Of a stretch of DNA of 64,000 bases, positions 1 to 64,000 are shown one piece after another; the first letter of the stretch is position 1, and the number at the start of each line of letters is the position of its first letter. Under the pieces are notes generated by a model. It made no database searches and had not been told where the DNA came from. It saw only the letters and a program-made list of their open reading frames with translations. The position numbers were made by a program, and so were the translations under genes. The stretch is from positions 310,001-374,000 of the forward strand of contig NZ_CP028158.1 in the NCBI RefSeq assembly GCF_003030345.1, in the 5' to 3' direction. The DNA is from Plantactinospora sp. BC1 (lineage in GTDB: Bacteria > Actinomycetota > Actinomycetes > Mycobacteriales > Micromonosporaceae).

Positions 1-93
1 GGTGACGTCCAGCACGGACATTCCGGTGTTGACCTGGGCGATCGGCAGCGGCTCGGTCGGCATGCCGGGCACTGCGGGCGTGTGCGGATGCAT
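1..93 (-). CDS. 5' fragment of an unidentified gene (runs off window)
   Basis: Reading leftwards from an ATG at 93 gives 31 open codons to the window edge (MHPHTPAVPGMPTEPL...). AAGGAG lies 6 nt upstream of the ATG, a good ribosome binding site. The last visible residues (NTGMSVLDVT) faintly resemble the start of a PRC-barrel or DUF2171 domain (G-M-x-V-x-D), but too little is present to assign a function. The gene diverges from the glycosyltransferase that starts at 225, so 94-224 should hold both promoters; I see no clear operator there. Confidence 0.45.
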   Translation of the reverse strand, partial: MHPHTPAVPGMPTEPLPIAQVNTGMSVLDVT

Positions 94-224
94 GCCCGTC
101 TCCTTCCCGCGACCGCCGGCGGCGAAACGTGACCGGGGTGTGCGGCGCTCGGGCGGCCGCCGGGCGGTCTCCGGCTCGGAACGCCGAGCCGGGCGGCGGC
201 TCGGGTCCGGCCGTGCCATGATGC

Positions 225-2021
225 ATGGCGGACGGCCAGCGTGGCGGTCCTGATCGCCACGCCCACCAGGCCACCTGGACAATGACACCGGAACAGCACC
301 CGCCCGTCGAACCCGAGGGTGAGCAGACCGTTGTGCCCTCGGTCCCGGCTGCCCGGTCCGCCCCGAGCGGCACCGGGCGGCCGGACCGGTTCGACCGGCT
401 GCGGCGGCACCGACGGTGGCTCTTCGGGCTCGTCGTGGTGGCGCTGCTCGGGCAGATGGCGGCGGCGATGGTCAGCACCGCCCTGCGGCAGACCCCCACC
501 ATCGACGAACCGGTCTACGTGGGTACCGCCATGGTCTACCTGCGGGAGCACAGCCTGCGGTACAACCCCGAGCATCCGCCACTCGGAAAGCTGATCATCG
601 GAGCCGGGCTGTCCTTCGCCGACGCGCGCTTCGACCCGGCCTTCACCGGTTCCCAGGGGGCGGTCGGGCGGCATCTGCTCTACGAGTCCGGTAACGACCC
701 CGGGCGGCTGATGTTGCTGGCGCGGTTGCCGATGATCCTGTTGACGCTGCTGTTCGGACTGGTCGTCTACCTGTTCGCCGGTGACCTCGTCGGCCGGGTG
801 GGCGGATCGGTGGCGCTCGCGCTGTACGCCTTCTCGCCCGACGTCATCGCGCACGGGTCGTTGGCCACACTCGACGTACCCGCGTCGGGGTTCCTGCTGA
901 CGTCGGTCTGGCTGCTGTGGCGGGCCCGCCGCCGACCGCTGCGCTACCTGCCACTCGCCGCGGTGGCACTCGGTGCGGCCCTGGCCACCAGGATGAGCGC
1001 GTTGGCGGCGGTGCCGGTGCTGCTCCTGCTGGTCGTCGTCTCCGTCTGGTACGCCGGCCGCCCGAGCGATCTCGGCGCGCGCACCAGGGCCCGGCTGCTC
1101 GCGCTCGGCGCGGCGGCGGGGGTCGGCGTCGGGCTGGTCGCGATCGCCGTGGTCTGGGCCAGCTACCTCGTCGTCGATCCCCGGTTGGGCTGGGCGACGC
1201 CGGAGAACCTGCGTGCCGTGCACGGGCTGCGCGGGCTGGCCCTGGACTGGCTGCCGTTCCCGCAGCCCTACCGGGACGGGATGCGGTTCCAGTTCCTCAT
1301 CGAGGACAAGACGCTCAGTGGGTTCCTGTTCGGCCGGCACTACCGAGGCTCGCGGTGGTATTACCTGCCGGCCGCGATGCTGGTGAAGACGCCGCTCGGC
1401 GCGCTCGCGCTCTGGCTGGCCGGCATCGTGGCGCTGGTGCTGGTGCCCCGGCTTCGCGCCGTGGTGCCGTACGTGCTGGTCCCCCCGGCGGTGCTGCTGG
1501 CCGTGGCGGTGACCGGATCCCGTGACTTCGGCGTCCGGTACGTCATCTTCCTGCCGATGTTCCTGGCGGTCGCCGCCGCTGCCGTGGTCGCCGTCCGCTG
1601 GCGGTGGGCGCCGGCGGTGACCGGGGCACTGGTCCTGTTCGTCGCGGTCAGCTCGCTGAGTACCTACCCCTACTACCTGCCGTACTCGAACGAGGCCTTC
1701 GGCGGGCCGGCGAGGACGCACCGGCACCTGCACGACTCGAACGTCGACTGGGGGCAGGACCTGGGACGGCTGGCCGACCGCCTCCGGCAGCGGTACCCGG
1801 GGGAGCGGGTCTGGCTGGTCTACAAGGGCAGCGGGGTGCCGTCCTACTACGGAATCGTCGCCGCCGACCCGCTCAAGGTCCCGCCGAGCGAGGTGCACGG
1901 GTTGCTCGTCGTGTCGAACAGCCGGGTCGCCAAGGCCGGACCCCCACTGAGCACGCTGATCGAGAGCAGCAGGCCGATCGACCAGGTCGGCCACTCGATC
2001 ACCATCTACCGTCGCCCGTGA
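225..2021 (+). CDS. Membrane glycosyltransferase, ArnT/PMT-like (GT-C fold)
   Basis: 598-residue polytopic membrane protein. A Pro-rich cytosolic N-terminus of about 60 residues precedes the first membrane helix (about 66-86), and many further hydrophobic segments follow. The acidic IDEP motif (residues 93-96) lies in the first extracytoplasmic loop, the position of the catalytic Asp-Glu in phospholipid-carrier-dependent GT-C enzymes (ArnT, PMT), and is followed by NPEHPPLGK. The C-terminal NVDWGQDLG block is common in actinobacterial members. By family it moves a sugar from a polyprenyl-phosphate donor onto an envelope acceptor; the acceptor is unknown. Neither candidate start, ATG 225 or ATG 282, has a strong ribosome site. 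The 3' end overlaps the convergent ABC gene by 23 bp. Confidence 0.75.
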   Translation: MADGQRGGPDRHAHQATWTMTPEQHPPVEPEGEQTVVPSVPAARSAPSGTGRPDRFDRLRRHRRWLFGLVVVALLGQMAAAMVSTALRQTPTIDEPVYVGTAMVYLREHSLRYNPEHPPLGKLIIGAGLSFADARFDPAFTGSQGAVGRHLLYESGNDPGRLMLLARLPMILLTLLFGLVVYLFAGDLVGRVGGSVALALYAFSPDVIAHGSLATLDVPASGFLLTSVWLLWRARRRPLRYLPLAAVALGAALATRMSALAAVPVLLLLVVVSVWYAGRPSDLGARTRARLLALGAAAGVGVGLVAIAVVWASYLVVDPRLGWATPENLRAVHGLRGLALDWLPFPQPYRDGMRFQFLIEDKTLSGFLFGRHYRGSRWYYLPAAMLVKTPLGALALWLAGIVALVLVPRLRAVVPYVLVPPAVLLAVAVTGSRDFGVRYVIFLPMFLAVAAAAVVAVRWRWAPAVTGALVLFVAVSSLSTYPYYLPYSNEAFGGPARTHRHLHDSNVDWGQDLGRLADRLRQRYPGERVWLVYKGSGVPSYYGIVAADPLKVPPSEVHGLLVVSNSRVAKAGPPLSTLIESSRPIDQVGHSITIYRRP

Positions 2022-3744
2022 CCGGGAGACCTCGGTCGCCGGCCGGCGTCATGGAGGCGTTCCAGAAATCGGCGTAGCGGCCGCCACGGCGGAGCAGCTC
2101 GTCGTGGTCTCCCTCCGCCACGATCCGACCGCCGTCCAGCAGCACGACCCGGTCGGCGCGGCGGACACTCCGCGGCCGGTGTGCCACCATCACCACCGTC
2201 CGGCCCGCCATCAGCCGCTCGATCCCCTCGTGCACGGCCGCCTCGTTCACCGGATCCAGCGCCGAGGTCACCTCGTCCAGCAGCACGATGGGCGCGTTCT
2301 TCAGCAGCGCCCGCGCGATCGAGACCCGTTGCCGCTCACCACCGGAGAGCAGCGCGCCGCCCTCGCCGACGTTCGTCGCCCACCCGCCGGGCAGGCGCTC
2401 GAGCACGTCGTCCAACCGGGCGGCGGTCGCCGCCGCCCGTACCTCGGCATCGCTCGCGTCGGGACGGCCGAGACGCACGTTCTCCTCGATCGTGCCGGCG
2501 AAGAGATAGACGTCCTGGAAGACGAAGGCGATCCGCGCCATCAGCAGGTCGGTGTCGATCTCGCGTACGTCCACCCCGCCCACCCGGACCGCCCCCGCGT
2601 GCACGTCGTAGAAGCGCGCGAGCAGCCGCAGCAGGGTCGTCTTGCCCGCACCGGACGGTCCGACCACGGCGAGCCGCTGCCCCTGCGGCACGGCGAGCGA
2701 GAGGTCGTCGAGCACCGTACGGTCGCCGTGCCGGAACGAGACGGAGTCGAACGCCAGGTCGTGGCCCTCCGGCTGGCTGGGCTCGCGGGGTTCCGGCAGC
2801 GGCTCGGTGCGCAGCAGCGCGTCGAGTCTGGCCAGCTCGGCACGCGCGCCACGCAGTTGGCTGCCGATGTCCGACAGCGACAGCAGCGGATCCGCGCACC
2901 GGGCGGCCAGCACCAGGATGGTCAGGACCTCGGCCGTGCCGATCCGCCCGCCCAGCGCGAGGTAGGCGCCGAGCACCAGCAGCAGGGTGAAGACCGCCTG
3001 CACCACCAGGGTCAGGCCCAGCACGCCGGGCAGCGCCGACCGGATGCCACGCCGGGACGCGCGTTCGACCTCGCGCAGCGCGTCGTCGAGGAGTCGGAAC
3101 CGCTCGACGGTACGGCCGCCGGCCCGGAGCACCGGCTGTGCCTGGAGGTACTCGATGACCCGCCCGGTGGCCTCGTGGTCACGCTCGGCGCGCTCGGTGT
3201 CGGCGGCGGCCATCGCGCGTCCCGTCCAGAGCTGGACCGCCGCCACGACCGGTACGGCGGCCAGCGCGGCCAGGCCCATCCGCCAGTCGAAGGCGAGCAT
3301 CACGGCGACGATGGTCAGCGGCGTCACGCTGGCGGAGATCGACGGTGCCAGCAGGTGCGCGATCACCCCCATCGCCTGGAGGACGCCCCGGCTGGCCAGT
3401 ACGGAGACCTCGCCGACCCGGGCGGCGCTGTACCAGCCGACGGGGAGCCGGGCCAGGTGGTCACCGAGCCGGTGGTACATGCCCCGCAACAGGGTGGTCG
3501 CGGCGCGGAAGCCGGAGACGTCGCTGAGGTAGCGCAGCACCGCGTAGCCGGCGACCACGGCCCCGAACCCGGTCAGCCAGGGCCAGGCGTCGTCGGGGGT
3601 GCCGCCGAACAGCTTCCGCAGCACCGGGACCAGCAGTGCGTAGCAGAGGCCCTCCACTACCGCGGTCGCCGTCATCAGCGCCACGGTCCGGCGTACCGGC
3701 CGGGCGTGTTCGCGGCCCAGCACGCGCAGCAGCATCCGGATCAT
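1999..3744 (-). CDS. ABC exporter half-transporter, second subunit
   Basis: 581 residues with a six-helix ABC exporter membrane domain followed by a nucleotide-binding domain. Walker A is GPSGAGKTT near residue 363, the signature is LSGGERQ near 468, and Walker B is IVLLDEVTSALDP. The ATG at 3744 overlaps the stop of the upstream transporter gene (ATGA), so the two are translationally coupled and most likely form a heterodimer. The closest familiar architecture is the siderophore-related pair IrtA/IrtB or YbtP/YbtQ, but no siderophore genes are nearby and substrate and direction are unknown. The open frame continues far upstream of 3744, which is a high-GC artefact. Confidence 0.85.
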   Translation of the reverse strand: MIRMLLRVLGREHARPVRRTVALMTATAVVEGLCYALLVPVLRKLFGGTPDDAWPWLTGFGAVVAGYAVLRYLSDVSGFRAATTLLRGMYHRLGDHLARLPVGWYSAARVGEVSVLASRGVLQAMGVIAHLLAPSISASVTPLTIVAVMLAFDWRMGLAALAAVPVVAAVQLWTGRAMAAADTERAERDHEATGRVIEYLQAQPVLRAGGRTVERFRLLDDALREVERASRRGIRSALPGVLGLTLVVQAVFTLLLVLGAYLALGGRIGTAEVLTILVLAARCADPLLSLSDIGSQLRGARAELARLDALLRTEPLPEPREPSQPEGHDLAFDSVSFRHGDRTVLDDLSLAVPQGQRLAVVGPSGAGKTTLLRLLARFYDVHAGAVRVGGVDVREIDTDLLMARIAFVFQDVYLFAGTIEENVRLGRPDASDAEVRAAATAARLDDVLERLPGGWATNVGEGGALLSGGERQRVSIARALLKNAPIVLLDEVTSALDPVNEAAVHEGIERLMAGRTVVMVAHRPRSVRRADRVVLLDGGRIVAEGDHDELLRRGGRYADFWNASMTPAGDRGLPVTGDGRW

Positions 3745-5585
3745 CGGGCCTCGCCTCCCTGCGGTACGCCAGCGGGTTCGGGACCGTCGGCGAGCGCCGA
3801 CCGGTGTGATCGCCAGTACGCGGCGAAGCGCCCGTCCCGGGCCAGTAGTTCGGCGGGGCTGCCGCGCTCGACGATCGACCCGTTCTCCAGCACCACGACG
3901 CAGTCGGCGTCGGCGATCGTCTCCAGCCGATGCGCGATCACCAGGATCGTCCGGCCCGCCCGCAGGGTGGCCAGGGCCCGGCGTACCGCGAGTTCGGTCT
4001 GCGGGTCGGCGAAGGCGGTCGCCTCGTCGAGTACCAGTACGGGGGCGTCGGCCAGCAGCGCGCGGGCGATCGAGATCCGCTGCGCCTCGCCACCGGAGAG
4101 TTCGGCCTCCTCGCCGACCACCGTCTCGTAGCCGCGCGGCAGCTCCAGGATCCGCTGGTGGATGTTGGCCAGTTCGGCGGCGCGGACCACGTCGGCGAGG
4201 TCGGCCCGAGGTACCGCCAGTGCGATGTTCTCGGCGACCGTCGCGCGCAGCAGGCGGACGTCCTGGAAGACGAAGGAGACCATCCGGTAGAGGTCCCGGC
4301 TGCCGATCTCGCGCAGGTCGACGCCGCCCAGCCGGACCGAGCCGTGGGTCGGGTCGAAGAACCGGGGCAGCAGTTGGGCCAGCGTCGACTTTCCGCTCCC
4401 GGACGGCCCGACGATCGCGGTCACCGTACCGCTCGGCAGCACCAGGTCGATCCCGCGCAGCACCTCGTGGTCGGGCCGGTAGCCGAACCGGACGTCCCGG
4501 ATCTCCACCAGGTGTCCCCGCGGTGCGACCGGGCGCGCGGGTTCGGGCAGCGGCGGCACCGCGAGCACGTCCCGGATCCGTCCGACCGCGCGTCGGGCGG
4601 TCTGCATGTCGTCGAAGCCGTGCCCGAGCGCCGCCACCGGAGCGGTCAGGCCGAGTCCGAGCAGCAGGAACGGCAGCAGGTCCGCCGGGGCCATCGAACC
4701 GGTGGTGAGCAGGGCCGCACCGCCGATCAACACGGCCAGCAGCACGAACGGTGGGGAGAGCGCGACCTGCATCCCGGCGGCGATCCCGGCGAGGCCGCGC
4801 ACCATCCGGAAGAAGGAGCTGACGAAGTCGTCCACGGAGGTCCGGAAGGCGTGGTGGGCCCGCCCGGTTCCGCCGAAGGTCTTGACCACGGCGATTCCCT
4901 GGACGAACTCGACGACGGAATTGGCGATCCGTCCCATCGCCGCGTCGAACTCCTGCTGCTCGCGGAGCCGGGTCGGGGTCATCATCAGCGGGACCAGCGC
5001 CACCGCCAGCAGCACCGGGATCAGCGTGACGAGGGTGAGCCGCCAGTCGACGGTGCACAGGTAGACCAGCGACACCAGCGGCACGACGAAGGCGGAGACG
5101 AGTTCGCCGGGGGTGTGGGCGATGAACGGGTGCACGGCGGTCACGTCCTCGCCCAGCACCTTCGCCAGTTCGCCGGTGCGGCGTCGGGAGAGCCAGCCGA
5201 TCGGTACCCGACCCAACCGTTGCGCCAGTTGCCGGCGGAACGACAGCTGCACCCGGCTGTCCACGGCATGCCCGACTCCGGAGGACGCCGCGGTGAAGAG
5301 CAGCCGGACGAAGAGCCCGAGCACCCCCGCGACGACGACGGTCCGGACATGTCCGTCGTCGACCGGGCCGGGGGACAACAGGGTACGGCCCAGTTCGACG
5401 ACCGCCAGCAGCGGCGCGAGCCCCGCGACGGCGCCGATGACCTGGAGGATCACCACCGCGGCGAAACTGGCGACGAACGGCCGCAGCAGTACCGCCAGGC
5501 TCCGTCCCGGTCCGGGCTCGGTGGGGTCGGGCCGCTCCCTCGGCTCGGCGAGACCGACCGCGCTCATCGGTTTCCCGCCGTCCAT
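3741..5585 (-). CDS. ABC exporter half-transporter, first subunit
   Basis: 614 residues (ATG 5585; an internal ATG at 5567 is an alternative start). A hydrophilic N-terminus of about 35 residues leads into a six-helix exporter domain and a nucleotide-binding domain with GPSGSGKST (about 392), LSGGEAQ (about 495) and VLVLDEATAFADP. The Asp-Pro after AFA and the intact Walker/signature motifs suggest an active ATPase. It is first in a two-gene unit with the ABC protein ending at 1999 and diverges from the histidine kinase at 5797 across a 211-bp gap. The kinase/regulator pair may control this exporter, which is inference from position only. Confidence 0.85.
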   Translation of the reverse strand: MDGGKPMSAVGLAEPRERPDPTEPGPGRSLAVLLRPFVASFAAVVILQVIGAVAGLAPLLAVVELGRTLLSPGPVDDGHVRTVVVAGVLGLFVRLLFTAASSGVGHAVDSRVQLSFRRQLAQRLGRVPIGWLSRRRTGELAKVLGEDVTAVHPFIAHTPGELVSAFVVPLVSLVYLCTVDWRLTLVTLIPVLLAVALVPLMMTPTRLREQQEFDAAMGRIANSVVEFVQGIAVVKTFGGTGRAHHAFRTSVDDFVSSFFRMVRGLAGIAAGMQVALSPPFVLLAVLIGGAALLTTGSMAPADLLPFLLLGLGLTAPVAALGHGFDDMQTARRAVGRIRDVLAVPPLPEPARPVAPRGHLVEIRDVRFGYRPDHEVLRGIDLVLPSGTVTAIVGPSGSGKSTLAQLLPRFFDPTHGSVRLGGVDLREIGSRDLYRMVSFVFQDVRLLRATVAENIALAVPRADLADVVRAAELANIHQRILELPRGYETVVGEEAELSGGEAQRISIARALLADAPVLVLDEATAFADPQTELAVRRALATLRAGRTILVIAHRLETIADADCVVVLENGSIVERGSPAELLARDGRFAAYWRSHRSALADGPEPAGVPQGGEAR

Positions 5586-5780
5586 ACCCAGTCACCCCGG
5601 GTCCCCGTTCGGCGGGGGAGATTCCTCTGCATGCCGTCGATCGTCGCGCCGACCGGGCATGCGTCGCTTCCGTCGACGGACGACGCCGGTTACGTAAACC
5701 CGCGTACCGAGCGGGTGGTCGGCTACGTCGGCCGGCGTACCCGGTGCCGCTTCGCGGCGGCGGCACCTGCCGTGACGGGT

Positions 5781-5790
5781 ATCGTACGAT
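5781..5790. promoter_or_regulatory. Palindrome next to the kinase start
   Basis: ATCGTACGAT is a perfect 10-bp palindrome ending 6 bp before the ATG of the histidine kinase, flanked by a wider CGTGA...TCACG inverted repeat. It lies in the gap shared with the divergent ABC exporter pair. It could be a binding site for the cognate response regulator, but this is a guess from position and symmetry. Confidence 0.25.
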
Positions 5791-5796
5791 CACGGC

Positions 5797-7032
5797 ATGG
5801 AGCTGGGGGCGGTGTCGGGGCAGACCTCCGCCTGGTTCTCCCGCCGGCCCGCCTGGTTCTCTGACCTGCTCCTCGCGCTCTTCGTCACCGTGATCCAGAT
5901 TCTGAGCGTCGCCGACTACGGGGTCGGTCTGCCCGAACCGGTCTCCCGGCCGGTCTCGGACTTCGGCAACGCCGGTTACCTCCTGTTGGTCCTGAGCGGG
6001 GTGGCCGTCGCCGCCCGTCGCCGGTGGCCGGTCGCGGTCTTCGCCGTCACCGCGCTGACCAGCCTGGTCTACTTCGGACTCGGCTTCCCCGACCGGCTCT
6101 CCTATCTCGGTCTCTTCGTCGCCCTCTACAGCCTCGCCGCCTACGGCGACGGCCACCGATCGCTGCGGATCGCCGCCGCGGGCACCACGGTGCTGGCCGT
6201 CGGCTGGCTGCTCGCCGCTGCGGACATCGAGCCGCGGGCGGCTCTCGGCTGGGTCTTCTTCCGGATCGGCGGGTCGGTGATCAGCACGACGCTCGGCGAG
6301 TCCGTCCGGTCCCGCCGGGTCATCGCGGCCGATGCGCAGCAGCGGGCGGAGCTGGCGGAGCGTTCCCGCGAGGAGGAGGCCCGGGCCCGGGTCGCGGCCG
6401 AACGGCTGCGGATCGCCCGGGAGGTCCACGACACGGTCGCGCACGCGATCGCCATCATCAACGTGCAGTCCGGCGTCACCGCGCACGTGCTGGACAAGCG
6501 GCCGGAGCAGGCCCGCGAAGCGCTGCACACCATCGAGGAGACCAGTTCCCGGGCACTGCGGGAGATGCGTGCCATCCTCGGTGTGCTGCGCGACGGCGAC
6601 GAGCGCGAGCCGTACCCGGGTCTCGACCAGATCGACGAACTCGCCGACAAGGCCCGCGAGGCGGGACTGGAGATCGCGGTCGAGCGGGCCTCGCCGGTGA
6701 CACCGCTGCCGAGCGCGGTGGGCAGTGCCGCGTACCGCATCGTGCAGGAATCGATCACCAACGTGATCCGGCACGTCGGCCCGACCCGGGTGACGGTGGT
6801 ACTCCAACCCGGCGTCGACGCGCTGCGGGTACGGGTGGTCGACGAGGGCGGCCGGGAAGCCTCGTCCGCCCCGGCTCGCCCCGGCGCCTCACCCGCCACC
6901 GGTCGCGGCATCATCGGGATGCGTGAGCGCTGCCGGCTGCTCGGCGGCGAACTCGACGCGAAACCGCGCCCCGAGGGCGGGTTCGAGGTCTCCGCGCACC
7001 TGCCGCTCGCCCCGGTCGGACCGGCGTCGTGA
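5797..7032 (+). CDS. Sensor histidine kinase, NarL/DesK type
   Basis: 411 residues. Four or five hydrophobic segments in the first 170 residues form a membrane sensor. A short coiled segment rich in Glu/Arg (about 180-205) precedes the HisKA_3 dimerisation helix REVHDTVAHA, with phospho-acceptor His211. A HATPase_c domain follows, ending in the GRGIIGMRERCRLLGGEL G-box region. The stop overlaps the GTG of the response regulator (GTGA), so the two are co-translated. The sensed signal is not evident. The divergent exporter pair is a plausible target. Confidence 0.88.
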   Translation: MELGAVSGQTSAWFSRRPAWFSDLLLALFVTVIQILSVADYGVGLPEPVSRPVSDFGNAGYLLLVLSGVAVAARRRWPVAVFAVTALTSLVYFGLGFPDRLSYLGLFVALYSLAAYGDGHRSLRIAAAGTTVLAVGWLLAAADIEPRAALGWVFFRIGGSVISTTLGESVRSRRVIAADAQQRAELAERSREEEARARVAAERLRIAREVHDTVAHAIAIINVQSGVTAHVLDKRPEQAREALHTIEETSSRALREMRAILGVLRDGDEREPYPGLDQIDELADKAREAGLEIAVERASPVTPLPSAVGSAAYRIVQESITNVIRHVGPTRVTVVLQPGVDALRVRVVDEGGREASSAPARPGASPATGRGIIGMRERCRLLGGELDAKPRPEGGFEVSAHLPLAPVGPAS

Positions 7033-7706
7033 ACTCCGCCCCGCCGATCAGGGTGCTGATCGCCGACGACGAGCGGCTGGTCCGGTCGGGTTTCAGGGTC
7101 CTGCTCGACCTGGAGGACGACATCACTGTGGTCGGTGAGGCCACGAACGGCGCCGAGGCGGTCGAACTCGCCCGCGCCAGCCGTCCCGACGTGGTCCTGA
7201 TGGACATCCGCATGCCCCGGTTGGACGGGATACGCGCCACCGGCCAGATCGCCGAGACGAACGGGATGGAGCAGGTCAGGGTTCTCATCCTGACCACCTA
7301 CGACACCGACGACAACGTCTTCGAGGCCCTACAGGCGGGGGCGAGCGGGTTTCTGCTCAAGGACGCGGGGCCGGCCGAACTCCTGCACGCCATCCGGGTG
7401 GTCGCCGCCGGGGACGCGCTGCTCGCACCTCGGATCACCCGCCGTCTCATCAGCCAGTTCACCGCGCGACGTCGGACTGCCAGGGAGGGCGAGGACCGGC
7501 TGGCGGTGCTGACCGACCGGGAGCGCGAGGTGCTCGCCCTGGTGGGGCAGGGCATGAGCAACGACGAGATCGGTGCCGCGCTCTTCCTCAGTCCGGCCAC
7601 CGCGCGCACGCACGTCAGCCGGACGATGGGGAAGCTGGGCGCGCGGGACCGGGCGCAGCTTGTCGTGATCGCCTACCAGAGCGGGCTGGTCCCCTTCGCC
7701 GGTTAG
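7029..7706 (+). CDS. Response regulator, NarL/LuxR family
   Basis: 225 residues. The receiver domain has acidic residues near 11-12, phospho-acceptor Asp59 (VLMDIRMPRLDG) and a conserved Lys in FLLKDAG. A LuxR-type helix-turn-helix follows (LTDREREVLALVGQGMSNDE onward, about 155-215). The GTG start overlaps the kinase stop, making a clear cognate pair. Confidence 0.9.
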   Translation: MNSAPPIRVLIADDERLVRSGFRVLLDLEDDITVVGEATNGAEAVELARASRPDVVLMDIRMPRLDGIRATGQIAETNGMEQVRVLILTTYDTDDNVFEALQAGASGFLLKDAGPAELLHAIRVVAAGDALLAPRITRRLISQFTARRRTAREGEDRLAVLTDREREVLALVGQGMSNDEIGAALFLSPATARTHVSRTMGKLGARDRAQLVVIAYQSGLVPFAG

Positions 7707-7769
7707 GGCCACCGCGCCACCCGTGCGCCGCGCCGGCCGCCCGGACATGTCCAGTGGATCGTGCACTTT

Positions 7770-7860
7770 TGTCGACCGCTAGGAAAGTTGGGTCCGTCTT
7801 GACGAAACATCTAGACATCCAAACGTAACGATCGTAGGGTTTGCCTCGCCAGGCAGCGGC
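7770..7860 (+). promoter_or_regulatory. Probable promoter of the PA14/DUF1080 gene
   Basis: The 273-bp gap before the secreted protein contains a less G+C-rich stretch. It has a TTGACG -35-like hexamer near 7799, a TCTAGA palindrome near 7811, and TAGGAAAGTT near 7780, which pairs with ACTTT about 14 nt to its left. The TAGGAAAGTT element resembles half of an inverted repeat often found before secreted glycosidase genes in actinomycetes; this is from memory and tentative. No good -10 box is visible. Confidence 0.3.
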
Positions 7861-7979
7861 GTGCCAGGTCAGGTACAGGACGTCACGATGTCGTCCGTCG
7901 GCCGAGCACGGTGCGCCGCCGAGCGGTCCGCCATGCGCGTCACGGCGCGGCGTCGTCCCGCTCACCCCTGGGAGGAAAC

Positions 7980-10900
7980 ATGTTCCTACCATTCCGACGA
8001 GCGCGTACGCCGATTCTCGGCGCGGTCGCCACCGCGCTCGCCGTCGCGGCCGTGTGCCTGCCGACCGGCGCCGCCACGGCCGCGCCGCCGCCGCAGGAGC
8101 CCGGTGTCACCCTGCGGGTCTTCGACCTCCAGGTCCCGCTCAACAACCTCTGCACCCTCAAGGCCGCCCAGACGCCGAACGTCGACAAGCTGATGCCGAC
8201 GGTCAACTGGACCAGCGCGGCCGACTTCGGCTTCGAGAACTACTTCCTCGCCCAGGTCCTCGGCAACATCAACATTGCCCAGGCCGGCAGCTACACCTTC
8301 CGGCTGATCAGCGACGACGGGTCGCGGCTGCTGATCGACGACGCCGTCGTGGTCGACCACGACGGGCTGCACGGACCGGACCCGAAGGACGGCACGGTCG
8401 ACCTCGGCCCCGGCTACCACTCGCTGCGCATCGAGCACTTCGAACGCGACGGCGGCCAGCAGTTGACGCTGCAGTGGCGTACCCCCGGCTCGACCTCCTT
8501 CGTGACCGTGCCGAACTCGGTACTCAGCACCGACGCCGGGGTCGTCCGGGTGACCGCGCCCGGCCGCAAGGAGTGCGAGGCCAGCGGGGACTCGCCCGGT
8601 GACGGCCTGCCGCTGACCGCAGTACACCCGAACTACACGCTGACGAACCTGCGGCCCAGCGGCTTCGAACCGCAGGTCACCGGCTTCGACTGGCTTCCGG
8701 ACGGACGCCTCGCGGTGCTCACCTGGGGCGGTTCGCTGACCACCGCCGGCGAGGTCTGGCTGCTCGGCAACGTCACCGGCAACACCAGCCCGGCCCAGGT
8801 GACCCGGACCCGGGTCGCCAGCGGACTCCAGGAGCCGATGGGGATCAAGGTCGTCGACGGCAAGCTGTACGTCTCCGAGAAGCACCGGCTGACCGAGCTG
8901 AACGACACCAACGGGGACGGGGTGACCGACAACTACCGGACCGTGGCCACCTGGCCGTTCGGCGGGAACTTCCACGAGTTCGGGTTCGGGCTGCTCTACG
9001 CCGACGGGTTCTTCTACCTGAACCTCTCGGTGTCCATCAACTACGGCGGCGCCACCACGGATCCGCAGCCGGCGGGGAACCGGGGCACCACGATCAGGGT
9101 GAACCGGAGCACCGGCGCGGTGTCGTACATCGCGGGCGGGCTGCGTACCCCGCACGGGATCGGTTGGGGACCGGAGGGCGGGCTCTTCGTCACCGACAAC
9201 CAGGGCGGCTACCAGCCGGCGTCCAAGCTGCTGCACATCAAGCAGGACCGGTTCTTCAACCACTACCTCAACCCGGCCGGACCGTTCGACAACAACCCGG
9301 TGACCCAGCCGGTCATCTGGTTCCCGCAGAACGAGATCGGCAACTCGCCGAGTACCCCGGTGATGATGACCCAGGGCGTCTTCGCCGGCCAGATGGCGAT
9401 CGGCGACGTGACGTACGGCGGCCTCCAGCGGGCGTACCTGGAGAAGGTCAACGGTGAATACCAGGGCGCGCTGTTCCGGATGACACAGGGCTTGGAGGCC
9501 GGCGTCTCCGAGGTCAGCCTCGGCCCGGACGGCGCCCTCTACACCGGCGGACTGCACGGCGGCGGCAACTGGGGCCAGGAGGGCAAGCTCAGCCACGGCC
9601 TCCAGAAGATCACCCCGAACGGCAGCAACACCTTCGACATGCTGGCGATGCGGGCCCGGTCGAACGGGTTCGAGATCGAGTACACCAAGCCGCTCTCGAC
9701 GGCGACCGCGACCGCGCTCGCCTCGAAGTACCGGGTCAAGCAGTGGCGGTACGTCCCGACCGCCGCCTACGGCGGGCCGAAGGTGGACGAGGAGACGCTC
9801 GCGGTCTCCTCCGCGACACTCTCGGCCGACGGCCGGAAGGTCACCCTGGTCGTCAACGGGCTCAAGGCCGGCCGGGTCGTCCACGTCCGCTCACCCCGGC
9901 CGTTCAGCGCCAGCGACGGCCAGGCACTCTGGAGCACCGAGGTCTGGTACACCCTCAACGCGATCCCCGGCCAGACGCCGCCGGTCAACCTCGCCCTGGG
10001 CCGGCCGGCCACGGCGGACAGCTCCTGCTCGGCGGTGGAGGGCCCGGCGAAGGCTGTCAACGGGACCACCACCTCGGGCAACCTCGACAAGTGGTGCTCG
10101 ACGGGCGCCAGCCGGTGGTTGCAGGTCGACCTGGGCTCGGCGCAGAGCGTGAACCGGGTCGTCGTGGCGCACGCCGGTGCCGGTGGCGAGGCCGCCGGCT
10201 GGAACACCCGGGACTTCGCCGTCCAGGTCAGCACCAACGGCACCACCTGGAGCACGGTCGCGAACGTCACCGGCAACACGGCCAACACCACCACGCACAC
10301 CTTCGCGGCCACCCAGGCCCGGTACCTCCGGCTCGCCGTCACCACCCCGGCCAGCGACGGCAACAACGCGGCCCGGATCTACGAGTTCGAGGTCTACGGC
10401 GGGGCCGCTCCACCGACGGCCAATCTCGCCCTGGGCCGGCCGGCGACGGCGGACAGCTCCTGCTCCGCCACGGAGGGACCGGCGCAGGCGGTCAACGGCA
10501 GCGTGACCGGCGGCAACAGCGACAAGTGGTGCTCGCTCGGCGGCACCAAGTGGTTGCAGGTCGACCTCGGGGCCACCCAGAGCGTGCAGCGGTTCGTGGT
10601 CCGGCACGCCGGTGCCGGTGGGGAGAACACCGCCTGGAACACCCGGGACTTCGCCGTCCAGGTCAGCACCAACGGCACCGCCTGGAGCACGGTCGCGAAC
10701 GTCACCGGCAACACGGCGAACGTCACCACGCACGACGTCCCGGCCACCCAGGCCAGGTACGCGCGACTCGCCGTGACCGCGCCGACCAGTACCACCGACA
10801 ACGCGGCCCGGATCTATGAGTTCGAGGCGTACGGCCCCGGCGGGGCCCCCGGCCGGATCACCCTCTTCGACGGGTCCAACATGAACAACTTCCAGCAGCC

Positions 10901-11438
10901 GAACGGGGCGAACCCGACCTGGCCGCTGGGCAACGGCGGGGTGGAGGTGCTCGGCGGCGACATCCGCAGCCGGCAGAGCTTCGGCGACTTCAGGCTGCAC
11001 GTCGAGTTCTGGTTGCCGAACCTGCCGGCGGACGTCACCGGGCAGGCCCGGGCCAACAGCGGCATCTACCTCCAGGACCGGTACGAGTTGCAGGTGCTCG
11101 ACTCGTACGGCGACACCACCCCGGCCACCAACGAGTGCGGCGCCATCTACGAGAAACTGGCGCCGAGGGTGAACGCGGCGACCGCGCCGCAGACCTGGCA
11201 GACGTACGACGTGACGTTCCGGGCCGCCCGGTTCGACGCGGCCGGGGTCAAGACGGAGAACGCCCGGGTCACCGTGGTGTGGAACGGCGTCACCGTGCAC
11301 GACAACGCCGAGATCAACGGGCCGACCGGCGGCGGTGCCCCGGAGGGACCCTCGGTGGGCCCGATCCGGCTACAGGACCACGGTGACCCCGGCCCCAACC
11401 TCTTCTACCGCAACATCTGGGTCGAGCCGATCGGCTAG
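7980..11438 (+). CDS. Secreted multidomain protein: PA14, sugar-dehydrogenase-like propeller, two F5/8C domains, DUF1080
   Basis: 1152 residues from ATG 7980, chosen because GGGAGGAAAC lies directly upstream. A Sec signal peptide covers about 1-36. Domains in order: PA14-like glycan-binding domain (about 41-178); a six-bladed propeller-like region resembling glucose/sorbosone dehydrogenases (about 220-570); two F5/8 type C discoidin (CBM32-like) modules starting near 670 and 815; and a C-terminal DUF1080 / 3-keto-disaccharide hydrolase domain (about 958-1152). The two discoidin modules are near-duplicates. The protein is probably an extracellular enzyme acting on an oxidised or complex glycan; whether the propeller binds PQQ or is only structural cannot be told here. 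It opens the polysaccharide-degradation locus. Confidence 0.8.
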   Translation: MFLPFRRARTPILGAVATALAVAAVCLPTGAATAAPPPQEPGVTLRVFDLQVPLNNLCTLKAAQTPNVDKLMPTVNWTSAADFGFENYFLAQVLGNINIAQAGSYTFRLISDDGSRLLIDDAVVVDHDGLHGPDPKDGTVDLGPGYHSLRIEHFERDGGQQLTLQWRTPGSTSFVTVPNSVLSTDAGVVRVTAPGRKECEASGDSPGDGLPLTAVHPNYTLTNLRPSGFEPQVTGFDWLPDGRLAVLTWGGSLTTAGEVWLLGNVTGNTSPAQVTRTRVASGLQEPMGIKVVDGKLYVSEKHRLTELNDTNGDGVTDNYRTVATWPFGGNFHEFGFGLLYADGFFYLNLSVSINYGGATTDPQPAGNRGTTIRVNRSTGAVSYIAGGLRTPHGIGWGPEGGLFVTDNQGGYQPASKLLHIKQDRFFNHYLNPAGPFDNNPVTQPVIWFPQNEIGNSPSTPVMMTQGVFAGQMAIGDVTYGGLQRAYLEKVNGEYQGALFRMTQGLEAGVSEVSLGPDGALYTGGLHGGGNWGQEGKLSHGLQKITPNGSNTFDMLAMRARSNGFEIEYTKPLSTATATALASKYRVKQWRYVPTAAYGGPKVDEETLAVSSATLSADGRKVTLVVNGLKAGRVVHVRSPRPFSASDGQALWSTEVWYTLNAIPGQTPPVNLALGRPATADSSCSAVEGPAKAVNGTTTSGNLDKWCSTGASRWLQVDLGSAQSVNRVVVAHAGAGGEAAGWNTRDFAVQVSTNGTTWSTVANVTGNTANTTTHTFAATQARYLRLAVTTPASDGNNAARIYEFEVYGGAAPPTANLALGRPATADSSCSATEGPAQAVNGSVTGGNSDKWCSLGGTKWLQVDLGATQSVQRFVVRHAGAGGENTAWNTRDFAVQVSTNGTAWSTVANVTGNTANVTTHDVPATQARYARLAVTAPTSTTDNAARIYEFEAYGPGGAPGRITLFDGSNMNNFQQPNGANPTWPLGNGGVEVLGGDIRSRQSFGDFRLHVEFWLPNLPADVTGQARANSGIYLQDRYELQVLDSYGDTTPATNECGAIYEKLAPRVNAATAPQTWQTYDVTFRAARFDAAGVKTENARVTVVWNGVTVHDNAEINGPTGGGAPEGPSVGPIRLQDHGDPGPNLFYRNIWVEPIG
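9987..10830 (+). repeat. Tandem duplication of the discoidin module
   Basis: Two in-frame copies offset by 435 bp (145 codons) encode the two F5/8C domains. The stretch at 10201-10282 recurs at 10636-10717 almost base for base. This indicates recent duplication or ongoing gene conversion inside the gene. Confidence 0.85.
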
Positions 11439-11466
11439 GGCCCGGTCCGGCAGGGATCGCGGCGAC

Positions 11467-11522
11467 GAGGGCCGTGACCACCCGGACGGCGAGAGCTGCC
11501 GTCTCCCGGGGCCACGGCCCTC
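11467..11522. terminator. Hairpin after the PA14/DUF1080 gene
   Basis: GAGGGCCGTG (11467-11476) pairs perfectly with CACGGCCCTC (11513-11522), and the loop contains a second ACGGC/GCCGT hairpin. It starts 28 bp after the stop codon. There is no T-tract, as is usual in this G+C range. Confidence 0.6.
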
Positions 11523-11546
11523 CGGCCACGGTGGCCGGCGCGCGCC

Positions 11547-11814
11547 TCAGCCGGTGACGTGCAGGATCGCGTCGGCTCCGTCGACGGTCGCCTCGGACCC
11601 ACCCCACCTCCCGGCAGGGCTATTTCCCGCTCGACCAGCGGTCGGTCTCGAGGGCGATCGAACGGAAGCCGATCTCGACGAGCTGGGCGAAGAGTTCGTT
11701 GCGGATCGCGCCGAACGCGGGCTCCTGGTGGGTCGGCTCGCCCAGGGCGAGCACATCACATGGTTCGGGTACGAGGTCCCGAATCTGCTGGCTCATGTGG
11801 CAAAAACGTACCAT
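11547..11814 (-). pseudogene. Remnant of an erythromycin esterase family gene
   Basis: Read leftwards from ATG 11814 or 11796, the frame gives a recognisable EreA/EreB-family N-terminus (VLALGEPTHQEPAF, then RNELFAQLVEIGFRSIALE). This fails within about 60 codons at a stop at 11620. In another frame, 11547-11610 encodes a family-like C-terminal end (ATVDGADAILHVTG) with its own stop. The normal protein is about 400 residues, so some 300 codons are missing from the middle and the frame is shifted. This is a deletion remnant, not a functional resistance gene. Confidence 0.65.
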
Positions 11815-11979
11815 TGAACCCCTGTTTGACGCTTTTGCTGAACGACGCTCCGTGACTGCCGTCGCCAAGCCTCAACCGGGCGGGCGGCGGCCCCGTCGGC
11901 GGCGGGGGAGACCCGTGCCGTGCTGTCTCCCCTCGACCGGTCGACGGGGCCGTGCCCGCGGCGAACCGGGCCGATCCGC

Positions 11980-13443
11980 TCAGCAGGTGGAGTTGGTCTG
12001 GGTCAGTAGCGCGAGGCGCCAGGGGAGGCTGTTGTAGTCGCCACCGGCGCTGGGGTCCATGCCCTGGTAGAGATAGCGCAGGTTGCAGGGGCTGATCGTG
12101 AGGGTCTGGTCCACGTCGGTGCGGACCAGCTCGCCGTGGCTGATGTCCCGGGTCCAGGCCCCGTCCGGGAAGCTGACGTTGTTGGCCCGGGCGAACGGGT
12201 TGTTCTCCTCGGCGGCGAGCACCTGCCACGGGCCGGCGATGTCCGAGGACGTCCAGGAGCGGAACCAGCGGCGCCCGTCCGAGCCGATCGCCTCGTGGAG
12301 CAGCAGGTACTGGTCCCGCCCGGCGACCCGGTAGACGTTGGCGGCCTCGAAGAGCCGGTACCGGTCGGCGTCCTGCATGGTGATCACCGGCTGGCTCATC
12401 CCGTCGGGGAAGTTCGCCAACGTGGTCTGCGACCGGTAGAGGTGGCCGTTGTCGTCGGAGGAGAAGAGGTGGCAGTTGGCGGTGTCGCAGATGACCCACA
12501 TGTCGACCCAGTAGCCGTCGCCGATGTTGTCCTCGATGATCTGTGGCATGCCGCTGTAGAAGTGCCTCGGCGCGGTCCAGCCGTTCGGGTCGCCGATGTC
12601 GGGGTTGGTGGAGTACGACGCGTTGCCGGTCTGGTAGACCAGATACCAGAGCCGCTGCGGGGCGAAGTAGAACACCTGCGGCGCGGCCCGGTATCCGGTG
12701 CCGAGCGGCGCCTGGTCGAGGTAGTGGAAGGTGGCGTTGCCGGCCTCGGACCAGTCGGTGAAGTTGAAGTAGACCAGGTTGTAGCCCGCCGCCTTCGCCG
12801 TGCTGGCGAAGACGTGGTAGCGGCCGTTGTGGTAGACGACCGAGGGGTCCTTGATGCCGGCGATGTCGCGGCCGTCGTTCTTCGGCCCGACGAGTACGCC
12901 GGTGGAGTTCCACCGGAAGCTGCTCGGCAGGTTTCCGGTCGGCGGGTTCGTGGGCGGGTCGGTCGGCGGGGTCGTCGGCGGATCCGTGGGCGGGTTCGTC
13001 GGGGGATCGGTCGGCGGGTCGGTGACCCCACCGGTGCAGGTGGTGCCGTTCAGGGCGAACGACGAGGGCGCCGGGTTGCTGCCGGTCCACGACCCGTTGA
13101 GGCCGAACGACGCGCTCGCGTTGCGGGCTATCGAGGCGTTGTAGCCGACGTTTCTGGCGGTGACCTGGGCGCCGCTCTGCGTCACCGACGCGTTCCACGC
13201 CTGGGTGACCCGCTGCCCGACGCCGTAGGTCCAGGTGAGGGTCCAGCCGTTGATCGGGTCACCCAGGTTCGTCACGGTGACGTTGGCGCCGAACCCGCCC
13301 GGCCACTGCGACGATATCGAGTAGTTCACCGAGCAGCCGGCCGCGACGGCGTGTGCGGGCAGCACGGTCACCGCCCCGGCGGCGGCGACCATTCCGCTGA
13401 CCGCCACGAGGATGCCGGCTCGTAGTCTGGCTGGTTGTCGCAC
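11980..13443 (-). CDS. CBM2-GH62 alpha-L-arabinofuranosidase, secreted
   Basis: 487 residues from GTG 13443, with GGAG 7 nt upstream. Signal peptide about 1-35; CBM2 cellulose/xylan-binding module about 36-135 with conserved Trp residues (SSQWPGGF, GWTLTW, GSWTGSN); a PT/PP-rich linker of DPPTDPPTNPP repeats about 139-170; and a full-length GH62 domain from PSSFRW to TQTNSTC. GH62 landmarks include the GIKDPSVVYHNG Asp, DMWVICD and LFEAANVYRV (general-acid Glu). GH62 enzymes release single arabinofuranosyl side chains from arabinoxylan, and CBM2 holds the enzyme on the plant cell wall. A LacI-type operator lies 388 bp upstream at 13831. Confidence 0.93.
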   Translation of the reverse strand: MRQPARLRAGILVAVSGMVAAAGAVTVLPAHAVAAGCSVNYSISSQWPGGFGANVTVTNLGDPINGWTLTWTYGVGQRVTQAWNASVTQSGAQVTARNVGYNASIARNASASFGLNGSWTGSNPAPSSFALNGTTCTGGVTDPPTDPPTNPPTDPPTTPPTDPPTNPPTGNLPSSFRWNSTGVLVGPKNDGRDIAGIKDPSVVYHNGRYHVFASTAKAAGYNLVYFNFTDWSEAGNATFHYLDQAPLGTGYRAAPQVFYFAPQRLWYLVYQTGNASYSTNPDIGDPNGWTAPRHFYSGMPQIIEDNIGDGYWVDMWVICDTANCHLFSSDDNGHLYRSQTTLANFPDGMSQPVITMQDADRYRLFEAANVYRVAGRDQYLLLHEAIGSDGRRWFRSWTSSDIAGPWQVLAAEENNPFARANNVSFPDGAWTRDISHGELVRTDVDQTLTISPCNLRYLYQGMDPSAGGDYNSLPWRLALLTQTNSTC

Positions 13444-14257
13444 TGGAGACTCCTAACAGTCGCGCTGGGGTGGCGCCGCGCTGGGGTACGCGGCACCCGG
13501 ACATGCCCGCATCGGCCTCGCGCCTCGTTCCGGCTCTCGCCCCGGCCGTCCGCCCGGTGGCGCGGAGCCGGTTGGAGCCGGGCGGCGAGGTACACCGGGG
13601 TGCCGATCGGCTCGGGACGTCGGCGGGGAGACGCCGGTTGGCCGTACCCGGCGACCGCCGGCAGTGGGGCATGCGGCGACGCGTGCCCGTGGACGGCCTG
13701 CACTGCACTGCCTGGCCCGTCCCGCGCGTGCCTGTCGGCGCGGCCGGGGGCTCGAAAGGCGTCCCGTGCCCCGCGTCGGCGCCACCCCGGGTGTGCTTGC
13801 CGCACACCCGTGCCCATGGGTGGGCGCCGATGTGAGCGATAACATATCGCCTGCCGGTGATCGCCGCAAGATGCGATTTCCGTCGACCTCGAAGAAATGC
13901 GTCGAGCGACCGAATGAGCGCCGCACACTCTTCTTCGCCCGGATCGTCGACTTCGACGGTGGCCGACGAACTCCTGGCATCCCCGCGGCATCCCGGAGTG
14001 GTTGCCGACACCTTTTCCGGGTCACCGCCCGGATCACCGGTCCGGGATCGGACGCCGGAAAATCGGACGGTTACTTCTTGACTCGGCCGTCGGCGTCCAT
14101 CACAGTCAACCACCACACCATCGGCCCCTCGACTCCGCCGGGTACGCGACCGGCGTGCGACGGCTCGACACCACTCGTGCCCGTACGCCCGGCGTTCCGT
14201 GGCTGAAACCGGTCCGGGCCCGGCACCACCCTCCGACACCTGCGACAGCGATGGGAC
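13444..14257. other. Long intergenic region between GH62 and sigma factor genes
   Basis: About 815 bp separate these divergent genes. All open frames here look like high-GC shadows: Arg-rich translations with no domain. The only clear element is the LacI-type operator at 13831-13844. A TTGACT hexamer at 14078 has no matching -10 box. Confidence 0.5.
13831..13844. promoter_or_regulatory. LacI-type operator, copy 1
   Basis: TGTGAGCGATAACA matches the reverse complement of the TGTTAGCGCTCACA site at 16265 in 13 of 14 positions. It lies in the gap between the GH62 gene (388 bp from its start) and the sigma factor gene (414 bp). Central CG and TGTGAG/CTCACA arms are typical of LacI/GalR-family repressors. 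Confidence 0.7.
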
Positions 14258-15880
14258 ATGCGAGCTACCCGTACGAACGAGACGAGCCTGGTCGTCGCGG
14301 CACAGTCCGGCGACCGTCGGGCGCTCGACGAACTCGTCGTCACGTACCTGCCGATCGTCTACACCATCGTGCGCAGGGCGCTGAGCGGCCATCCGGACGT
14401 CGACGACGTCGTGCAGGAGACGATGTTCCGTGCCCTGCGGGAGCTGCGGACGCTGCGGACGCCGGAGAGCTTCCGGCCCTGGCTGGTGGCGATCGCGCTG
14501 CGCCAGGTCAGCACGGCTGCGCAGCGCCAGCAGGCCGCCGCCGAACGCGCCGTCGCGCTGGAGGAGGTGGCCGGGGAGCCGGAGGTCGGGGCCGAGTTCG
14601 AGGACCTGACGCTGCTGCGGGTGGACCTCTCCGACCAGCGCCGGCAGGTGGTACGGGCCAGTCGCTGGCTCGACCCGGAGGACCGGGCGCTGCTTTCGCT
14701 GTGGTGGCTGGAGATCGCGGGCCGGCTGAGCAGGGCGGAGTTGGCCGCGTCGCTCGGCGTCGGGCTGGCGCACGCCGGGGTACGCGTCCAGCGGATGCGC
14801 AACCAGTTGGAGCTGGGCCGGCGGCTGGTGGCCGCGTTGGACGCCCGTCCGGGCTGCGACGGTCTTCGGGCCGTACTGGCGGACTGGGACGGCCGGCCGA
14901 GCCCACTGTGGCGCAAACGCATCACCCGGCACACCCGGTCCTGCCCGGTCTGCGCCCGACACGGCGACGCGCTGGTCGCGCCGGAGCGCCTCCTCGTCGG
15001 CCTGGCGCTGATCCCCGTTCCCGCGGCGCTGGCGGCGGCCCTGACCGCAAAGGGCGGGCTGGCCGGGGGCGTCCTCGGCGCGGTGTCGACGGCGGCCGCT
15101 TCGGGCGCGAACGGGATCGGCGGCTCCGGAGCCGTCGGCGCGGGCGTCAAGGCGGGGCTCCTCGGCCAGTTGGGCCAGCTCATCGGGACGCATCCCGTCG
15201 TCGCCGTCGTCGCCGCCGGTACGGTGGCCGCCGGTGCCACGGTCACCACCGCGACCTGGCCGGCGGCGGACCCACGGCCACCGGTACGCATCGCCGCGCC
15301 GACCTCGGCACCCACGGCCGCCGGCCCCACCTCGGCACCGGCGGTCGGTGTCCCCGCGACCTCGGCGCCCCGGGCCAGCACGCCGGCCCCGGGGCGCCCG
15401 AGCCGGACCGGTGCCCCACCGTCGAACACCGGGTCGCGACCCTTCCCGCTCGGAAGCGTGTCGATGGAGTCGGTCAACCAGGTGGGGTCGTTCGTCACGG
15501 CGGTCGACGGCGTCGGACTGCTGACCCGGGTCGGCGCGCAGAGCGACGGTGCGACCCGGCAGCGGGCGACGTTCGAGGCGGTCCCCGGCCTGGCGGACCC
15601 GGACTGCGTCTCCTTCCGCGCCGGGGACGGACGTTACCTGCGCCATTCGTCCTGGCGGGTGCGGTTGAGCGAGGTCGAGGAGAGCCGGCTGTTCCGTGGC
15701 GACGCGACCTTCTGTGTGCGGCCGGGCGCGGCGCCGGACTCCGTGTCGCTGGAGGCGTCCAACTACCCCGGCTGGTTCCTGCGGCACCGGGATCTCCAGC
15801 TCTGGGTGGACCAGGTCGTCGACGATCCCGAGTTCCGGGCCGACGCCTCCTTCCGGACCCGCCCCCCGCTGGGCGGGTAG
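14258..15880 (+). CDS. ECF-like sigma factor fused to membrane segment and AbfB (CBM42) sensor domain
   Basis: 540 residues. About 10-90 is a sigma-70 region 2 (HPDVDDVVQETMFRALRELR) and 130-190 a region 4-like helical domain. A zinc-finger-like segment near 228 (HTRSCPVCARH) recalls anti-sigma ZAS motifs. Hydrophobic stretches lie at about 245-268 and 311-333 (HPVVAVVAAGTVAAGA), then a Thr/Pro/Ala linker to about 400. Residues 402-540 form an AbfB beta-trefoil (SFRAGDGRYLRH, SLEASNYPGWFLRHR, FRADASF), the arabinofuranose-binding CBM42 fold. The layout predicts a cytosolic sigma factor with an extracytoplasmic arabinan-binding domain. It sits between GH62 and GH43 genes, suggesting it senses arabinose-containing polymer and drives this locus. 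Family is clear; mechanism is inferred. Confidence 0.85.
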   Translation: MRATRTNETSLVVAAQSGDRRALDELVVTYLPIVYTIVRRALSGHPDVDDVVQETMFRALRELRTLRTPESFRPWLVAIALRQVSTAAQRQQAAAERAVALEEVAGEPEVGAEFEDLTLLRVDLSDQRRQVVRASRWLDPEDRALLSLWWLEIAGRLSRAELAASLGVGLAHAGVRVQRMRNQLELGRRLVAALDARPGCDGLRAVLADWDGRPSPLWRKRITRHTRSCPVCARHGDALVAPERLLVGLALIPVPAALAAALTAKGGLAGGVLGAVSTAAASGANGIGGSGAVGAGVKAGLLGQLGQLIGTHPVVAVVAAGTVAAGATVTTATWPAADPRPPVRIAAPTSAPTAAGPTSAPAVGVPATSAPRASTPAPGRPSRTGAPPSNTGSRPFPLGSVSMESVNQVGSFVTAVDGVGLLTRVGAQSDGATRQRATFEAVPGLADPDCVSFRAGDGRYLRHSSWRVRLSEVEESRLFRGDATFCVRPGAAPDSVSLEASNYPGWFLRHRDLQLWVDQVVDDPEFRADASFRTRPPLGG

Positions 15881-15967
15881 CACCGGTCCAGCACCGGTCC
15901 AGCTCCGGCGGGACCCTTCGGCGGGGTCCGTCCTCGGGCGGCGGCCGGCGCCGGAGGGGCGGCGCTG

Positions 15968-15988
15968 GGCCGACCGACCGGGTCGGCC
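15968..15988 (+). terminator. Hairpin after the sigma factor gene
   Basis: GGCCGACC and GGTCGGCC form a perfect 8-bp stem with a 5-nt loop, 88 bp after the stop. There is no T-tract. Confidence 0.45.
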
Positions 15989-16264
15989 GGGCGACTCCCC
16001 GGCGCCGGCGTGGATAACAGAAAAGCGGTGTGAGATATCCGGCCGTGTCCGGCCGACCCACTCCGGCGGAAAGTGTTATCGGTCCGCGTTATCCAAAGTC
16101 GGCGTCGGATCGGGTCCGTGTCCGGTCACCCGATGCGGCAAATTCCGGCCAGGACATTGACGCTCACCCTTGAGTACGTCGAAACGTTCTGGCAATATCC
16201 GGTACATCCGAAGGAGCGACTCACGCCGGGTCGGTTTGCTGCGGCGGTACTGTCGGCCCATTCG

Positions 16265-16278
16265 TGTTAGCGCTCACA
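16265..16278. promoter_or_regulatory. LacI-type operator, copy 2
   Basis: TGTTAGCGCTCACA, centred about 70 bp upstream of the GTG start at 16342, is positioned to block transcription of the CBM13-GH43 gene. It is identical to the site at 26015. Confidence 0.75.
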
Positions 16279-16341
16279 TTGCTGTTGTGGTCAGCCCGGA
16301 TATCGGGGGCGAGGATGGTCACGACCGGAGGGAGAAACACC

Positions 16342-18471
16342 GTGGATGTCGCGGCGCAGTCGCCACCAGCCGCACCGACCCCGGGACCGGCCCACCGGCC
16401 CACGCTCCGCGGCCGGCGGCGTCGCTGGCGGACCGCCCTCGTCGCCGTCCTGGCGACCGCGCTGGTCAGCACCGCGACGGCCGCGTTCGGCCCGATGCCG
16501 GCATCGGCGGCCACCGTGGACACCGGTGCCTGGTATGTGTTGCTGAACCGGAACAGTGGCAAGGCGCTGGACGTCTACAACCTGGCCACCGGGGACGGTG
16601 CGCGGATCACCCAGTGGGCGCGGGGTGACGGCGCCTGGCAGCAGTGGCAGTTCGTGGACTCCGGTGCCGGATACTACCGGCTGCGGTCGCGGCACTCGGG
16701 CAAGGTGCTGGACGTGTTCGACCGGTCGACCGCCGATGGTGCGGCGATCGTGCAGTGGAGTGACGGTAACGGGACGAACCAGCAGTTCAGGCTGGTGGAC
16801 TCGACCGACGGACACGTTCGGCTGATCAACCGGAACAGCGGCAAGGCGATGGAGGTGCAGGGGGCCTCGACCGCCGACGGGGCGAACATCGTGCAGTACT
16901 CGGACTGGGGCGGCACCAACCAGCAGTGGCAGCTCGTCCGGGTCGACGGTGGTGCCGGCCCGACCCCCACCGACCCGCCCGCCGGCACGTTCAGCAACCC
17001 GGTGGTGTGGCAGGACTTCGCCGACGTCGACATCATCCGGGTCGGCGAGGCGTACTACCTGTCCGCGTCGACCATGCACTACTCGCCAGGCGCACCGATC
17101 CTGCGCTCGTACGACCTGGTGAACTGGGAGTTCGCCGGGCACTCGGTACCCCGGCTCGACTTCGGGTCGAAGTACGACCTCTCCGGCGGCCGGGCGTACG
17201 TGGACGGCATCTGGGCCTCCACCCTCAACTACCGGCCCAGCAACCGGACCTACTACTGGGCCGGGTGCATCGACTTCGCCCAGACCCACATCTACACCGC
17301 GTCCGCCGTCGACGGCACCTGGAGCCGGCACGCCACCATCCCCCACTGCTACTACGACGCCGGCATGCTGGTCGACGACAACGACACGATGTACGTCGCG
17401 TACGGCAACGGCACCATCAGCGTGGCCCAGCTCTCCGCCGACGGCCGTACCCAGGTGCGCAACCAGCAGGTCTTCAGCACACCGTCGAACATCGGCACCC
17501 TGGAGGGCGCCCGCTTCTACAAGCGCAACGGCAGCTACTACATCTGGCTCACCCGCCCGGCCAACGGCCAGTACGTGCTCAAGGCGAGCAACCCGTTCGG
17601 GCCGTACGAGATCCGTCAGGTGCTGCTCGACCTGCCGGGGCCGATCGCCGGCGGCGGGGTACCGCATCAGGGCGGCCTCGTGCAGACCCAGAACGGCCAG
17701 TGGTACTACATGGCGTTCACCGACGCGTACCCCGGCGGCCGGATGCCGACCCTGGCACCGGTCAGCTGGACCGGCGACGGCTGGCCCGTGTTGCAGACGG
17801 TCAACGGAAGATGGGGGAGCACGTACCCGAATCCGCTGCCGCTGCGGCCGGTCAGGCCGCTCACCGGCGTCGACACCTTCGCCGGCACCACCCTCGGGCC
17901 GCAGTGGGAGTGGAACCACAACCCGGACAACGCGCGATGGTCGGTCGACAACGGGCTGCGGCTGCAGACCGCCACGGTCACCGGCGACCTCTACAACGCC
18001 CGTAACACCCTGACCCACCGCATCCAGGGCCCGACCTCGACCGCGACGATCGAGCTCGACCATTCGGCGATGCGCGACGGCGACCGCAGCGGCCTGGCGA
18101 TGCTTCGCCAGTCCTCGGCCTGGATCGGCGTCAGGCGCGACAACGGCACCACCCGGGTGGTCGTGACCGACAACCTGACCATGGACAGCAACTGGAACAC
18201 CACCGGCACCGGGACCGAGGTCGCCAGCGCCGCCGTCTCCGGGGGCCGGATCTGGCTGCGGGCCAACGCGGACATCCGGCCCGGCAGTGGGCGACAGGCC
18301 CGCTTCTCGTACAGCACCGACGGCGTCACCTTCACCGCCCTCGGTCCGGCCTTCACCCTGAACAACGCCTGGCAGTTCTTCATGGGGTACCGGTTCGGGA
18401 TATTCAACTACGCCACCTCGGCGCTCGGCGGCGCGGTCACGGTCCGGAGGTTCGAGCTGTCCACACCATGA
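16342..18471 (+). CDS. Secreted CBM13-GH43 glycosidase with lectin-like C-terminal domain
   Basis: 709 residues from GTG 16342, preferred over upstream in-frame ATG codons because GGAGGGAG sits 8 nt before it. A long Arg-rich n-region and hydrophobic core (about 23-58) make an extended signal peptide. A ricin-type trefoil CBM13 (about 60-205, three units ending QQWQF, NQQFRL, NQQWQL) precedes a five-bladed GH43 domain (about 210-510). Candidate catalytic residues are in DFADVDII (base), CYYDAGML (Asp) and GTLEGARFY (acid Glu). The C-terminal 190 residues resemble the concanavalin-like domain appended to many GH43 beta-xylosidases. Specificity (xylosidase or arabinofuranosidase) is not certain. 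It is under the operator at 16265. Confidence 0.85.
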   Translation: MDVAAQSPPAAPTPGPAHRPTLRGRRRRWRTALVAVLATALVSTATAAFGPMPASAATVDTGAWYVLLNRNSGKALDVYNLATGDGARITQWARGDGAWQQWQFVDSGAGYYRLRSRHSGKVLDVFDRSTADGAAIVQWSDGNGTNQQFRLVDSTDGHVRLINRNSGKAMEVQGASTADGANIVQYSDWGGTNQQWQLVRVDGGAGPTPTDPPAGTFSNPVVWQDFADVDIIRVGEAYYLSASTMHYSPGAPILRSYDLVNWEFAGHSVPRLDFGSKYDLSGGRAYVDGIWASTLNYRPSNRTYYWAGCIDFAQTHIYTASAVDGTWSRHATIPHCYYDAGMLVDDNDTMYVAYGNGTISVAQLSADGRTQVRNQQVFSTPSNIGTLEGARFYKRNGSYYIWLTRPANGQYVLKASNPFGPYEIRQVLLDLPGPIAGGGVPHQGGLVQTQNGQWYYMAFTDAYPGGRMPTLAPVSWTGDGWPVLQTVNGRWGSTYPNPLPLRPVRPLTGVDTFAGTTLGPQWEWNHNPDNARWSVDNGLRLQTATVTGDLYNARNTLTHRIQGPTSTATIELDHSAMRDGDRSGLAMLRQSSAWIGVRRDNGTTRVVVTDNLTMDSNWNTTGTGTEVASAAVSGGRIWLRANADIRPGSGRQARFSYSTDGVTFTALGPAFTLNNAWQFFMGYRFGIFNYATSALGGAVTVRRFELSTP

Positions 18472-18473
18472 CG

Positions 18474-18528
18474 CTCGGGGTGCGGGAGTGGAGGGGACCG
18501 CCCTTCCCGGCCTCGACCGCACCCCGAG
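18474..18528. terminator. Terminator hairpin after the GH43 gene
   Basis: CTCGGGGTGCGG (18474-18485) pairs perfectly with CCGCACCCCGAG (18517-18528), a 12-bp stem starting 3 bp after the stop. Confidence 0.7.
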
Positions 18529-18554
18529 ACCGCCCACTGCTGGACGTGGGCGAC

Positions 18555-18590
18555 GGGAGCCGGCGCGGAGTAGGCGACGCGCCGGCTCCC
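18555..18590. terminator. Second terminator hairpin
   Basis: GGGAGCCGGCGCG (18555-18567) and CGCGCCGGCTCCC (18578-18590) give a perfect 13-bp stem with a 10-nt loop, in tandem with the hairpin at 18474. The pair should isolate the LPMO gene from read-through. Confidence 0.7.
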
Positions 18591-18711
18591 GGCGGTCTCC
18601 GGTGGTATTTGGGCGAGCGCGTCGTCGACGTCGGCAGTACCCGTCGACCCTGACCGTCGCCGGTGCGGGGCAGTAACCGGAGCCGGACCCGGGGGCGGTG
18701 ATCCGTACTTT

Positions 18712-18726
18712 GTTTGGCTCCCAAAC
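18712..18726. promoter_or_regulatory. GTTTGG-CTC-CCAAAC operator
   Basis: A perfect inverted repeat with 6-bp arms and a 3-bp spacer, ending 2 bp before a consensus TTGACA (18729-18734) and about 130 bp before the LPMO start. The position over a -35 box suggests a repressor site. The sequence differs from the TGTTAGCGCTCACA sites, so a second regulator is implied. Confidence 0.55.
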
Positions 18727-18728
18727 TA

Positions 18729-18757
18729 TTGACAAGCAGCATTCATGGGTGTGAATC
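18729..18757 (+). promoter_or_regulatory. Promoter of the LPMO gene
   Basis: The -35 hexamer TTGACA at 18729 is perfect. About 17 bp later a weak -10 (GTGAAT/TGAATC) begins at 18751-18752. It is immediately downstream of the palindrome at 18712. Confidence 0.5.
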
Positions 18758-18855
18758 TCTCATCAGGGCACCGCCGCCGGAGCCGGGTGGTTGGTGCGGG
18801 AGCGCCGGGCAGCCTCCCGCGTACTCGCTCGTGCAATCGACGTCTGGGGATCCCT

Positions 18856-19584
18856 ATGTCTACACTCGCCCAACAACTCGATCCGGCCCGACACCGCGTC
18901 ACGACGGTCCTGCGGATTCTCGCCGTCGCGGTGGCCGGGGTCGTCGCGCTCACCGTGTCCCTGGTTGCCACGCCGGACACCGCGAGCGCGCACGGCTCGA
19001 CGATCAACCCGGCCTCCCGCAACTACGGTTGCTGGAAGCGCTGGGGCAGCGACTTCCAGAACCCGGCGATGGCCACCCAGGACCCGATGTGCTGGCAGGC
19101 CTGGCAGGCCGACCCGAACGCCATGTGGAACTGGAACGGCCTGTACCGCGACGGTGTCGCCGGCAACCACCAGGCGGCCGTGCCGAACGGGCAACTGTGC
19201 AGCGCCGGGCGCACCGGCGGCGTCCGGTACGCCGCACTGGACAACCCGGGCAACTGGCAGGCCACCAACGTCGGGGCCAACTTCGGTGTCAAGATCCACG
19301 ACCAGGCGCTGCACGGCGCCGACTACTTCCGGATCTACGTCACCCGGCAGGGGTTCAACCCGCTCAGCCAGCGGCTGGGCTGGAACAACCTCGAACTGGT
19401 CCGGGAAACCGGCCGGTACGCGCCGGGCGCTGGCACCCGGGAGAACGACCCGGTGCTGAACGGCGTCTCCAACACCATCAACGTGAGCGCGCCGGGACGT
19501 AGCGGTCGGCACATCGTCTACACCATCTGGAAGGCCAGCCACTCCGACCAGACCTACTACTGGTGCGCCGACGTCAACTTCTGA
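18856..19584 (+). CDS. AA10 lytic polysaccharide monooxygenase
   Basis: 242 residues from ATG 18856 (GGGGA upstream); an in-frame ATG at 18745 would add an implausible Arg-rich leader. The signal peptide ends ...DTASA and leaves His46 as the mature N-terminus (HGSTINPASRNYGCW), the first ligand of the copper histidine brace. The second is His105 (GNHQAAVPNGQLCSAG). Cys pairs and the C-terminal TYYWCADVNF with its axial aromatic residue are intact. The sequence resembles the cellulose-active LPMO10B-type clade more than chitin-active CBP21, but substrate needs testing. There is no CBM. It has its own promoter, operator and flanking terminators, so it is a monocistronic accessory to the hydrolases. 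Confidence 0.93.
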   Translation: MSTLAQQLDPARHRVTTVLRILAVAVAGVVALTVSLVATPDTASAHGSTINPASRNYGCWKRWGSDFQNPAMATQDPMCWQAWQADPNAMWNWNGLYRDGVAGNHQAAVPNGQLCSAGRTGGVRYAALDNPGNWQATNVGANFGVKIHDQALHGADYFRIYVTRQGFNPLSQRLGWNNLELVRETGRYAPGAGTRENDPVLNGVSNTINVSAPGRSGRHIVYTIWKASHSDQTYYWCADVNF

Positions 19585-19645
19585 GGCACGGGGGGCTCGC
19601 CCCTGAACCGCACCACCGCCCGACCATTCCGCCATGGTCAGGCAC

Positions 19646-19678
19646 GGGCCGGGTCCGCGTCACACGTGGACCCGGCCC
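19646..19678. terminator. Bidirectional terminator between LPMO and GH27 genes
   Basis: GGGCCGGGTCC and GGACCCGGCCC form a perfect 11-bp stem with an 11-nt loop, midway between the two convergent genes. Confidence 0.7.
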
Positions 19679-19768
19679 CTCCCGTCGGGCCGCCGCGGCG
19701 CCAGGTCGTCGGCGTACGGACCGGTCGAGCCGTCTACCACCCGTACCGTCGACGGGGGTCCGTCGGGA

Positions 19769-21412
19769 TCACGCCCGGCTCCAGCGTTGGTTCGCGGCGG
19801 TGTGACACGTCCAGACGATCACGGCGGTGCCGTTGCTGGTTCCGCCGTTGTCGACGTCCAGGCAGAGGTTGAGGAGCCCGACGTTGCCGATCGTGCCGTT
19901 GCCGTTGAAGGTCCAGCGCTGGTTCGCACCGCCGTTGCAGTCCCAGAGCTGTGCCGGCGTGCCGGCGGTGGCGTTCGTCGGGATGTCCAGGCACTTGCCG
20001 AGCACCTGCAGGGACTGGCCGGACTGGCTGAACTGCTGGTTGGCCCCGGTGTGACAGTCCCAGACCAGCATCGTCGTACCGTTGGCCGTGCCGCCGTTGT
20101 CGACGTCCAGGCACCGGCCGCTGGACTCGCTGCGGAGCCGGAAGGTGGCCGGCGGCTCGGTGGTACCCCCGCCGCTGACCCGGTAGACGACCGTGCCGTG
20201 CGCCGGCACGTTGGCGGAGATGCTGCCGCTGGTGGTGGAGGTGGCGTTGGTCCAGGCGTCCCGGAGGGTGAACGAGGTGCCGGACTTGCCGATCGCCGCC
20301 GCCGTCGTGGAGACCGTGGTGCCGGAGCTGCCCTGGTTGAACAGCGCCACTGCGACGTCGCCGTTGGAGAGCCGCTTGGCCAGCACCCGGCGGGTACCGT
20401 CGTTGGAGACCTGCACCGCCTGGAGGGCCAGCGGATCCTGGTTGATCGCGATCAGGTTCTGGTTGCGCAGGATGGCCAGCGTCGCGGCGTCCGCGCCGCG
20501 CAGGTCGTTGCCGGCGATCAGCGGCGCCGCCATCACCGCCCAGAGCGCGAAGTGGCTGCGCATCTCGGTGTCGGTCATGCCGCCCCGGCCGACCTCCATC
20601 ATGTCCGGGTCGTTGAACGACCCCGGCCCCGCATAGCCGGCCAGCGGCACGTTGACGTCGACGATGTTCTGGATCCCCATCGGATATCCGTTGGTCTGGC
20701 CGGTGTTCCACGCGTTGGTGATGTCCTCGGTGCTGCGCCACATGTTGGCCACGTCACCCCAGTTGCGCATCGGCCCGGTCTTCTCGTGGATGCTGTTCGG
20801 ATTGATGCTGTAGACGATCGGCCGGCCGGTGGCGGCCAGGGCGTCGCGCATCCTGGCGAACGTGGCGACCTGGTCGTCGATGGTGCCGCTCGGCGAGCAC
20901 CAGTCGTACTTGAGGAAGTCGACGCCCCAGGCGGCGAACCGCCGGGCGTCCTGGGCCTCGTGCCCCTGGGCGCCGGTGGCTCCCGGGTACGAGCCGAAGT
21001 ACTGTGCGCAGGTCCGGTCCAGCGGCGCCTGGTAGATGCCGAAGAGCAGACCCCGGGCGTGCAGGTAGTCGCCGAGCGCCTTCATCCCGCTCGGGAACCG
21101 GCTCGGGCTGGCCTGTAGCTCGCCCTGGGCGTCGCGGTTCGGGTCCATCCAGCAGTCGTCGACCACGACGTACCGGTAGCCCAGCTCGCGCATGCCGTTG
21201 GCCACCATGGCATCGGCCATCTGCCGGATCAGCGTCTCGTTGATGTTGCAGCCGAACGTGTTCCAGCTGTTCCAACCCATCGGTGGGGTACGGGCCACCC
21301 CGTTGTTCAACGCCTGTGCCGGTTGCGGTGGGCGGAACGGTTCGGTGACGACCACCGCCACCGCGAGCAGAGCGACGGTCAGGGCGGCCGACCATCTGGT
21401 ACGCGTACGCAT
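19769..21412 (-). CDS. GH27 alpha-galactosidase-like enzyme with CBM13, secreted
   Basis: 547 residues from ATG 21412 (GGAGGGG upstream). Signal peptide about 1-35, then a complete GH27 barrel: TPPMGWNSWN, VVVDDCWMD, FLKYDWC (nucleophile Asp, about 170) and FNDPDMM (acid/base). A C-terminal antiparallel domain follows, then a CBM13 trefoil (about 424-547) with three CLDVDNGGT-type units and NQQF/NQRW ends. GH27 contains alpha-galactosidases and beta-L-arabinopyranosidases. The paired Asp in VDDCW is the alpha-galactosidase form, but the arabinan-rich neighbourhood keeps the second activity possible. It is 55 bp downstream of the GH127 gene and probably in its operon. Confidence 0.9.
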   Translation of the reverse strand: MRTRTRWSAALTVALLAVAVVVTEPFRPPQPAQALNNGVARTPPMGWNSWNTFGCNINETLIRQMADAMVANGMRELGYRYVVVDDCWMDPNRDAQGELQASPSRFPSGMKALGDYLHARGLLFGIYQAPLDRTCAQYFGSYPGATGAQGHEAQDARRFAAWGVDFLKYDWCSPSGTIDDQVATFARMRDALAATGRPIVYSINPNSIHEKTGPMRNWGDVANMWRSTEDITNAWNTGQTNGYPMGIQNIVDVNVPLAGYAGPGSFNDPDMMEVGRGGMTDTEMRSHFALWAVMAAPLIAGNDLRGADAATLAILRNQNLIAINQDPLALQAVQVSNDGTRRVLAKRLSNGDVAVALFNQGSSGTTVSTTAAAIGKSGTSFTLRDAWTNATSTTSGSISANVPAHGTVVYRVSGGGTTEPPATFRLRSESSGRCLDVDNGGTANGTTMLVWDCHTGANQQFSQSGQSLQVLGKCLDIPTNATAGTPAQLWDCNGGANQRWTFNGNGTIGNVGLLNLCLDVDNGGTSNGTAVIVWTCHTAANQRWSRA

Positions 21413-21467
21413 GAGCCCCTCCAGGCGGGTGGGTGACGAGGATGGGAGTTCGGGAGTTCCGTGCGGG

Positions 21468-24209
21468 TCAGACGAAGCGCCAGAGATGGTCGCTGGTCCC
21501 GTTGTCGTCCCAGATGACGATCTGTGCGCCGGCGGCGGTGGCGGCGCCGTCGACGCCGAGTACCCGGCCGCCGTTGGCGCACTGGATCCGGAAGTAACCG
21601 TTGCCGCCGTACCGGAGCCGCCACCGGTGGTCCTCGGTGCCGTTGTCGGCCCACTGCACCACCCGGGCGCCGTTGGCGGTGCCGGCGTCCTGCACCCCGA
21701 GCACCTTGCCGCTGTGCGAGTTGCGCAGCCGCAGGTAGCCGCCGGTGTCGACCAGCGCGGTCCAGAGATGGTCGGCGGTGCCGGTGTCGCCCCACTGGAC
21801 CACCTGTCCGCCGTCGGCGGTGGACATCTCCCGTACCCCGAGCACCAGGCCGCTGGCGAGGTTCTGGATCCGCCGCGCCCCGTTGGGGACGAACCGCCAC
21901 TGGTTGTCCGGCGTGCCGTTGTCCGGATCCTGCACCGCCTGGGCACCCTGGGCCGTGGAACCGTTGAGCAGGGCCAGCAGCTTGCCGGTGTGCACGTTGC
22001 GGATCTTGTGAGAGCCGTCGCCGACGTCGGTGACGGTCCACCGGTGGTCGGCGGTACCGCTGTCGCTCCACTGCACGACGGGTGCGTTGTCGGCGGTGGA
22101 CATCTCCTGGACGCCGAGTACCTTCCCACTGTTGAGGTTGCGGAGCCGGACGGCGTTGCCGTCGACGACCAGCTCCCAGTCGTGGTCGGCGGTGCCGGTG
22201 TCACCCCACAGCAGCGCCCGGCCGCCGTCGGCGGTCGACATGTCCTGGATCCCCAGCACGAGACCACTGGCCGCGTTGGCCAGCCGGTAGCTGGCGGTCG
22301 AGCCACCCGCCTGCCCGTTGGCGCTCCAGTAGACGGTGTAGTTGTGCCCGTGCGCGTCGTAGAAGGGACCGAGGTTCACGGTCGCGCCGTTGGCGGTGGC
22401 GGTGAAGGCCAGCGAACCGCTGCCGGTGCGGGTCACCGAGCCGGTGGCCAGCGACGGGAGCGCGCTCAGCGTCGTGTTTCCGTAGTTTCCGGACAAGACG
22501 ACCGGACCGTAGGTGACCGCCACGACGTTCGGGTTGTCGTTCGCGGGCTGCGTCGCGACCCGCATGGGCAGCCGTACGGTGACCACGTCGCCGGAGGCCC
22601 AGGAGCGGGTGAGCGTGGCGTAGCTTCCCGGCGCGGTGGCGATGCTCTGTGCGACCCCGTTGACGCTGACCGTCGCCCCGCTCGTCCAGGCCGGGATGCG
22701 GATCCGCATCGTCCACGACCCGCCCGCGCTCCCGGTGACGGTGAGCGTCGTCGTGTCGCTGACCGGATAGCTGGTGGTCTGGGTGACGGTGATCCCGCGC
22801 TGCGACCAGGTGAGCACCGACGGCATGAACAGGTTCACCGTCAACGTGGTGCCGTTGTGGAAGTAGATCGAGTCCATCAGCTTGGTGTTCGTCTCCAGGC
22901 CCGTACCCTGGCAGCACCAGAACGAGTTGTAGTCGGTGCTCCAGGTGCCGCCGCCCCACGCCGGACCGACGCCCCGGCGACCGCCCGGGTTGAGCGGGGT
23001 GAAGTAGGTGACGTGTCCACGGCTGTCGGCCGGGTTCTGCTGGCCGACCATGTGGTTGAGCAGCGCCCGCTCGTAGTAGTCGAAGTACGCCACCCGGTTC
23101 GGGTCCAGCAGCCACAACTCCCGGGTCAGCTTCAGCATGTTGTAGGTGTTGCAGGCCTCGCAGGTGTCGTTGCGCAGATATCCGGCGATGGCGTCGGGAG
23201 CCCGGAAGTGCTCGGCCTGGCTGTTGCCGCCGATGACGTAGGTGTGCGCGTCGACGGTGATGTTCCAGGCGTTGCTGGCGATGTCCCGGTAGCGGGTGGT
23301 GCCGGTGGCCTTGAACTCCCGGGCCGCGCCGACCCACTTCGGGACCTGGGTGTTCGCGTGCAATCCGTTGAGCTGGTCGGAGTTGGCCGCCAGGGGGTTG
23401 AACACGGCTGCGTGGTCGAACCGCTGGGCCGCGGTGAGCCATCGGGCGTCACCGGTCTGCTGGTAGAGGTCGGTGAGCACCGCGTTCATGCCGCCGAACT
23501 CGGTGCCCAGCATGGCCTGCATCTGCGCCGGGGTCAGCCGGCCGGTACGCCAGTCGACCCAGCCGGCGAGCCCGAGGAGTACGTCGCGGGCCTGGTTGCT
23601 GCCGAGGTGACGCCACACGTCGAGCAGCCCGGCCAGCGTCTTGTGGATGCAGTAGTAGGGCACGTTGCCGTTGCTCAACGTGCGCGCCTCCAGGGCGCTG
23701 AAGTCGGACTCGGGGAAGCCGGAGAGGTAGCCGGGGTTGAACCCCGCGGCGGCGTTGTTGGCCTGACAGCGGGCGAGTTCGGCCACCATGCGGTTGGCCC
23801 TGTCCCGGCAGGTGGTGTCGCCGAGCACCGCCCACATGTAGGCCCAGGCGGTCAGGAAGTGGCCCTGCATGTGGGTGCGGAACGGGAACGAGGGCGCGTC
23901 CCATCCACCGGTCGCGGCGGCACCGTTGGTGGAGAGGCGGTGGTTGGCCCGGAAGTTGTAGAGCAGCCGCTCCACGTCGACGAAGCGCAGGTAGTTGAGG
24001 GTACGGTTCTGGTTGTCGAGCCAGCGGCTGGCGGTCAGCCGCACCTGGCCGAATTCGAACGGGTACGCCGAGACGCCGATGTCCGGGCGGGCGGGTGCGA
24101 GGGCGGCCTGCGCCTGGGGACCGTCGAGGACGGAACCGACGGCCGAGGCGACGGTGGCGACACCGGCGGCCTGCAACAGGTGGCGGCGGCTCATGGGCGG
24201 GAACGACAC
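21468..24209 (-). CDS. GH127-type beta-L-arabinofuranosidase with two CBM13 domains, Tat-exported
   Basis: 913 residues. GTG 24209 is chosen because GGAGG lies 5 nt upstream; ATG 24194 is the alternative. A twin-arginine leader (MSRRHLLQAAG) directs Tat export of a folded metalloenzyme. The DUF1680/GH127 domain (about 45-620) has Glu351-x-Cys353 (TCEACNTYN) and Cys432-Cys433 (WCCQGTG). Their spacing matches the zinc site and catalytic Cys of Bifidobacterium HypBA1 (E338, C340, C417, C418). Glu333 is a candidate acid/base. Residues from about 636 hold six trefoil repeats (VLGIQDMSTADGG and relatives), making two ricin-type CBM13 modules. Predicted role: hydrolysis of beta-L-arabinofuranosides such as those on extensin or arabinan decorations. 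GH146 is the alternative family. Confidence 0.88.
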   Translation of the reverse strand: MSFPPMSRRHLLQAAGVATVASAVGSVLDGPQAQAALAPARPDIGVSAYPFEFGQVRLTASRWLDNQNRTLNYLRFVDVERLLYNFRANHRLSTNGAAATGGWDAPSFPFRTHMQGHFLTAWAYMWAVLGDTTCRDRANRMVAELARCQANNAAAGFNPGYLSGFPESDFSALEARTLSNGNVPYYCIHKTLAGLLDVWRHLGSNQARDVLLGLAGWVDWRTGRLTPAQMQAMLGTEFGGMNAVLTDLYQQTGDARWLTAAQRFDHAAVFNPLAANSDQLNGLHANTQVPKWVGAAREFKATGTTRYRDIASNAWNITVDAHTYVIGGNSQAEHFRAPDAIAGYLRNDTCEACNTYNMLKLTRELWLLDPNRVAYFDYYERALLNHMVGQQNPADSRGHVTYFTPLNPGGRRGVGPAWGGGTWSTDYNSFWCCQGTGLETNTKLMDSIYFHNGTTLTVNLFMPSVLTWSQRGITVTQTTSYPVSDTTTLTVTGSAGGSWTMRIRIPAWTSGATVSVNGVAQSIATAPGSYATLTRSWASGDVVTVRLPMRVATQPANDNPNVVAVTYGPVVLSGNYGNTTLSALPSLATGSVTRTGSGSLAFTATANGATVNLGPFYDAHGHNYTVYWSANGQAGGSTASYRLANAASGLVLGIQDMSTADGGRALLWGDTGTADHDWELVVDGNAVRLRNLNSGKVLGVQEMSTADNAPVVQWSDSGTADHRWTVTDVGDGSHKIRNVHTGKLLALLNGSTAQGAQAVQDPDNGTPDNQWRFVPNGARRIQNLASGLVLGVREMSTADGGQVVQWGDTGTADHLWTALVDTGGYLRLRNSHSGKVLGVQDAGTANGARVVQWADNGTEDHRWRLRYGGNGYFRIQCANGGRVLGVDGAATAAGAQIVIWDDNGTSDHLWRFV

Positions 24210-24250
24210 GGGGGCCTCCGTTGACGGTGCGGAGTTGACAGCCGTGATCT

Positions 24251-24369
24251 CCGGGCTGCGGTGATTCCGGGCTGCGGTGGTTTCCGGACTGGCTTCCGGG
24301 CTGGCTTCCGGGGTGCCGGACTGGTGTTCCGGGCCGCCGGACTGGTGTTCCGGACCGGGGTGTTTCCGG
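24251..24369. repeat. Imperfect short tandem repeats upstream of GH127
   Basis: CCGGGCTGCGGTG occurs twice 16 bp apart. It is followed by alternating CTGGCTTCCGG and GCCGGACTGGTGTTCCGG units (two copies each) up to 24369. These fill the 200-bp gap between the GH43-CBM42 stop and the GH127 start. They look like slipped-strand expansions; a regulatory or mRNA-structure role is unproven. Confidence 0.6.
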
Positions 24370-24409
24370 ATCTGGGGCCCGACCCGCCCGCCGGGCCCGG
24401 TGGCGGTGC

Positions 24410-25798
24410 CTAGGAGATGACCCGGAAGGTGGCGTCCTGCCGGTCCGACGCGCTGGAACTCGCGCCGAGCGGGTCGATCCGCAGCAGGTAGCCACTGTGC
24501 CGGAGGTAGCGATCGGGGAAGTTGTAGGAGCGGAACGACGACCACGAGCTGTCGGCCAGCCCGGCGGTACGCGAGAAGGTGGCGTCGGCCCGGAACGTCG
24601 CGCTGTTGTCGTTGGGGTCGAGCCGGATCGCGTAGTCGCTGTGCCGCAGGTAGCTGCCGGGGCGGTTCACCGACTCGAACGACACCCCGGCCGGGTCCGC
24701 CAGGCCGGGGACCATCCGCCACATCTGGTCCTGGTACGGGTCGAACGGGTAGGGGTCGATCCGACCGACGTTGTTCGCGTGCCGCACGACGTGGTCGGGC
24801 AGGTTGGAGCACTTCAGGCGTACCCAGTTCGGCGTGCCCCAGCGGCTGACCAGGCCGTTGTACTCGGCGTCGGTGATGCCGAGGATCGAGCCGTGCTTGC
24901 CGTTCAGCGGCGGGGTGTAGTCGCGCTGGTTCAGTTGGCTCCACGCGTTCGCGGTGATGTTGCTGGAGGACCAGGCGTAGTAGTCGGCGTTGACCGGGCT
25001 GAACGAGTCGCCCCAGAGCCACCACCCGGCACCGTCGTTCCGCTTGACCAGCAGCGGCGCCTCTATCGCGTTGCCCTGTCGCAGGCCGCCGGTGTAGGTG
25101 GTGAAGCTGTTCGGGGCGCCGGTGCTGGACCTCGCGCCGTAGAGGTTTCCGTCGGTGAGGTTCTTGTAGTACAGGTAGGTGGTGCCGCCGTCGACGACGA
25201 TGTCACCGTCGAGGACGCCGGAAGCGGGTCGGAAGAAGGGCTGCGGCGAGCTGACGGAGCGGAAGTCCGTCGTGTAGTTCACCTGGAGGATGTCGCCGCC
25301 GTTGTTGCACGAGTAGACGATCGCGTACTGGCTGCGGGAGGCGTCCCAGAAGACGGTCGGGGCCCAGGTGTGCGCGTTCAGGGTGTGCATCCGGATCCGG
25401 CGGTAGCCGGTGAAGGACTGTAGGTTGGTCGAGTCGTACACGTGCAGGTACTGGCTGGTCCGGCTGAAGTCCGTACCCCTGAGGTCGGTGGCGACCACGA
25501 CGAAGGTGCCGTCCTGCTTGCGGTACACGAACGGGTCGCGCAGGCCCAGTTCGCCGGCGGTCGGGGTGACCACCGGGTTGTTCTGGTTCAACGGGGTCCA
25601 GTTGAGTCCGTCCCGGCTGACCGCGAGGTGCAGGCCGTAGTCGGCGCCCTGGAAGCTCGGCGTCTCGGTGAAGTAGGTCATCACGTAGCCGGTGTAGGTC
25701 GCCGCCCAGGCGGCTCGGGGGCGGATCGCCAGGCCGGTCGCGGTGACTGCGGCGGAGGCGGCCACCCCCAGGGTGAAGGCTCGTCGAGTCAGGGGCAC
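24410..25798 (-). CDS. GH43-CBM42 exo-alpha-L-arabinofuranosidase, Tat-exported
   Basis: 462 residues from GTG 25798 (AAAGG 8 nt upstream). A twin-arginine leader (LTRRAFTLGVAAS) ends near residue 33. The GH43 five-blade propeller spans about 35-345, with GLRDPFVYRKQDG, HTWAPTVFWD and GNAIEAPLLVKRND holding the usual Asp/Asp/Glu positions. AbfB/CBM42 occupies about 357-462 (FESVNRPGSYLRHSD, FRADATF, FPDRYLRHSGYLLRI). The architecture matches Streptomyces avermitilis Araf43A, an exo-1,5-alpha-L-arabinofuranosidase, so it probably trims arabinan chains. It is first in a probable operon with GH127 and GH27, under two LacI-type operators. Its CBM42 is the same fold as the sensor domain of the sigma factor at 14258. 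Confidence 0.9.
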   Translation of the reverse strand: MPLTRRAFTLGVAASAAVTATGLAIRPRAAWAATYTGYVMTYFTETPSFQGADYGLHLAVSRDGLNWTPLNQNNPVVTPTAGELGLRDPFVYRKQDGTFVVVATDLRGTDFSRTSQYLHVYDSTNLQSFTGYRRIRMHTLNAHTWAPTVFWDASRSQYAIVYSCNNGGDILQVNYTTDFRSVSSPQPFFRPASGVLDGDIVVDGGTTYLYYKNLTDGNLYGARSSTGAPNSFTTYTGGLRQGNAIEAPLLVKRNDGAGWWLWGDSFSPVNADYYAWSSSNITANAWSQLNQRDYTPPLNGKHGSILGITDAEYNGLVSRWGTPNWVRLKCSNLPDHVVRHANNVGRIDPYPFDPYQDQMWRMVPGLADPAGVSFESVNRPGSYLRHSDYAIRLDPNDNSATFRADATFSRTAGLADSSWSSFRSYNFPDRYLRHSGYLLRIDPLGASSSASDRQDATFRVIS

Positions 25799-25913
25799 GG
25801 TAACGACCTTTCTGGGCAGGTGCTGCGAGGTGTGCCGCCGTACTGCTCCGGCCGGGTGTCGGCCCGACCGGCGGAACGCGGCGGGCGGTCAGCCGCACAT
25901 GGGCTGCTATCGA

Positions 25914-25927
25914 TGTGAGCGCTAACT
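25914..25927. promoter_or_regulatory. LacI-type operator, copy 3
   Basis: TGTGAGCGCTAACT differs at one base from the reverse complement of the 16265 site. It lies 116 bp upstream of the GH43-CBM42 start. Confidence 0.7.
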
Positions 25928-26014
25928 TATCCCGCTCACGGGATGTTCGCAAGCATCCTCGTCCGGCTGGCACATCTCCGGAGCCGATCAGTCACCCGAG
26001 GGCTCTACGGACCC

Positions 26015-26028
26015 TGTTAGCGCTCACA
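26015..26028. promoter_or_regulatory. LacI-type operator, copy 4
   Basis: TGTTAGCGCTCACA is identical to the 16265 site. It is 101 bp from copy 3 and in inverted orientation, a spacing close to ten helical turns that would suit repressor looping over the GH43-GH127-GH27 promoter. Confidence 0.75.
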
Positions 26029-26092
26029 CCCGGCGGGCGCAGGTCTCGCCGAAGTTGCCCGACGCCCGCGCCCGCCGCCAGCCGGGAGGGCG

Positions 26093-26536
26093 CTACACCC
26101 GCCACTCACCGGCGACCATCAGATCCCGGCCCGCGATCTCGTTGACCTCGCGCCACGCCTGGATCAACTCCGGCCGGATCCGGAAGTACGGGTAGTTCCG
26201 CAGTTTCCGGGGGTCGAACCCGGTCTTCACCGCGAACGCGTCGCCGACCGCGTCGGTGAGCGCGCCGACCTCGGTCGCGGAGCCCTCCACGAGTACCACG
26301 TCGCGGGTGGGCCCGATCGTGAGCCGGACCCGCCCGTTGGCGCGCAGGTTCCGGGCCGTGGGGTTGGTGGCGGCCGTCGAGACGAGGAGCGTCTCGTCGT
26401 CCCAGAGGAAGGACAGGGGTACCAGATAGGGCGTACCCGCCGCGTCGGCGGTGGCGACCCAGGCGTCGACGTCGTGTTCGAGCCGGTGCAGGGTGTCCGC
26501 TTTCCGCCGCTCGGGCGGTCGGGGTGGCGGTGTCAT
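26093..26536 (-). CDS. PPOX-class flavin or F420-binding split-barrel protein
   Basis: 147 residues from ATG 26536 with GGAGG upstream. It is a single pyridoxamine-5'-phosphate-oxidase-like split barrel: HDVDAWVATADAAGTPYLVP, then LLVSTAATNPTARNLRANGR, with an EGSATEV strand near 90. Such proteins in actinobacteria bind FMN or F420 and reduce small molecules. The substrate is unknown. It is transcribed away from the CAZyme operon's operators and probably unrelated to that locus. Confidence 0.75.
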   Translation of the reverse strand: MTPPPRPPERRKADTLHRLEHDVDAWVATADAAGTPYLVPLSFLWDDETLLVSTAATNPTARNLRANGRVRLTIGPTRDVVLVEGSATEVGALTDAVGDAFAVKTGFDPRKLRNYPYFRIRPELIQAWREVNEIAGRDLMVAGEWRV

Positions 26537-26792
26537 GGCGTCGAGCCTCCTGTTCACGGTCGAGCGATCGTCGTCGATCGGATGCGCCGGGACGGCGTGT
26601 CCGCCCTCGCGGGTGTTCCTTTCTACCAACCGGCTGTGACGTGGTCGGACGCCGCGGTCAGCGGTCCGCGGGAGGCCGAGGACGGGTGCCCGCGGCGGTG
26701 ACTCGGCGAGCTTCGCCCCGATCTCCGGTACGTGCCCGTAGCTGCGGCCGACCTCCCGACGACATTCGTCCAAGACGCATGCCCGGCAGGCC

Positions 26793-27617
26793 GTGCACCA
26801 TCGCCAGATGAGCGAGTACGACGTTGAGTACCCGGACGGGTTGCACGTGGTCCACGACGGCCCCCGGCAGGCGCCGGCGCTGCTGCTCATCCACGGATCC
26901 GGGGCGTCGAGCGGCAACTGGAAGCCGATGGTCCCGGCACTCGCCGGTCACCACCACGTCATCCGGGTCGACCTCCCGGGCCACGGCCAGTCGCCACCCG
27001 GGCTCTGCTACGAGGTGCCCGCCCAGGCGGGCCGGGTGGCGGCGGTCCTCGACCACCTCGACCTGCGGGACGTGGCCGTGGTCGGACACTCCAGCGGTGG
27101 CTACATCGCCACCGCCCTCGCCGAGCAGCGCCCCGCCCTGGTGCGGTCGCTGACGTTGATCAGCACCGGCCCGAGCCCCGACGCGTTCCTGCCGCAGCCG
27201 ATCCTGCTCCGGGCCCTGTTGGCCCCGCCGCTCGGCCCGCTGCTGTTCGCGAGGCGGTCGGACGCGATGATCCGGCGGGGGATCAGCGCCACCTGCGTCC
27301 GTCCGGTGGAGATCCCGGACGACGTGGTCGCCGAGCTGCGCGGCATCTCGTACCGCACGTTGCGGACGGTGCTTAGCCGGAACACCGCGTACATCACCGA
27401 GCGGAGCGTGCCGGAGCGTCTCACCGACCTCGACCTCCCGGTACTGGCGATCTTCGGCGCCGCCGATCCCCGCTGGAACCCGTCCTCCGCACACCGGTAC
27501 GCGACGGTGCCGAACGCTCGGCTCGAACTGCTGCCCGGCGTCGGTCACGTACCCATGTTCGAGGCGCCCGAGGCGGTCAGCGAACTGCTGCTGAGCTTCG
27601 CGGCGACGAGCCGCTGA
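26793..27617 (+). CDS. Alpha/beta-fold hydrolase
   Basis: 274 residues from GTG 26793; ATG 26808 is equally possible. Oxyanion-hole motif LLIHGSGASSGNW, nucleophile elbow GHSSGG, acid loop AIFGAADPRW and catalytic His in GVGHVPMFEAP are all present. The fold is the common esterase/haloalkane-dehalogenase-like type and the substrate is unknown. The AraC-type regulator starts 38 bp downstream on the same strand. Confidence 0.8.
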   Translation: MHHRQMSEYDVEYPDGLHVVHDGPRQAPALLLIHGSGASSGNWKPMVPALAGHHHVIRVDLPGHGQSPPGLCYEVPAQAGRVAAVLDHLDLRDVAVVGHSSGGYIATALAEQRPALVRSLTLISTGPSPDAFLPQPILLRALLAPPLGPLLFARRSDAMIRRGISATCVRPVEIPDDVVAELRGISYRTLRTVLSRNTAYITERSVPERLTDLDLPVLAIFGAADPRWNPSSAHRYATVPNARLELLPGVGHVPMFEAPEAVSELLLSFAATSR

Positions 27618-27654
27618 CGTCCCGGCCGTGACCTCCGCGCCGTAGGCTGGTCGC

Positions 27655-28533
27655 GTGCTGCCGACCGGGACATCTCCCGACTGGGCGTCGGTGGAGGTCG
27701 CAGTCCCGCGCCCGTCGCGTCGGCTGCCGGGGATCAGCATGGCCGGCTTCCGCCACCACACCCCGGCCGCCGTGGACATCGCCATGGTGGCGCACCCGTC
27801 CGTCACGCTGATCGTCGACCTGAGCGAGGGCGAAGGACTCGGCTACCACGCGCCGGGCCGGCACGGGCACGGCAGCGTCGTCGTCGGCCTCCTCCCCGGC
27901 GCGTTCCGGGCGGCGGGCCGGCGGGGTGAGTGCCTCCAGATCCGGCTGGAGCCGGTCGTGGCGGCCGCGGTGCTCGGCGCGTCCACCGAACTCACCGGGA
28001 CGGTGGCGACGCTGGACGAGATCTGGGGCCGTGACGCCGGGCGGGTCGAGGAGCGGCTGCGCGCCGCCGCGTCGTGGGACGAACGGTTCAGGATCGCGTG
28101 GGAGATCCTCGGCCGGCGGCTGGACGCCCGCCCGGCGGTCGATCCGGAGGTCGCGCACACCTGGCGGCAGACGCTCAGCAGCCGGGGACGGGTGCGCGTC
28201 GACGGGCTGGCGGGCGACGTCGGCTGGAGCCGCAAGCGCCTCTGGTCCCGCTTCCGGGCCCAGATCGGCATCACCCCCAAACGCGCCGCCCGGCTGGTGC
28301 GGTTCGACCACGCCGTACACCTGCTCGCGGCGGGGCAGGCCGCCGCCAGCGTCGCCACCGAGAGCGGCTACGTGGACCAGTCACACCTGCACCGCGAGAT
28401 CAGGGCGATCGCCGGGCTCACCCCCGCCGCCGTGGCCGACGCCCCGTGGCTCGCGATCGACGACGTCGCGTGGCCGGCTCCGGCGCGACCCGGTGCCCCG
28501 GTGACGCGTGGCGAAGGCGGCGCCGGCCGCTGA
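27655..28533 (+). CDS. AraC-family transcriptional regulator
   Basis: 292 residues from GTG 27655. The N-terminal about 150 residues form a cupin-like ligand domain. The C-terminal about 190-270 holds two helix-turn-helix motifs (VDGLAGDVGWSRKRLWSRF and ASVATESGYVDQSHLHREI) with the AraC FGYxDxSHFxR-type signature. It lies 37 bp after the hydrolase gene and may share its transcript. Its target is unknown. Confidence 0.82.
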   Translation: MLPTGTSPDWASVEVAVPRPSRRLPGISMAGFRHHTPAAVDIAMVAHPSVTLIVDLSEGEGLGYHAPGRHGHGSVVVGLLPGAFRAAGRRGECLQIRLEPVVAAAVLGASTELTGTVATLDEIWGRDAGRVEERLRAAASWDERFRIAWEILGRRLDARPAVDPEVAHTWRQTLSSRGRVRVDGLAGDVGWSRKRLWSRFRAQIGITPKRAARLVRFDHAVHLLAAGQAAASVATESGYVDQSHLHREIRAIAGLTPAAVADAPWLAIDDVAWPAPARPGAPVTRGEGGAGR

Positions 28534-28685
28534 TCTCCGTCGGGGGCGTTCCGGACCTTCAACGGGCTCGATCGGGCGGTCCGCCGAGGGGCGGTCGCCG
28601 GGGCAGCGAGCCGTGAACATTGTCGATACGGTGATCACGGCGCGCCGGCCGGCGCGCCTTTCCACACGACAAGACGGGGGGTTTC

Positions 28686-29618
28686 ATGCTGCTCAGACGC
28701 TTGACGACACTCGGCATGGCGGCCGGGGTCGTCACCGCCACCGTGCTGACGGTCGCTGCCGCGCCGGCCCAGGCGGCACCGACCAGCGTGACGTCGTACT
28801 CGTTCACCAGCGAGGCCGGCGACTACATCGGCGGTGGACAGACCCGCGACTACCAGGCGCCGTCGGCCGACATCCGGCTCTCCGGCACCGCCGGGTACGT
28901 GACGATGCGGGTGGACGCCGGTTCGGAGTGGTGGACCATCGAGTTGGCCGCGCCGAACGGTGACGTACTCCGGCCGGGGCGCTACCTGGACGCGGAACGG
29001 GCCGCCTTCCGCACCGGCCGCTCCCCGGGGCTGGACGTGTCGGGGACCGGGCGGGGCTGCAACCGGGTCTACGGCAGCTTCTGGATCGACCAGATCGGCA
29101 CCGCCGCCGACGGTACGGTGACGCTGCTGGACGCACGATTCACCCAGCACTGCGAGTCGGAGACCGCGCCCCGTCTACAGGGGACGGTGAAGTTCGCCGC
29201 CTACCCGCTGTCGTACCGGTTCGCCAGCGATGCCGGGGACTACATCGGCGGCGGGGTCACCAAGTCGTACACGAACGCCACCTCGGTGTTCGGGCTTCGG
29301 GGTACCGCGAGCGGCGTGTCGTTCTCGGTCTCCGGCCAGCGCGACTACTGGTCGGTCGAGCTGTACCCGCCGGCGGGGCAGACGCTGCGGGTGGGTACCT
29401 ACACCGACGCCCAGCGGTACCCGTTCAACGAGAGTGGCCATCCCGGCCTGTCGGTGAGCGGAAATGGGCGGGGCTGCAACACCCTGACCGGAGAGTTCAC
29501 CATTCGGGAGATAGCGTTCGACGCGTCGGGTGCGGTTAGCGCACTCTCTGCGACGTACGTGCAACACTGCGAGGGCGGTACGCCGGCGTTGCGCGGCACG
29601 ATCCGCTACTTCGCCTAG
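28686..29618 (+). CDS. Secreted two-repeat protein of unknown function
   Basis: 310 residues with a Sec signal peptide (about 1-31, ending AQAA). The mature part is two copies of a domain of about 135 residues: SYSFTSEAGDYIGGGQT / SYRFASDAGDYIGGGVT begin them, with WWTIEL/YWSVEL, a GRY/GTYxDAxR turn, SGxGRGCN and xxTQHCE/YVQHCE following. Each repeat has two conserved Cys, probably a disulfide. I do not recognise a named family. The small beta-rich repeats suggest an extracellular binding protein. Confidence 0.7.
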   Translation: MLLRRLTTLGMAAGVVTATVLTVAAAPAQAAPTSVTSYSFTSEAGDYIGGGQTRDYQAPSADIRLSGTAGYVTMRVDAGSEWWTIELAAPNGDVLRPGRYLDAERAAFRTGRSPGLDVSGTGRGCNRVYGSFWIDQIGTAADGTVTLLDARFTQHCESETAPRLQGTVKFAAYPLSYRFASDAGDYIGGGVTKSYTNATSVFGLRGTASGVSFSVSGQRDYWSVELYPPAGQTLRVGTYTDAQRYPFNESGHPGLSVSGNGRGCNTLTGEFTIREIAFDASGAVSALSATYVQHCEGGTPALRGTIRYFA

Positions 29619-29955
29619 CCGAGACTGTCCCGAACTGTCCGAGGCTGGCCGAGCGGGGGCGTGACCCACGGGTCGCGCCCCCGTCGCACATCCGTTCCCG
29701 ACACCGCCGACGGCTCGGTGGCAACGCCGCCGGCCTGAGTGACCGGTCAGCGGACGAGTAGCGGAAAACTGTACTTCATACCTGGATCGGACTCGCCGCG
29801 AGGGTACGTCGCAGGAAACTTATGTACCGATTCCACATTGCCCCTAGTCAATGCCGTAGGGCGATGCTATGAATTGGTGGGTCGCTGGCGACCTACCAGG
29901 GCAATGCCGCCTCCACCGTCTAGGCATCGACGTCGTTTTGGGGAGAGAACAGTAC
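29619..29955. other. Intergenic region before the RCC1 gene
   Basis: After the terminator at 29655 come about 200 bp of noticeably lower G+C (for example ACTTATGTACC near 29820), likely the promoter region of the RCC1 protein. There is no recognisable -35/-10 pair and no gene. Confidence 0.4.
29655..29682. terminator. Terminator hairpin
   Basis: GGGGGCG-T-GACCC pairs with GGGTC-G-CGCCCCC, a 13-bp stem with one G-T wobble, 37 bp after the repeat-protein stop. Confidence 0.65.
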
Positions 29956-31188
29956 ATGAGCAAAGATCAGGATGGTTGGTTGCGGTCTGTGTGGCGGCGT
30001 TGGGCGAGAGCTGTCGCCACGGCGGTGGCATCCGCCGGAGTCGTGGTGCTCGCCATCGGAGTCACCGCCGGCACCGCTGCCGCGGGCGTCGATCCCGCCG
30101 AGCGCGGCTCGCTGAACGCCGCGCTGGCCGCCCCGACGGTTTCCAGCGTCGCCGCGGGTTACGCGCACACCTGTGCGATCAGCACCGACGGCGGACTCTG
30201 GTGCTGGGGCGGCAACAGCAGCGGTCAGCTCGGTGACGGCACCACCACCAACCGGAGCACTCCGGTGCGGGTCGGCAGCGCCAACACCTGGGCGAGCATC
30301 GACGCCGGCACCAGTTACGCCTGTGCGGTCCGGACCGACGGCACGCTGTGGTGCTGGGGCCGCAACAGCAGCAACCAGCTCGGTGACGGCACCAGCACGA
30401 ACCGGACCAGCCCGGTGCAGGTCGGCACCGCCACCAACTGGGCCAGTGTCAGCGCCGGTGACGGGCACACCTGTGCCACCCGGACCGACGGCAGCCTGTG
30501 GTGTTGGGGCCGCAACCGCAACGGCCAGCTCGGTACCGGTGCCGCCCTGGCCGACGCGACCACCCCGGTACGGGTCGACACCGCGACCACCTGGGCGAGC
30601 GTCGCGGCCGGCTACGCACACACCTGTGCCCGCCGCACCGACGGCACCCTATGGTGCTGGGGGGACAGCTCGAACGGACAGCTCGGTATCGGCGTCCTGA
30701 GCTACCGGACGACTCCGACCCAGGTCGGCACCGGGACCACCTGGACCGGCGTGGTGACCGGCTACACCTTCACCTGCGCGGTCCGTGCCGACGGGACGCT
30801 GTGGTGCTGGGGCGAGAACGGCTACGGCCAGCTCGGCGTCACCGGCCCCCACCGGACCTCGCCGGTCCAGGTCGGCAGCGCCACCACCTGGAGGTCGGTG
30901 CTCGGCGGCAACGACACGGCCTGCGCGGTCCGCACCGACGGCAGCCTGTGGTGCTGGGGCAACAACTCGATGGGACAGCTCGGCGACGGCAGCACCACCC
31001 ACCGGTACGCCCCCACCCGGGTCGGCACCGCCACCACCTGGGCCAGCGGGGTCGTCGGCAGCTACCACAACTGTGCGGTCCGCACCGACGGCGGTCTCTG
31101 GTGCTGGGGCAACAACGCGGCGGGACAGCTCGGCGACGGCACCCTCACCCAGCGGTCGACCCCGACCCAGGTGACCATCCCGGGCTGA
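29956..31188 (+). CDS. Secreted RCC1-type seven-bladed propeller
   Basis: 410 residues from ATG 29956 (GGGGAGAG upstream). A signal peptide or anchor (about 20-41) is followed by seven repeats of about 50 residues, each with a xLWCWGxNxxGQLG core and a TPVxVG-type strand. Seven RCC1 units close one propeller. Two Cys per blade (AHTCAI/LWCWG) are conserved and could form blade disulfides outside the cell. Bacterial RCC1 propellers generally act in binding; no enzyme residues are evident. Confidence 0.85.
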
Positions 31189-31212
31189 CCGGTCGACCAC
31201 CGCATTTCGCTG

Positions 31213-31265
31213 TCATGCCGTCGGCCCGTGCCGCTGCCACTCCAGCGGCCGGGCCGACGGCATGA
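31213..31265. terminator. Strong bidirectional terminator
   Basis: TCATGCCGTCGGCCCG (31213-31228) pairs with CGGGCCGACGGCATGA (31250-31265) over 16 perfect bp. The loop carries a second 6-bp CCGCTG/CAGCGG stem. It separates the convergent RCC1 and methyltransferase genes. Confidence 0.85.
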
Positions 31266-31299
31266 CGACCGGGATCACCGCAGACCGCCGCGTACCCCG

Positions 31300-31938
31300 T
31301 CAGCGGTGCGCGAAGACGAAGCCACCCACCAGGTCCGGGGTCGGGCGCTGCACCATCTCGGCCTCGACCCTGAAGCCGGCCGCTTCCAACCAGGCCGTGA
31401 CCCGAGCCGTCGACCGGCGATGCACGTAGACGTGCATCGGGTGGCCGCCGTACCCCTTCGTCTTGAGTTCGCTGCCGTCGCCGGCATGGAATCCCACCAG
31501 CAGTGGCGCGCCCGGCCGCAGCACCCGGAAGAACTCGGCCAGCACCACCGGTACCTCGTCGTCGGGGACGTGGATCAGCGAGAACCAGGCGAGCAGGCCG
31601 GCCAGGGATTCGTCGGCCAGTTCCAGACCGGTCATGGAGCCGACCTCGAACCGCAGCCCGGGATGGTCCCGCCGGGCCACTTCGATCATCCCGGGTGAGA
31701 GGTCGACGCCGAACGCGTCCAGGCCGATACCTCGCAGATGGGCAGTTATCCGGCCGGGGCCGCAGCCGACGTCGGCCACCGGCCCGTCCGGTCGGGCGCG
31801 CACCAGCTCGGCGAAGAGCGCCAGGATGCCCCGCTGGAACGGCTCGCCGGCCAGGGCGTCGCGCAGCATCCCGGCGTAGCTGACCGCCACGGTGTCGTAG
31901 GAGGTTCGGGTGTCGTCGAGCCAACCGGGAACGCGCAT
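31300..31938 (-). CDS. Class I SAM-dependent methyltransferase
   Basis: 212 residues from ATG 31938. Motif I is VADVGCGPGRIT, motif II FGVDLSPGM, and post-motif VGSMTGLELADESL with WFSLIHVPDDE follows. It is a small-molecule methyltransferase of the UbiE-like Methyltransf_11 class. Substrate and partner genes are not evident. Confidence 0.85.
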   Translation of the reverse strand: MRVPGWLDDTRTSYDTVAVSYAGMLRDALAGEPFQRGILALFAELVRARPDGPVADVGCGPGRITAHLRGIGLDAFGVDLSPGMIEVARRDHPGLRFEVGSMTGLELADESLAGLLAWFSLIHVPDDEVPVVLAEFFRVLRPGAPLLVGFHAGDGSELKTKGYGGHPMHVYVHRRSTARVTAWLEAAGFRVEAEMVQRPTPDLVGGFVFAHR

Positions 31939-32000
31939 GCGCAGGACGATAGTCCCGGGCGGGCTGGGGTCGGCGTTCGCCAGGCGCTATGGTCGGCGCT

Positions 32001-32225
32001 ATGCGGAACCGACAGCACCCGACCGGCGTCGAGCGGCGACTCGCCCTCTCGATCCTGGTGGTGCTGGCGGTGGTCGTCGCGGCCGTACGTACCGGTCAGG
32101 CGCTGGGCATGTGCATCGTGGTCCGGCTGGCCCGCGCCGTTCCGGGCTGCGTGCCCGCCTGGTCGGCCGACCGGGCCCCGCCGGGCGTGCCCCTCCCCGC
32201 CCGACCGTTCACCGCGCTGCGCTGA
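32001..32225 (+). CDS. Small membrane protein, hypothetical
   Basis: 74 residues from ATG 32001 (ATG 31989 adds four). One strong membrane helix (LALSILVVLAVVVAAV, about 16-31) is followed by a short Cys-containing tail. No family is recognised and it could be a chance frame, though the hydrophobic helix and position between two real genes favour it slightly. Confidence 0.35.
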   Translation: MRNRQHPTGVERRLALSILVVLAVVVAAVRTGQALGMCIVVRLARAVPGCVPAWSADRAPPGVPLPARPFTALR

Positions 32226-32279
32226 CGCCGAGCCGCTCCGGCCGGCGGTCGGCAGCCGTCCCGCCTGGATCGCCCGTCA

Positions 32280-32555
32280 ATGGAAATCGAGCGTACGACC
32301 CTGCCCGGCATCGGGGTACGACAGACCTTCACCACGGCACAGGGCCACCGGATCGGCATCGTCGAGTACCACGACGGCGACCGCCGGGACGTCGTCCACG
32401 ACGATCCGGACGACCCGGACCGGATGGTCGGCCTCACCCTGACCCGCGACGAGGCGGTGGCCCTGGCCACCCTGCTCGGCTTCCCGGAACTGGTCGACGT
32501 CGCGGCCAGGCCCGCCGAGACCCGCCGCCGGGTCTCAGCCCGGGACCGCCCCTGA
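32280..32555 (+). CDS. KhtT-like N-terminal domain protein
   Basis: 91 residues. MEIERTTLPGIGVRQTFTTA, then GHRIGIVEYHDGDRRDVV and DDPDDPD, followed by TLTRDEAVALATLLG, match the N-terminal domain of KhtT-type regulatory subunits of cation/proton antiporters. The TrkA_C domain that normally follows (total about 160 residues) is missing, and no KhtU-like antiporter gene is adjacent. It may be a truncated relic or a stand-alone domain. Its last 21 bp overlap the convergent regulator gene. Confidence 0.6.
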   Translation: MEIERTTLPGIGVRQTFTTAQGHRIGIVEYHDGDRRDVVHDDPDDPDRMVGLTLTRDEAVALATLLGFPELVDVAARPAETRRRVSARDRP

Positions 32556-35500
32556 TACGCACACCCCCCGCTCCCGACGGTGGCTGTCCGGGTCGGCGTG
32601 GCTGGTGAGGGCGGCGAGGCGGCGTTCCGCCTCGACCCGCTCGGGCGCCCTGAGACGGTCGAAGATGGCCACGGCCCGCTTCCAGTACCGGCACGCCTCG
32701 GCGCGGTCGTCTCGTTCGAGAAGGCCGGCGATGCCGGCGAGGGCCCGCCCCTGCTCGTAGGGGTGGCTGATCCGGGTGGCCACCCGCAGCGCGTGGTGAT
32801 GGAAGCCGACGGCCTCGTCGTGGCGTCCCTGTGCGGCCAGGGTAAGGCCGATCCCGTTCAGCGCGGCCGCCTCACCCTGCCGCTCACCGATCTGCTCCGC
32901 CGAGGCGAGCGCGCGTTGGTGGTATTCACGGGCCTCGTCGAACCGGCGCAGCCCGCGCAGCGCGGTACCCAGCTCGTTGAGGGCGAACGCCTCGCCGTAC
33001 CGGTTGCCGGTACGGTCCTGTAGCCGCATCGACGTACGGAGGAAGCGGACGGCCAGCTCGAACTGGCCGAGCCGCGATCTGACCGCACCGAGATCCGTCA
33101 GGGCCCGGGCGAGGTGGAAGGGGCTGCCGACCACCCGGGCCAGGTGGAGGTGCCGACGGTGGATCTCCAGGGCTTCCTGGTACCGACCGAGGAACATCAG
33201 GGCCAGGCCGATGTTCGGCAGGACGGTCAGCACGTGCTCGCCCCAGGACGTACGGTCCGCCAGCAGATCGCGGTGCAGGTCGATGAGGTCGTCCATCCGG
33301 CCGAGATACCAGTAGACCGTCCCGAGATTGGCCCTGCTGCCGCTGGCGCCCGCCCTGTCGCCGATCTTCTCCCGTACCTCGATCGCGGTCTCCAGGTCCC
33401 GTACCGCGAGCTGAAGGTTGCCGCTGCGCATGTAGGCGTACGCCCGGTAGTTGCACATCGCGGCGACACCCGACTCGTCACCGCACTGTCGCGCCGCCCA
33501 CAGCCCGTACTCGTAGGTGTGGAGAATGTCGTCGTAGTAGCCCCGCATCATGTAGAACCGCCACGTCGAGGCGGCGAACTGCCAGGTCCACTGTGGGCAC
33601 CTCTCCGCCCCGAGTCGGGCGAGCGCCCGCAGGTTCTGCCGCTCCGCCTCCAACCACTCCAGGTCTGTCGGTAGCGCCGAGAGCAGATCCGGCCGCAGTG
33701 GTCCGCCCGGGCTCACCTTCGCCGGGATCGGGACCGGCTCCATCGCCCGGCTCGCCGCCAGACAGGCGTGCACGTAGTAGTCGAACAGCCGCGCGAAGGC
33801 CGCGGAGAGGTCCGCCGGCTCGTCCCGACCCGCGGTCAGCTCGCGCGCGTAGTCGCGGACCAGGTCGTGCAGCCGGAACCGGCCGGCGGCCGGCTCCTGG
33901 ACGAGGTGGCGGTCGACGAGTTCCGCCATCAACGTCTCCGCCCGCATCAGCGACACGTCCGCCAGCGCCGCCGCCACCCCCACCCCGAAGTGCTCACCGG
34001 GGAAGAGCCCCAACAGCCGGAACATCCGGCGTGCCGGCTCCGGCAACGGCTCGTACGACAGGCCGAACGCGTTGGCGACGGTGCTGTCCTCGGCCGAGAG
34101 TTCGTCCAACACGGGGCGGGCGCCGGCCAACCGTTCCGCGAGATCCGCCACCCGCCATTCCGGTCGGTGTGCCAGCCGGGCGCCCGCCAGCCGGATCGCC
34201 AGCGGAAGATATCCGCACCGGCCCACCACCGCCGCCACGGCTTCCGGCTCGGCATCGACCCGCTCCCGCCCGACGAGCCTCGCCAGCAGGTCGACCGCCT
34301 CGGCGCGGTCCAGCAGCGGCAGGGTCAGCGGCGGTACGCTGCTACTCACCACCAACCGCCGCCGGCTGGTCACCAGCGTCAGCGAACCCGGCGCCGACGG
34401 CAGCAACGGGGTCACCTGCTCGCTGCTGCCCGCGTTGTCCAGCACCAGCACCACACGCCGGCAGGCCAGTTCCGAGCGCCACAGCGCGACTCGATGGTCG
34501 AACTCCGCCGGAATCCGGCTCGCCGGGACGCCCAACTGGCGCAGCAGCGTGATCAGCGCCGCCGCCGCGCTGACCTGACCGTCGGTGCCGTGTCCGCCCA
34601 GGTCCACGAACAACTGCCCGTCCGGGTACGACCTGGCGAACCGCCCGGCCAGGTGGACCGCGACCGCCGTCTTGCCGATCCCGGCCATGCCGTCGATGAC
34701 CAGCACCGCCGACGAACCCGGGTCCACCCGCCGGATCGCCGTCGACAACCGGTCCACCAGCTCGTCCCGACCGGTGAAGTCTGCCGGTGCCCGGGGCAAC
34801 CAGCGCGTCGGCACCGCACCGGCACTCTCGGGCGCCGCCGACTTCGGGGACGGCGATTCCGTGTCGTCCCGGGGCGTCGACCGGTCCCGGGGACGCGGCC
34901 CGGAACCGGCTCCGTCGAGCACCGGATCCCGGTTGAGTACCGCCTGGTGCAACCGCTGTAACTCCGCGCCCGGTTCGATGCCCAACTGCTCCACCAGCGC
35001 CGAACGCGCCACGCCGAACGCGGCCAGCGCCCCCGGCACGTCTCCCTCCTGGTACAGCGCCCGGATCAGCAACCCGTGCCCGCCCTCACGCAGCGGATGG
35101 GCGCTCAGGTGGTCCCGCAGCATCATCACCGCGGCTCCGGCCCGGCCGGTCGCCAGGCAGAGCTCCGCCCACTGCTCGACCATCCCGAGCCGCAACTCCC
35201 GCATCGCCTCGGCCCGGGCCGAGAGCGCCGGACCCAGCGGCAGCCCGGCCAGCATCGGCCCCCGCCACCGCCCCTCCGCGCGGCCGAGCGACCGCTCCGC
35301 TGCGGCGAGGTCCCCGGCGGCCAGCGCGACGGACGCCTCTCGAAGCTCCGCGACGAACCCGAACACGTCGACGTCCTCCGGCCGCAGACCGAGTTCGTAG
35401 CCGTCGCCACGCCGGACGAGCACACCACGGCCGGCGGCGACCCCGTCCAACAGCCGACGCAGGTTCGCCGCGTACCCGCGCAGGTTCGCCACCGCCGACG

Positions 35501-35669
35501 CCGGGGGACCCGAGGGCCACAGCTCGTCGACCATCTCCGGCATGCCGACCCGCCGTCCCGGCTGCGACGCCAGCATGCTCAGCACCACCTGCTGCTTCGG
35601 CGGCCCGGGCGGCAGCGGTACGTCGTCGGCGATGATCTCCAGCGGCCCGAGAAGCCGAACCTCCAGCAT
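32535..35669 (-). CDS. AfsR/SARP-type regulator (wHTH-BTAD-NB-ARC-TPR)
   Basis: 1044 residues. N-terminal OmpR-like winged helix (LEVRLLGPLEI...LSMLASQPGRRV, about 1-95), then a BTAD bacterial activator domain (about 96-245), an NB-ARC STAND ATPase (P-loop DGMAGIGKTAV near 325, VVLVLDNAGSSEQ Walker B) and a C-terminal TPR array (about 620-1030). This is the architecture of AfsR and other large SARPs, ATP-dependent activators of secondary metabolism and development. It is too far from the cluster at 45686 to assume a link, but it is the window's only SARP. Confidence 0.9.
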   Translation of the reverse strand: MLEVRLLGPLEIIADDVPLPPGPPKQQVVLSMLASQPGRRVGMPEMVDELWPSGPPASAVANLRGYAANLRRLLDGVAAGRGVLVRRGDGYELGLRPEDVDVFGFVAELREASVALAAGDLAAAERSLGRAEGRWRGPMLAGLPLGPALSARAEAMRELRLGMVEQWAELCLATGRAGAAVMMLRDHLSAHPLREGGHGLLIRALYQEGDVPGALAAFGVARSALVEQLGIEPGAELQRLHQAVLNRDPVLDGAGSGPRPRDRSTPRDDTESPSPKSAAPESAGAVPTRWLPRAPADFTGRDELVDRLSTAIRRVDPGSSAVLVIDGMAGIGKTAVAVHLAGRFARSYPDGQLFVDLGGHGTDGQVSAAAALITLLRQLGVPASRIPAEFDHRVALWRSELACRRVVLVLDNAGSSEQVTPLLPSAPGSLTLVTSRRRLVVSSSVPPLTLPLLDRAEAVDLLARLVGRERVDAEPEAVAAVVGRCGYLPLAIRLAGARLAHRPEWRVADLAERLAGARPVLDELSAEDSTVANAFGLSYEPLPEPARRMFRLLGLFPGEHFGVGVAAALADVSLMRAETLMAELVDRHLVQEPAAGRFRLHDLVRDYARELTAGRDEPADLSAAFARLFDYYVHACLAASRAMEPVPIPAKVSPGGPLRPDLLSALPTDLEWLEAERQNLRALARLGAERCPQWTWQFAASTWRFYMMRGYYDDILHTYEYGLWAARQCGDESGVAAMCNYRAYAYMRSGNLQLAVRDLETAIEVREKIGDRAGASGSRANLGTVYWYLGRMDDLIDLHRDLLADRTSWGEHVLTVLPNIGLALMFLGRYQEALEIHRRHLHLARVVGSPFHLARALTDLGAVRSRLGQFELAVRFLRTSMRLQDRTGNRYGEAFALNELGTALRGLRRFDEAREYHQRALASAEQIGERQGEAAALNGIGLTLAAQGRHDEAVGFHHHALRVATRISHPYEQGRALAGIAGLLERDDRAEACRYWKRAVAIFDRLRAPERVEAERRLAALTSHADPDSHRRERGVCVSGAVPG

Positions 35670-35955
35670 CGCAGCCCCCCAACCACGGCCGACGTCACCC
35701 GCTATCGGGGCATCCTATCGATGGCCGCCACCGAGAAACCGGTGCGCGATTCGGGGACCAGCGGCGCTGACAGGCCCGCCTCGGGCTCGCGCCGATCTCT
35801 CCGGCGGGACGGAGCACGAACGAAGAAAGGCGACCGGCGGCCGGGATGAGATCGTGGCTGCGCGGCGTCGGTCGCGCCGCCCCACCCGGGCAGTCGTCGT
35901 CGACAGCGGCGTCGCCCGGCCGGGCCACCGCGCACGGCTGAGAGGCAGGACGATC

Positions 35956-36510
35956 ATGGCGCACATCGATTTCGGTGTCGACGAGAAGCAGTTTCCCGGA
36001 ATCACCGGCCCGATGCGGTACCGGCCGGAAACGGCGAAGCCGCTCAACGAGCTGGCCGAGGTACTGCTGCGGGCCCCGCACTCGCTCCCGGCCGGTGAGC
36101 GGGAACTCATCGCCGCGTACGTCTCCGGGCGCAACGAGTGCAACTTCTGCTGCGCGTCGCACTCGGCGTTCGCCGCCGCGCAGCTCGACGACGGCATGAC
36201 CCTCGTCGAACAGGTACGCGCGGACCTCGACACCGCGCCGATCTCGGCCAAGCTGCGGGCGCTGCTGCGCATCGCCGGGGCGGTACAGGTCAGCGGCCGC
36301 AACGTCACCACCGAGCTGGTCGCCGACGCCCGCGCGAACGGCGCCACCGATCTGGAGATCCACGACACCGTCCTGATCGCCGCCGCGTTCTGCATGTTCA
36401 ACCGGTACGTCGACGGGCTCGGCACCTTCGCGCCCGTCGGTCAGGACGCCTACGCCGAGTCCGCGCGCCGGGTCGTCGAGGTCGGCTACGGAGCGGCGGT
36501 GAACGCGTAG
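35956..36510 (+). CDS. AhpD-like / carboxymuconolactone decarboxylase family protein
   Basis: 184 residues from ATG 35956 (AGGA upstream). The all-helical AhpD fold carries the redox motif at Cys62 and Cys65 (CNFCCASH, with Cys66 and His69), the usual peroxidase/disulfide-reductase site. The extra Cys66 next to the CxxC is common in this subfamily. It likely acts in peroxide defence. Divergent from the SARP gene across 286 bp with no clear operator. Confidence 0.82.
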   Translation: MAHIDFGVDEKQFPGITGPMRYRPETAKPLNELAEVLLRAPHSLPAGERELIAAYVSGRNECNFCCASHSAFAAAQLDDGMTLVEQVRADLDTAPISAKLRALLRIAGAVQVSGRNVTTELVADARANGATDLEIHDTVLIAAAFCMFNRYVDGLGTFAPVGQDAYAESARRVVEVGYGAAVNA

Positions 36511-36626
36511 CCGGCGGAAAACCGCCGCCCTCCTGAGCACAGCCAAGGGTGACCACGCCCCGATCCCGCTGCGATGGTCGATGGAGAAGCCTTGCCAGGC
36601 CCGTCACCCGGGAGTCGGAGGGATCG

Positions 36627-37790
36627 ATGGACCACCCACGCCGCCTGCTCGACGCCGCGAAGCGGTGCCGAGCGGACATGGTCGACCGGCTGCGCACGCT
36701 CGTCGGGTACGAGTCGGCACCGGGCTCGCTGCCGCACCTGGAGTCCTGTGCCGACCTGCTCACCCGCTGGGGGGAGGAGGTGCTCGGCCGGCCCGCCCGG
36801 CGGGTAGTGGTCGACGGCCTGCCGCACCTGCTCTGGCCGGCCGCCGACCAGCGGGTGCTGCTCCTCGGCCACTTCGACACCGTCTTCCCGGTCGGCACGA
36901 TCCGCGCCAGGCCCTTCACCGTACGCGGGGACGTCGCGACGGGGCCCGGCGTGTGCGACATGAAGGCCGGCATCGTGCAGATGTTCACCGCCCTGCGGCT
37001 GATCGAGGAGACCTCGGCGGTCGGCGTACTGCTCAGCTGCGACGAGGAGAGCGGGTCGGTCACCTCGCGGCCGCTGATCGAGCGGGAGGCACGGCGCTCC
37101 GGCGCGGTCCTGGTCTGCGAGGCGGCCACCCCGGACGGGGCGGTGAAGGTGGCCAGGAAGGGCGGATCGGTCTACCGGCTCACCGTCTCGGGGCGGGCCG
37201 CCCACGCCGGCGTCGAACCGCAGCGCGGCGTCAACGCCACGGTCGAGGTCGCGCACCAGGTCCTCACGTTGCGCGCCCTCGGTGCCCCGGACAGCGGTGG
37301 CACCTCGGTCACACCGACCCTGCTCTCCGCAGGTACCACGACGAACACGGTGCCCGAGCGGGCCAGCCTCGCCGTCGACGTCCGGGCCTGGACCACGGAC
37401 GAACTCGAACGCGTCGACCACGCCATCCGGGGGCTGGTGCCGTACCTGCCGGAGGCGACGTTGGCGGTGCAGGGCGGGATCAACCGCTACCCGATGTCAC
37501 CGGAGCTCGCGCGACCGCTGCTGGAGCTGGCCCAGTCGATCGCCGGGCAGCTCGGCATCCCGAACCTCGCCGGGGCGCACGCCGCCGGGGCGTCCGACGG
37601 CAACTTCACCGCCGCGCTGGGCGTACCGACGCTGGACGGTCTGGGCGCGGTCGGCGGCGGGGCGCACTCCGCCGACGAGTACGTCTGCCTGGACCGCATG
37701 CCGGAACGGACGGCACTGCTGGCCGGGCTGGTCGACACGCTGTCCGCCGTGGAGCGTCTCGGGCCGCGATCCATCGACGGAATCCCGTAA
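36627..37790 (+). CDS. M20-family metallopeptidase (carboxypeptidase G2-like)
   Basis: 387 residues from ATG 36627, chosen for the GGAGG 5 nt upstream. The metal-site series is present: LLGHFDTVFPVGT (His, Asp), GVCDMKAGI (bridging Asp), SCDEESGS (catalytic Glu then metal Glu), EAATPDG, and the C-terminal GAVGGGAHSADEYV His. A dimerisation (lid) domain sits in the middle. Family members remove amino acids from acylated or pteroylated substrates, so an exact substrate cannot be set. The carboxylate-amine ligase starts 47 bp downstream. Confidence 0.85.
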   Translation: MDHPRRLLDAAKRCRADMVDRLRTLVGYESAPGSLPHLESCADLLTRWGEEVLGRPARRVVVDGLPHLLWPAADQRVLLLGHFDTVFPVGTIRARPFTVRGDVATGPGVCDMKAGIVQMFTALRLIEETSAVGVLLSCDEESGSVTSRPLIEREARRSGAVLVCEAATPDGAVKVARKGGSVYRLTVSGRAAHAGVEPQRGVNATVEVAHQVLTLRALGAPDSGGTSVTPTLLSAGTTTNTVPERASLAVDVRAWTTDELERVDHAIRGLVPYLPEATLAVQGGINRYPMSPELARPLLELAQSIAGQLGIPNLAGAHAAGASDGNFTAALGVPTLDGLGAVGGGAHSADEYVCLDRMPERTALLAGLVDTLSAVERLGPRSIDGIP

Positions 37791-37837
37791 CGTGCTCACC
37801 GTCGGCGAACGACCGGCAGCGAGAGGTCGGCGTCGGC

Positions 37838-38986
37838 ATGGCTACCGGACGACTCCCGGGATCGCGGATTCCGCTGCTCGGCGTGGAGGAGGAGTTCCTC
37901 GTCGTCGACGGCGAGCGGGGCGAGGTCGTACCGGAGGCGGCCACCGTGGTCGACCGGGCGCGCCCGGCCCTCGGTGCCCGGGTGGGCGGTGAGATCACCA
38001 AGCTTCAGGTCGAGACCCGTACCGATCCGTGCCGGAGCGTGGCCGAGCTCAGCGGGCAGCTCGTCGAGGCCCGCGCCGTCGTCCAGGCCGCCGCCCTGTC
38101 GGCGGGTCTGCGGGTGATCGCGAGCGGCTCGCCGGTGCTCGGCCGTGCCGTGCCGCCGCCGATCACCGAGGGACCACGCCAGGATCGCGGCACCGCCACC
38201 TTCCGTGGGCTGCACGACGAACTCGCGATCTGCGCCGTCCACGTCCACGTGGAGCAGCCCGACCGGGACCGTGCCGTGCTGATCGGCAACCATCTGCGGC
38301 AACACCTGCCGGTGTTTCTCGCCCTCTCGGCGAACTCGCCCTACTGGGCCGAGCGCGACACCGGATACGCGAGTTGGCGCAGCGTCACGTGGGGGCGCTG
38401 GCCGGTGGCCGGCCCGCCGCCGTTCCTGCGGTCGGCACGGCAGTACGACGAGCACGTGCGGATGTTGCTGGAGGCGGGTGCACTGGTCGACCACGGCACG
38501 ATCTTCTGGGATCTCCGGCTGTCGACGAAGCACCCCACGCTGGAGGTACGGGTCGCGGACGTACCCGTCACCGCTGCCGAGTCCGCGGCGCAGGCCGCCC
38601 TGGTGCGGGCGCTGGCGGTCGTCGCCGGTGACGCGGTCGACCGGGGCGACGAGGGACCGGAGCTGGCGCCGGAGCTGATGCGGCTGGCGTACTGGCGGGC
38701 CGCCCGGGACGGGATGGCCGGGCACGGCGTCGACGTCGTCACCGGTCGGCTGCTGCCTGCGGCGACGCTCGCCGCACGCCTGGTCGAGCTGGCCGGACCA
38801 ACGTTGGACGAGGCGGGTGACCGCGAGCGGGTCGAGGACTGGCTGGCCCGGCTGGCCACCGACGGCGACGGGGCGACCCGCCAGCGGGCGGCGGCGGCGC
38901 TGCGCGGACGCCTGACCGACGTGGTCGACGAGATCGCCAACCGGACCGCGCCCGACGTGTCCGCGCCCGACGTGTCCCGTCGGTAA
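37838..38986 (+). CDS. Carboxylate-amine ligase (GCS2/YbdK family)
   Basis: 382 residues from ATG 37838. GVEEEFLVVD near the N-terminus, ETRTDPCRS and CAVHVHVEQPDRD are hallmarks of the glutamate-cysteine-ligase-2 fold. These enzymes join a gamma-carboxylate (usually Glu) to an amine with ATP. Lying just after an M20 peptidase, it could form a synthesis/hydrolysis pair for a gamma-glutamyl or similar conjugate; that is inference. Its final codons and stop are the first unit of a 16-bp tandem repeat. Confidence 0.82.
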   Translation: MATGRLPGSRIPLLGVEEEFLVVDGERGEVVPEAATVVDRARPALGARVGGEITKLQVETRTDPCRSVAELSGQLVEARAVVQAAALSAGLRVIASGSPVLGRAVPPPITEGPRQDRGTATFRGLHDELAICAVHVHVEQPDRDRAVLIGNHLRQHLPVFLALSANSPYWAERDTGYASWRSVTWGRWPVAGPPPFLRSARQYDEHVRMLLEAGALVDHGTIFWDLRLSTKHPTLEVRVADVPVTAAESAAQAALVRALAVVAGDAVDRGDEGPELAPELMRLAYWRAARDGMAGHGVDVVTGRLLPAATLAARLVELAGPTLDEAGDRERVEDWLARLATDGDGATRQRAAAALRGRLTDVVDEIANRTAPDVSAPDVSRR

Positions 38987-39066
38987 CGTGTCCCGTCGGT
39001 AACGTGCGCCGTGGGTGACGTGTCCCGCCGGTGACGTGCGCCGTGGGGTGACGTGCCGACGGGTGA
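38971..39066 (+). repeat. 16-bp tandem repeat containing stop codons
   Basis: Six head-to-tail units (16, 16, 16, 16, 17, 15 bp) of CGTGTCCCGTCGGTAA or CGTGCGCCGTGGGTGA. Each ends in TAA or TGA, and the first supplies the stop of the ligase gene. Units 1 and 2 are identical and the rest diverge. It is a minisatellite-like expansion at a gene end, and the 16-bp period puts stops in all three frames. Confidence 0.85.
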
Positions 39067-39184
39067 AGAAAGCACGCCGGCATAACGCGAATCGCCCCGG
39101 TCTCGGAAATGCTGGAGGAACCGGACGCGGCGGCAGGCAGCCCTCCCGCCGGCAACCGGCACACCCGATCAGGGGAGGCCACAG

Positions 39185-39847
39185 GTGACCGAGGCAGACC
39201 TGCTACCCACGATCCCGGTCCGGCACCACCGCAGGCCGCCGGCGGAGATGGTGCGCGAGGCCGAGGCGTTCGCGGAACGGATGGCGCAGCGCCGCTCCGT
39301 ACGCGACTTCGCCCCCGACCCCGTCCCCGACGCGGTGATCGAGGCCGCGATCCGGGCCGCCTCGACCGCGCCGAGTGGGGCGAACGTGCAACCGTGGCGG
39401 TTCGTCGTGCTGACCGACCCGGCCCGCAAGCGTCGACTACGCGAGGCGGCGGAGGCCGAGGAACGCGCCTTCTACGACCGCCGCGCCTCGCGGGAGTGGC
39501 TGGACGCGATCGCCGGGTTCGGCACCGACTGGCGGAAGCCGTTCCTGGAGACCGCACCGGCCGTCATCGTCGTCTTCGAGATACACCAGGGGCCGCACAG
39601 CCCGAAGCCGTACTACGTCAAGGAGTCCGTCGGCATCGCGGTCGGCCTGCTGATCACCGCGCTGCACCACGCCGGCCTGGTCACCCTGACCCACACGCCC
39701 AGCCCGATGCGGTTCCTCAACCAGGTCTGCGAGCGACCCCCGGAGGAGCGCCCGCACGTGGTGATGCCGGTCGGATATCCCACCCCGGACGCCCAGGTCC
39801 CCGACCTGGCCCGCAAAACCCTCGACGAGGTCATGGTCCGCTGGTGA
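39185..39847 (+). CDS. Nitroreductase-family flavoprotein
   Basis: 220 residues from GTG 39185 (GGGGAGG 7 nt upstream). RRSVRDF, then APSGANVQPWRFVVL (FMN binding), and VGIAVGLLITALHHAGLVTL are typical of the nitroreductase fold; the closest subtype is the iodotyrosine-deiodinase/BluB-like group. FMN-dependent reduction of an unknown substrate. The 3' end overlaps the convergent FAD oxidoreductase by 17 bp. Confidence 0.83.
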   Translation: MTEADLLPTIPVRHHRRPPAEMVREAEAFAERMAQRRSVRDFAPDPVPDAVIEAAIRAASTAPSGANVQPWRFVVLTDPARKRRLREAAEAEERAFYDRRASREWLDAIAGFGTDWRKPFLETAPAVIVVFEIHQGPHSPKPYYVKESVGIAVGLLITALHHAGLVTLTHTPSPMRFLNQVCERPPEERPHVVMPVGYPTPDAQVPDLARKTLDEVMVRW

Positions 39848-41375
39848 GGTCCCCGGTCAGGAACTCGACGAGTGGCTCGACGTGCCGGTCCGGGCGCCGC
39901 CACTCGGCCAGCAGATCCTCCAGCAGGTGCTGCTCGGCGAGCAGCTCCGCGCCACGGTACCGTCGGATGACCGGGTGGATGAAGGCGCTCTCCCGGGCCC
40001 GGTCCGGCGTCGGGTGCCGGTCGATGGCGAAGACGTCGCCGTAGTCGTCGCGCCCCCACCGGAGCGCGAGCGTGTACCAGTGCGTGGCGGCCGCGAAGCG
40101 CTGCACGGCGTAGTCCTCCGGCAGGTCCTCGTAGTGCTGGAAGTCGCCGGTGACCTGGTCGCGGACGAAGACGTCGCAGAGGTACTCGAACTGCGTCCAG
40201 AGCGCCGACGACCAGTTGACCCGGTCGAGCATCAGTTTGGCCAGCGACGCGGCGTCGGCCGGCGTGGTCGTGCGGGGCAACGGGACGTCCTCGTACCGCT
40301 CCCGCAGGATCCGGGTGAACGTGCGGAGGTTGTAGCGGAAGCCGTCGATGAAGGGCGACGAGGCGTGCTTGACGTCCCGGGCCTGGGCGATGGTGCCGGC
40401 GAAGTAGAGGTCGTCGATGTTGCTCGACTGCCAGTCGGGGCGCAACCCGGGCATCCGGCCGTCCCGCACCATGTCGGGACGGGACGTCTCGTCGAACATC
40501 GTGGTGTCCATCCGGAAGCCGGTGCAGCGCAGCACCGTGTGGTAGTCGAGGACGGCGGTCTCACCGTCGGCGTGGGTGTACGTGATCGACACCTGGTACC
40601 GCCCGTCGACCGGCCGGATCTCGTCGATGGTGCAGTCCAGCACCGAGTGCAACGTCTTGAACTGGTAGCTGTCGAGGATCGCGCCGTACTGGCCACGGAC
40701 GTCCCCGGGATGTTTGGTGTTCCAGGCGAGCCGCAGGGGTTGCCGGCTGGCGAGGTGCACCATCGACGCCCGGCCGAGGATCGACGACGCGGTCTCGAAG
40801 GCGGAGTTCCCCTTGCCGATGATCAGGACCCGCTGCCCGTCGTACGCGGTGGGGTCGATGACCATGTCCTCGTACCCGACGGCATGCTCGATGCCCTTGA
40901 TCGCCGGTACGAACGGCTGGCCCCAGCCCGTCGCGACGACGAGGCAGCGCGCGCGGACCTCCCCCCGGTCGGTCCGTACCGTGAAGCCGTCGCCCGTCCG
41001 GGTGACCCGCTCGACCGTCGTGCCGTACCGGACGTTGAGCTGGTGGACCCGTTGGAACTCGGCGAGGTAGCGCACCAGGTCGTCGGCGGCCGGCAGGTAC
41101 TCCTGGCTGAATTTCGGGAACAGCAGGTCCGGTGAGTCGTTGAGCAGCGAATTCCAGTCCCAGCGCAGCCGGATCTCGGGATCGTTGCTGTCGGTGTGCA
41201 CCTTGTTCAGGGAGATCAGCCGGCGATGCCGGGGAAACCGCCGGAAGAACCCGCCCGGTTCGTCGCCACTCTCGAGCGTCAGGTAGTCGGCGCGGTGCCG
41301 CTGAAGGTAGTAGCTCAGCTGAAGTCCGGCGGGCCCCGCCCCGACGATGACGTACCTGTGCTCGTTGCCGACCAT
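39831..41375 (-). CDS. FAD-dependent NAD(P)-binding oxidoreductase (FOXRED2-like)
   Basis: 514 residues from ATG 41375 (GGAAGG upstream); ATG 41438 would add 21 residues. FAD Rossmann motif VIVGAGPAGLQLSYYL at the N-terminus, a second dinucleotide motif VLIIGKGNSAFETA near 180, and an ATGWG-type strand. The layout is that of flavin monooxygenase-like proteins resembling eukaryotic FOXRED2, with a C-terminal helical extension. Substrate unknown. It may modify a small molecule, but no cluster is adjacent. Confidence 0.78.
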   Translation of the reverse strand: MVGNEHRYVIVGAGPAGLQLSYYLQRHRADYLTLESGDEPGGFFRRFPRHRRLISLNKVHTDSNDPEIRLRWDWNSLLNDSPDLLFPKFSQEYLPAADDLVRYLAEFQRVHQLNVRYGTTVERVTRTGDGFTVRTDRGEVRARCLVVATGWGQPFVPAIKGIEHAVGYEDMVIDPTAYDGQRVLIIGKGNSAFETASSILGRASMVHLASRQPLRLAWNTKHPGDVRGQYGAILDSYQFKTLHSVLDCTIDEIRPVDGRYQVSITYTHADGETAVLDYHTVLRCTGFRMDTTMFDETSRPDMVRDGRMPGLRPDWQSSNIDDLYFAGTIAQARDVKHASSPFIDGFRYNLRTFTRILRERYEDVPLPRTTTPADAASLAKLMLDRVNWSSALWTQFEYLCDVFVRDQVTGDFQHYEDLPEDYAVQRFAAATHWYTLALRWGRDDYGDVFAIDRHPTPDRARESAFIHPVIRRYRGAELLAEQHLLEDLLAEWRRPDRHVEPLVEFLTGDLTSGP

Positions 41376-41724
41376 CCTGGGACCTTCCGACGGAGAGGTG
41401 GGTCCATCGACGATGGAATGGATAGCGGAGTGTGTCAATGCCGCCCGTCGACCGGGAACCGATGCAGTGCGCCGAGAACGGCAGCACCGCGAGGGTCAGG
41501 GGGCGAGGATCACGGACGCCTCCGGTCAGCTGTGGCTGAAGAACCGGGTACGCCAGGCCGGATCGGCGGTCGGACCGAAGGCGCAGGCATTCGGACCGCC
41601 GCACGGTGTGGCGAGGAAGTCCCACGGCACGACGTGGTACGCGGGTACGGCAAGCACATCTGCGGCTCGCGGCGCTACACCTCGGAGTGAGGGGCGGCCC
41701 ACAGGTGCTGCCCGGCCGACCCGT
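41376..41724. other. Intergenic region with a possible gene fragment
   Basis: On the minus strand, 41526-41680 reads VLAVPAYHVVPWDFLATPCG then GPNACAFGPTADPAWRTRFF and a stop. This is a protein-like composition without Arg-rich noise and with no obvious start. It may be the C-terminal relic of a lost gene. Nothing else is supported in this gap. Confidence 0.3.
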
Positions 41725-44382
41725 TCAGCCGGGCAGCAGGTCGTCGCGGCGGCGGGCCAGGAGCAGCAGGACGACTCCAGCGGCCACGGCACCGGAGCTG
41801 TACCGGACCAGCGCACCGACGGGGTCGCCGGTGACCGGCAGGTTCGGGCCAGGAGGCGGCGGGTCGTCTCCGACGTACCGGAACCGGATCCCGGTCGAGA
41901 CGCCGTCAGGGGTGTCGACGATGATGGTGGTGTGGCCGGCCCGGCAGGCCGGGGTGCGGAACGTCAGCGAGGTGCCGTCGGGAGCCACCGTGACCTGGTC
42001 GGCCGGAATGGTCCGGCCGCAGATCGTGATCGTGGTCCTACCGGGTCGGAATCCGCGGCCGAGGAGTGTCACCGTCGTGCCGCCCATGGTGTCGCCCCGG
42101 ACCGGGTCGACCCTCTCGACGGTGGGCGCGACGACCAGGTAGGTGAAGCCCTCGGAGGTGACCGCGTCGGCTCCGGGCATTCGCACCCGAACCTCGACCG
42201 GGCCGGCGGGGCCGGGCGGGGTGACCACGGTCAGTGCGGTGCCGTCGGGGTCGACCGTCAGGTTGGTGCCGGGGACACCGTCGAAGGTCACCCCGGCCAC
42301 CCGGTGGAAACCGGTTCCGGTGATGGTGACCGGCGTACCGCCGGTGCCCGGCCCGCGCGCCGGGCTGACCGCCGCGATGGTCGGCGCCACGTACTCGTAA
42401 TGGCCGATGGCGCGGAGGCCGGCCGGGAAGGTCAACACCACCAGCGCCGGCCCAGGCGCGTGGGGCGGGGCGACCGCGCTGATCACGGTACCGGCCGGAT
42501 CGATCGTGACGTCGGTGCCGGGGATCCCGTCGAAGGTCACTCCGGTCGCGCCGGTCAGGCCGGTACCGGTGACGACCACGGTGGTGCCGCCCGAGGTACG
42601 GCCGGAGCGGGGGGACAGTCGGGCGTCGCGGACCATGCTGCCGTCGGCCAGGTACGTGAACTCCAATGGTGCCGTGGTGCCGCTGGGGGTGCGGACCAGG
42701 ACGGTGGCCGGCCCGATCGGCCGGGTCGGGGTCGAGCCGGTCAGCGACCGCCCGTCGGGAGCCACCCAGACGTTCATCGCAGGTTCGCCGTCGAAGCTGA
42801 CCGTCGTCAGGCCGGGAACGAGGTTGGTACCGGTGACGGTGAAGTCCTCGTAGCCCAACTGCCGACCGGAGGCCGGTGTGATCGCCGTGGCCGTCGGTGG
42901 CACACGCAGATAGCTGAAGCCGTCGACCGAGATGGCGTCGGCTCCCGGAAGTAGCACCCTCACGACGGTCGGCCCGGGGAATCCGGGCGGTGTGACCACG
43001 GTCAGCGAGGTGCCGCTCGGGTTGACGACCAGGTCGGTCCCCGCTCTGCTGGCGAAGTTGACGCCGGTCGCCCCGGCGAGCCCGGTACCGGTGATCGTCA
43101 CCGTGCTGCCGCCGACGGCCGGACCCTCAGCCGGAACGATCGAGGTGATCGTCGGCCCGAGGTAGCTGAAGCTCCCGGCGTAGGCATAGCCGGCGGGGAA
43201 GACGACCGATATGCTCGCCGGCCCGGCATCGCCGGGCGGAGTCACGATGCTGATCGTCGTACCGGCCGGGTCGACGGTGAAGTTGGTCCCGGGTACCTGG
43301 TCGAATATCACCCCGACCGCGTCGGTCAGATTGGTCCCGGTGATGGTGACGGTGGTGCCACCGAAACTGGGGCCGGTGTCCGGGGTGAGCCCGGTTACGG
43401 TGGCGTCGCTGCCGTCCGGCAGGTAGCTGTAGGTCACCGGCGGCGTCGAGCCGCCGGGGGTGGTGACGACGACGGAGGCCGTTCCGATCGGATGGGCGGG
43501 GGTGACGAAGGTGAGAGAGCTCTCGTCCGGACCCACATCGACGGCTTCCACGGGTACTCCGTCGACGGTGACGCTGGTCTGCTGGTAGATGAAGTTGCTA
43601 CCGGTGACGGTGACGTACTGGCCGCCGGACTGTGGGCCGGAACTCGGGCTTAGTCCGGTCACGGTCGGTGCGGGTGGCATGCCCGGACGTTCACAGCTCG
43701 CCCGCGCCACGATCACGGTTCCGACCGGGATCGTCACCGGGGAACCGGCGGCGGTGCCGGTCAGTGTGAAGGTGGCCAGGATGGCGACGGACGCGCCGGC
43801 GCCGGTGGTCGTCTCGGTACTGCTCAGTGCGGCGTGCAGGGTGGCATCGAGCAGCCCCGGAACGGTGACCGGCGCGCTGGCGTCGACGCTGGGGCCGTTC
43901 ACGGCCGGGTCGACGACCGTCGCGAACAGTCGGATCTGCCGGAATCTGGTGGTGGCGGTCTGCGCCCCGACGTACGGACAGTTGGCCAGGACGCCGACAT
44001 CGACCGCGTCGAGCGTGCGGCTGCCCAGTACGTCCAGTGCCAGCACGGGCACGTCGGCGTCCGCGCTGGAGGAACCTGCCTGTCGTACGGCGAGGAGCGA
44101 TCCGGCAGTACCCTGGGCGGTCACCCCTGTGGCTCCGGGCAGCGAGATGTCGGTCCGGAGGGCGAGATCTGCACCACGGCCGGCCGGCGCTGTCGCGCTG
44201 AGGATGGTGGCGTCCGCGCTGATTACCGGATCGCCGGAGACCTCCGCAGAGAGGTCCACCACCACGGCGCGGGCATCGGCGCTGCCCGGTTGGGCCACGG
44301 CCGGCGCCGGCACGGCCAGTACGACGGCACCGGCGACCAGCGTCGCCGCCAGTATCGCTCCGCTCTCCCGAATGGCTCTCAC
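41725..44382 (-). CDS. Cell-wall-anchored IPT/TIG repeat protein (LPXTG)
   Basis: 885 residues from GTG 44382 (GGAG upstream). A signal peptide (about 1-31) leads to a beta-rich choice-of-anchor-like domain to about 240. Seven IPT/TIG immunoglobulin-like repeats follow, each about 85 residues and starting with a xVxPxxGPxxGGTxVTITGTxL motif. The end is a sortase signal: LPVTG (848-852), a hydrophobic stretch and ARRRDDLLPG. It is a surface adhesin or structural protein. The regular TIG repeats also give strong DNA-level similarity within the gene. Confidence 0.88.
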   Translation of the reverse strand: MRAIRESGAILAATLVAGAVVLAVPAPAVAQPGSADARAVVVDLSAEVSGDPVISADATILSATAPAGRGADLALRTDISLPGATGVTAQGTAGSLLAVRQAGSSSADADVPVLALDVLGSRTLDAVDVGVLANCPYVGAQTATTRFRQIRLFATVVDPAVNGPSVDASAPVTVPGLLDATLHAALSSTETTTGAGASVAILATFTLTGTAAGSPVTIPVGTVIVARASCERPGMPPAPTVTGLSPSSGPQSGGQYVTVTGSNFIYQQTSVTVDGVPVEAVDVGPDESSLTFVTPAHPIGTASVVVTTPGGSTPPVTYSYLPDGSDATVTGLTPDTGPSFGGTTVTITGTNLTDAVGVIFDQVPGTNFTVDPAGTTISIVTPPGDAGPASISVVFPAGYAYAGSFSYLGPTITSIVPAEGPAVGGSTVTITGTGLAGATGVNFASRAGTDLVVNPSGTSLTVVTPPGFPGPTVVRVLLPGADAISVDGFSYLRVPPTATAITPASGRQLGYEDFTVTGTNLVPGLTTVSFDGEPAMNVWVAPDGRSLTGSTPTRPIGPATVLVRTPSGTTAPLEFTYLADGSMVRDARLSPRSGRTSGGTTVVVTGTGLTGATGVTFDGIPGTDVTIDPAGTVISAVAPPHAPGPALVVLTFPAGLRAIGHYEYVAPTIAAVSPARGPGTGGTPVTITGTGFHRVAGVTFDGVPGTNLTVDPDGTALTVVTPPGPAGPVEVRVRMPGADAVTSEGFTYLVVAPTVERVDPVRGDTMGGTTVTLLGRGFRPGRTTITICGRTIPADQVTVAPDGTSLTFRTPACRAGHTTIIVDTPDGVSTGIRFRYVGDDPPPPGPNLPVTGDPVGALVRYSSGAVAAGVVLLLLARRRDDLLPG

Positions 44383-44496
44383 GGCTTCTCCGTCTCGGTG
44401 CGTCCGACCTCAGGTGGACGGACGGGAGCGTCCCAGGCCTGTCCTTCCTCCTTGAACGACCAGGAATCGCGAGAAGTTACGCGGAAACTACACAAA

Positions 44497-44512
44497 GTAT
44501 TCATGTGAATAC
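44497..44512. promoter_or_regulatory. GTATTCA-TG-TGAATAC palindrome
   Basis: A perfect inverted repeat with 7-bp arms in an unusually A+T-rich pocket between the divergent surface-protein and LuxR genes. It is 115 bp from the surface-protein start and 147 bp from the LuxR start. Good operator candidate; regulator unknown. Confidence 0.5.
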
Positions 44513-44658
44513 GTATAGCGACGGAGGCGTCGGCGGGTGCGGACCGGATCGTCGAGGCCGCCAGCGATCCATCCATTGACGACTGTCACTCAGCGTCGTC
44601 CAGTGCGCGTCCATTTGCGGTCCAGCCGAACTGCGTACGCTCTTCCATTGTCGACGGC

Positions 44659-45624
44659 ATGGACGGAGAGCCGAAATTGCCCGAAATCAGCGCACCCACC
44701 ACGGATCCGGTCGACACCCCCTTCACCTCCACGGGACCGGCCCGGTGCCGCCCCGGAGCGTGTCGTGGCGGCGGGTTCGACCCGGCACCGGCGCCTCACC
44801 CGGACGCGGCGGCACAGCGGATCGGAGAGCTCCTCGGTGACCTCGACGCGGGCGCCCACGTCGTCGAGGTCACCGCCGAGGCCGGCATCGGAAAGTCCAG
44901 GCTGCTCGCCGAGATCGCCCGCCTGGCCGGGGCCCGGGAGATCCGCGTCTTCTCCGGTGCCGCACCGCCGGACGGTGCGCTCTTCCCGTTCGGCGCCTTC
45001 GTCGACGCCGCCACCCGCCGTACCGGCGACGTCGACCTCGGGCCCGCTCCGCCGCCCGGAGTCCCGCCGGAGCACCGGCCGGTGCTGCGGGAGCTTCTCC
45101 CGCCGGGCGCCGGCCCGAGCGGCAGCCGCACACGGCCGGGCCGGCCGCTCCAGGCGTACGCGCGGATCGACGCCGTGTACGCCCTGCTGGAGCCGTACCT
45201 GTCGGCCGGCGGTCCCCTGGTGGTGGTGCTCGACGTCCCGCCCGCACACCCGCCGGAGCCGCTCGGACCCGACGACCTCGCCGACCCGGCCGACCAGACC
45301 GCACCGGAACCGGGTGCCGACGAGGTCGCGCCGGAACCGGGTGCCGACGAGGCCGCGCCGGAGCGGGGTGGCGCACCCGTGGTCGCGCGTCCATGGCGCG
45401 GCCGGCGGCGGACCGGCCGGCCGGCGTCGGCCGCGCTGACCAACCGGGAGCGGCAGGTCGCCGAGCTGGCCGGTGACGGGCTCACCAATCGCGAGATCGC
45501 GGCGGCGCTCTTCGTCACCGAGAAGACGGTCGAGATGCACCTCACGCACGTCTTCGCCAAGCTCGACGTCCGCAACCGGGTCGGACTGGCCCGGCGGCTG
45601 CACGCGGCCGGCCGGAGCGAGTGA
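44659..45624 (+). CDS. Shortened LAL-type LuxR regulator
   Basis: 321 residues. A P-loop typical of LAL regulators (TAEAGIGKSRLLAEIARLAG, about 71-90) is followed by only about 90 residues of ATPase domain up to PLVVVLDVPPAHPPE, where Walker B normally reads LDDxHWAD. A Pro/Glu/Asp-rich segment containing two copies of APEPGADEVAPEPGADE-like sequence links directly to a complete LuxR helix-turn-helix (ALTNRERQVAELAGDGLTNR onward, about 254-316). LAL proteins are usually 850-1000 residues, so the ATPase is internally deleted and probably inactive while DNA binding is intact. It abuts the biosynthetic operon and may regulate it. Confidence 0.75.
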   Translation: MDGEPKLPEISAPTTDPVDTPFTSTGPARCRPGACRGGGFDPAPAPHPDAAAQRIGELLGDLDAGAHVVEVTAEAGIGKSRLLAEIARLAGAREIRVFSGAAPPDGALFPFGAFVDAATRRTGDVDLGPAPPPGVPPEHRPVLRELLPPGAGPSGSRTRPGRPLQAYARIDAVYALLEPYLSAGGPLVVVLDVPPAHPPEPLGPDDLADPADQTAPEPGADEVAPEPGADEAAPERGGAPVVARPWRGRRRTGRPASAALTNRERQVAELAGDGLTNREIAAALFVTEKTVEMHLTHVFAKLDVRNRVGLARRLHAAGRSE

Positions 45625-45685
45625 CCGGCCCTCGGGCGCGGTGACCGCCGACCGGCGACCGACCGGACCGGTCACCCCGCCCGCC

Positions 45686-46054
45686 TCACCAGCCCATCGC
45701 GACCGCGGCGACGAGGCCGCGCTTGTGGGTGATGGAGACCGTCACCTGGGCCACCCCGACCCGCTCGGCGGCGACGGTCGCCGCCCGGCGCAAATCGACC
45801 TGCGGTGCGCCGCCGGGCCGGGAGAGTACGGCGACGTCGCACGGTGCCACCCCCTCGAACAGTCCCGTGCCGAGTACCTTCAACACGGCCTCCTTGGCGG
45901 CGAACCGACCCGCCAGGAACTCCCGCCGTCGCTGCCCCGACAGCCGGTCGGCGTGCGCCAGCTCGGCGTCGGCGAAGGCGTACCGGACGAACCAGGCCCG
46001 CCCGGCCAGCCGGTCCAGCTCGTCCACGGACATCAGGTCAATGCCGAGCCGCAT
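45686..46054 (-). CDS. acpS: Holo-ACP synthase (4'-phosphopantetheinyl transferase)
   Basis: 122 residues. GIDLMSVDELDRL at the N-terminus (Mg-binding Asp) and FLAGRFAAKEAVLKVLGTGL (Glu/Lys of the active site) are the two AcpS signatures. It is the last gene of the eight-gene operon, overlapping the acyl-CoA dehydrogenase by 17 bp. A dedicated AcpS would convert the cluster's own ACP (48697) to its holo form. Whether it is also the housekeeping enzyme cannot be told here. Confidence 0.85.
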   Translation of the reverse strand: MRLGIDLMSVDELDRLAGRAWFVRYAFADAELAHADRLSGQRRREFLAGRFAAKEAVLKVLGTGLFEGVAPCDVAVLSRPGGAPQVDLRRAATVAAERVGVAQVTVSITHKRGLVAAVAMGW

Positions 46055-47237
46055 GGGGGGTCTCGTCAGGCTCGGTCGCGGCCAGGAAGTTGCCCTTCAG
46101 CACTCCCCGGAAGACGGACATCCGATGCAGGTTCGTGGTCCCTTCCATGATCTCGAAGGCCCGGACGTCACGGTAGATCTTCTCCAGCCAGGGATGTTCC
46201 ACCAACGCCGCCGGCCCGAGCAGCCTGGTGGCGAGCAGCGTCGCCTCCTCGGCCAGCCGGGCGGCCTGTGCCTTGGCCGCGCCCAGCCGGTGACTGTTCA
46301 CCGCGCCACGGTCGACGTCGGCGGCACCCTGCTGGATGAGCCGGCGCACCGCGGCGATCCGGTCCAGTACGTCGTCGAGGTGCAGCCGGTCGAAGCCGGT
46401 GAGGGCGGGGCGCTGCGCCTGGACGTAGTCGCAGACGGCCTGGGCACAGCCCAGCGCCATCGCCGCGATGGTGGGCCGGGCCCGGTACAGCACCTGGGTC
46501 GCGCCGTACAGGCCACGGCGGGTCCGGCGCAGGTGCGCCCCGAGCAGGTTCTCCGCCGGCACCCGGACGCCGTCGAACCGGATCCGGCTGATCCGGGCGC
46601 CGCGCAGGCCGACGGTGGAGAGCAGCTCTCCGCTGAATCCGGGGGTGTCGGTGTCGACCAGTACGGCCTCGATGCCGAGCGGTCCGGGTGCCCGCCGGCA
46701 GAACACCACGCCGAACTCGGCGCGGGCGCCGTTGCCGATGTAGCACTTCTCGCCGTCGAGGATCCAGCCGTCGCCGTCGGGCGCCGGGGTGAGCGTGGTG
46801 GTCAGCTCGGTGGCGGCGGAGCCCTTGGCCGGCTCGGTGAGCCCGAAGAAGGTGTGCTGCGGCTGCGCGACGAGCCGGTGGTAGTACCGGTCGGCCTGTT
46901 CAGCGGTGGCGAGCACGTCGACGACGCCGCCGGAGAGCGCCGGGCCGGGGCTGGCCAGCCAGACGTTCGGGTCACCGTAGGCGAGCCGTTCCCAGGCGAC
47001 GCTCTGTCCCAGTACCGTCCGGAGCAGGCCCACCAGGTTGGCCGGCGCCTCCGGGCCGGGCCAGTACCGGGGTGGGATGGCGCAGAACCGGGAGAGGCGC
47101 ACCCCGGGCCGGTCCAGGTGTTCCGCGATGACGTCCGGATCGTGGTCGAGCAACCGGCCCAGCTCGCGGAAGTCCGCGGAGACCTCAGCGCAGAATCCGT
47201 CCAGCTCGCGGAGGGAGTCGTCGAGCAGCTCAGGCAT
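46038..47237 (-). CDS. Acyl-CoA dehydrogenase family enzyme
   Basis: 399 residues from ATG 47237 (GGAGG upstream). N-terminal helical domain, central beta-domain (QHTFFGLTEPAKGSAATEL, GWILDGEKCYIGNG) and a C-terminal four-helix bundle ending in IMEGTTNLHRMSVFRG, where Glu of MEGT is the expected catalytic base. It is a complete FAD-dependent dehydrogenase. In an ACP-centred cluster the likely substrate is an acyl- or aminoacyl-ACP rather than CoA; this follows carrier-protein dehydrogenases in pyrrole and methoxymalonyl pathways and is inference here. Overlaps its neighbours by 8 and 17 bp. Confidence 0.82.
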   Translation of the reverse strand: MPELLDDSLRELDGFCAEVSADFRELGRLLDHDPDVIAEHLDRPGVRLSRFCAIPPRYWPGPEAPANLVGLLRTVLGQSVAWERLAYGDPNVWLASPGPALSGGVVDVLATAEQADRYYHRLVAQPQHTFFGLTEPAKGSAATELTTTLTPAPDGDGWILDGEKCYIGNGARAEFGVVFCRRAPGPLGIEAVLVDTDTPGFSGELLSTVGLRGARISRIRFDGVRVPAENLLGAHLRRTRRGLYGATQVLYRARPTIAAMALGCAQAVCDYVQAQRPALTGFDRLHLDDVLDRIAAVRRLIQQGAADVDRGAVNSHRLGAAKAQAARLAEEATLLATRLLGPAALVEHPWLEKIYRDVRAFEIMEGTTNLHRMSVFRGVLKGNFLAATEPDETPHAARH

Positions 47238-47853
47238 GGTGGTCCTCCGTCGACCGGCCCGGCCGCGGTGCTCCGGGATGCAGGTAGAGATTGCCGGTGA
47301 CCTCCGCGAGGTAGAGCTCGCCGGCCGGGCCGTCGAGCAGGAACCCGGCGGCGCCGAAGAGGTACAGGATCGTGCGACCGATCCGGACCAGCCGCTGGTG
47401 CGTACGCCACCGCGCGGCGCCGTCACCGCAACGCCGCTCCGGCGGCATCGCCTCGTCCTCGCGCAGCGCCATCGCGATGTCGGCGAGCTGCGCCTGGACG
47501 AGCTGCCGGGCCAGCAGCGAGGCCCCCTCCGAGCTGCGTTCGCCGAGATGCTCCAGCGCCTGGTCGAACGCGCGGCGCAGCACCGCCCGGTGCAGGTCGA
47601 GCAGTCCGGTGGCGAACCGCTCGGCGACGTCGCCCGGCACCGGCGGCCGGTCAGCACCGCCGGGCGGTGGTGTCACGGCGAGGCCGAACCGCCGCAACGG
47701 CGTCGGCTCCGCCGAGGGCAGCGCCGCCACCGAGGCGGCGACGTGCCCGGTCGGCGCCGGTACCGGCCCGTCGGGGCGGATGCTGTGGTGCAGGGCGTCC
47801 AGTGCGCGCGGGTATTCGCTGACGCCGAGCTGCTGGGTCAGGGTGATGGTCAC
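47230..47853 (-). CDS. Protein resembling the C-terminal half of an acyl-CoA dehydrogenase
   Basis: 207 residues from GTG 47853 (AGGAG upstream). After a Pro-rich N-terminus, about 80-190 reads like the ACAD helical bundle: RRAFDQALEHLGERSSEGAS, LVQAQLADIAMAL, then ILYLFGAAGFLLDGPAGELYL. No flavin-binding beta-domain is present. It sits between a KAS III-like gene and a full ACAD with 4- and 8-bp overlaps, so it may be a non-catalytic partner of that ACAD. It is too coherent to be a pseudogene. Confidence 0.55.
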   Translation of the reverse strand: MTITLTQQLGVSEYPRALDALHHSIRPDGPVPAPTGHVAASVAALPSAEPTPLRRFGLAVTPPPGGADRPPVPGDVAERFATGLLDLHRAVLRRAFDQALEHLGERSSEGASLLARQLVQAQLADIAMALREDEAMPPERRCGDGAARWRTHQRLVRIGRTILYLFGAAGFLLDGPAGELYLAEVTGNLYLHPGAPRPGRSTEDHHA

Positions 47854-48692
47854 GGCGATCTCCTGGGGGTCGGTGCGGCGGGCCGTTGCCGCAGCACGGC
47901 GGCCTGGCTCTGCCCGGTACGCGGGTCGGTGTCGCAGAGCACCACCGACCGGTACGCGTCGCTCCACTCCTCGTGGTGGCGCGCGAGTTCGAGCCAGACG
48001 CCGGTGCAGTACGGGCCGGCCGCGGCGCGGTGCACCGGCACGGCGATCTCGGCCAACTCGTCCGGGTGCGTCCACGAACCGGCGACGAGCAGGGTCGAGT
48101 CCGGCTCCAGGTCTGTCGTCACCGACCCGAGCAGGGCGCGCAGCGGCGTGCCCCGGGTCGCCATCCGGGTGCCGTGGAACTCGTACCGGCCGGTGTCGTC
48201 GAAGTAGAGCAGCGCCGCCGAGTTCGGCACCTTGTTCTCCTCGACGAACGGGTCGGGGTAGGCGTACGTGTTCTGCTCGCAGACGACCAGGGCGAGGGTG
48301 CGGCAGCGACCGGAGCCGGCGAAGGCGTCGGCCACCCGCAGGGCGGTGTACGGCGCCCGGAGTCCCTGCTCGGAGACGGCGAAGCAGTGGCTGCCGCCGC
48401 CCAGCAGATAGTTGACCCGCTGGGCGACGTGCTTCAGCGCGATCATGTCCGGCAGCCCGAACGCGAAGACCAGCAGGTCGGGGCTGGTCAGCCGGAACGG
48501 CAGCCGGCCGATAACACTCTCGGCCAGTTCGGTGAACCCGATGTTCGCGCCCTGCCGGAGCCGCTCCTCGTCGCGCTGGATGCCGAACCGGACGAGCAGG
48601 TCCCGTTCGAAGATCGCGCAGTCGGGATCCGGCCGGTACGGGATGCTGCCGGGTTCCAGCACCAGGGCGGCGGATGACAGTGACAGCGGCAT
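47850..48692 (-). CDS. KAS III-like (thiolase-fold) protein lacking the active-site Cys
   Basis: 280 residues. The pattern GANIGFTELAESVIGRLPFR, then LLVFAFGLPD, then CFAVSEQGLRAPYTALRVA, then TLALVVCEQNTY follows the N-terminal half and core of ketoacyl synthase III. The position after the LLVFAF strand that should carry nucleophilic Cys reads VSEQG, and no obvious catalytic His-Asn pair is seen. A Cys-less partner next to an active KAS III recalls PqsB/PqsC and KS-alpha/CLF pairs; the active member here is 51692-52660. Function as a heterodimer partner is inferred. Confidence 0.6.
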   Translation of the reverse strand: MPLSLSSAALVLEPGSIPYRPDPDCAIFERDLLVRFGIQRDEERLRQGANIGFTELAESVIGRLPFRLTSPDLLVFAFGLPDMIALKHVAQRVNYLLGGGSHCFAVSEQGLRAPYTALRVADAFAGSGRCRTLALVVCEQNTYAYPDPFVEENKVPNSAALLYFDDTGRYEFHGTRMATRGTPLRALLGSVTTDLEPDSTLLVAGSWTHPDELAEIAVPVHRAAAGPYCTGVWLELARHHEEWSDAYRSVVLCDTDPRTGQSQAAVLRQRPAAPTPRRSP

Positions 48693-48696
48693 GGGA

Positions 48697-48954
48697 TCAG
48701 GGCTTGTCGTCGAGGTTGCCGGCCACGTACTCGGCGAGGGTCTCCAGCGACGTGAAGTCGGACATCTCCAGGTTCTCCGGGTCGACCTCGATGCCGACGC
48801 TGTCCTCCAGGGCCATCAGCAGTTCGAGGATCGAGGTGGAGTCCAGGTGCAGGTCCTCGAAGAGCCGGGTCTCCTTCGGCATGCCGGAGACCGGGCGCTG
48901 GAGTACCTCGCTCAGCGCCCGCTCGATGTCGGCGATGATCTTACTGTTCTCCAT
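48697..48954 (-). CDS. Acyl carrier protein
   Basis: 85 residues, acidic, four-helix ACP. LFEDLHLDSTSILELLMALE holds the phosphopantetheine attachment site at Asp38-Ser39. It lies between the PLP decarboxylase (14-bp overlap) and the KAS III-like gene (4-bp gap). By analogy with BtrI of butirosin synthesis it would carry the amino acid loaded by the ATP-grasp ligase and decarboxylated on the carrier. Confidence 0.9.
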   Translation of the reverse strand: MENSKIIADIERALSEVLQRPVSGMPKETRLFEDLHLDSTSILELLMALEDSVGIEVDPENLEMSDFTSLETLAEYVAGNLDDKP

Positions 48955-50245
48955 GGCTGGTCCCTTCGGGTGAGGCGGTGGCGGTGGTGGCGGTGGTCAC
49001 CGGCACGGGCAGGCTGACCAGGCGTTGCGGCCGGAGCAGGTCCTCGACGGTGTCGCGGCTGCGGACGAGGTGTGCCACACCGTCGAGCAGGAGCACCTCG
49101 GCCGGGTGGCCGTGACTGAGGAAGAGCACCGGCGAGGCGCTGGGGCCGTACGCGCCGGAGCGCTCCACCCCGAGCAGGTCGCCGGGGCGTACCTCGGGGA
49201 GCCGGACCTGCTTGCCCACCACGTCGCCGGGGGTGCAGAGCGGCCCGGTGACCGTGTAGACGTGTTCGGCCGGCTCGTCGGGACGGCTCAGCGACCTGAT
49301 CGGGAAGTTCCGCTTGACGAAGCTGCCGACGCCGACCGCGGCCATGTGGTGGTTGGTGCCGCCGTCGGCGACCACGAACCACTCGCCCTTGGAGCGCTTG
49401 ACGTAGCGGGCCCGGGTCACGTACGTGCCGCACCAGCCGACCAGGTAGCGGCCCAGTTCGGTGACGACCCTGCTCTCCGGGTGGCGTTCCCGGAACGCGG
49501 CCACCTCGTCGTTGACGCCGTCCACCGCGGCGTCGCCGTCGAGGTCGGTCTCGTTGTCGAAGTACGGCACGCCCCAGCCGCCGCCGATGTCCACCATCTC
49601 CAGCGGGATGTCGAGCGCCTTGGCGAGCGCCTCCGCCATGGCCAGCACGCCCCGGGTGTTGTGCCGTACCGTCGCCGCGTCCAGGATGCGGGTGCCGAGG
49701 TAGGCGTGGATCCCGGCGACGCGTACCCGGCGCAGCCCGCGCAGCGCGGCCGGGCCGTCCCGGAGGATCTCCTCGTCGATGCCGAACTGGCGCGGCTTGC
49801 CGCCCATCGCCAGCCGCGAGCCGTGGGTGTCGAAGTCGGGGTTGACCCGCAGCACCACCCGCAGGCCGGCGGCCGCGTCCAGCGCGTCGAGCGCCAGCAC
49901 CTCGTCGAGCGACTCGCAGACCACCGCGTAGATGCCGCGCTCGCAACAGGCGCGCAGTTCCTCGGCGGACTTGCCGGGGCCGAGGAAGATCACGTCGGCG
50001 GGGTCGACCCCGGCCCGCTCGGCGGTGACCAGCTCGGCCAGCGAGGAGACCTCCAGACCCGCGCCGAGGGCGCCGAAGATCGCGCAGACGCTGAGGTTCG
50101 GGTTCGCCTTGGCGGAGTAGAAGATGTCCACGTCGGGACGGAGCCGGCCGCGCAGCGTCTCGTACCGGCGGCGCAGCAGGTCGCCGTCGTAGACGTACAC
50201 CGGGGTGCCGAACCTCTCGGCGATCTCGGCGTAGTGGTCGGTCAT
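48941..50245 (-). CDS. PLP-dependent fold-type III decarboxylase, BtrK-like
   Basis: 434 residues from ATG 50245 (GGAGG upstream). Lys46 (FYSAKANPN) is the Schiff-base lysine of the alanine-racemase/DAP-decarboxylase barrel. MVDIGGGWGVPY, VTELGRYLVG and the C-terminal GPLCTPGDV and GAYG motifs complete the active site. Lysine biosynthesis is unlikely because it is locked in an operon with an ATP-grasp ligase and an ACP. In butirosin synthesis BtrK decarboxylates glutamyl-S-ACP with BtrJ and BtrI, the same trio as here. The amino acid used is not known. Confidence 0.85.
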   Translation of the reverse strand: MTDHYAEIAERFGTPVYVYDGDLLRRRYETLRGRLRPDVDIFYSAKANPNLSVCAIFGALGAGLEVSSLAELVTAERAGVDPADVIFLGPGKSAEELRACCERGIYAVVCESLDEVLALDALDAAAGLRVVLRVNPDFDTHGSRLAMGGKPRQFGIDEEILRDGPAALRGLRRVRVAGIHAYLGTRILDAATVRHNTRGVLAMAEALAKALDIPLEMVDIGGGWGVPYFDNETDLDGDAAVDGVNDEVAAFRERHPESRVVTELGRYLVGWCGTYVTRARYVKRSKGEWFVVADGGTNHHMAAVGVGSFVKRNFPIRSLSRPDEPAEHVYTVTGPLCTPGDVVGKQVRLPEVRPGDLLGVERSGAYGPSASPVLFLSHGHPAEVLLLDGVAHLVRSRDTVEDLLRPQRLVSLPVPVTTATTATASPEGTSHGEQ

Positions 50246-51678
50246 CGCCGTTCCTCCGTTGCGGTGGCGGTCATGTCGGCGCGGGGTTCGGGCATCGGCG
50301 CTCCTCCGGTAGGGCGGCGCTCGTCGGGTGCGAGGCCGGCGAGGGCGGCCCGGGCGGCGTCGTCCAGTGCCGCCAGCCCCGCCTGGTCGGCGGCGACGAG
50401 CAGGGCGTACAGCCGGCCGTCGAAGGGCGGCGGACGATCGGCGTCGGCGTTGACCGTGCCGAAACAGGTGATGAGGAACCGCTCGGCGCCGGTGCGGTCG
50501 AGTACCGGCCCGAGCGTGCGGGCGAGTTCGTCGAAGGAGACGGGCGCGGCCAGCCGCAGCGGGTAGTGCCGGGCGAGCGCCACGTGCCCGTCGGGCTGGT
50601 ACCGCTCGGTCACCCCGCCCTGGTAGCTCGACATGTTCAGCCGGGCGTTGATCTCCAGTACCGGGTACAGCTCGCCGCCGGTGGCGACGACCGCGTCGAC
50701 GCCGACCACCCCGACGTACCCGTCGGCGTGCAGCCGGGTCCCGACCACCTCGGCGGCGTGCGCCAGCTCGGCCCGCTGCCGTGGGGTGAGCGCGACCGGC
50801 ATCAGGTGTCCCTTGTGTACGCCGTTCTCGGTGATCGCCCGCTTGACGAAGTCGAGGGTGACCCGGCCGTCGCCGGCCACCGTGAGCTGGTAGTTGAGGT
50901 CGTGGCTCTTCTCCAGCCACTCCTCGACGACCACGTGCAGCCGGTCGTCGCCGCTGCGCTCGGCCCGCCGGTCGACCATCCGCAGCAGCCGGTCGGCGGT
51001 CTCCGGGCGGTCCAGCAGCAGGAGCCCCTTGCCGGAGACCCCGTAGGCGTCCTTCACCACGAATCGGGTGCCGTCCGCGAGCGCCGCCCGGCGTCGGTGC
51101 AGCACCGCCGCGAGTTCGTCGCGGCTCTCGCAGCAGTCGCCGGGCACGGCCCGCAACCCGGCGGCCGAGGTCAGCCGGCGGGAGTAGATCTTGCTGTTGA
51201 CCCGGGCGAAGGTGGCCGCGTCGGGTACCGCGAGCGGCAGCCCGCACCGGTCGGCGAGCTTCTCCTCCAGCGCGGTGGTCCCCATCGGCAGCAGTCGGGC
51301 CCCGGCGGCGCCGAGCGCGTGCAGCCGGCCGAGCAGCCCGGGGGAGTCGAGGACGTCCTCGGTCGTCGACCGGTCGGCCCGGACGTTCTCCGGCACGAGT
51401 ACGGTCGGCACCGGCAGCCCCAGCCCGGTCAGGTACTCCCGGTAGCCGGGGTCGAGCGGGTGTTTGAGCACCAGTACGTCGTCCGCGCCGGCCAGCAGGA
51501 CGCCGTGTTCCTCCATCCGGGCCACCACCGAGGTCGGGGCGGCGAATCGCGGCGCGGGAAGTCCGACGTGTCCCTCGGCCCACCAGTTCTCGGCCTCGAA
51601 GTTGCAGAGCAGGACCAGTCGCCCGGTGGGCGCGCCGAGCAGGTTCGTCTTGAGCGTACGCAGATAGCTCGTGTCCAT
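50242..51678 (-). CDS. ATP-grasp ligase, BtrJ/PGM1-like (amino acid to ACP)
   Basis: 478 residues from ATG 51678 (GGAGGGTGGGCG upstream). A pre-ATP-grasp N-terminal domain (TGRLVLLCNFEAENWW) precedes the ATP-grasp core: TRFVVKDAYGVSGKGLLLL (nucleotide loop), VVVEEWLEKSHDLNYQL, and PVLEINARLNMSSYQGG (metal-binding Glu/Asn). Family members join a carboxylate to an amine or thiol with ATP. Overlapping by 4 bp with the PLP decarboxylase and close to the ACP, it is best read as the enzyme that loads an amino acid onto the ACP, as BtrJ does. Confidence 0.8.
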   Translation of the reverse strand: MDTSYLRTLKTNLLGAPTGRLVLLCNFEAENWWAEGHVGLPAPRFAAPTSVVARMEEHGVLLAGADDVLVLKHPLDPGYREYLTGLGLPVPTVLVPENVRADRSTTEDVLDSPGLLGRLHALGAAGARLLPMGTTALEEKLADRCGLPLAVPDAATFARVNSKIYSRRLTSAAGLRAVPGDCCESRDELAAVLHRRRAALADGTRFVVKDAYGVSGKGLLLLDRPETADRLLRMVDRRAERSGDDRLHVVVEEWLEKSHDLNYQLTVAGDGRVTLDFVKRAITENGVHKGHLMPVALTPRQRAELAHAAEVVGTRLHADGYVGVVGVDAVVATGGELYPVLEINARLNMSSYQGGVTERYQPDGHVALARHYPLRLAAPVSFDELARTLGPVLDRTGAERFLITCFGTVNADADRPPPFDGRLYALLVAADQAGLAALDDAARAALAGLAPDERRPTGGAPMPEPRADMTATATEERR

Positions 51679-51691
51679 CGCCCACCCTCCG

Positions 51692-52660
51692 TCAGTATTG
51701 GATGACCATGGCGGCGTACGTGGCGCCGACCCCGACCGAGGTCAGCAGGTAGTACTGCCCCGGAATCAGCAGATCGCGGTCGCGCATCGTCGCCAGGTTG
51801 ATGAACGGATCGGAACAGTACGTGTGGCTGTAACTCGCGATGTTGTCGAGAAAGACGCGGCTCCGGTCGAGGCCGACCTTCGCGCACAGCCGCAACCACA
51901 GTGTCCGGTTGACGTTGTGCGGGACCACCATCGCGATGTCGGAAATCTCCAGCCCGGCCCGGCGCAACGCCTCCTGCATCATTTCCCACAGGTGGACGTT
52001 GTAGGTGTCGTCGAATTCCTTCTGCCGCTCGACCGTCATCCGGAAGCCGTCGGCGAACTCACCGGCGGTGTGTGCGGCGTAGGAGAGGATCCGGCTGCCG
52101 GTGCCGTCGACGCCGAGCAGGCACGCCGCCGAGCCCTCCCCGGTCACCGAGACGTTGAGCATGTACCGCACCAGGCCGGTGAACGGCTTCTCGCCGGTGA
52201 CCACCAGCGCCTGCGCGGTCGGGTCGCCGTCGGCGCGGAGCAGCTCGCTGGCGACGTCCAGCGCGGCCAGGTTGCTGGCGCACATCTGGTGGGTGACGGC
52301 GAAGGCGTCCGCGTCGACCAGGCCCAGCCGCTCGCGCAGCCGGTCGGCCGCGAAGACGAACGACGGGGTGAGGTCGGGGAAGGTGTGTGCGTAGATCAGG
52401 TACCGGATGCGGCCCGGGTCGGAGACCGAGCGGAGGACCTTCTCGGCCGGGGCGGCGAGCAGGTCGAAGAGGTCCAGGTCGGGGTCGAGGTGTATCCGGT
52501 CGAGTCCGCGAATGCGCCGGAACATGCGTGCCTGATGTCGGTTCAGTCCATTCGCCTCGGCGATCTCCTCGACGGCCCAGGACCGTTCCGGGGCGAACGC
52601 CTCGACACGCAACAGGCTCGTGACGGGCTTGGCCACCGATTTCTCCAGGTGAGCGGCCAC
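51692..52660 (-). CDS. Ketoacyl synthase III family enzyme (catalytic partner)
   Basis: 322 residues using GTG 52660, which follows GGGAGG; GTG 52636 has its own GGAG and is equally possible. Nucleophile Cys127 (VTHQMCASNLAALDVA) and His248 (VVPHNVN, for the usual PHQAN) are present. The third residue, Asn in NTSAAS, is replaced in ASYSHTYCSD, so condensation chemistry may be altered or the enzyme may be an acyltransferase as in CerJ-like KAS III. First gene of the minus-strand operon, 13 bp before the ATP-grasp gene. Confidence 0.8.
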   Translation of the reverse strand: MAAHLEKSVAKPVTSLLRVEAFAPERSWAVEEIAEANGLNRHQARMFRRIRGLDRIHLDPDLDLFDLLAAPAEKVLRSVSDPGRIRYLIYAHTFPDLTPSFVFAADRLRERLGLVDADAFAVTHQMCASNLAALDVASELLRADGDPTAQALVVTGEKPFTGLVRYMLNVSVTGEGSAACLLGVDGTGSRILSYAAHTAGEFADGFRMTVERQKEFDDTYNVHLWEMMQEALRRAGLEISDIAMVVPHNVNRTLWLRLCAKVGLDRSRVFLDNIASYSHTYCSDPFINLATMRDRDLLIPGQYYLLTSVGVGATYAAMVIQY

Positions 52661-52678
52661 CGATTCCTCCCAGTGAGC
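52631..52678 (-). repeat. Duplicated translation-start region
   Basis: Two 24-bp units (52631-52654, 52655-52678) differ at 3 positions. Each encodes AH-W/L-E-E/K-SVA and each carries its own GGAG box and GTG codon. The KAS III gene therefore has two tandem potential start sites eight codons apart. Confidence 0.7.
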
Positions 52679-52696
52679 GGTACGCCGGCGCGGCAC

Positions 52697-52958
52697 TGTC
52701 GCACAACGACGGCGCGCGGCGATGCCAGATTATGTGCGGCGCCCGTTCGGCGGAACTGGGGAATCCCCCAGGATCTCGACGCTCTTCAATGTTCTCGAAA
52801 AGGCTCGGGTTTCCCCGATTGCCACGGGCCGAGCAATTCGCCTAGCGTGTTCGGCAGCCAGCGAGCCACCCATCCGCTCGACGTGTGCCGACGGACCGGC
52901 GAATCGACGCGCCGGTCGGGTGGCCGCCGCCACTTCCGGTTTCCCTGAGGAGACGGCA
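52697..52958. promoter_or_regulatory. Bidirectional promoter region of the biosynthetic cluster
   Basis: The gap between the two divergent operons is A+T-richer than its surroundings. CTGGGG-AATC-CCCCAG (52756-52771) is a perfect 6-bp inverted repeat. GAGGAGA before 52959 is the ribosome site of the condensation gene. No -10/-35 pair is convincing. Confidence 0.5.
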
Positions 52959-54779
52959 ATGGGAATAAAGCCGATAGACCTCTTTCCGCCTCCGGTCGTC
53001 GGTCCTCGGACGTCCACTGTCGAGCTGGTCCGGGTGGAGCGGCGGTACGCGAAGGTGGTCGGCGGCCGGGGCGGCGACGGGCCGCTCACCCTCGGCCACC
53101 TCGGCATGCTGAAGTGGATCAACCAGGAGAAGCCGTACGGCCGCTGGGCGGCGGCGCCGCTGGAACTGCCCCCGGGCGCAAACGTCGACGACGTGGTGGC
53201 CGCGCTCGGCGTGCTGGTGTCCCGGCACGAGGGTCTGCGGACCCTCTTTCCCGGTCGGGGCGAACAGGTGCAGCGGGTACTCGCGCACTGCGAGCTGCCG
53301 GTCGACGTGTACGAACACGGCGAGGCGGATCCACCGGCGCTGATCGAGGAACTCTTCCACCGGCTCCGCAACGCCGAGTTCGACCTCGCCGAGGAGTTGC
53401 CGCTGCGCGCCGCGGTCGCCGTACGCGACGGCGTGCTCACCGTCGCGGCCGTGGTCTACTCGCACGTCGTCGTCGACCTGATGAGCGCGGAACTGCTCGG
53501 TCGGGAGTTCACCGCACTCGCCGCCGATCCGGCCCGCCGGCACGTCGGACCGCCGACGCACCAGCCGCTGGACCAGGCGGCGTACGAGCGGTCACCGGCC
53601 GGGCGACGCCGGCTCGACACCGCCCTCGGGTACTGGGAACGTCACCTGCGGCGGCTACCGCAGTGCACCTGGGCGGCACCGCGGTCGACGGCGCCACCCG
53701 GCGGCGCCCTCTCCGGCTGGCTCTGGTCCCGGGCCGGGGCGCTGGCCCTGCCGCAGATCACCGCCCGGGTGGGTGCGAGCGAGTCGATGGCGGTGCTCAC
53801 CGCGATCTGCGCGGTGCTGGCCCGGCGCACCGGGCACCGGAGTTTCCCGCTGCCGACCCTGGCCAGCAACCGGATCGAGCGTCGGCTCCGGGAGTACATC
53901 GGACCGCTGGCCGCGGACAGTCTGGTGCCGGTCGACATCGACGCCGAGAGCTACGACGACCAGCTGCGGCGGGTGGGCGGCGCGGTGCTGCGGGCCGGGC
54001 GACAGGCGTTGGTCGACGACGTCGCGCGGGTCCGGATGATCGATCGGATCCACCACGACCGGGGCAACTGGTACGGCCGGGACACCACCTTCAACGACGC
54101 CAGCACCTTCAACGACACCGAGGCGGCAGCCGACCCGACCGAGGCGGCAGCCGACCCGACCGAGGCGGTGGCCGACCCGACCGCTGGCCGGAAAGCCAGG
54201 AAAGCGCTCGGCGAGAGCCGGATCTGGTGGCAGGACTGGCCGCCCATCTCCCCGCTGCTGGCGTTCCGGCTGATGCAGAAGCGCGGTGAACTGGTGCTCG
54301 GCATCATCGCCCACGACCGGAACCGGATCCCGGCGGAGGAGATCGACCAGCTGCTGCGCGGCGTGGAGCGGGTGCTGGTGGCGGCGGCCGAGGGGGACTT
54401 CCCGATGTCCCGGATCGGCGAGGTGAGCGGTGTCGAGCCGATGGAGCGCGGCGCCGGTTGGCGACTCGTCGACTCCTCCTGGGTCGAGCTGGCCGAGGCA
54501 CAGCGACTCCTCGACGAGTCGCTGGACGCACCGGTCCGGCGGGTCTTCGCGATCCCGGACGGCGACGGGCACCGGCTGGTGGCGTACCTGGTCGGCGGCT
54601 CGGCCCGGACCCCACGGGAGGCGCACGCCGCCTGCGTGGCCGCGATGCCGGGCCGCCGTACCGCGATGACGCCGCAGCGGTACGTGATCTGCGCCGAGCC
54701 GCCGGCCGACCCGGCCGATCCGGCGGCCTGGGCCCGGCAGCCCGTACTGGCCGACGGCGACGGCCGGATGGACCCGTGA
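52959..54779 (+). CDS. Stand-alone condensation-domain protein
   Basis: 606 residues from ATG 52959 (GAGGAGA upstream). About 35-470 follows the NRPS condensation/acyltransferase fold: LTLGHLGMLKWINQEKP, LVSRHEGLRTLF, and the active-site motif SHVVVD at 168-173, where canonical HHxxxD has lost the first His but keeps His169 and Asp173. A low-complexity insert of three TEAAADP units lies near 388-408. The C-terminus (VRRVFAIPDGDGHRLVAYLV, then TPREAHAACVAAMPGRRTAM) resembles the C-terminal subdomain of an adenylation domain. It could join the ACP-bound amine to another acyl unit. First gene of the plus-strand operon. Confidence 0.7.
   Translation: MGIKPIDLFPPPVVGPRTSTVELVRVERRYAKVVGGRGGDGPLTLGHLGMLKWINQEKPYGRWAAAPLELPPGANVDDVVAALGVLVSRHEGLRTLFPGRGEQVQRVLAHCELPVDVYEHGEADPPALIEELFHRLRNAEFDLAEELPLRAAVAVRDGVLTVAAVVYSHVVVDLMSAELLGREFTALAADPARRHVGPPTHQPLDQAAYERSPAGRRRLDTALGYWERHLRRLPQCTWAAPRSTAPPGGALSGWLWSRAGALALPQITARVGASESMAVLTAICAVLARRTGHRSFPLPTLASNRIERRLREYIGPLAADSLVPVDIDAESYDDQLRRVGGAVLRAGRQALVDDVARVRMIDRIHHDRGNWYGRDTTFNDASTFNDTEAAADPTEAAADPTEAVADPTAGRKARKALGESRIWWQDWPPISPLLAFRLMQKRGELVLGIIAHDRNRIPAEEIDQLLRGVERVLVAAAEGDFPMSRIGEVSGVEPMERGAGWRLVDSSWVELAEAQRLLDESLDAPVRRVFAIPDGDGHRLVAYLVGGSARTPREAHAACVAAMPGRRTAMTPQRYVICAEPPADPADPAAWARQPVLADGDGRMDP
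54118..54182 (+). repeat. 21-bp in-frame repeat
   Basis: Three near-identical copies of GAGGCGGCAGCCGACCCGACC encode three TEAAADP units in the condensation protein. A strand-slippage expansion in a disordered linker. Confidence 0.8.
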
Positions 54780-55663
54780 GCGGGCGGACCGGCGGAGCCG
54801 GCGTCCCGGGCGACGACGTGGCCATCGCCGTGACCGACCTGCGCAAGTCCTACCGGGGGCGGCCGGCGGTGGCCGGCATCGACCTGACGATCCCCCGGGG
54901 CGAGGTCTTCGCCCTGCTCGGCCCGAACGGCGCCGGCAAGACCACCACGGTGGAGATCCTGGAGGGGCACCGCCGGCGCGACGCCGGCCAGGTGCGGGTG
55001 CTCGGCGTCGACCCGGCGCTCGGCCGGGCGGACTGGAAGGCCCGGCTCGGCATCGTGTTGCAGCGCTCCGACGACCTGACCCAGGGCGGGGCGCTCACCG
55101 TACGGGACTGGACCCGGGCGATCGCGGCCTGCTTCCCGAACCCGCGGGACCCGGACGAGGTGATCGAGCTGGTCGGGCTGACCGACCGGCGCGACGCCCG
55201 CGCGGCGTACCTCTCCGGGGGTCAACGCCGTCGGCTCGACGTCGCGCTCGGCATCGTCGGCCGGCCGGAGCTGCTCTTCCTGGACGAGCCGACGACCGGG
55301 TTCGACCCCGAGGCACGCCGCCGGTTCTGGGACCTGATCGCCGATCTCGCCCGGTCCGGCACGACGATCCTGCTCACCACCCACTATCTGGAGGAGGCCG
55401 AGCATCTCGCCGACCGGATCGCCGTGATCGTCGACGGCCGGGTCGTGGAGATCGGCTCCCCGCAGACCCTCGGCGGCCGGGCCACCGCCCCCGCCACGGT
55501 CCGCTGGCTCACCCCCGACGGACCCCGCAGCGTCCGCACCGGTACCCCGGCGAAGCTGGTCGCCGAGCTGGCCACCGAGTACGGACCGGAGGTGCCGGGG
55601 CTGGCGGTCGAGCGGCCCAGCCTGGAGGAGACCTACCTGCGGATGATCGGAGAGCCGACGTGA
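54776..55663 (+). CDS. ABC exporter ATP-binding protein (DrrA-like)
   Basis: 295 residues from GTG 54776, which overlaps the condensation gene's stop (GTGA). LGPNGAGKTTTVEIL (Walker A), YLSGGQRRRLDVALG (signature), LLFLDEPTTGFDP (Walker B), TTHYLEEAEHL (H-loop), and the C-terminal extension typical of drug-export ATPases. It pairs with the ABC-2 permease at 55660 and probably exports the cluster's product, giving self-protection. Confidence 0.9.
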   Translation: MSGRTGGAGVPGDDVAIAVTDLRKSYRGRPAVAGIDLTIPRGEVFALLGPNGAGKTTTVEILEGHRRRDAGQVRVLGVDPALGRADWKARLGIVLQRSDDLTQGGALTVRDWTRAIAACFPNPRDPDEVIELVGLTDRRDARAAYLSGGQRRRLDVALGIVGRPELLFLDEPTTGFDPEARRRFWDLIADLARSGTTILLTTHYLEEAEHLADRIAVIVDGRVVEIGSPQTLGGRATAPATVRWLTPDGPRSVRTGTPAKLVAELATEYGPEVPGLAVERPSLEETYLRMIGEPT

Positions 55664-56484
55664 CCGCCCCCGGACTCCCCGCCCGGCTGCCGGCCGTACT
55701 GGCGGTCACCCGGGCCCGGGTACGCGTGGAGTTCCTGGTCTTCATCCGGGAACGCATCTCGGTGGTCTTCACCTTCTTCTTCCCGGTACTGCTGCTGATC
55801 GTGATCGGCGCGATCTTCCACGGCCAGCGGTTGCCGGGCGACGTCGACCTCGCGCAGTACTTCGTCGCGGGCATGATCGGGGCCGGCCTCTTCGGCGTCA
55901 GCTTCCAGAACGTCGCCATCGCGATCCCGATCGAACGGGACATCGGCACCCTCAAACGGCTCGCCGGCACCCCGATGCCGAGGTCGGCGTACTTCCTCGG
56001 CAAGATGGCGATGGTCGCGTTCGTCGCGCTGGCCCAGAACGTACTGCTGCTCGGCATCGGCTCGGCCTTCTTCGGGCTGCGACTGCCGGACACCGCCGAC
56101 CGGTGGCTGACCTATCTCTGGGTCATCGCGCTCGGCATCGCCTCGTGCACCCTGCTGGGCATCGCGGCGAGCGGGTTCGTCCGCAACGGCCGTACCGCTC
56201 CGGCGGTGATGTCACCGATCGCGATCGTGCTCCAGTTCATCTCCGGCGTCTACTTCGTCTTCGCCACCATGCCGACCTGGATGCAGACGGTGGCCGCCAT
56301 CTTCCCGCTCAAGTGGATCGCCCAGGGGATGCGGTCGGTGTTCCTGCCCGACGGCTACCAGAGCCAGGAGCCGGCCGGGAGCTGGGAACTCGACCGGGTG
56401 GCCCTGGTCCTCGCCGCCTGGTGCGTACTCGGCTTCGTGGTCGCCGTCCGCACCTTCCGCTGGCGCGGCCGGACCGACGACTGA
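55660..56484 (+). CDS. ABC-2 type exporter permease (DrrB-like)
   Basis: 274 residues, GTG start overlapping the ATPase stop. Six predicted membrane helices; an ABC-2 signature region around ERDIGTLKRLAGTPMPRSAYF and a late PLKWIAQGMRSVFLP segment. Forms the membrane half of the exporter with 54776-55663. The carbamoyltransferase follows 13 bp later. Confidence 0.9.
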   Translation: MTAPGLPARLPAVLAVTRARVRVEFLVFIRERISVVFTFFFPVLLLIVIGAIFHGQRLPGDVDLAQYFVAGMIGAGLFGVSFQNVAIAIPIERDIGTLKRLAGTPMPRSAYFLGKMAMVAFVALAQNVLLLGIGSAFFGLRLPDTADRWLTYLWVIALGIASCTLLGIAASGFVRNGRTAPAVMSPIAIVLQFISGVYFVFATMPTWMQTVAAIFPLKWIAQGMRSVFLPDGYQSQEPAGSWELDRVALVLAAWCVLGFVVAVRTFRWRGRTDD

Positions 56485-56497
56485 AGGGAGGGAACCG

Positions 56498-58309
56498 ATG
56501 GAGGCTGCACAACGTCCCCGGGTGGTTCTCGGTTACAGCGGGCTGCACGGCTCCGCCGAGCTGAAGGCGGCCGGTTTCGCCGACCTGGACGAGCGCGAGG
56601 CGCGGCTGTTCCAGGGGCTGGACTCGGCGGCGGCACTGGTGGTCGACGGTGCACTGGTCGCGGCGGTCCAGCAGGAGCGGTACTCCGGCCGCAAGTTCGA
56701 CCACGCCTTCCCGGTCGACGCCATGCGGTCCTGCCTGCGCCTGGCCGGCCTGGACTTCGCCGTGGTCGACGCGGTGGCGCACAACTTCGACCACACCAGG
56801 TTCGAGATCTTCGCCCAGGGCGAGCCGTACGCGCTGCGCCGCTACACCGAGGTGCTGGCGCCGCAGCGGCAGACCGAGCTGCTGCACCGGTTCGTGCCGG
56901 AACTCTCCGAGCACCGGGTGCGGCCGGTGCCACACCACCAGGCGCACGCGCTGACCGCGGCGATCCCGGCCGGCTTCGACGAGGCGCTGGTGGTGGTGCT
57001 GGACGGGATGGGCGAACTGCACGCGGTCAGCGTCTACGCCTGGCGGGGCGGGGCGCTGCACCGGCTGGCCACCCTCGACTACCGCAGCAGCCTGGGACTC
57101 TTCTACGCCCTGGTCACCATGTTCACCGGGTACTGGCCGAACAGCGACGAGTACAAGGTGATGGCGCTGGCCGCGCTCGGCGACCCGGAACGGTACCGGT
57201 CGGTGATGGCGGAGGCCGTCACACTCGGCCCGGACGGGCGGTTCGACGTGCCGGTGCTGCGGCACAACCGCGACCCGCGCAGCCGGGAGACCTTCGCCGG
57301 GTCCCGGGCCTGGCTCGCCGGGCGGGTCGGTCCGGAACGAGGGGCGGGCGAGGCGCTGAGCCAGGCGCACATCGACCTGGCCACCGCCGCGCAGCAGCGG
57401 TTGGAGCAGGCGATCTTCCACCTCGTCGGCCACTGGGTGCGGCGGACCGGGCTGCGCCGGGTCGCCTTCGCCGGCGGCGTGGCGCTGAACTGCGCCGCGA
57501 TCGGCAAGCTCGCGTACTCCGGTCTGGTCGACGCGATCTACGTGCAGCCGGCGGCCGGCGACGAGGGTACCGCGGTCGGTGCCGCGCTCGCGGTGGCCGC
57601 CCCGCCGACCGAGGCGGTCGACTACCCGGCGATGACCTATCTCGGCCCGGAGGTGACCGAGGACGGCCCGCCGGCCGACCAGCCGTACTGGTCGGTGCGG
57701 GTCGGGCCGGGGGTGGCCGAGCAGGTGGTGGCGCGGCTGCTCACCCGGGGCCACATCGTCGGCTGGGCCCAGGGCCGGTTGGAGTTCGGCCCCCGCGCGC
57801 TGGGCAACCGCAGCATCCTGGCCGACCCGCGCGACCGGGGGGCCCGGGAGCGGGTCAACGCGGCGGTCAAGTTCCGGGAGGAGTTCCGGCCGCTGGCCCC
57901 GGCGGTGAAGGCGGAGTCCGCGAGCCGGTACTTCGTCGTGCCGGCCGGGACCAACCTGCGGCACATGACCGTCGCGGTGGCGGTGCACCCGCACGCCCGG
58001 CCGGTCATCCCGGCCGTGGTGCACGACGACGGTACCGCCCGGGTGCAGGCGGTGTTCGCGGCGGAGAACCCCCGGTTCTGGCGCATCCTCGACGAGTTCG
58101 AACGGCTCTGCGGTGTTCCGGTACTGATGAACACCTCGCTGAACGTCAAGGGCCAGCCGACCGCGCGGGCCGGTGCCGAGGCGTTCCGCACGTTCGCCTC
58201 GTCCGGCCTGGACCTGGTGGTCATCGCCGACCGGCTGTACGCGAAGCCGTCGGCGGTCGGTGACGCCGTCGAGGCGCTCGCCGCCGTCACCGGGGCGGTC
58301 TCGGTCTGA
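56498..58309 (+). CDS. O-carbamoyltransferase, TobZ/NodU/CmcH family
   Basis: 603 residues. The N-terminal Kae1-like domain carries VQQERYSGRKFDHAFP and PHHQAHALTAA (metal-binding His), with VVLDGMGELHAVSVY. The YrdC-like C-terminal domain carries EFGPRALGNRSILADPR and LMNTSLNVKGQPT. The family makes carbamoyl-adenylate from carbamoyl phosphate and ATP and transfers the carbamoyl group to a hydroxyl (tobramycin, cephamycin, novobiocin, Nod factors). It is the last gene of the plus operon and implies that the product is carbamoylated. Confidence 0.92.
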   Translation: MEAAQRPRVVLGYSGLHGSAELKAAGFADLDEREARLFQGLDSAAALVVDGALVAAVQQERYSGRKFDHAFPVDAMRSCLRLAGLDFAVVDAVAHNFDHTRFEIFAQGEPYALRRYTEVLAPQRQTELLHRFVPELSEHRVRPVPHHQAHALTAAIPAGFDEALVVVLDGMGELHAVSVYAWRGGALHRLATLDYRSSLGLFYALVTMFTGYWPNSDEYKVMALAALGDPERYRSVMAEAVTLGPDGRFDVPVLRHNRDPRSRETFAGSRAWLAGRVGPERGAGEALSQAHIDLATAAQQRLEQAIFHLVGHWVRRTGLRRVAFAGGVALNCAAIGKLAYSGLVDAIYVQPAAGDEGTAVGAALAVAAPPTEAVDYPAMTYLGPEVTEDGPPADQPYWSVRVGPGVAEQVVARLLTRGHIVGWAQGRLEFGPRALGNRSILADPRDRGARERVNAAVKFREEFRPLAPAVKAESASRYFVVPAGTNLRHMTVAVAVHPHARPVIPAVVHDDGTARVQAVFAAENPRFWRILDEFERLCGVPVLMNTSLNVKGQPTARAGAEAFRTFASSGLDLVVIADRLYAKPSAVGDAVEALAAVTGAVSV

Positions 58310-58335
58310 CGGACACCACGGTTGCCGGCCGCTAC

Positions 58336-58380
58336 TGGAGGACCGCCTACCGCCGGACGTCGTGGAGGACCGCCTACCGC
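58336..58380. repeat. 18-bp direct repeat at the esterase 3' end
   Basis: TGGAGGACCGCCTACCGC occurs at 58336-58353 and 58363-58380, 27 bp apart. The second copy contains the reverse complement of the esterase stop codon. It suggests a short duplication at the boundary of the biosynthetic cluster. Confidence 0.75.
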
Positions 58381-59126
58381 GGGCCGTCGGTGGACCCGCC
58401 GCCTGAGTCGTCGTTCGTCCCGGGGGAGCGGAGCCACCGGGTGGCCTGCTGGACGACGGCGGCGGGTACCTCGTGGTTGCCGTCGAACTCCTGGTAGGTC
58501 ACGGGGTAGCCGAGGGCCTCCAGTTGGGGTACCACCCGGCGGCTGCACCGGTCGACGGGCAGGACCCGGTCCCCGGTTCCGTGCGAGACGAAGACGCGTG
58601 GCTTTCCGTGCGTCACCAGCGGTGCGGCGAAGCCCGGGGAGAACGCGACGACGGCGTCGAAGAGGTCGCCGTTGGTCAACCCGAGCGACAGGGCGTACGA
58701 CGCGCCGTCGGAGAAGCCTCCGATCGTGAGCCGGTCGACCGGAAAGGACTCGAAGACGTGCTCGAGTATCCGGTCGATCATGCGTACGTCGGGTCCGAAA
58801 CCGTCGATGATCAGATCCCAGGAGCTGTCCGTCGACTTCGGTGCCACCAGGAGGAGGCGATGCTCGTCCGCGACGGGCAGCAGCAGGTCGAGGGCCTGCC
58901 GGGCTGAACCGCCGGCACCGTGCAGCAGCAGGACCAGGTGCCGGGGGCGCTGGTCGGTCGAAGCGGGCGCGTAGGTGAGGGCCAGCAGTTCCCCGGTCGG
59001 CGCCTCCTGGCGCAGCAGCCCGCTCCGAGCCTCGGCGGGGCTGACCGGGGGACAGGGGCGTACGGAGAGCCGCCCGTGCCGGGAGTTCTCCTCCGGCTGG
59101 ACGTGCGGGAGGGCCGGCTCGCTCAT
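58374..59126 (-). CDS. Esterase / PHB-depolymerase-like alpha/beta hydrolase
   Basis: 250 residues from ATG 59126 (GGAAGGG upstream). LLLHGAGGSARQAL (oxyanion region), GGFSDGASYALSLGL (Ser nucleophile), SHGTGDRVLPVDR (acid) and FDGNHEVPAAVV (His) make a full triad of the LpqC/phospholipase-carboxylesterase type. No signal peptide is visible, so it is probably cytosolic. Convergent with the carbamoyltransferase; no evidence that it belongs to the cluster. Confidence 0.8.
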   Translation of the reverse strand: MSEPALPHVQPEENSRHGRLSVRPCPPVSPAEARSGLLRQEAPTGELLALTYAPASTDQRPRHLVLLLHGAGGSARQALDLLLPVADEHRLLLVAPKSTDSSWDLIIDGFGPDVRMIDRILEHVFESFPVDRLTIGGFSDGASYALSLGLTNGDLFDAVVAFSPGFAAPLVTHGKPRVFVSHGTGDRVLPVDRCSRRVVPQLEALGYPVTYQEFDGNHEVPAAVVQQATRWLRSPGTNDDSGGGSTDGPR

Positions 59127-59183
59127 GCGGCACCCTTCCTTCCCGTCCCACCGCCCAGCACCGGACCGACGGCGCGGGTGCCG

Positions 59184-59223
59184 TGGCGGGCACTTACCCG
59201 TAGTGGCGGGCACTTACCCGTAG
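59184..59223. repeat. Perfect 20-bp tandem repeat upstream of a kinase gene
   Basis: Two exact copies of TGGCGGGCACTTACCCGTAG followed by a partial third (CGGGTGCGGGC). They lie between the divergent esterase and histidine kinase genes, about 58 bp before the esterase ATG and 99 bp before the kinase GTG. Direct repeats at this position could be response-regulator sites. Confidence 0.6.
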
Positions 59224-59321
59224 CGGGTGCGGGCAAACGAGCCGAGGCGGGTGCCGGGGCCGGCATACCAGTCGTACTTTGGGCCGATCTGGAAGCGCAC
59301 CAGCGTTCGTACGATGGTTCC

Positions 59322-60461
59322 GTGCACCCCCGCCTGCGCGCCGTGTTTGCCGAGCCGGCCGCCCCACACGCCCCGGCCCGGGTGTGGCGCGACTGGGCGC
59401 TGCTCGCCGGCTTCGCACCGGCGATCGTGCTGGAGGGTGCCTTCCGGCCCGACCTGCCGTGGCGGGTGGGCTGCGTCGTCGTCGCCCTCGCGCTGCTCGC
59501 CACCCTGCTGTGGCGGCGTACCCGGCCGCTCGCGACGGTGGCGACCGCGTTCGGCTGCACCGCGCTCGCCCCGCTCGTATTACCGGGCGACCCCTGCGAC
59601 ATGTACGCGACGAGTTTCCTGCTGCTGCTCTGCTACGCGCTGTTCCGCTGGGGGTCGGGCCGGGACGTGCTGCTGGGCTCGGTCTTCGTGGTGGCCAAGG
59701 TGGTCGTCACCGGCCTGGCCGGCTCGATCACCGGCGGCGAGGTGGTCGCCGGCTTCGCGGTGCTCTTCGCCGCCGCCACCCTGGGGGTCGCGGTCCGGTT
59801 CCGGGCCGCCGCCCGGCTGCGGGAGTTCGACCGGGTCAAGCTGTTGGAGCGGGAGCGGCTCGCCCGCGACCTGCACGACACCGTGGCCCACCACGTCTCG
59901 GCGATGGCGATCCGGGCCCAGGCCGGCATCGCCGCCTCGGCCAGCCAGCCCGACGCCGCCGTGGAGGCGCTCCGGGTGATCGAGGCCGAGGCGTCCCGCG
60001 CGCTCGCCGAGATGCGCGCGATGGTCCGGGTGCTGCGCCGCGACCAGCCCGCCGACCTGGCGCCCAGCCCCCGGGTCGCCGACATCGGGCGGCTCGCCGG
60101 CCGGTTCCGGGCCGGGCCCGCCGTCGACGTGCAGATCCGCGGCGACGTCGACGACCTTCCGCCCACGGTCGGCTCCGCGCTCTACCGCCTCGCCCAGGAG
60201 TCGGTCACCAACGCCCGCCGGCACGCCCGGCACGCCACCCGGATCGAGGTCAGCGTCGCGGCCGACGACACCTCGGTACGGCTGCGGGTCAGCGACGACG
60301 GCGAGCCCGGCGCCGCCCGCCCGGCCGGCTCGCCCGGGTTCGGCCTGGTGGGCATGATGGAGCGGGCCGGCCTGCTCGGCGGCACCTGCGAGGCCGGCCC
60401 CAACCCCGACCGTGGCTGGACCGTGACGGCGGTGCTCCCGCGCGCGGGGGCTGGTTCGTGA
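59322..60461 (+). CDS. Sensor histidine kinase, NarL/DesK type
   Basis: 379 residues from GTG 59322. The N-terminal 150 residues hold several membrane helices. The dimerisation helix LERERLARDLHDTVAHHVSA carries phospho-acceptor His185, and HATPase_c follows to GFGLVGMMERAGLLGGTCEA. GTGA overlap with the response regulator. The sensor region shows no known ligand domain. Confidence 0.88.
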   Translation: MHPRLRAVFAEPAAPHAPARVWRDWALLAGFAPAIVLEGAFRPDLPWRVGCVVVALALLATLLWRRTRPLATVATAFGCTALAPLVLPGDPCDMYATSFLLLLCYALFRWGSGRDVLLGSVFVVAKVVVTGLAGSITGGEVVAGFAVLFAAATLGVAVRFRAAARLREFDRVKLLERERLARDLHDTVAHHVSAMAIRAQAGIAASASQPDAAVEALRVIEAEASRALAEMRAMVRVLRRDQPADLAPSPRVADIGRLAGRFRAGPAVDVQIRGDVDDLPPTVGSALYRLAQESVTNARRHARHATRIEVSVAADDTSVRLRVSDDGEPGAARPAGSPGFGLVGMMERAGLLGGTCEAGPNPDRGWTVTAVLPRAGAGS

Positions 60462-61117
60462 CGGTGCGGGTGCTGGTCGCGGACGACCAGGAGATCGTCC
60501 GCACCGGCCTCACCATGATCCTGAACGCGCAGCCCGGCATCGAGGTGGTCGGCGAGGCCGGCGACGGCCGCCGGGCGGTCGAGCTGGCTCGGCGGCTCCG
60601 CCCCGACGTGTGCCTCTTCGACATCCGGATGCCCGGCATGGACGGCATCGAGGCCACCCGGGCGCTCGCCGGGCCGTCGGTCGCGGAGCCGCTCGCGGTG
60701 GTCGTCATCACCACCTTCGACCTCGACGACTACGTGTACGCGGCACTGCGCGCCGGTGCCCGCGGCTTCCTGCTCAAGGAGGCCGGCCCCGCCCTGCTGG
60801 CCCAGGCCGTGCACGCGGCCGCCGACGGGGAGGCGCTGATCGCGCCGAACGTCACCACCCGGCTGCTGAAGGCGTTCGCCGACGCGGGTCCGGCCGCCCC
60901 GCCGAAGCAGCCGGTCGAGGCGCTCACCGACCGGGAGGAGCAGGTGTTGGCCGCGGTCGCGCGGGGGCGCACCAACCGGGAGATCGCCGACGAGCTGTAC
61001 ATCACGCTGAGCACCGTCAAGTCGCACGTCACCAGCCTGATGACGAAACTCGGGGTGCGTAACCGGGTCGAGATCGCGATGTGGGCGTACGAGACCCGCC
61101 GGCATCCCGGTCGGTGA
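60458..61117 (+). CDS. Response regulator, NarL/LuxR family
   Basis: 219 residues from GTG 60458, overlapping the kinase stop. Receiver with VLVADDQEIVRTG, phospho-acceptor Asp55 (CLFDIRMPGMDG) and LLKEAGP. LuxR helix-turn-helix (LTDREEQVLAAVARGRTNRE onward, about 150-208). The DUF2306 membrane protein gene 104 bp downstream is a plausible target. Confidence 0.9.
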   Translation: MTVRVLVADDQEIVRTGLTMILNAQPGIEVVGEAGDGRRAVELARRLRPDVCLFDIRMPGMDGIEATRALAGPSVAEPLAVVVITTFDLDDYVYAALRAGARGFLLKEAGPALLAQAVHAAADGEALIAPNVTTRLLKAFADAGPAAPPKQPVEALTDREEQVLAAVARGRTNREIADELYITLSTVKSHVTSLMTKLGVRNRVEIAMWAYETRRHPGR

Positions 61118-61221
61118 CGGCTGCCGCCGAAGGTACGACGACCGGGTACCACCATGGGACGGCCCGATCGCGGCCCTTGTGCCGATGAGCCGGGGCGGGT
61201 ACGACGGCCACCATCGACGGC

Positions 61222-61869
61222 ATGACGAGACGCGAGTGGCGGCTGCCGGCCGCGCTGATCCTGCTGGGCCTGATCCCGATGATCGCCGGTGCGGTGCGGG
61301 TGACCGAGCTGGGCCTCGGTCCGGAGGTCACCCCGGCGAACGCCCGCTTCGTCGCCGACCCGCTGCCGGTGGTGCTGCACGTCGTCGGCGCGGTGGTCTA
61401 CACGATCCTCGGCGCCTTCCAGTTCGTGCCCGGGCTGCGCCGCCGTCGCTGGCACCGGGTCGCCGGCCGGATAGTCGTCCCCTGTGGACTCGTGGTCGCC
61501 CTCTCCGGGCTGTGGATGACGTTCGGGTACGACCTGCCGGCCCATGACAACGACGTACTCGCCGGCCTGCGGCTGCTCTTCGGTTCGGCGATGGCCGCCT
61601 CGATCCTGCTCGGCCTCGCCGCCGTACTCCGCCGCGACTTCACCCGGCACCGGGCCTGGATGGCGCGCGGCTACGCGATCGGCCTCGGCGCCGGCACGCA
61701 GGCGTTCACCCACGCGCCGTACGTGGCGGCGACCGGCGAGCAGCCCGACGGGAACGTACGCGCCGCGCTGGTGCTCGCCGGTTGGCTGATCAACCTCGCC
61801 GTGGCCGAGTGGTACCTGCGCCGCCCGGCCCGTACCTCGCGCCGGTCGCGGGTCGTCGCCGCCGGATGA
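61222..61869 (+). CDS. DUF2306 membrane protein
   Basis: 215 residues from ATG 61222. Five or more membrane helices with the DUF2306 pattern: PLPVVLHVVGAVVYTILGAF, RRRWHRVAGRI and RHRAWMARGYA. These His-containing motifs in the family suggest haem or metal binding, but no activity is established. It follows the kinase/regulator pair and may be regulated by it. Confidence 0.8.
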   Translation: MTRREWRLPAALILLGLIPMIAGAVRVTELGLGPEVTPANARFVADPLPVVLHVVGAVVYTILGAFQFVPGLRRRRWHRVAGRIVVPCGLVVALSGLWMTFGYDLPAHDNDVLAGLRLLFGSAMAASILLGLAAVLRRDFTRHRAWMARGYAIGLGAGTQAFTHAPYVAATGEQPDGNVRAALVLAGWLINLAVAEWYLRRPARTSRRSRVVAAG

Positions 61870-61892
61870 GCTGCTGCTGCGGCCCGGACGGT

Positions 61893-63605
61893 TCAGTCGC
61901 GGGCGATGTCGGCCGCGGCGAGGCGGCGGCCGGGTCCGGGTCGGTCCGGCCCGGATCGGGGCGGTGTGCCCGGCGAGATGACCCGCAGTTGGAGCATCGC
62001 CGCGAAGCGGGCCTCCGGATCGGTCAGGTCGATGCCGCCGACCTCGGCGAGCCGACGCAGCCGGTACCGGAACGTGTTCGGGTGGACGTACATCGCGGCG
62101 GCGGCGGCGATCACGTCGCCGAACGCGTCCAGCCAGGCCCGGAGGGTTTCGACGAGGTTCGTGTGGTGCTCCTCGTCGTAGGCGAAGAGCCGCGCGACCG
62201 GTCCGGTGAGCCGGTCGCCCCGGGCCGCGACCAGGTCGTGCAGTTCCAGGACGAGCGCCTGGACCTGCACGTCGGCCAGCCGGGCGACCCGGTGGCCGGC
62301 TCCGGCGCGCAGCACCCGCAGCGCCCGGTCGGCGCTGGCCCGCGCGGCGGCCATCCCGGCGGCGTCCTGCGCGACCTGACCGACGCCGATCACGGCGTGC
62401 ACCCGGTCGCCGACCCGGTCGAGGAAGTCAGCGGCGATCCGCACCGCCCGCTGCTCGCCGTCGCCGTCCCGGGAGATCGGCACCAGCCCGTACGCGACGT
62501 CGCCGACCAGCGCCGCCGCGCAGCGCGGGTGGACCGCGCTCAGGTGCATCGCCAGCGCGTCGCTGGTGCGCTGGCGTTCGGTCGCCAGGGAGGCGTCGTC
62601 GCCGCCGGACCGCTGCGGGGCGGTGGCGATGACCGCGAGGCCGAGTACCACGACCGGCTGGCCGGCCAGGCCGAGCCGGCTGAGCGCCTCGCCGGCACCG
62701 GCCCCGCCCTCCAGCGCGGTGGCCAGCAGGTCGGCGCGGAGCCGGCGCTGCACGTCCGCCCCGGCCCTGATCCGCAGCATGTGCAGCGCGACCAGCTTGC
62801 TGGCGTCGCGCAGCGCCTGCGTCCGCTCGGCGCTGAGCGGCTCCCGGACGGCGGCCCAGATCGAGCCGAGGACCTCGTCTCCGGCGAGCACCGCGACGGC
62901 GACCCGGGGCACCGAGAACCCGTCCATTCCGGACGGTGGCGGTTCCACCCACAGCGGCGTACTGCTGCGGTAGAGGTCGCGGAAGACGCCCCGGTCGAGC
63001 AGGAGCCGGGAGTACCGCTGCGGGACCTGGCGGCCGAGGATGGTCTCCACCCGCGACGGGTCGGCCTCGTCCTGCCGGCCGGAGAAGGCGAGCACCCGGG
63101 AGCTGCGGTCCTCGATGGTGACGGGCGCGTCGACGAGGGCGGCGATCGCGTTGGCCAGCGTGAAGAGGTCACCGGAGGGCACCCCGCCGATCGTCTCCGG
63201 CCCGGCGTCGCCGACGTCGCCCTCGGCGAGTACGGCGCGGACCAGCGCGGCGAGCTGTGCCCAGGAGGCGCCACGGGTCAGCCCGAGCAGGGCCACCCCG
63301 GACTCCTCGACCGCCCCGGCCAGCTCGGCCGTGACCTCGACGGGGAGCCGGACCACGAGGCCGGCGGCCCGGTGCCGGCCGAGCGAGCGGAGCAGGGCGG
63401 CGATCTCGTCCGGCCCGCGCAGCCCGACGCCGAGCACGAGGGCGTGGTGCGGCAGGACCGGCTCCTCGACCGGGTCGTGGATCGCCACGCCGCCGATGTC
63501 GGCGCTGCGGTCCGGGTCGCCGTGCACGAGCTCCAGCACGGTGAACCCCAGGTCGTCGAGGACCCGGCCGAGGGTCGCGTGCGGGCGCAGATTCACCGGG
63601 AGCAC
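61893..63605 (-). CDS. PucR-family transcriptional regulator
   Basis: 570 residues from GTG 63605. An N-terminal PucR ligand-binding-like domain (TLGRVLDDLGFTVLELVHGD) is followed by a middle GAF-like/GGDEF-like CdaR region. The C-terminal HTH_30 domain (MYVHPNTFRYRLRRLAEVGG, about 505-545) binds DNA. PucR/CdaR regulators control purine, amino-acid or sugar-acid catabolism. It is divergent neither to nor in an operon with an obvious target; the enolase-superfamily gene downstream on the left-reading strand lies upstream of its start. Confidence 0.83.
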   Translation of the reverse strand: MLPVNLRPHATLGRVLDDLGFTVLELVHGDPDRSADIGGVAIHDPVEEPVLPHHALVLGVGLRGPDEIAALLRSLGRHRAAGLVVRLPVEVTAELAGAVEESGVALLGLTRGASWAQLAALVRAVLAEGDVGDAGPETIGGVPSGDLFTLANAIAALVDAPVTIEDRSSRVLAFSGRQDEADPSRVETILGRQVPQRYSRLLLDRGVFRDLYRSSTPLWVEPPPSGMDGFSVPRVAVAVLAGDEVLGSIWAAVREPLSAERTQALRDASKLVALHMLRIRAGADVQRRLRADLLATALEGGAGAGEALSRLGLAGQPVVVLGLAVIATAPQRSGGDDASLATERQRTSDALAMHLSAVHPRCAAALVGDVAYGLVPISRDGDGEQRAVRIAADFLDRVGDRVHAVIGVGQVAQDAAGMAAARASADRALRVLRAGAGHRVARLADVQVQALVLELHDLVAARGDRLTGPVARLFAYDEEHHTNLVETLRAWLDAFGDVIAAAAAMYVHPNTFRYRLRRLAEVGGIDLTDPEARFAAMLQLRVISPGTPPRSGPDRPGPGRRLAAADIARD

Positions 63606-63724
63606 CGCCCGAAACTAAGGAGGGTTCAGCCTGCCTGGTTCGTCGGAACATACGAGGTTCGTCACAGCCTATGGTGCGGACGGCCAAAGGGCTCGACGTC
63701 CTATCGTGTGGACGCGCCGGGGGC

Positions 63725-64000
63725 TCAGCGTCGCAGCCACCGGGATTCGGTGGTGACCGCCGCCAGTTCGTCCGGCAGCGGCTCGACGCCGATCCCCGGG
63801 CCGGCCGGCACCGCCAGGTGGCCGCCGTCGAGCACGAACGGGTCGGTGATGTCCGTCCGGTAGTAGCGGTCCGACGCCGACGTGTCGCCGGGCAGGGTGA
63901 AGCCGGGCAGCGCCGCCAGCGCGACGTTCGCGGCCCGGCCGAGGCCCGACTCCAGCATCCCGCCACACCAGACGGGTACGCCGTGCGCGACGCAGACGTC
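63725..64000 (-). CDS. C-terminal part of an enolase-superfamily enzyme (OSBS/NAAAR type), runs off window
   Basis: 92 codons read from the window edge (DVCVAHGVPVWCGGMLESGLG) to a stop at 63725. GGMLESGLGRAANVALAALPGF and GDTSASDRYYRTDIT are the C-terminal signature of o-succinylbenzoate synthases and N-acylamino-acid racemases of the MLE subgroup. The two functions cannot be separated from this fragment. The start lies beyond 64000. The gap between this stop and the PucR start (63606-63724) is short and shows no hairpin. Confidence 0.78.
   Translation of the reverse strand, partial: DVCVAHGVPVWCGGMLESGLGRAANVALAALPGFTLPGDTSASDRYYRTDITDPFVLDGGHLAVPAGPGIGVEPLPDELAAVTTESRWLRR

Follow-up and report, generated by a model that had tools for sequence, protein, structure and literature searches.

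A small molecule built around a rare unsaturated beta-alanine unit is probably the product of a compact soil-actinomycete cluster, a 12-gene block at positions 45686-58309 of the 64,000-nucleotide stretch of Plantactinospora sp. BC1 DNA analysed here (the window). Based on homology, genome context and published relatives, from which the pathway steps were inferred, we consider it likely that an N-acyl-dehydro-beta-alanyl thioester is assembled by the minus-strand cassette on the ACP that it encodes, and a dehydro-beta-alanine derived from aspartate is more likely than a glutamate-derived amine. Dehydro-beta-alanine is favoured because of the parts known from bolagladin and AFC-BC11, the five cassettes that carry an ammonia-lyase homologue, and the 13 loci where the cassette lies beside the genes expected for enteromycin.

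Gene calls and family scans recovered every part named in an earlier sequence-only reading of this DNA (Table 1). The genes for the ATP-grasp ligase (GRASP), the PLP decarboxylase (DC) and the ACP do overlap in one operon, by 4 bases (GRASP/DC) and 14 bases (DC/ACP), in the transcription order KSA, GRASP, DC, ACP, KSB, ADs, ADl, AcpS. Two KAS III-like proteins, two acyl-CoA-dehydrogenase-related proteins and AcpS were confirmed by family scans on the same minus strand, and the condensation protein, ABC-2 exporter and carbamoyltransferase on the divergent plus strand (52959-58309). Two of these assignments stand in a refined form, as both KAS III-like proteins belong to the superfamily but the second was found by profile and fold and has no catalytic Cys, and both dehydrogenase-related proteins are indeed related but one is a C-terminal half only. 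All 12 genes are syntenic in two related genomes while the flanking DNA differs, which argues that the block ends are real, and dN/dS values of 0.11-0.42 across all 12 genes indicate purifying selection. Just outside the block lies a shortened regulator gene, which in BLAST comparison with its 989-aa homologue at locus L052 matched the two ends only, with approximately 2.2 kb of the middle absent. A defence system was also considered and rejected, as a PADLOC scan of four proteins gave no match.

Table 1. Genes of the 12-gene block and the adjacent regulator gene, in window coordinates.
Feature	Position	Strand	Evidence or remark
KSA, KAS III-like with catalytic Cys	51692..52660	-	Pfam ACP_syn_III_C 7.9e-17
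GRASP, PreATP-grasp/ATP-grasp ligase	50242..51678	-	Pfam PreAtp-grasp 8.7e-17
DC, PLP fold-III decarboxylase, BtrK-like	48941..50245	-	best PDB match BtrK 2j66
ACP, proposed amino acid carrier	48697..48954	-	Pfam PP-binding 5.7e-9
KSB, Cys-less KAS III-fold protein	47850..48692	-	FabH by profile 9.4e-8; fold
ADs, acyl-CoA dehydrogenase C-terminal half	47230..47853	-	Pfam Acyl-CoA_dh_1 1e-6
ADl, full acyl-CoA dehydrogenase	46038..47237	-	Pfam middle and C-terminal domains
AcpS-type phosphopantetheinyl transferase	45686..46054	-	Pfam ACPS 4.5e-14; TIGR00516 above cut-off
CDOM, free-standing condensation-domain protein with C-terminal extension	52959..54779	+	Pfam Condensation 2.5e-16
ABC ATPase, DrrA-like	54776..55663	+	Pfam ABC_tran 2.7e-24; TIGR01188 drrA 8.2e-62, below cut-off
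ABC-2 permease, DrrB-like	55660..56484	+	TIGR01247 drrB 2.4e-16, below cut-off
CARB, carbamoyltransferase	56498..58309	+	Pfam Carbam_trans_N and _C
Shortened regulator gene, LuxR-like by eye	44659..45624 (about)	+	just outside block

In the pathway that we propose, AcpS would arm the ACP, GRASP would load L-aspartate on it via the side-chain carboxyl, and DC would remove the alpha-carboxyl to give beta-alanyl-ACP. KSA (Cys/His/His) and KSB (no Cys), which together resemble an active/inactive ketosynthase pair, would then move an acyl group from another thioester onto the free amine, forming an amide and not a C-C bond, and ADl with its half-size partner ADs would desaturate the acylated residue. 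Going further, CDOM might pass the acyl-dehydro-beta-alanyl group on, either to an acceptor with a hydroxyl or an amine or to a further beta-alanyl-ACP, CARB might carbamoylate a hydroxyl, and the DrrAB-like pump might export the product. No source of the acyl donor was recognised within the 12-gene block, so the donor would come from primary metabolism or from another locus.

That the amine is made on the ACP, as had been suggested from the sequence, is supported by the closest solved match of DC, which in the PDB is BtrK (2j66, E 1.9e-89; best diaminopimelate decarboxylase, 1.6e-50), and by the fusion of an ACP domain to DC in three species (L079/G168, L086 and L091), from which we would expect DC to act on the ACP. 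In 74 loci both genes, GRASP and DC, were located on the locus + strand; they overlap in 73 of these and are 2 bases apart in the other, so that their pairing is not due to chance. GRASP, compared with solved structures, has PreATP-grasp and ATP-grasp domains (Pfam), and the nearest PDB entry to its family profile is the peptide ligase PGM1 (1e-13). It takes the place of a VinN-type activator, as no AMP-binding family member was seen among the 12 block proteins scanned. Some findings count against our proposal. In four Amycolatopsis loci of 80 (L114, L123, L124 and L128), and also in G118, GRASP occurs without DC, KSA and KSB; in those Amycolatopsis loci this holds for its 10-kb flanks, where other ketosynthase-like and NRPS genes surround it; the ligase is therefore not tied to the cassette alone. 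Furthermore, sequence does not reveal the substrate specificity of ligase and decarboxylase, and a glutamyl thioester is the substrate of BtrK, to which DC is closest among solved proteins.

Decarboxylating KAS III enzymes of the FabH type use a Cys-His-Asn triad. The KSA family, window included, has Cys127 in 73 of 73 rows, His248 in 71 of 73 and His279 in 73 of 73, and alignment with FabH places His279 at the Asn that we take to be catalytic, so that KSA departs from the triad, with His at the Asn position in every row. Asn273 was ruled out as the catalytic Asn of KSA by the same alignments. KSB had no Pfam match (E up to 0.1) and no NCBIfam match (E up to 0.01), but its family profile matches FabH, and its model (pLDDT 94.4) was assigned by Foldseek to the FabH/chalcone-synthase fold (probability 1.00, TM about 0.6); at the catalytic columns of KSA, neither Cys (0/67 rows) nor His (0/67) is found. 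We propose that KSA is an N-acyl(amide)transferase and KSB its partner. Indeed, no condensation domain was seen in the operon at L087 of Streptomyces albireticuli, which leaves KSA/KSB to make the amide there. With regard to the dehydrogenases, the profile of ADs aligns with short-chain acyl-CoA dehydrogenases over their C-terminal part (1.6e-5), and the nearest NCBIfam model to ADl is acryloyl-CoA reductase, at 124 bits, far below the cut-off of 640. In five of 80 loci, all lacking both dehydrogenases, a homologue of 3-aminobutyryl-CoA ammonia-lyase (passing the family cut-off in two of the five) replaces them, which suggests a beta-amino thioester.

The seven-gene core (KSA, GRASP, DC, ACP, KSB, ADs and ADl) is a portable cassette that recurs in many different antibiotic-type clusters. 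All seven genes were found in 52 of the 80 named actinomycete loci, 48 of which have exactly the order of the window. Enteromycin contains a dehydro-beta-alanine residue, and enteromycin-type genes (AurF-like oxygenase, SerRS-like carrier-protein ligase and methyltransferase) lie beside the cassette in 13 of the 80, L087 and S. achromogenes L083 for example; these 13 form one clade (100/99) in the ligase tree, where the window shares a side of a 100/100 split with the enteromycin-type and ammonia-lyase types. The whole cassette is present in nine of the 13; counting against a dehydro-beta-alanine unit, both dehydrogenases are missing from L079, L096 and L126, and the L066 locus stops shortly after KSB. 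The ligase profile matched 13 of 298 genomes in a survey of the order at 1e-20, the window's own included; one of them (G142) is a 33% match, and its 4.2-kb locus has an ACP-like gene but none of the remaining cassette genes. At 1e-60 a survey of the phylum, with four candidates scored per genome among the matches listed, matched one of 396 genomes, the window's own. Outside the actinomycetes, a Rahnella megaplasmid carries homologues of DC, KSA, KSB, ACP and ADl together with proteins annotated as AMP-binding or ligase, and gave no match to GRASP or ADs.

The sequence-only reading knew of no described pathway that combines these parts, but most of them do occur together in described pathways, since bolagladin and AFC-BC11 owe their dehydro-beta-alanine to a comparable set. 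According to the bolagladin account, bolC, N, O, M, P and Q of Burkholderia gladioli serve dehydro-beta-alanine formation, and deletion of the dehydrogenase gene bolQ leaves beta-alanine in its place (PMC7756342), which together with homology supports the predicted desaturation step; ADl would fit the BolQ/AfcE role at the level of protein family. As far as that account goes, bolagladin shares with the block a free ACP, a BtrK-like decarboxylase, two KAS III-like proteins and an acyl-CoA dehydrogenase, and differs in having a VinN-type adenylating enzyme instead of ATP-grasp, Ser/Thr for the active-site Cys in both KAS III proteins, a large NRPS and no carbamoyltransferase among the genes described (PMC7756342). 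For AFC-BC11 of the Burkholderia cepacia complex (afcK, P, Q, L, O and E), an antifungal with three dehydro-beta-alanines described as photosensitive, the sections available report that AfcP decarboxylates L-Asp bound to the carrier AfcK in vitro and that the KAS III-like AfcL (Cys/His/Asp) forms an amide bond (PMC12186527). Like the block, this system is described with one carrier protein, a KAS III-like enzyme and dehydrogenases; it is described as having no NRPS condensation domain, whereas the block has CDOM, and as using a VinN-type adenylating enzyme, which also joins the beta-alanines, and a fatty acyl-AMP ligase. One B. cenocepacia record matched KSA in two places (best, 29% identical), which may or may not be afc genes. 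The acyl group of enteromycin, an O-methyl nitronate of glycine, is made, in the account available, by dedicated enzymes absent from the block: no AurF-like N-oxygenase, SerRS-like carrier-protein ligase or methyltransferase was found among the 12 block proteins, and the 13 enteromycin-type loci gave no condensation-protein or carbamoyltransferase match. What is new is the ATP-grasp activator in such a cassette, perhaps already noted in the paper on the enteromycin carboxamide cluster (He and Ryan 2021, Nat Chem), and the pairing of the cassette with a free-standing condensation enzyme, a DrrAB-like exporter and a NovN/GdmN-like carbamoyltransferase; in the literature that we searched, no paper joined BtrJ/BtrK-type, ATP-grasp, KAS III and dehydrogenase parts.

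The sequence-only reading had framed the cluster on butirosin, where BtrI, BtrJ and BtrK are the ACP, ATP-grasp ligase and PLP decarboxylase that act on a carrier-bound amino acid, turning glutamate into 4-aminobutyrate in an aminoglycoside context, with no KAS III pair or dehydrogenases. A route of this kind, with the gamma-carboxyl of glutamate loaded to give 4-aminobutyryl-ACP and then a 4-aminocrotonyl unit to be condensed and carbamoylated, would account for the ATP-grasp activator, the BtrK-like decarboxylase and the ACP; we regard it as unlikely. BolN, in the bolagladin account, is BtrK-like and yet serves aspartate/beta-alanine (PMC7756342), and this analogy, AFC-BC11, and the ammonia-lyase and enteromycin-type neighbours favour aspartate. 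Butirosin further relies on BtrO/V for hydroxylation and BtrH/G for gamma-glutamyl protection and transfer, and neither set of families was found among the 12 block proteins scanned. It is very improbable that GRASP and DC act on free amino acids while the ACP serves another step, even though DC also matches diaminopimelate decarboxylases and four loci have the ligase without the decarboxylase, since BtrK is closer to DC than any of those enzymes, the DC-ACP fusions and the gene overlaps speak against this, and a bolN mutant, as published, was not rescued by free beta-alanine (PMC7756342).

The membership of both KSA and KSB in the KAS III superfamily would also suit an extension of the aminoacyl-ACP with malonyl units, the dehydrogenases then oxidising the resulting amino-ketide or cyclic imine. 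We find this quite unlikely, as the catalytic Asn of FabH is lost in KSA and the Cys in KSB, no ketoreductase or second ACP was recognised in the block, the L087 operon needs an amide former for which KSA/KSB are the sole evident candidates, and AfcL is reported to make an amide bond. A sub-variant of our own proposal, in which CDOM joins several beta-alanines on one ACP into a carbamoylated oligo-dehydro-beta-alanine, appears doubtful. The block has a single ACP and no recognised amino-acid activator other than GRASP, a pair of condensation proteins accompanies cassette and exporter in five loci of Micromonospora (L053-L057), where the carbamoyltransferase is missing, and the residues of AFC-BC11 offer a published precedent, although joined there by the adenylating enzyme; CDOM as a small-molecule acyltransferase of the SgcC5 or enacyloxin type, however, accounts for the genes equally well, and no length-setting factor was seen.

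As for the plus-strand genes, CDOM has the SHxxxD motif, whose His and Asp are conserved in 23 of 23 rows of the family (the window among them), and its modelled structure resembles NRPS condensation domains, SgcC5 and the releasing domain of enacyloxin. CARB, having both domains and solved homologues of the family (NovN 1e-107, GdmN 1.5e-99, TobZ 4e-66), is a predicted O-carbamoyltransferase. NovN and GdmN are O-carbamoylating, which makes a hydroxyl a likelier acceptor than an amine; CARB may instead N-carbamoylate beta-alanine as an amine cap, but this would go against the O-specificity of its nearest solved relatives and leave KSA/KSB idle. Relatives of CARB, 63-84% identical, lie near six other cassettes, and over all 78 rows of the ligase tree the carbamoyltransferase loci are split among three places, separated by loci without the gene, so the tie of CARB to the cassette may be loose. 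We tentatively suggest that the cluster belongs to a carbamoylated enamide family made without an NRPS/PKS megasynthase, in which CDOM would pass an (oligo-)dehydro-beta-alanyl group to a hydroxylated acceptor for NovN-like carbamoylation, the cassette serving as an interchangeable module for enamide or, where it has the ammonia lyase, acryloyl units across Actinomycetota.

The dehydro-beta-alanine enamide is a reactive group present in few known natural products, and how it is assembled was previously established in Burkholderia, where the activator is of the VinN type. In Actinomycetota the same logic would operate with an ATP-grasp activator and a Cys-bearing/Cys-less KAS III pair, in a near-fixed seven-gene block and many contexts. 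Such clusters are easily overlooked, as in one RefSeq-annotated cassette the label 'hypothetical protein' is given to the ligase, to KSB and to the half dehydrogenase. The seven-gene block is a usable query for finding new natural products of the enamide and acrylate types, and, with no megasynthase, the 12-gene cluster is small enough for whole expression.

All the parts of the block named by the sequence-only reading are present, as the genes called with a codon-position script and subsequent family scans of the 12 encoded proteins indicated. They include the cassette KSA-GRASP-DC-ACP-KSB-ADs-ADl (a KAS III with its Cys, the ATP-grasp ligase, a decarboxylase, the carrier protein, a Cys-less KAS III-fold protein, and a half and a full acyl-CoA dehydrogenase). 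The same 12 genes, in the same order and orientation, are kept in a genome of the same genus (G303, loci L135/L136) and in Plantactinospora alkalitolerans (L052), the nearest named relative at this locus (ligase 83% identical), with proteins 74–98% identical to those of the window and different flanking genes on either side. When window 40001–62000 was aligned to G303 at the nucleotide level, the block aligned throughout at 88–89%, and beyond it there were two matches in a regulator remnant, one weak match farther out, and no more. Nei-Gojobori dN/dS values, calculated with our own script over the 12 genes, ranged between 0.11 and 0.34 against G303 and between 0.13 and 0.42 against P. alkalitolerans. 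The two ends of the regulator remnant adjoining the block match a P. alkalitolerans protein of 989 aa, the ~2.2 kb between them being missing; the gene is reduced in G303 as well.

Coordinates of the window and of features in the window and in compared loci
Feature	Record	Position	Remarks
Window	NZ_CP028158.1	310001-374000	8.33-Mb single-contig genome
12-gene block	window	45686-58309	
Shortened regulator gene	window	~44659-45624	LuxR-like by eye
775-aa protein	window	41725-44052	by eye, repeated segments resembling IPT/TIG domains and LPXTG-like C-terminal end
Second KSA-ligase-decarboxylase-ACP-KSB copy	G000:C1 (own genome); L009	~5532700-5537700 (~5.533-5.538 Mb); 14736-19658	28-60% identical to window cassette
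Type I PKS (Pfam)	L064	5-7030	directly beside condensation gene and cassette
Small proteins	L085	16652-18024	147-160 aa; between cassette and AcpS and carbamoyltransferase genes
Ammonia-lyase family protein	L069	14384-14803	
Rahnella aquatilis cluster	CP042358.1 (L137; megaplasmid)	322054-346947	

A scan of named genomes returned 239 stretches encoding a relative, the best 80 of which were used as loci; gene presence was judged by our own score thresholds, and contig ends cut some loci. Among solved structures, BtrK was the best match to the decarboxylase (E 1.9e-89), with diaminopimelate decarboxylases far behind (1.6e-50). Decarboxylase and ACP form a single open frame in L079 (with an identical protein in G168, the same organism), L086 and L091, and a short gene call in L093 likewise has an ACP domain at its end. 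Ligase and decarboxylase were both found on the plus strand in 74 loci; the two genes overlap in 73 of these and are separated by 2 bases in the other. Because of the BtrK-like decarboxylase, these fusions and this overlap, we place the chemistry on the ACP, as the sequence-only reading had done in proposing that an amine is made there. Its butirosin-like glutamate frame, on the other hand, gives way to the bolagladin, AFC-BC11, ammonia-lyase and enteromycin-type evidence, which makes it more likely that the unit derives from beta-alanine and not from 4-aminobutyrate.

For bolagladin, the published proposal is that aspartate becomes attached to the free ACP BolC, where the BtrK-like BolN decarboxylates it; deletion of bolN abolished production, which free beta-alanine did not rescue, and deletion of the acyl-CoA dehydrogenase gene bolQ left beta-alanine where dehydro-beta-alanine normally stands (PMC7756342). 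For AFC-BC11, AfcP decarboxylated L-Asp bound to its carrier in vitro, and AfcL, which is KAS III-like, joins the chain to lysyl-CoA via an amide (PMC12186527). A 3-aminobutyryl-CoA ammonia-lyase family protein is encoded in five of the best 80 of 239 loci (L069, L071, L073, L077 and L078), with NF052388 (NCBIfam) scores of 162.2, 166.1, 156.2, 153.5 and 104.2, respectively, the last from a 99-aa gene call; two of the five pass the cut-off of 160. ADs and ADl were not found in any of these five loci, nor in some others without the ammonia-lyase gene. Enzymes of this type act on a beta-amino thioester, and the homologue, judging from its family, would convert beta-alanyl-ACP to acryloyl-ACP. 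In 13 of the best 80 of 239 loci, including L083 of S. achromogenes and L087 of S. albireticuli, the cassette is adjoined by a methyltransferase, an AurF-like oxygenase, a small ACP and a SerRS-like carrier-protein ligase. Enteromycin, made by S. albireticuli, is an N-acylated dehydro-beta-alanine with the structure O-methyl-nitronoacetyl-3-aminoacrylic acid. For enteromycin carboxamide of Streptomyces achromogenes var. streptozoticus, citing papers relate that glycine is activated while bound to a carrier protein and that a diiron oxygenase and an O-methyltransferase take part, and we infer that the SerRS-like enzyme is the glycine loader. In the L087 operon, KSA and KSB were the sole candidates recognized for forming the amide, and no condensation domain was seen. 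In the ligase tree the 13 loci make up one clade (100/99), which a 100/100 split leaves together with the window; nine have both dehydrogenases, L079, L096 and L126 have neither, and L066 ends shortly past KSB.

KSA keeps its Cys in 73/73 rows and its His in 71/73 (window included), and has His at the position of the FabH catalytic Asn in all 73. At the same catalytic columns, in an alignment of distant sequences, KSB has Cys in 0/67 rows and His in 0/67. Its profile matches FabH (9.4e-8), and its model (pLDDT 94.4) retrieves FabH and chalcone synthases in Foldseek (~1e-11 to 1e-10, TM ~0.6), so that KSB is predicted to have the KAS III (FabH/chalcone-synthase) fold despite the absent Cys and His. 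We infer that the two form a heterodimer, an active/inactive pair that would transfer the acyl group to the amine. The condensation protein, which carries an extension of ~100 residues, has the catalytic His and Asp in 23/23 family rows, and its model matches condensation domains of NRPSs as well as acyl-transfer types that stand alone, such as SgcC5 and the enacyloxin releasing domain. No gene for making the acyl donor was recognized among the 12 of the block. The transporter resembles DrrAB, with scores below the family cut-offs. Because the carbamoyltransferase is nearest to NovN (1e-107) and GdmN (1.5e-99), a hydroxyl would be the likeliest acceptor. Three of seven genomes in the genus, counting that of the window, were found to have this gene; relatives 63–84% identical accompany L052, L061, L065, L070, L085 and L091, and in the ligase tree such loci are spread over more than one clade when unlabelled rows are counted. 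Five Micromonospora loci (L053–L057) each carry a pair of condensation proteins and lack a carbamoyltransferase.

The ligase is uncommon, being found in 13/298 genomes of the order, including the window's own and one weak 33% match, and in 1/396 genomes sampled across the phylum, namely the window's own. In the best 80 of 239 loci, ligase was counted in 79, decarboxylase in 75, KSA in 72, KSB in 70, ACP in 68, ADl in 58, ADs in 55, AcpS-type in 34, condensation protein in 17 and carbamoyltransferase in 6; all seven cassette genes occur in 52/80, and in the exact order in 48/80. The cassette is portable, its settings including NRPS, PKS, oxygenase/methyltransferase and two condensation proteins; the second copy in the window's own genome has different, NRPS-like surroundings, in which the acyl-CoA dehydrogenase-like protein is longer (577 aa). 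Besides the PKS of L064, which suggests polyketide-enamide hybrids, a large protein likewise adjoins the condensation gene and cassette in the Microbispora relatives L063, L067 and L084. Small proteins occur in L085, L086 and L094, with no NCBIfam match and, in the two scanned with Pfam, no Pfam match either. Around the ligase in Amycolatopsis L114, L123, L124 and L128 and in G118 (L046/L047), decarboxylase, KSA and KSB were not found, and the same activator thus appears to be put to a different use elsewhere; its neighbours there are an NRPS and genes that are ketosynthase-like, reductase-like and, by eye, SbnB-like.

In the Rahnella cluster there are three homologues of KSA, two each of KSB and ADl, and homologues of DC and ACP, along with three proteins whose annotation is AMP-binding or D-alanine ligase; the ligase profile and ADs had no match in it, and KSA matches were found on ten more Rahnella records. 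Given those AMP-binding annotations and the missing ligase match, the activator seems to differ by lineage, of AMP-binding type in these Proteobacteria and ATP-grasp in Actinomycetota. On a Rhizobium gallicum plasmid (NZ_CP017102.1, L139), a BtrK-like decarboxylase (53% identical) is accompanied by an adenylating enzyme, an ACP, a GNAT and a protein annotated as ectoine synthase, and the group may form an ectoine-like ring on a carrier. The block would share the dehydro-beta-alanine assembly with bolagladin and AFC-BC11, its own feature being the ATP-grasp activator, and on this analysis we regard it as a probable variant of that assembly in an orphan cluster, the product of which is probably new. 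In the ammonia-lyase cassettes, which are without dehydrogenases, acryloyl-ACP would be a possible acrylamide warhead.
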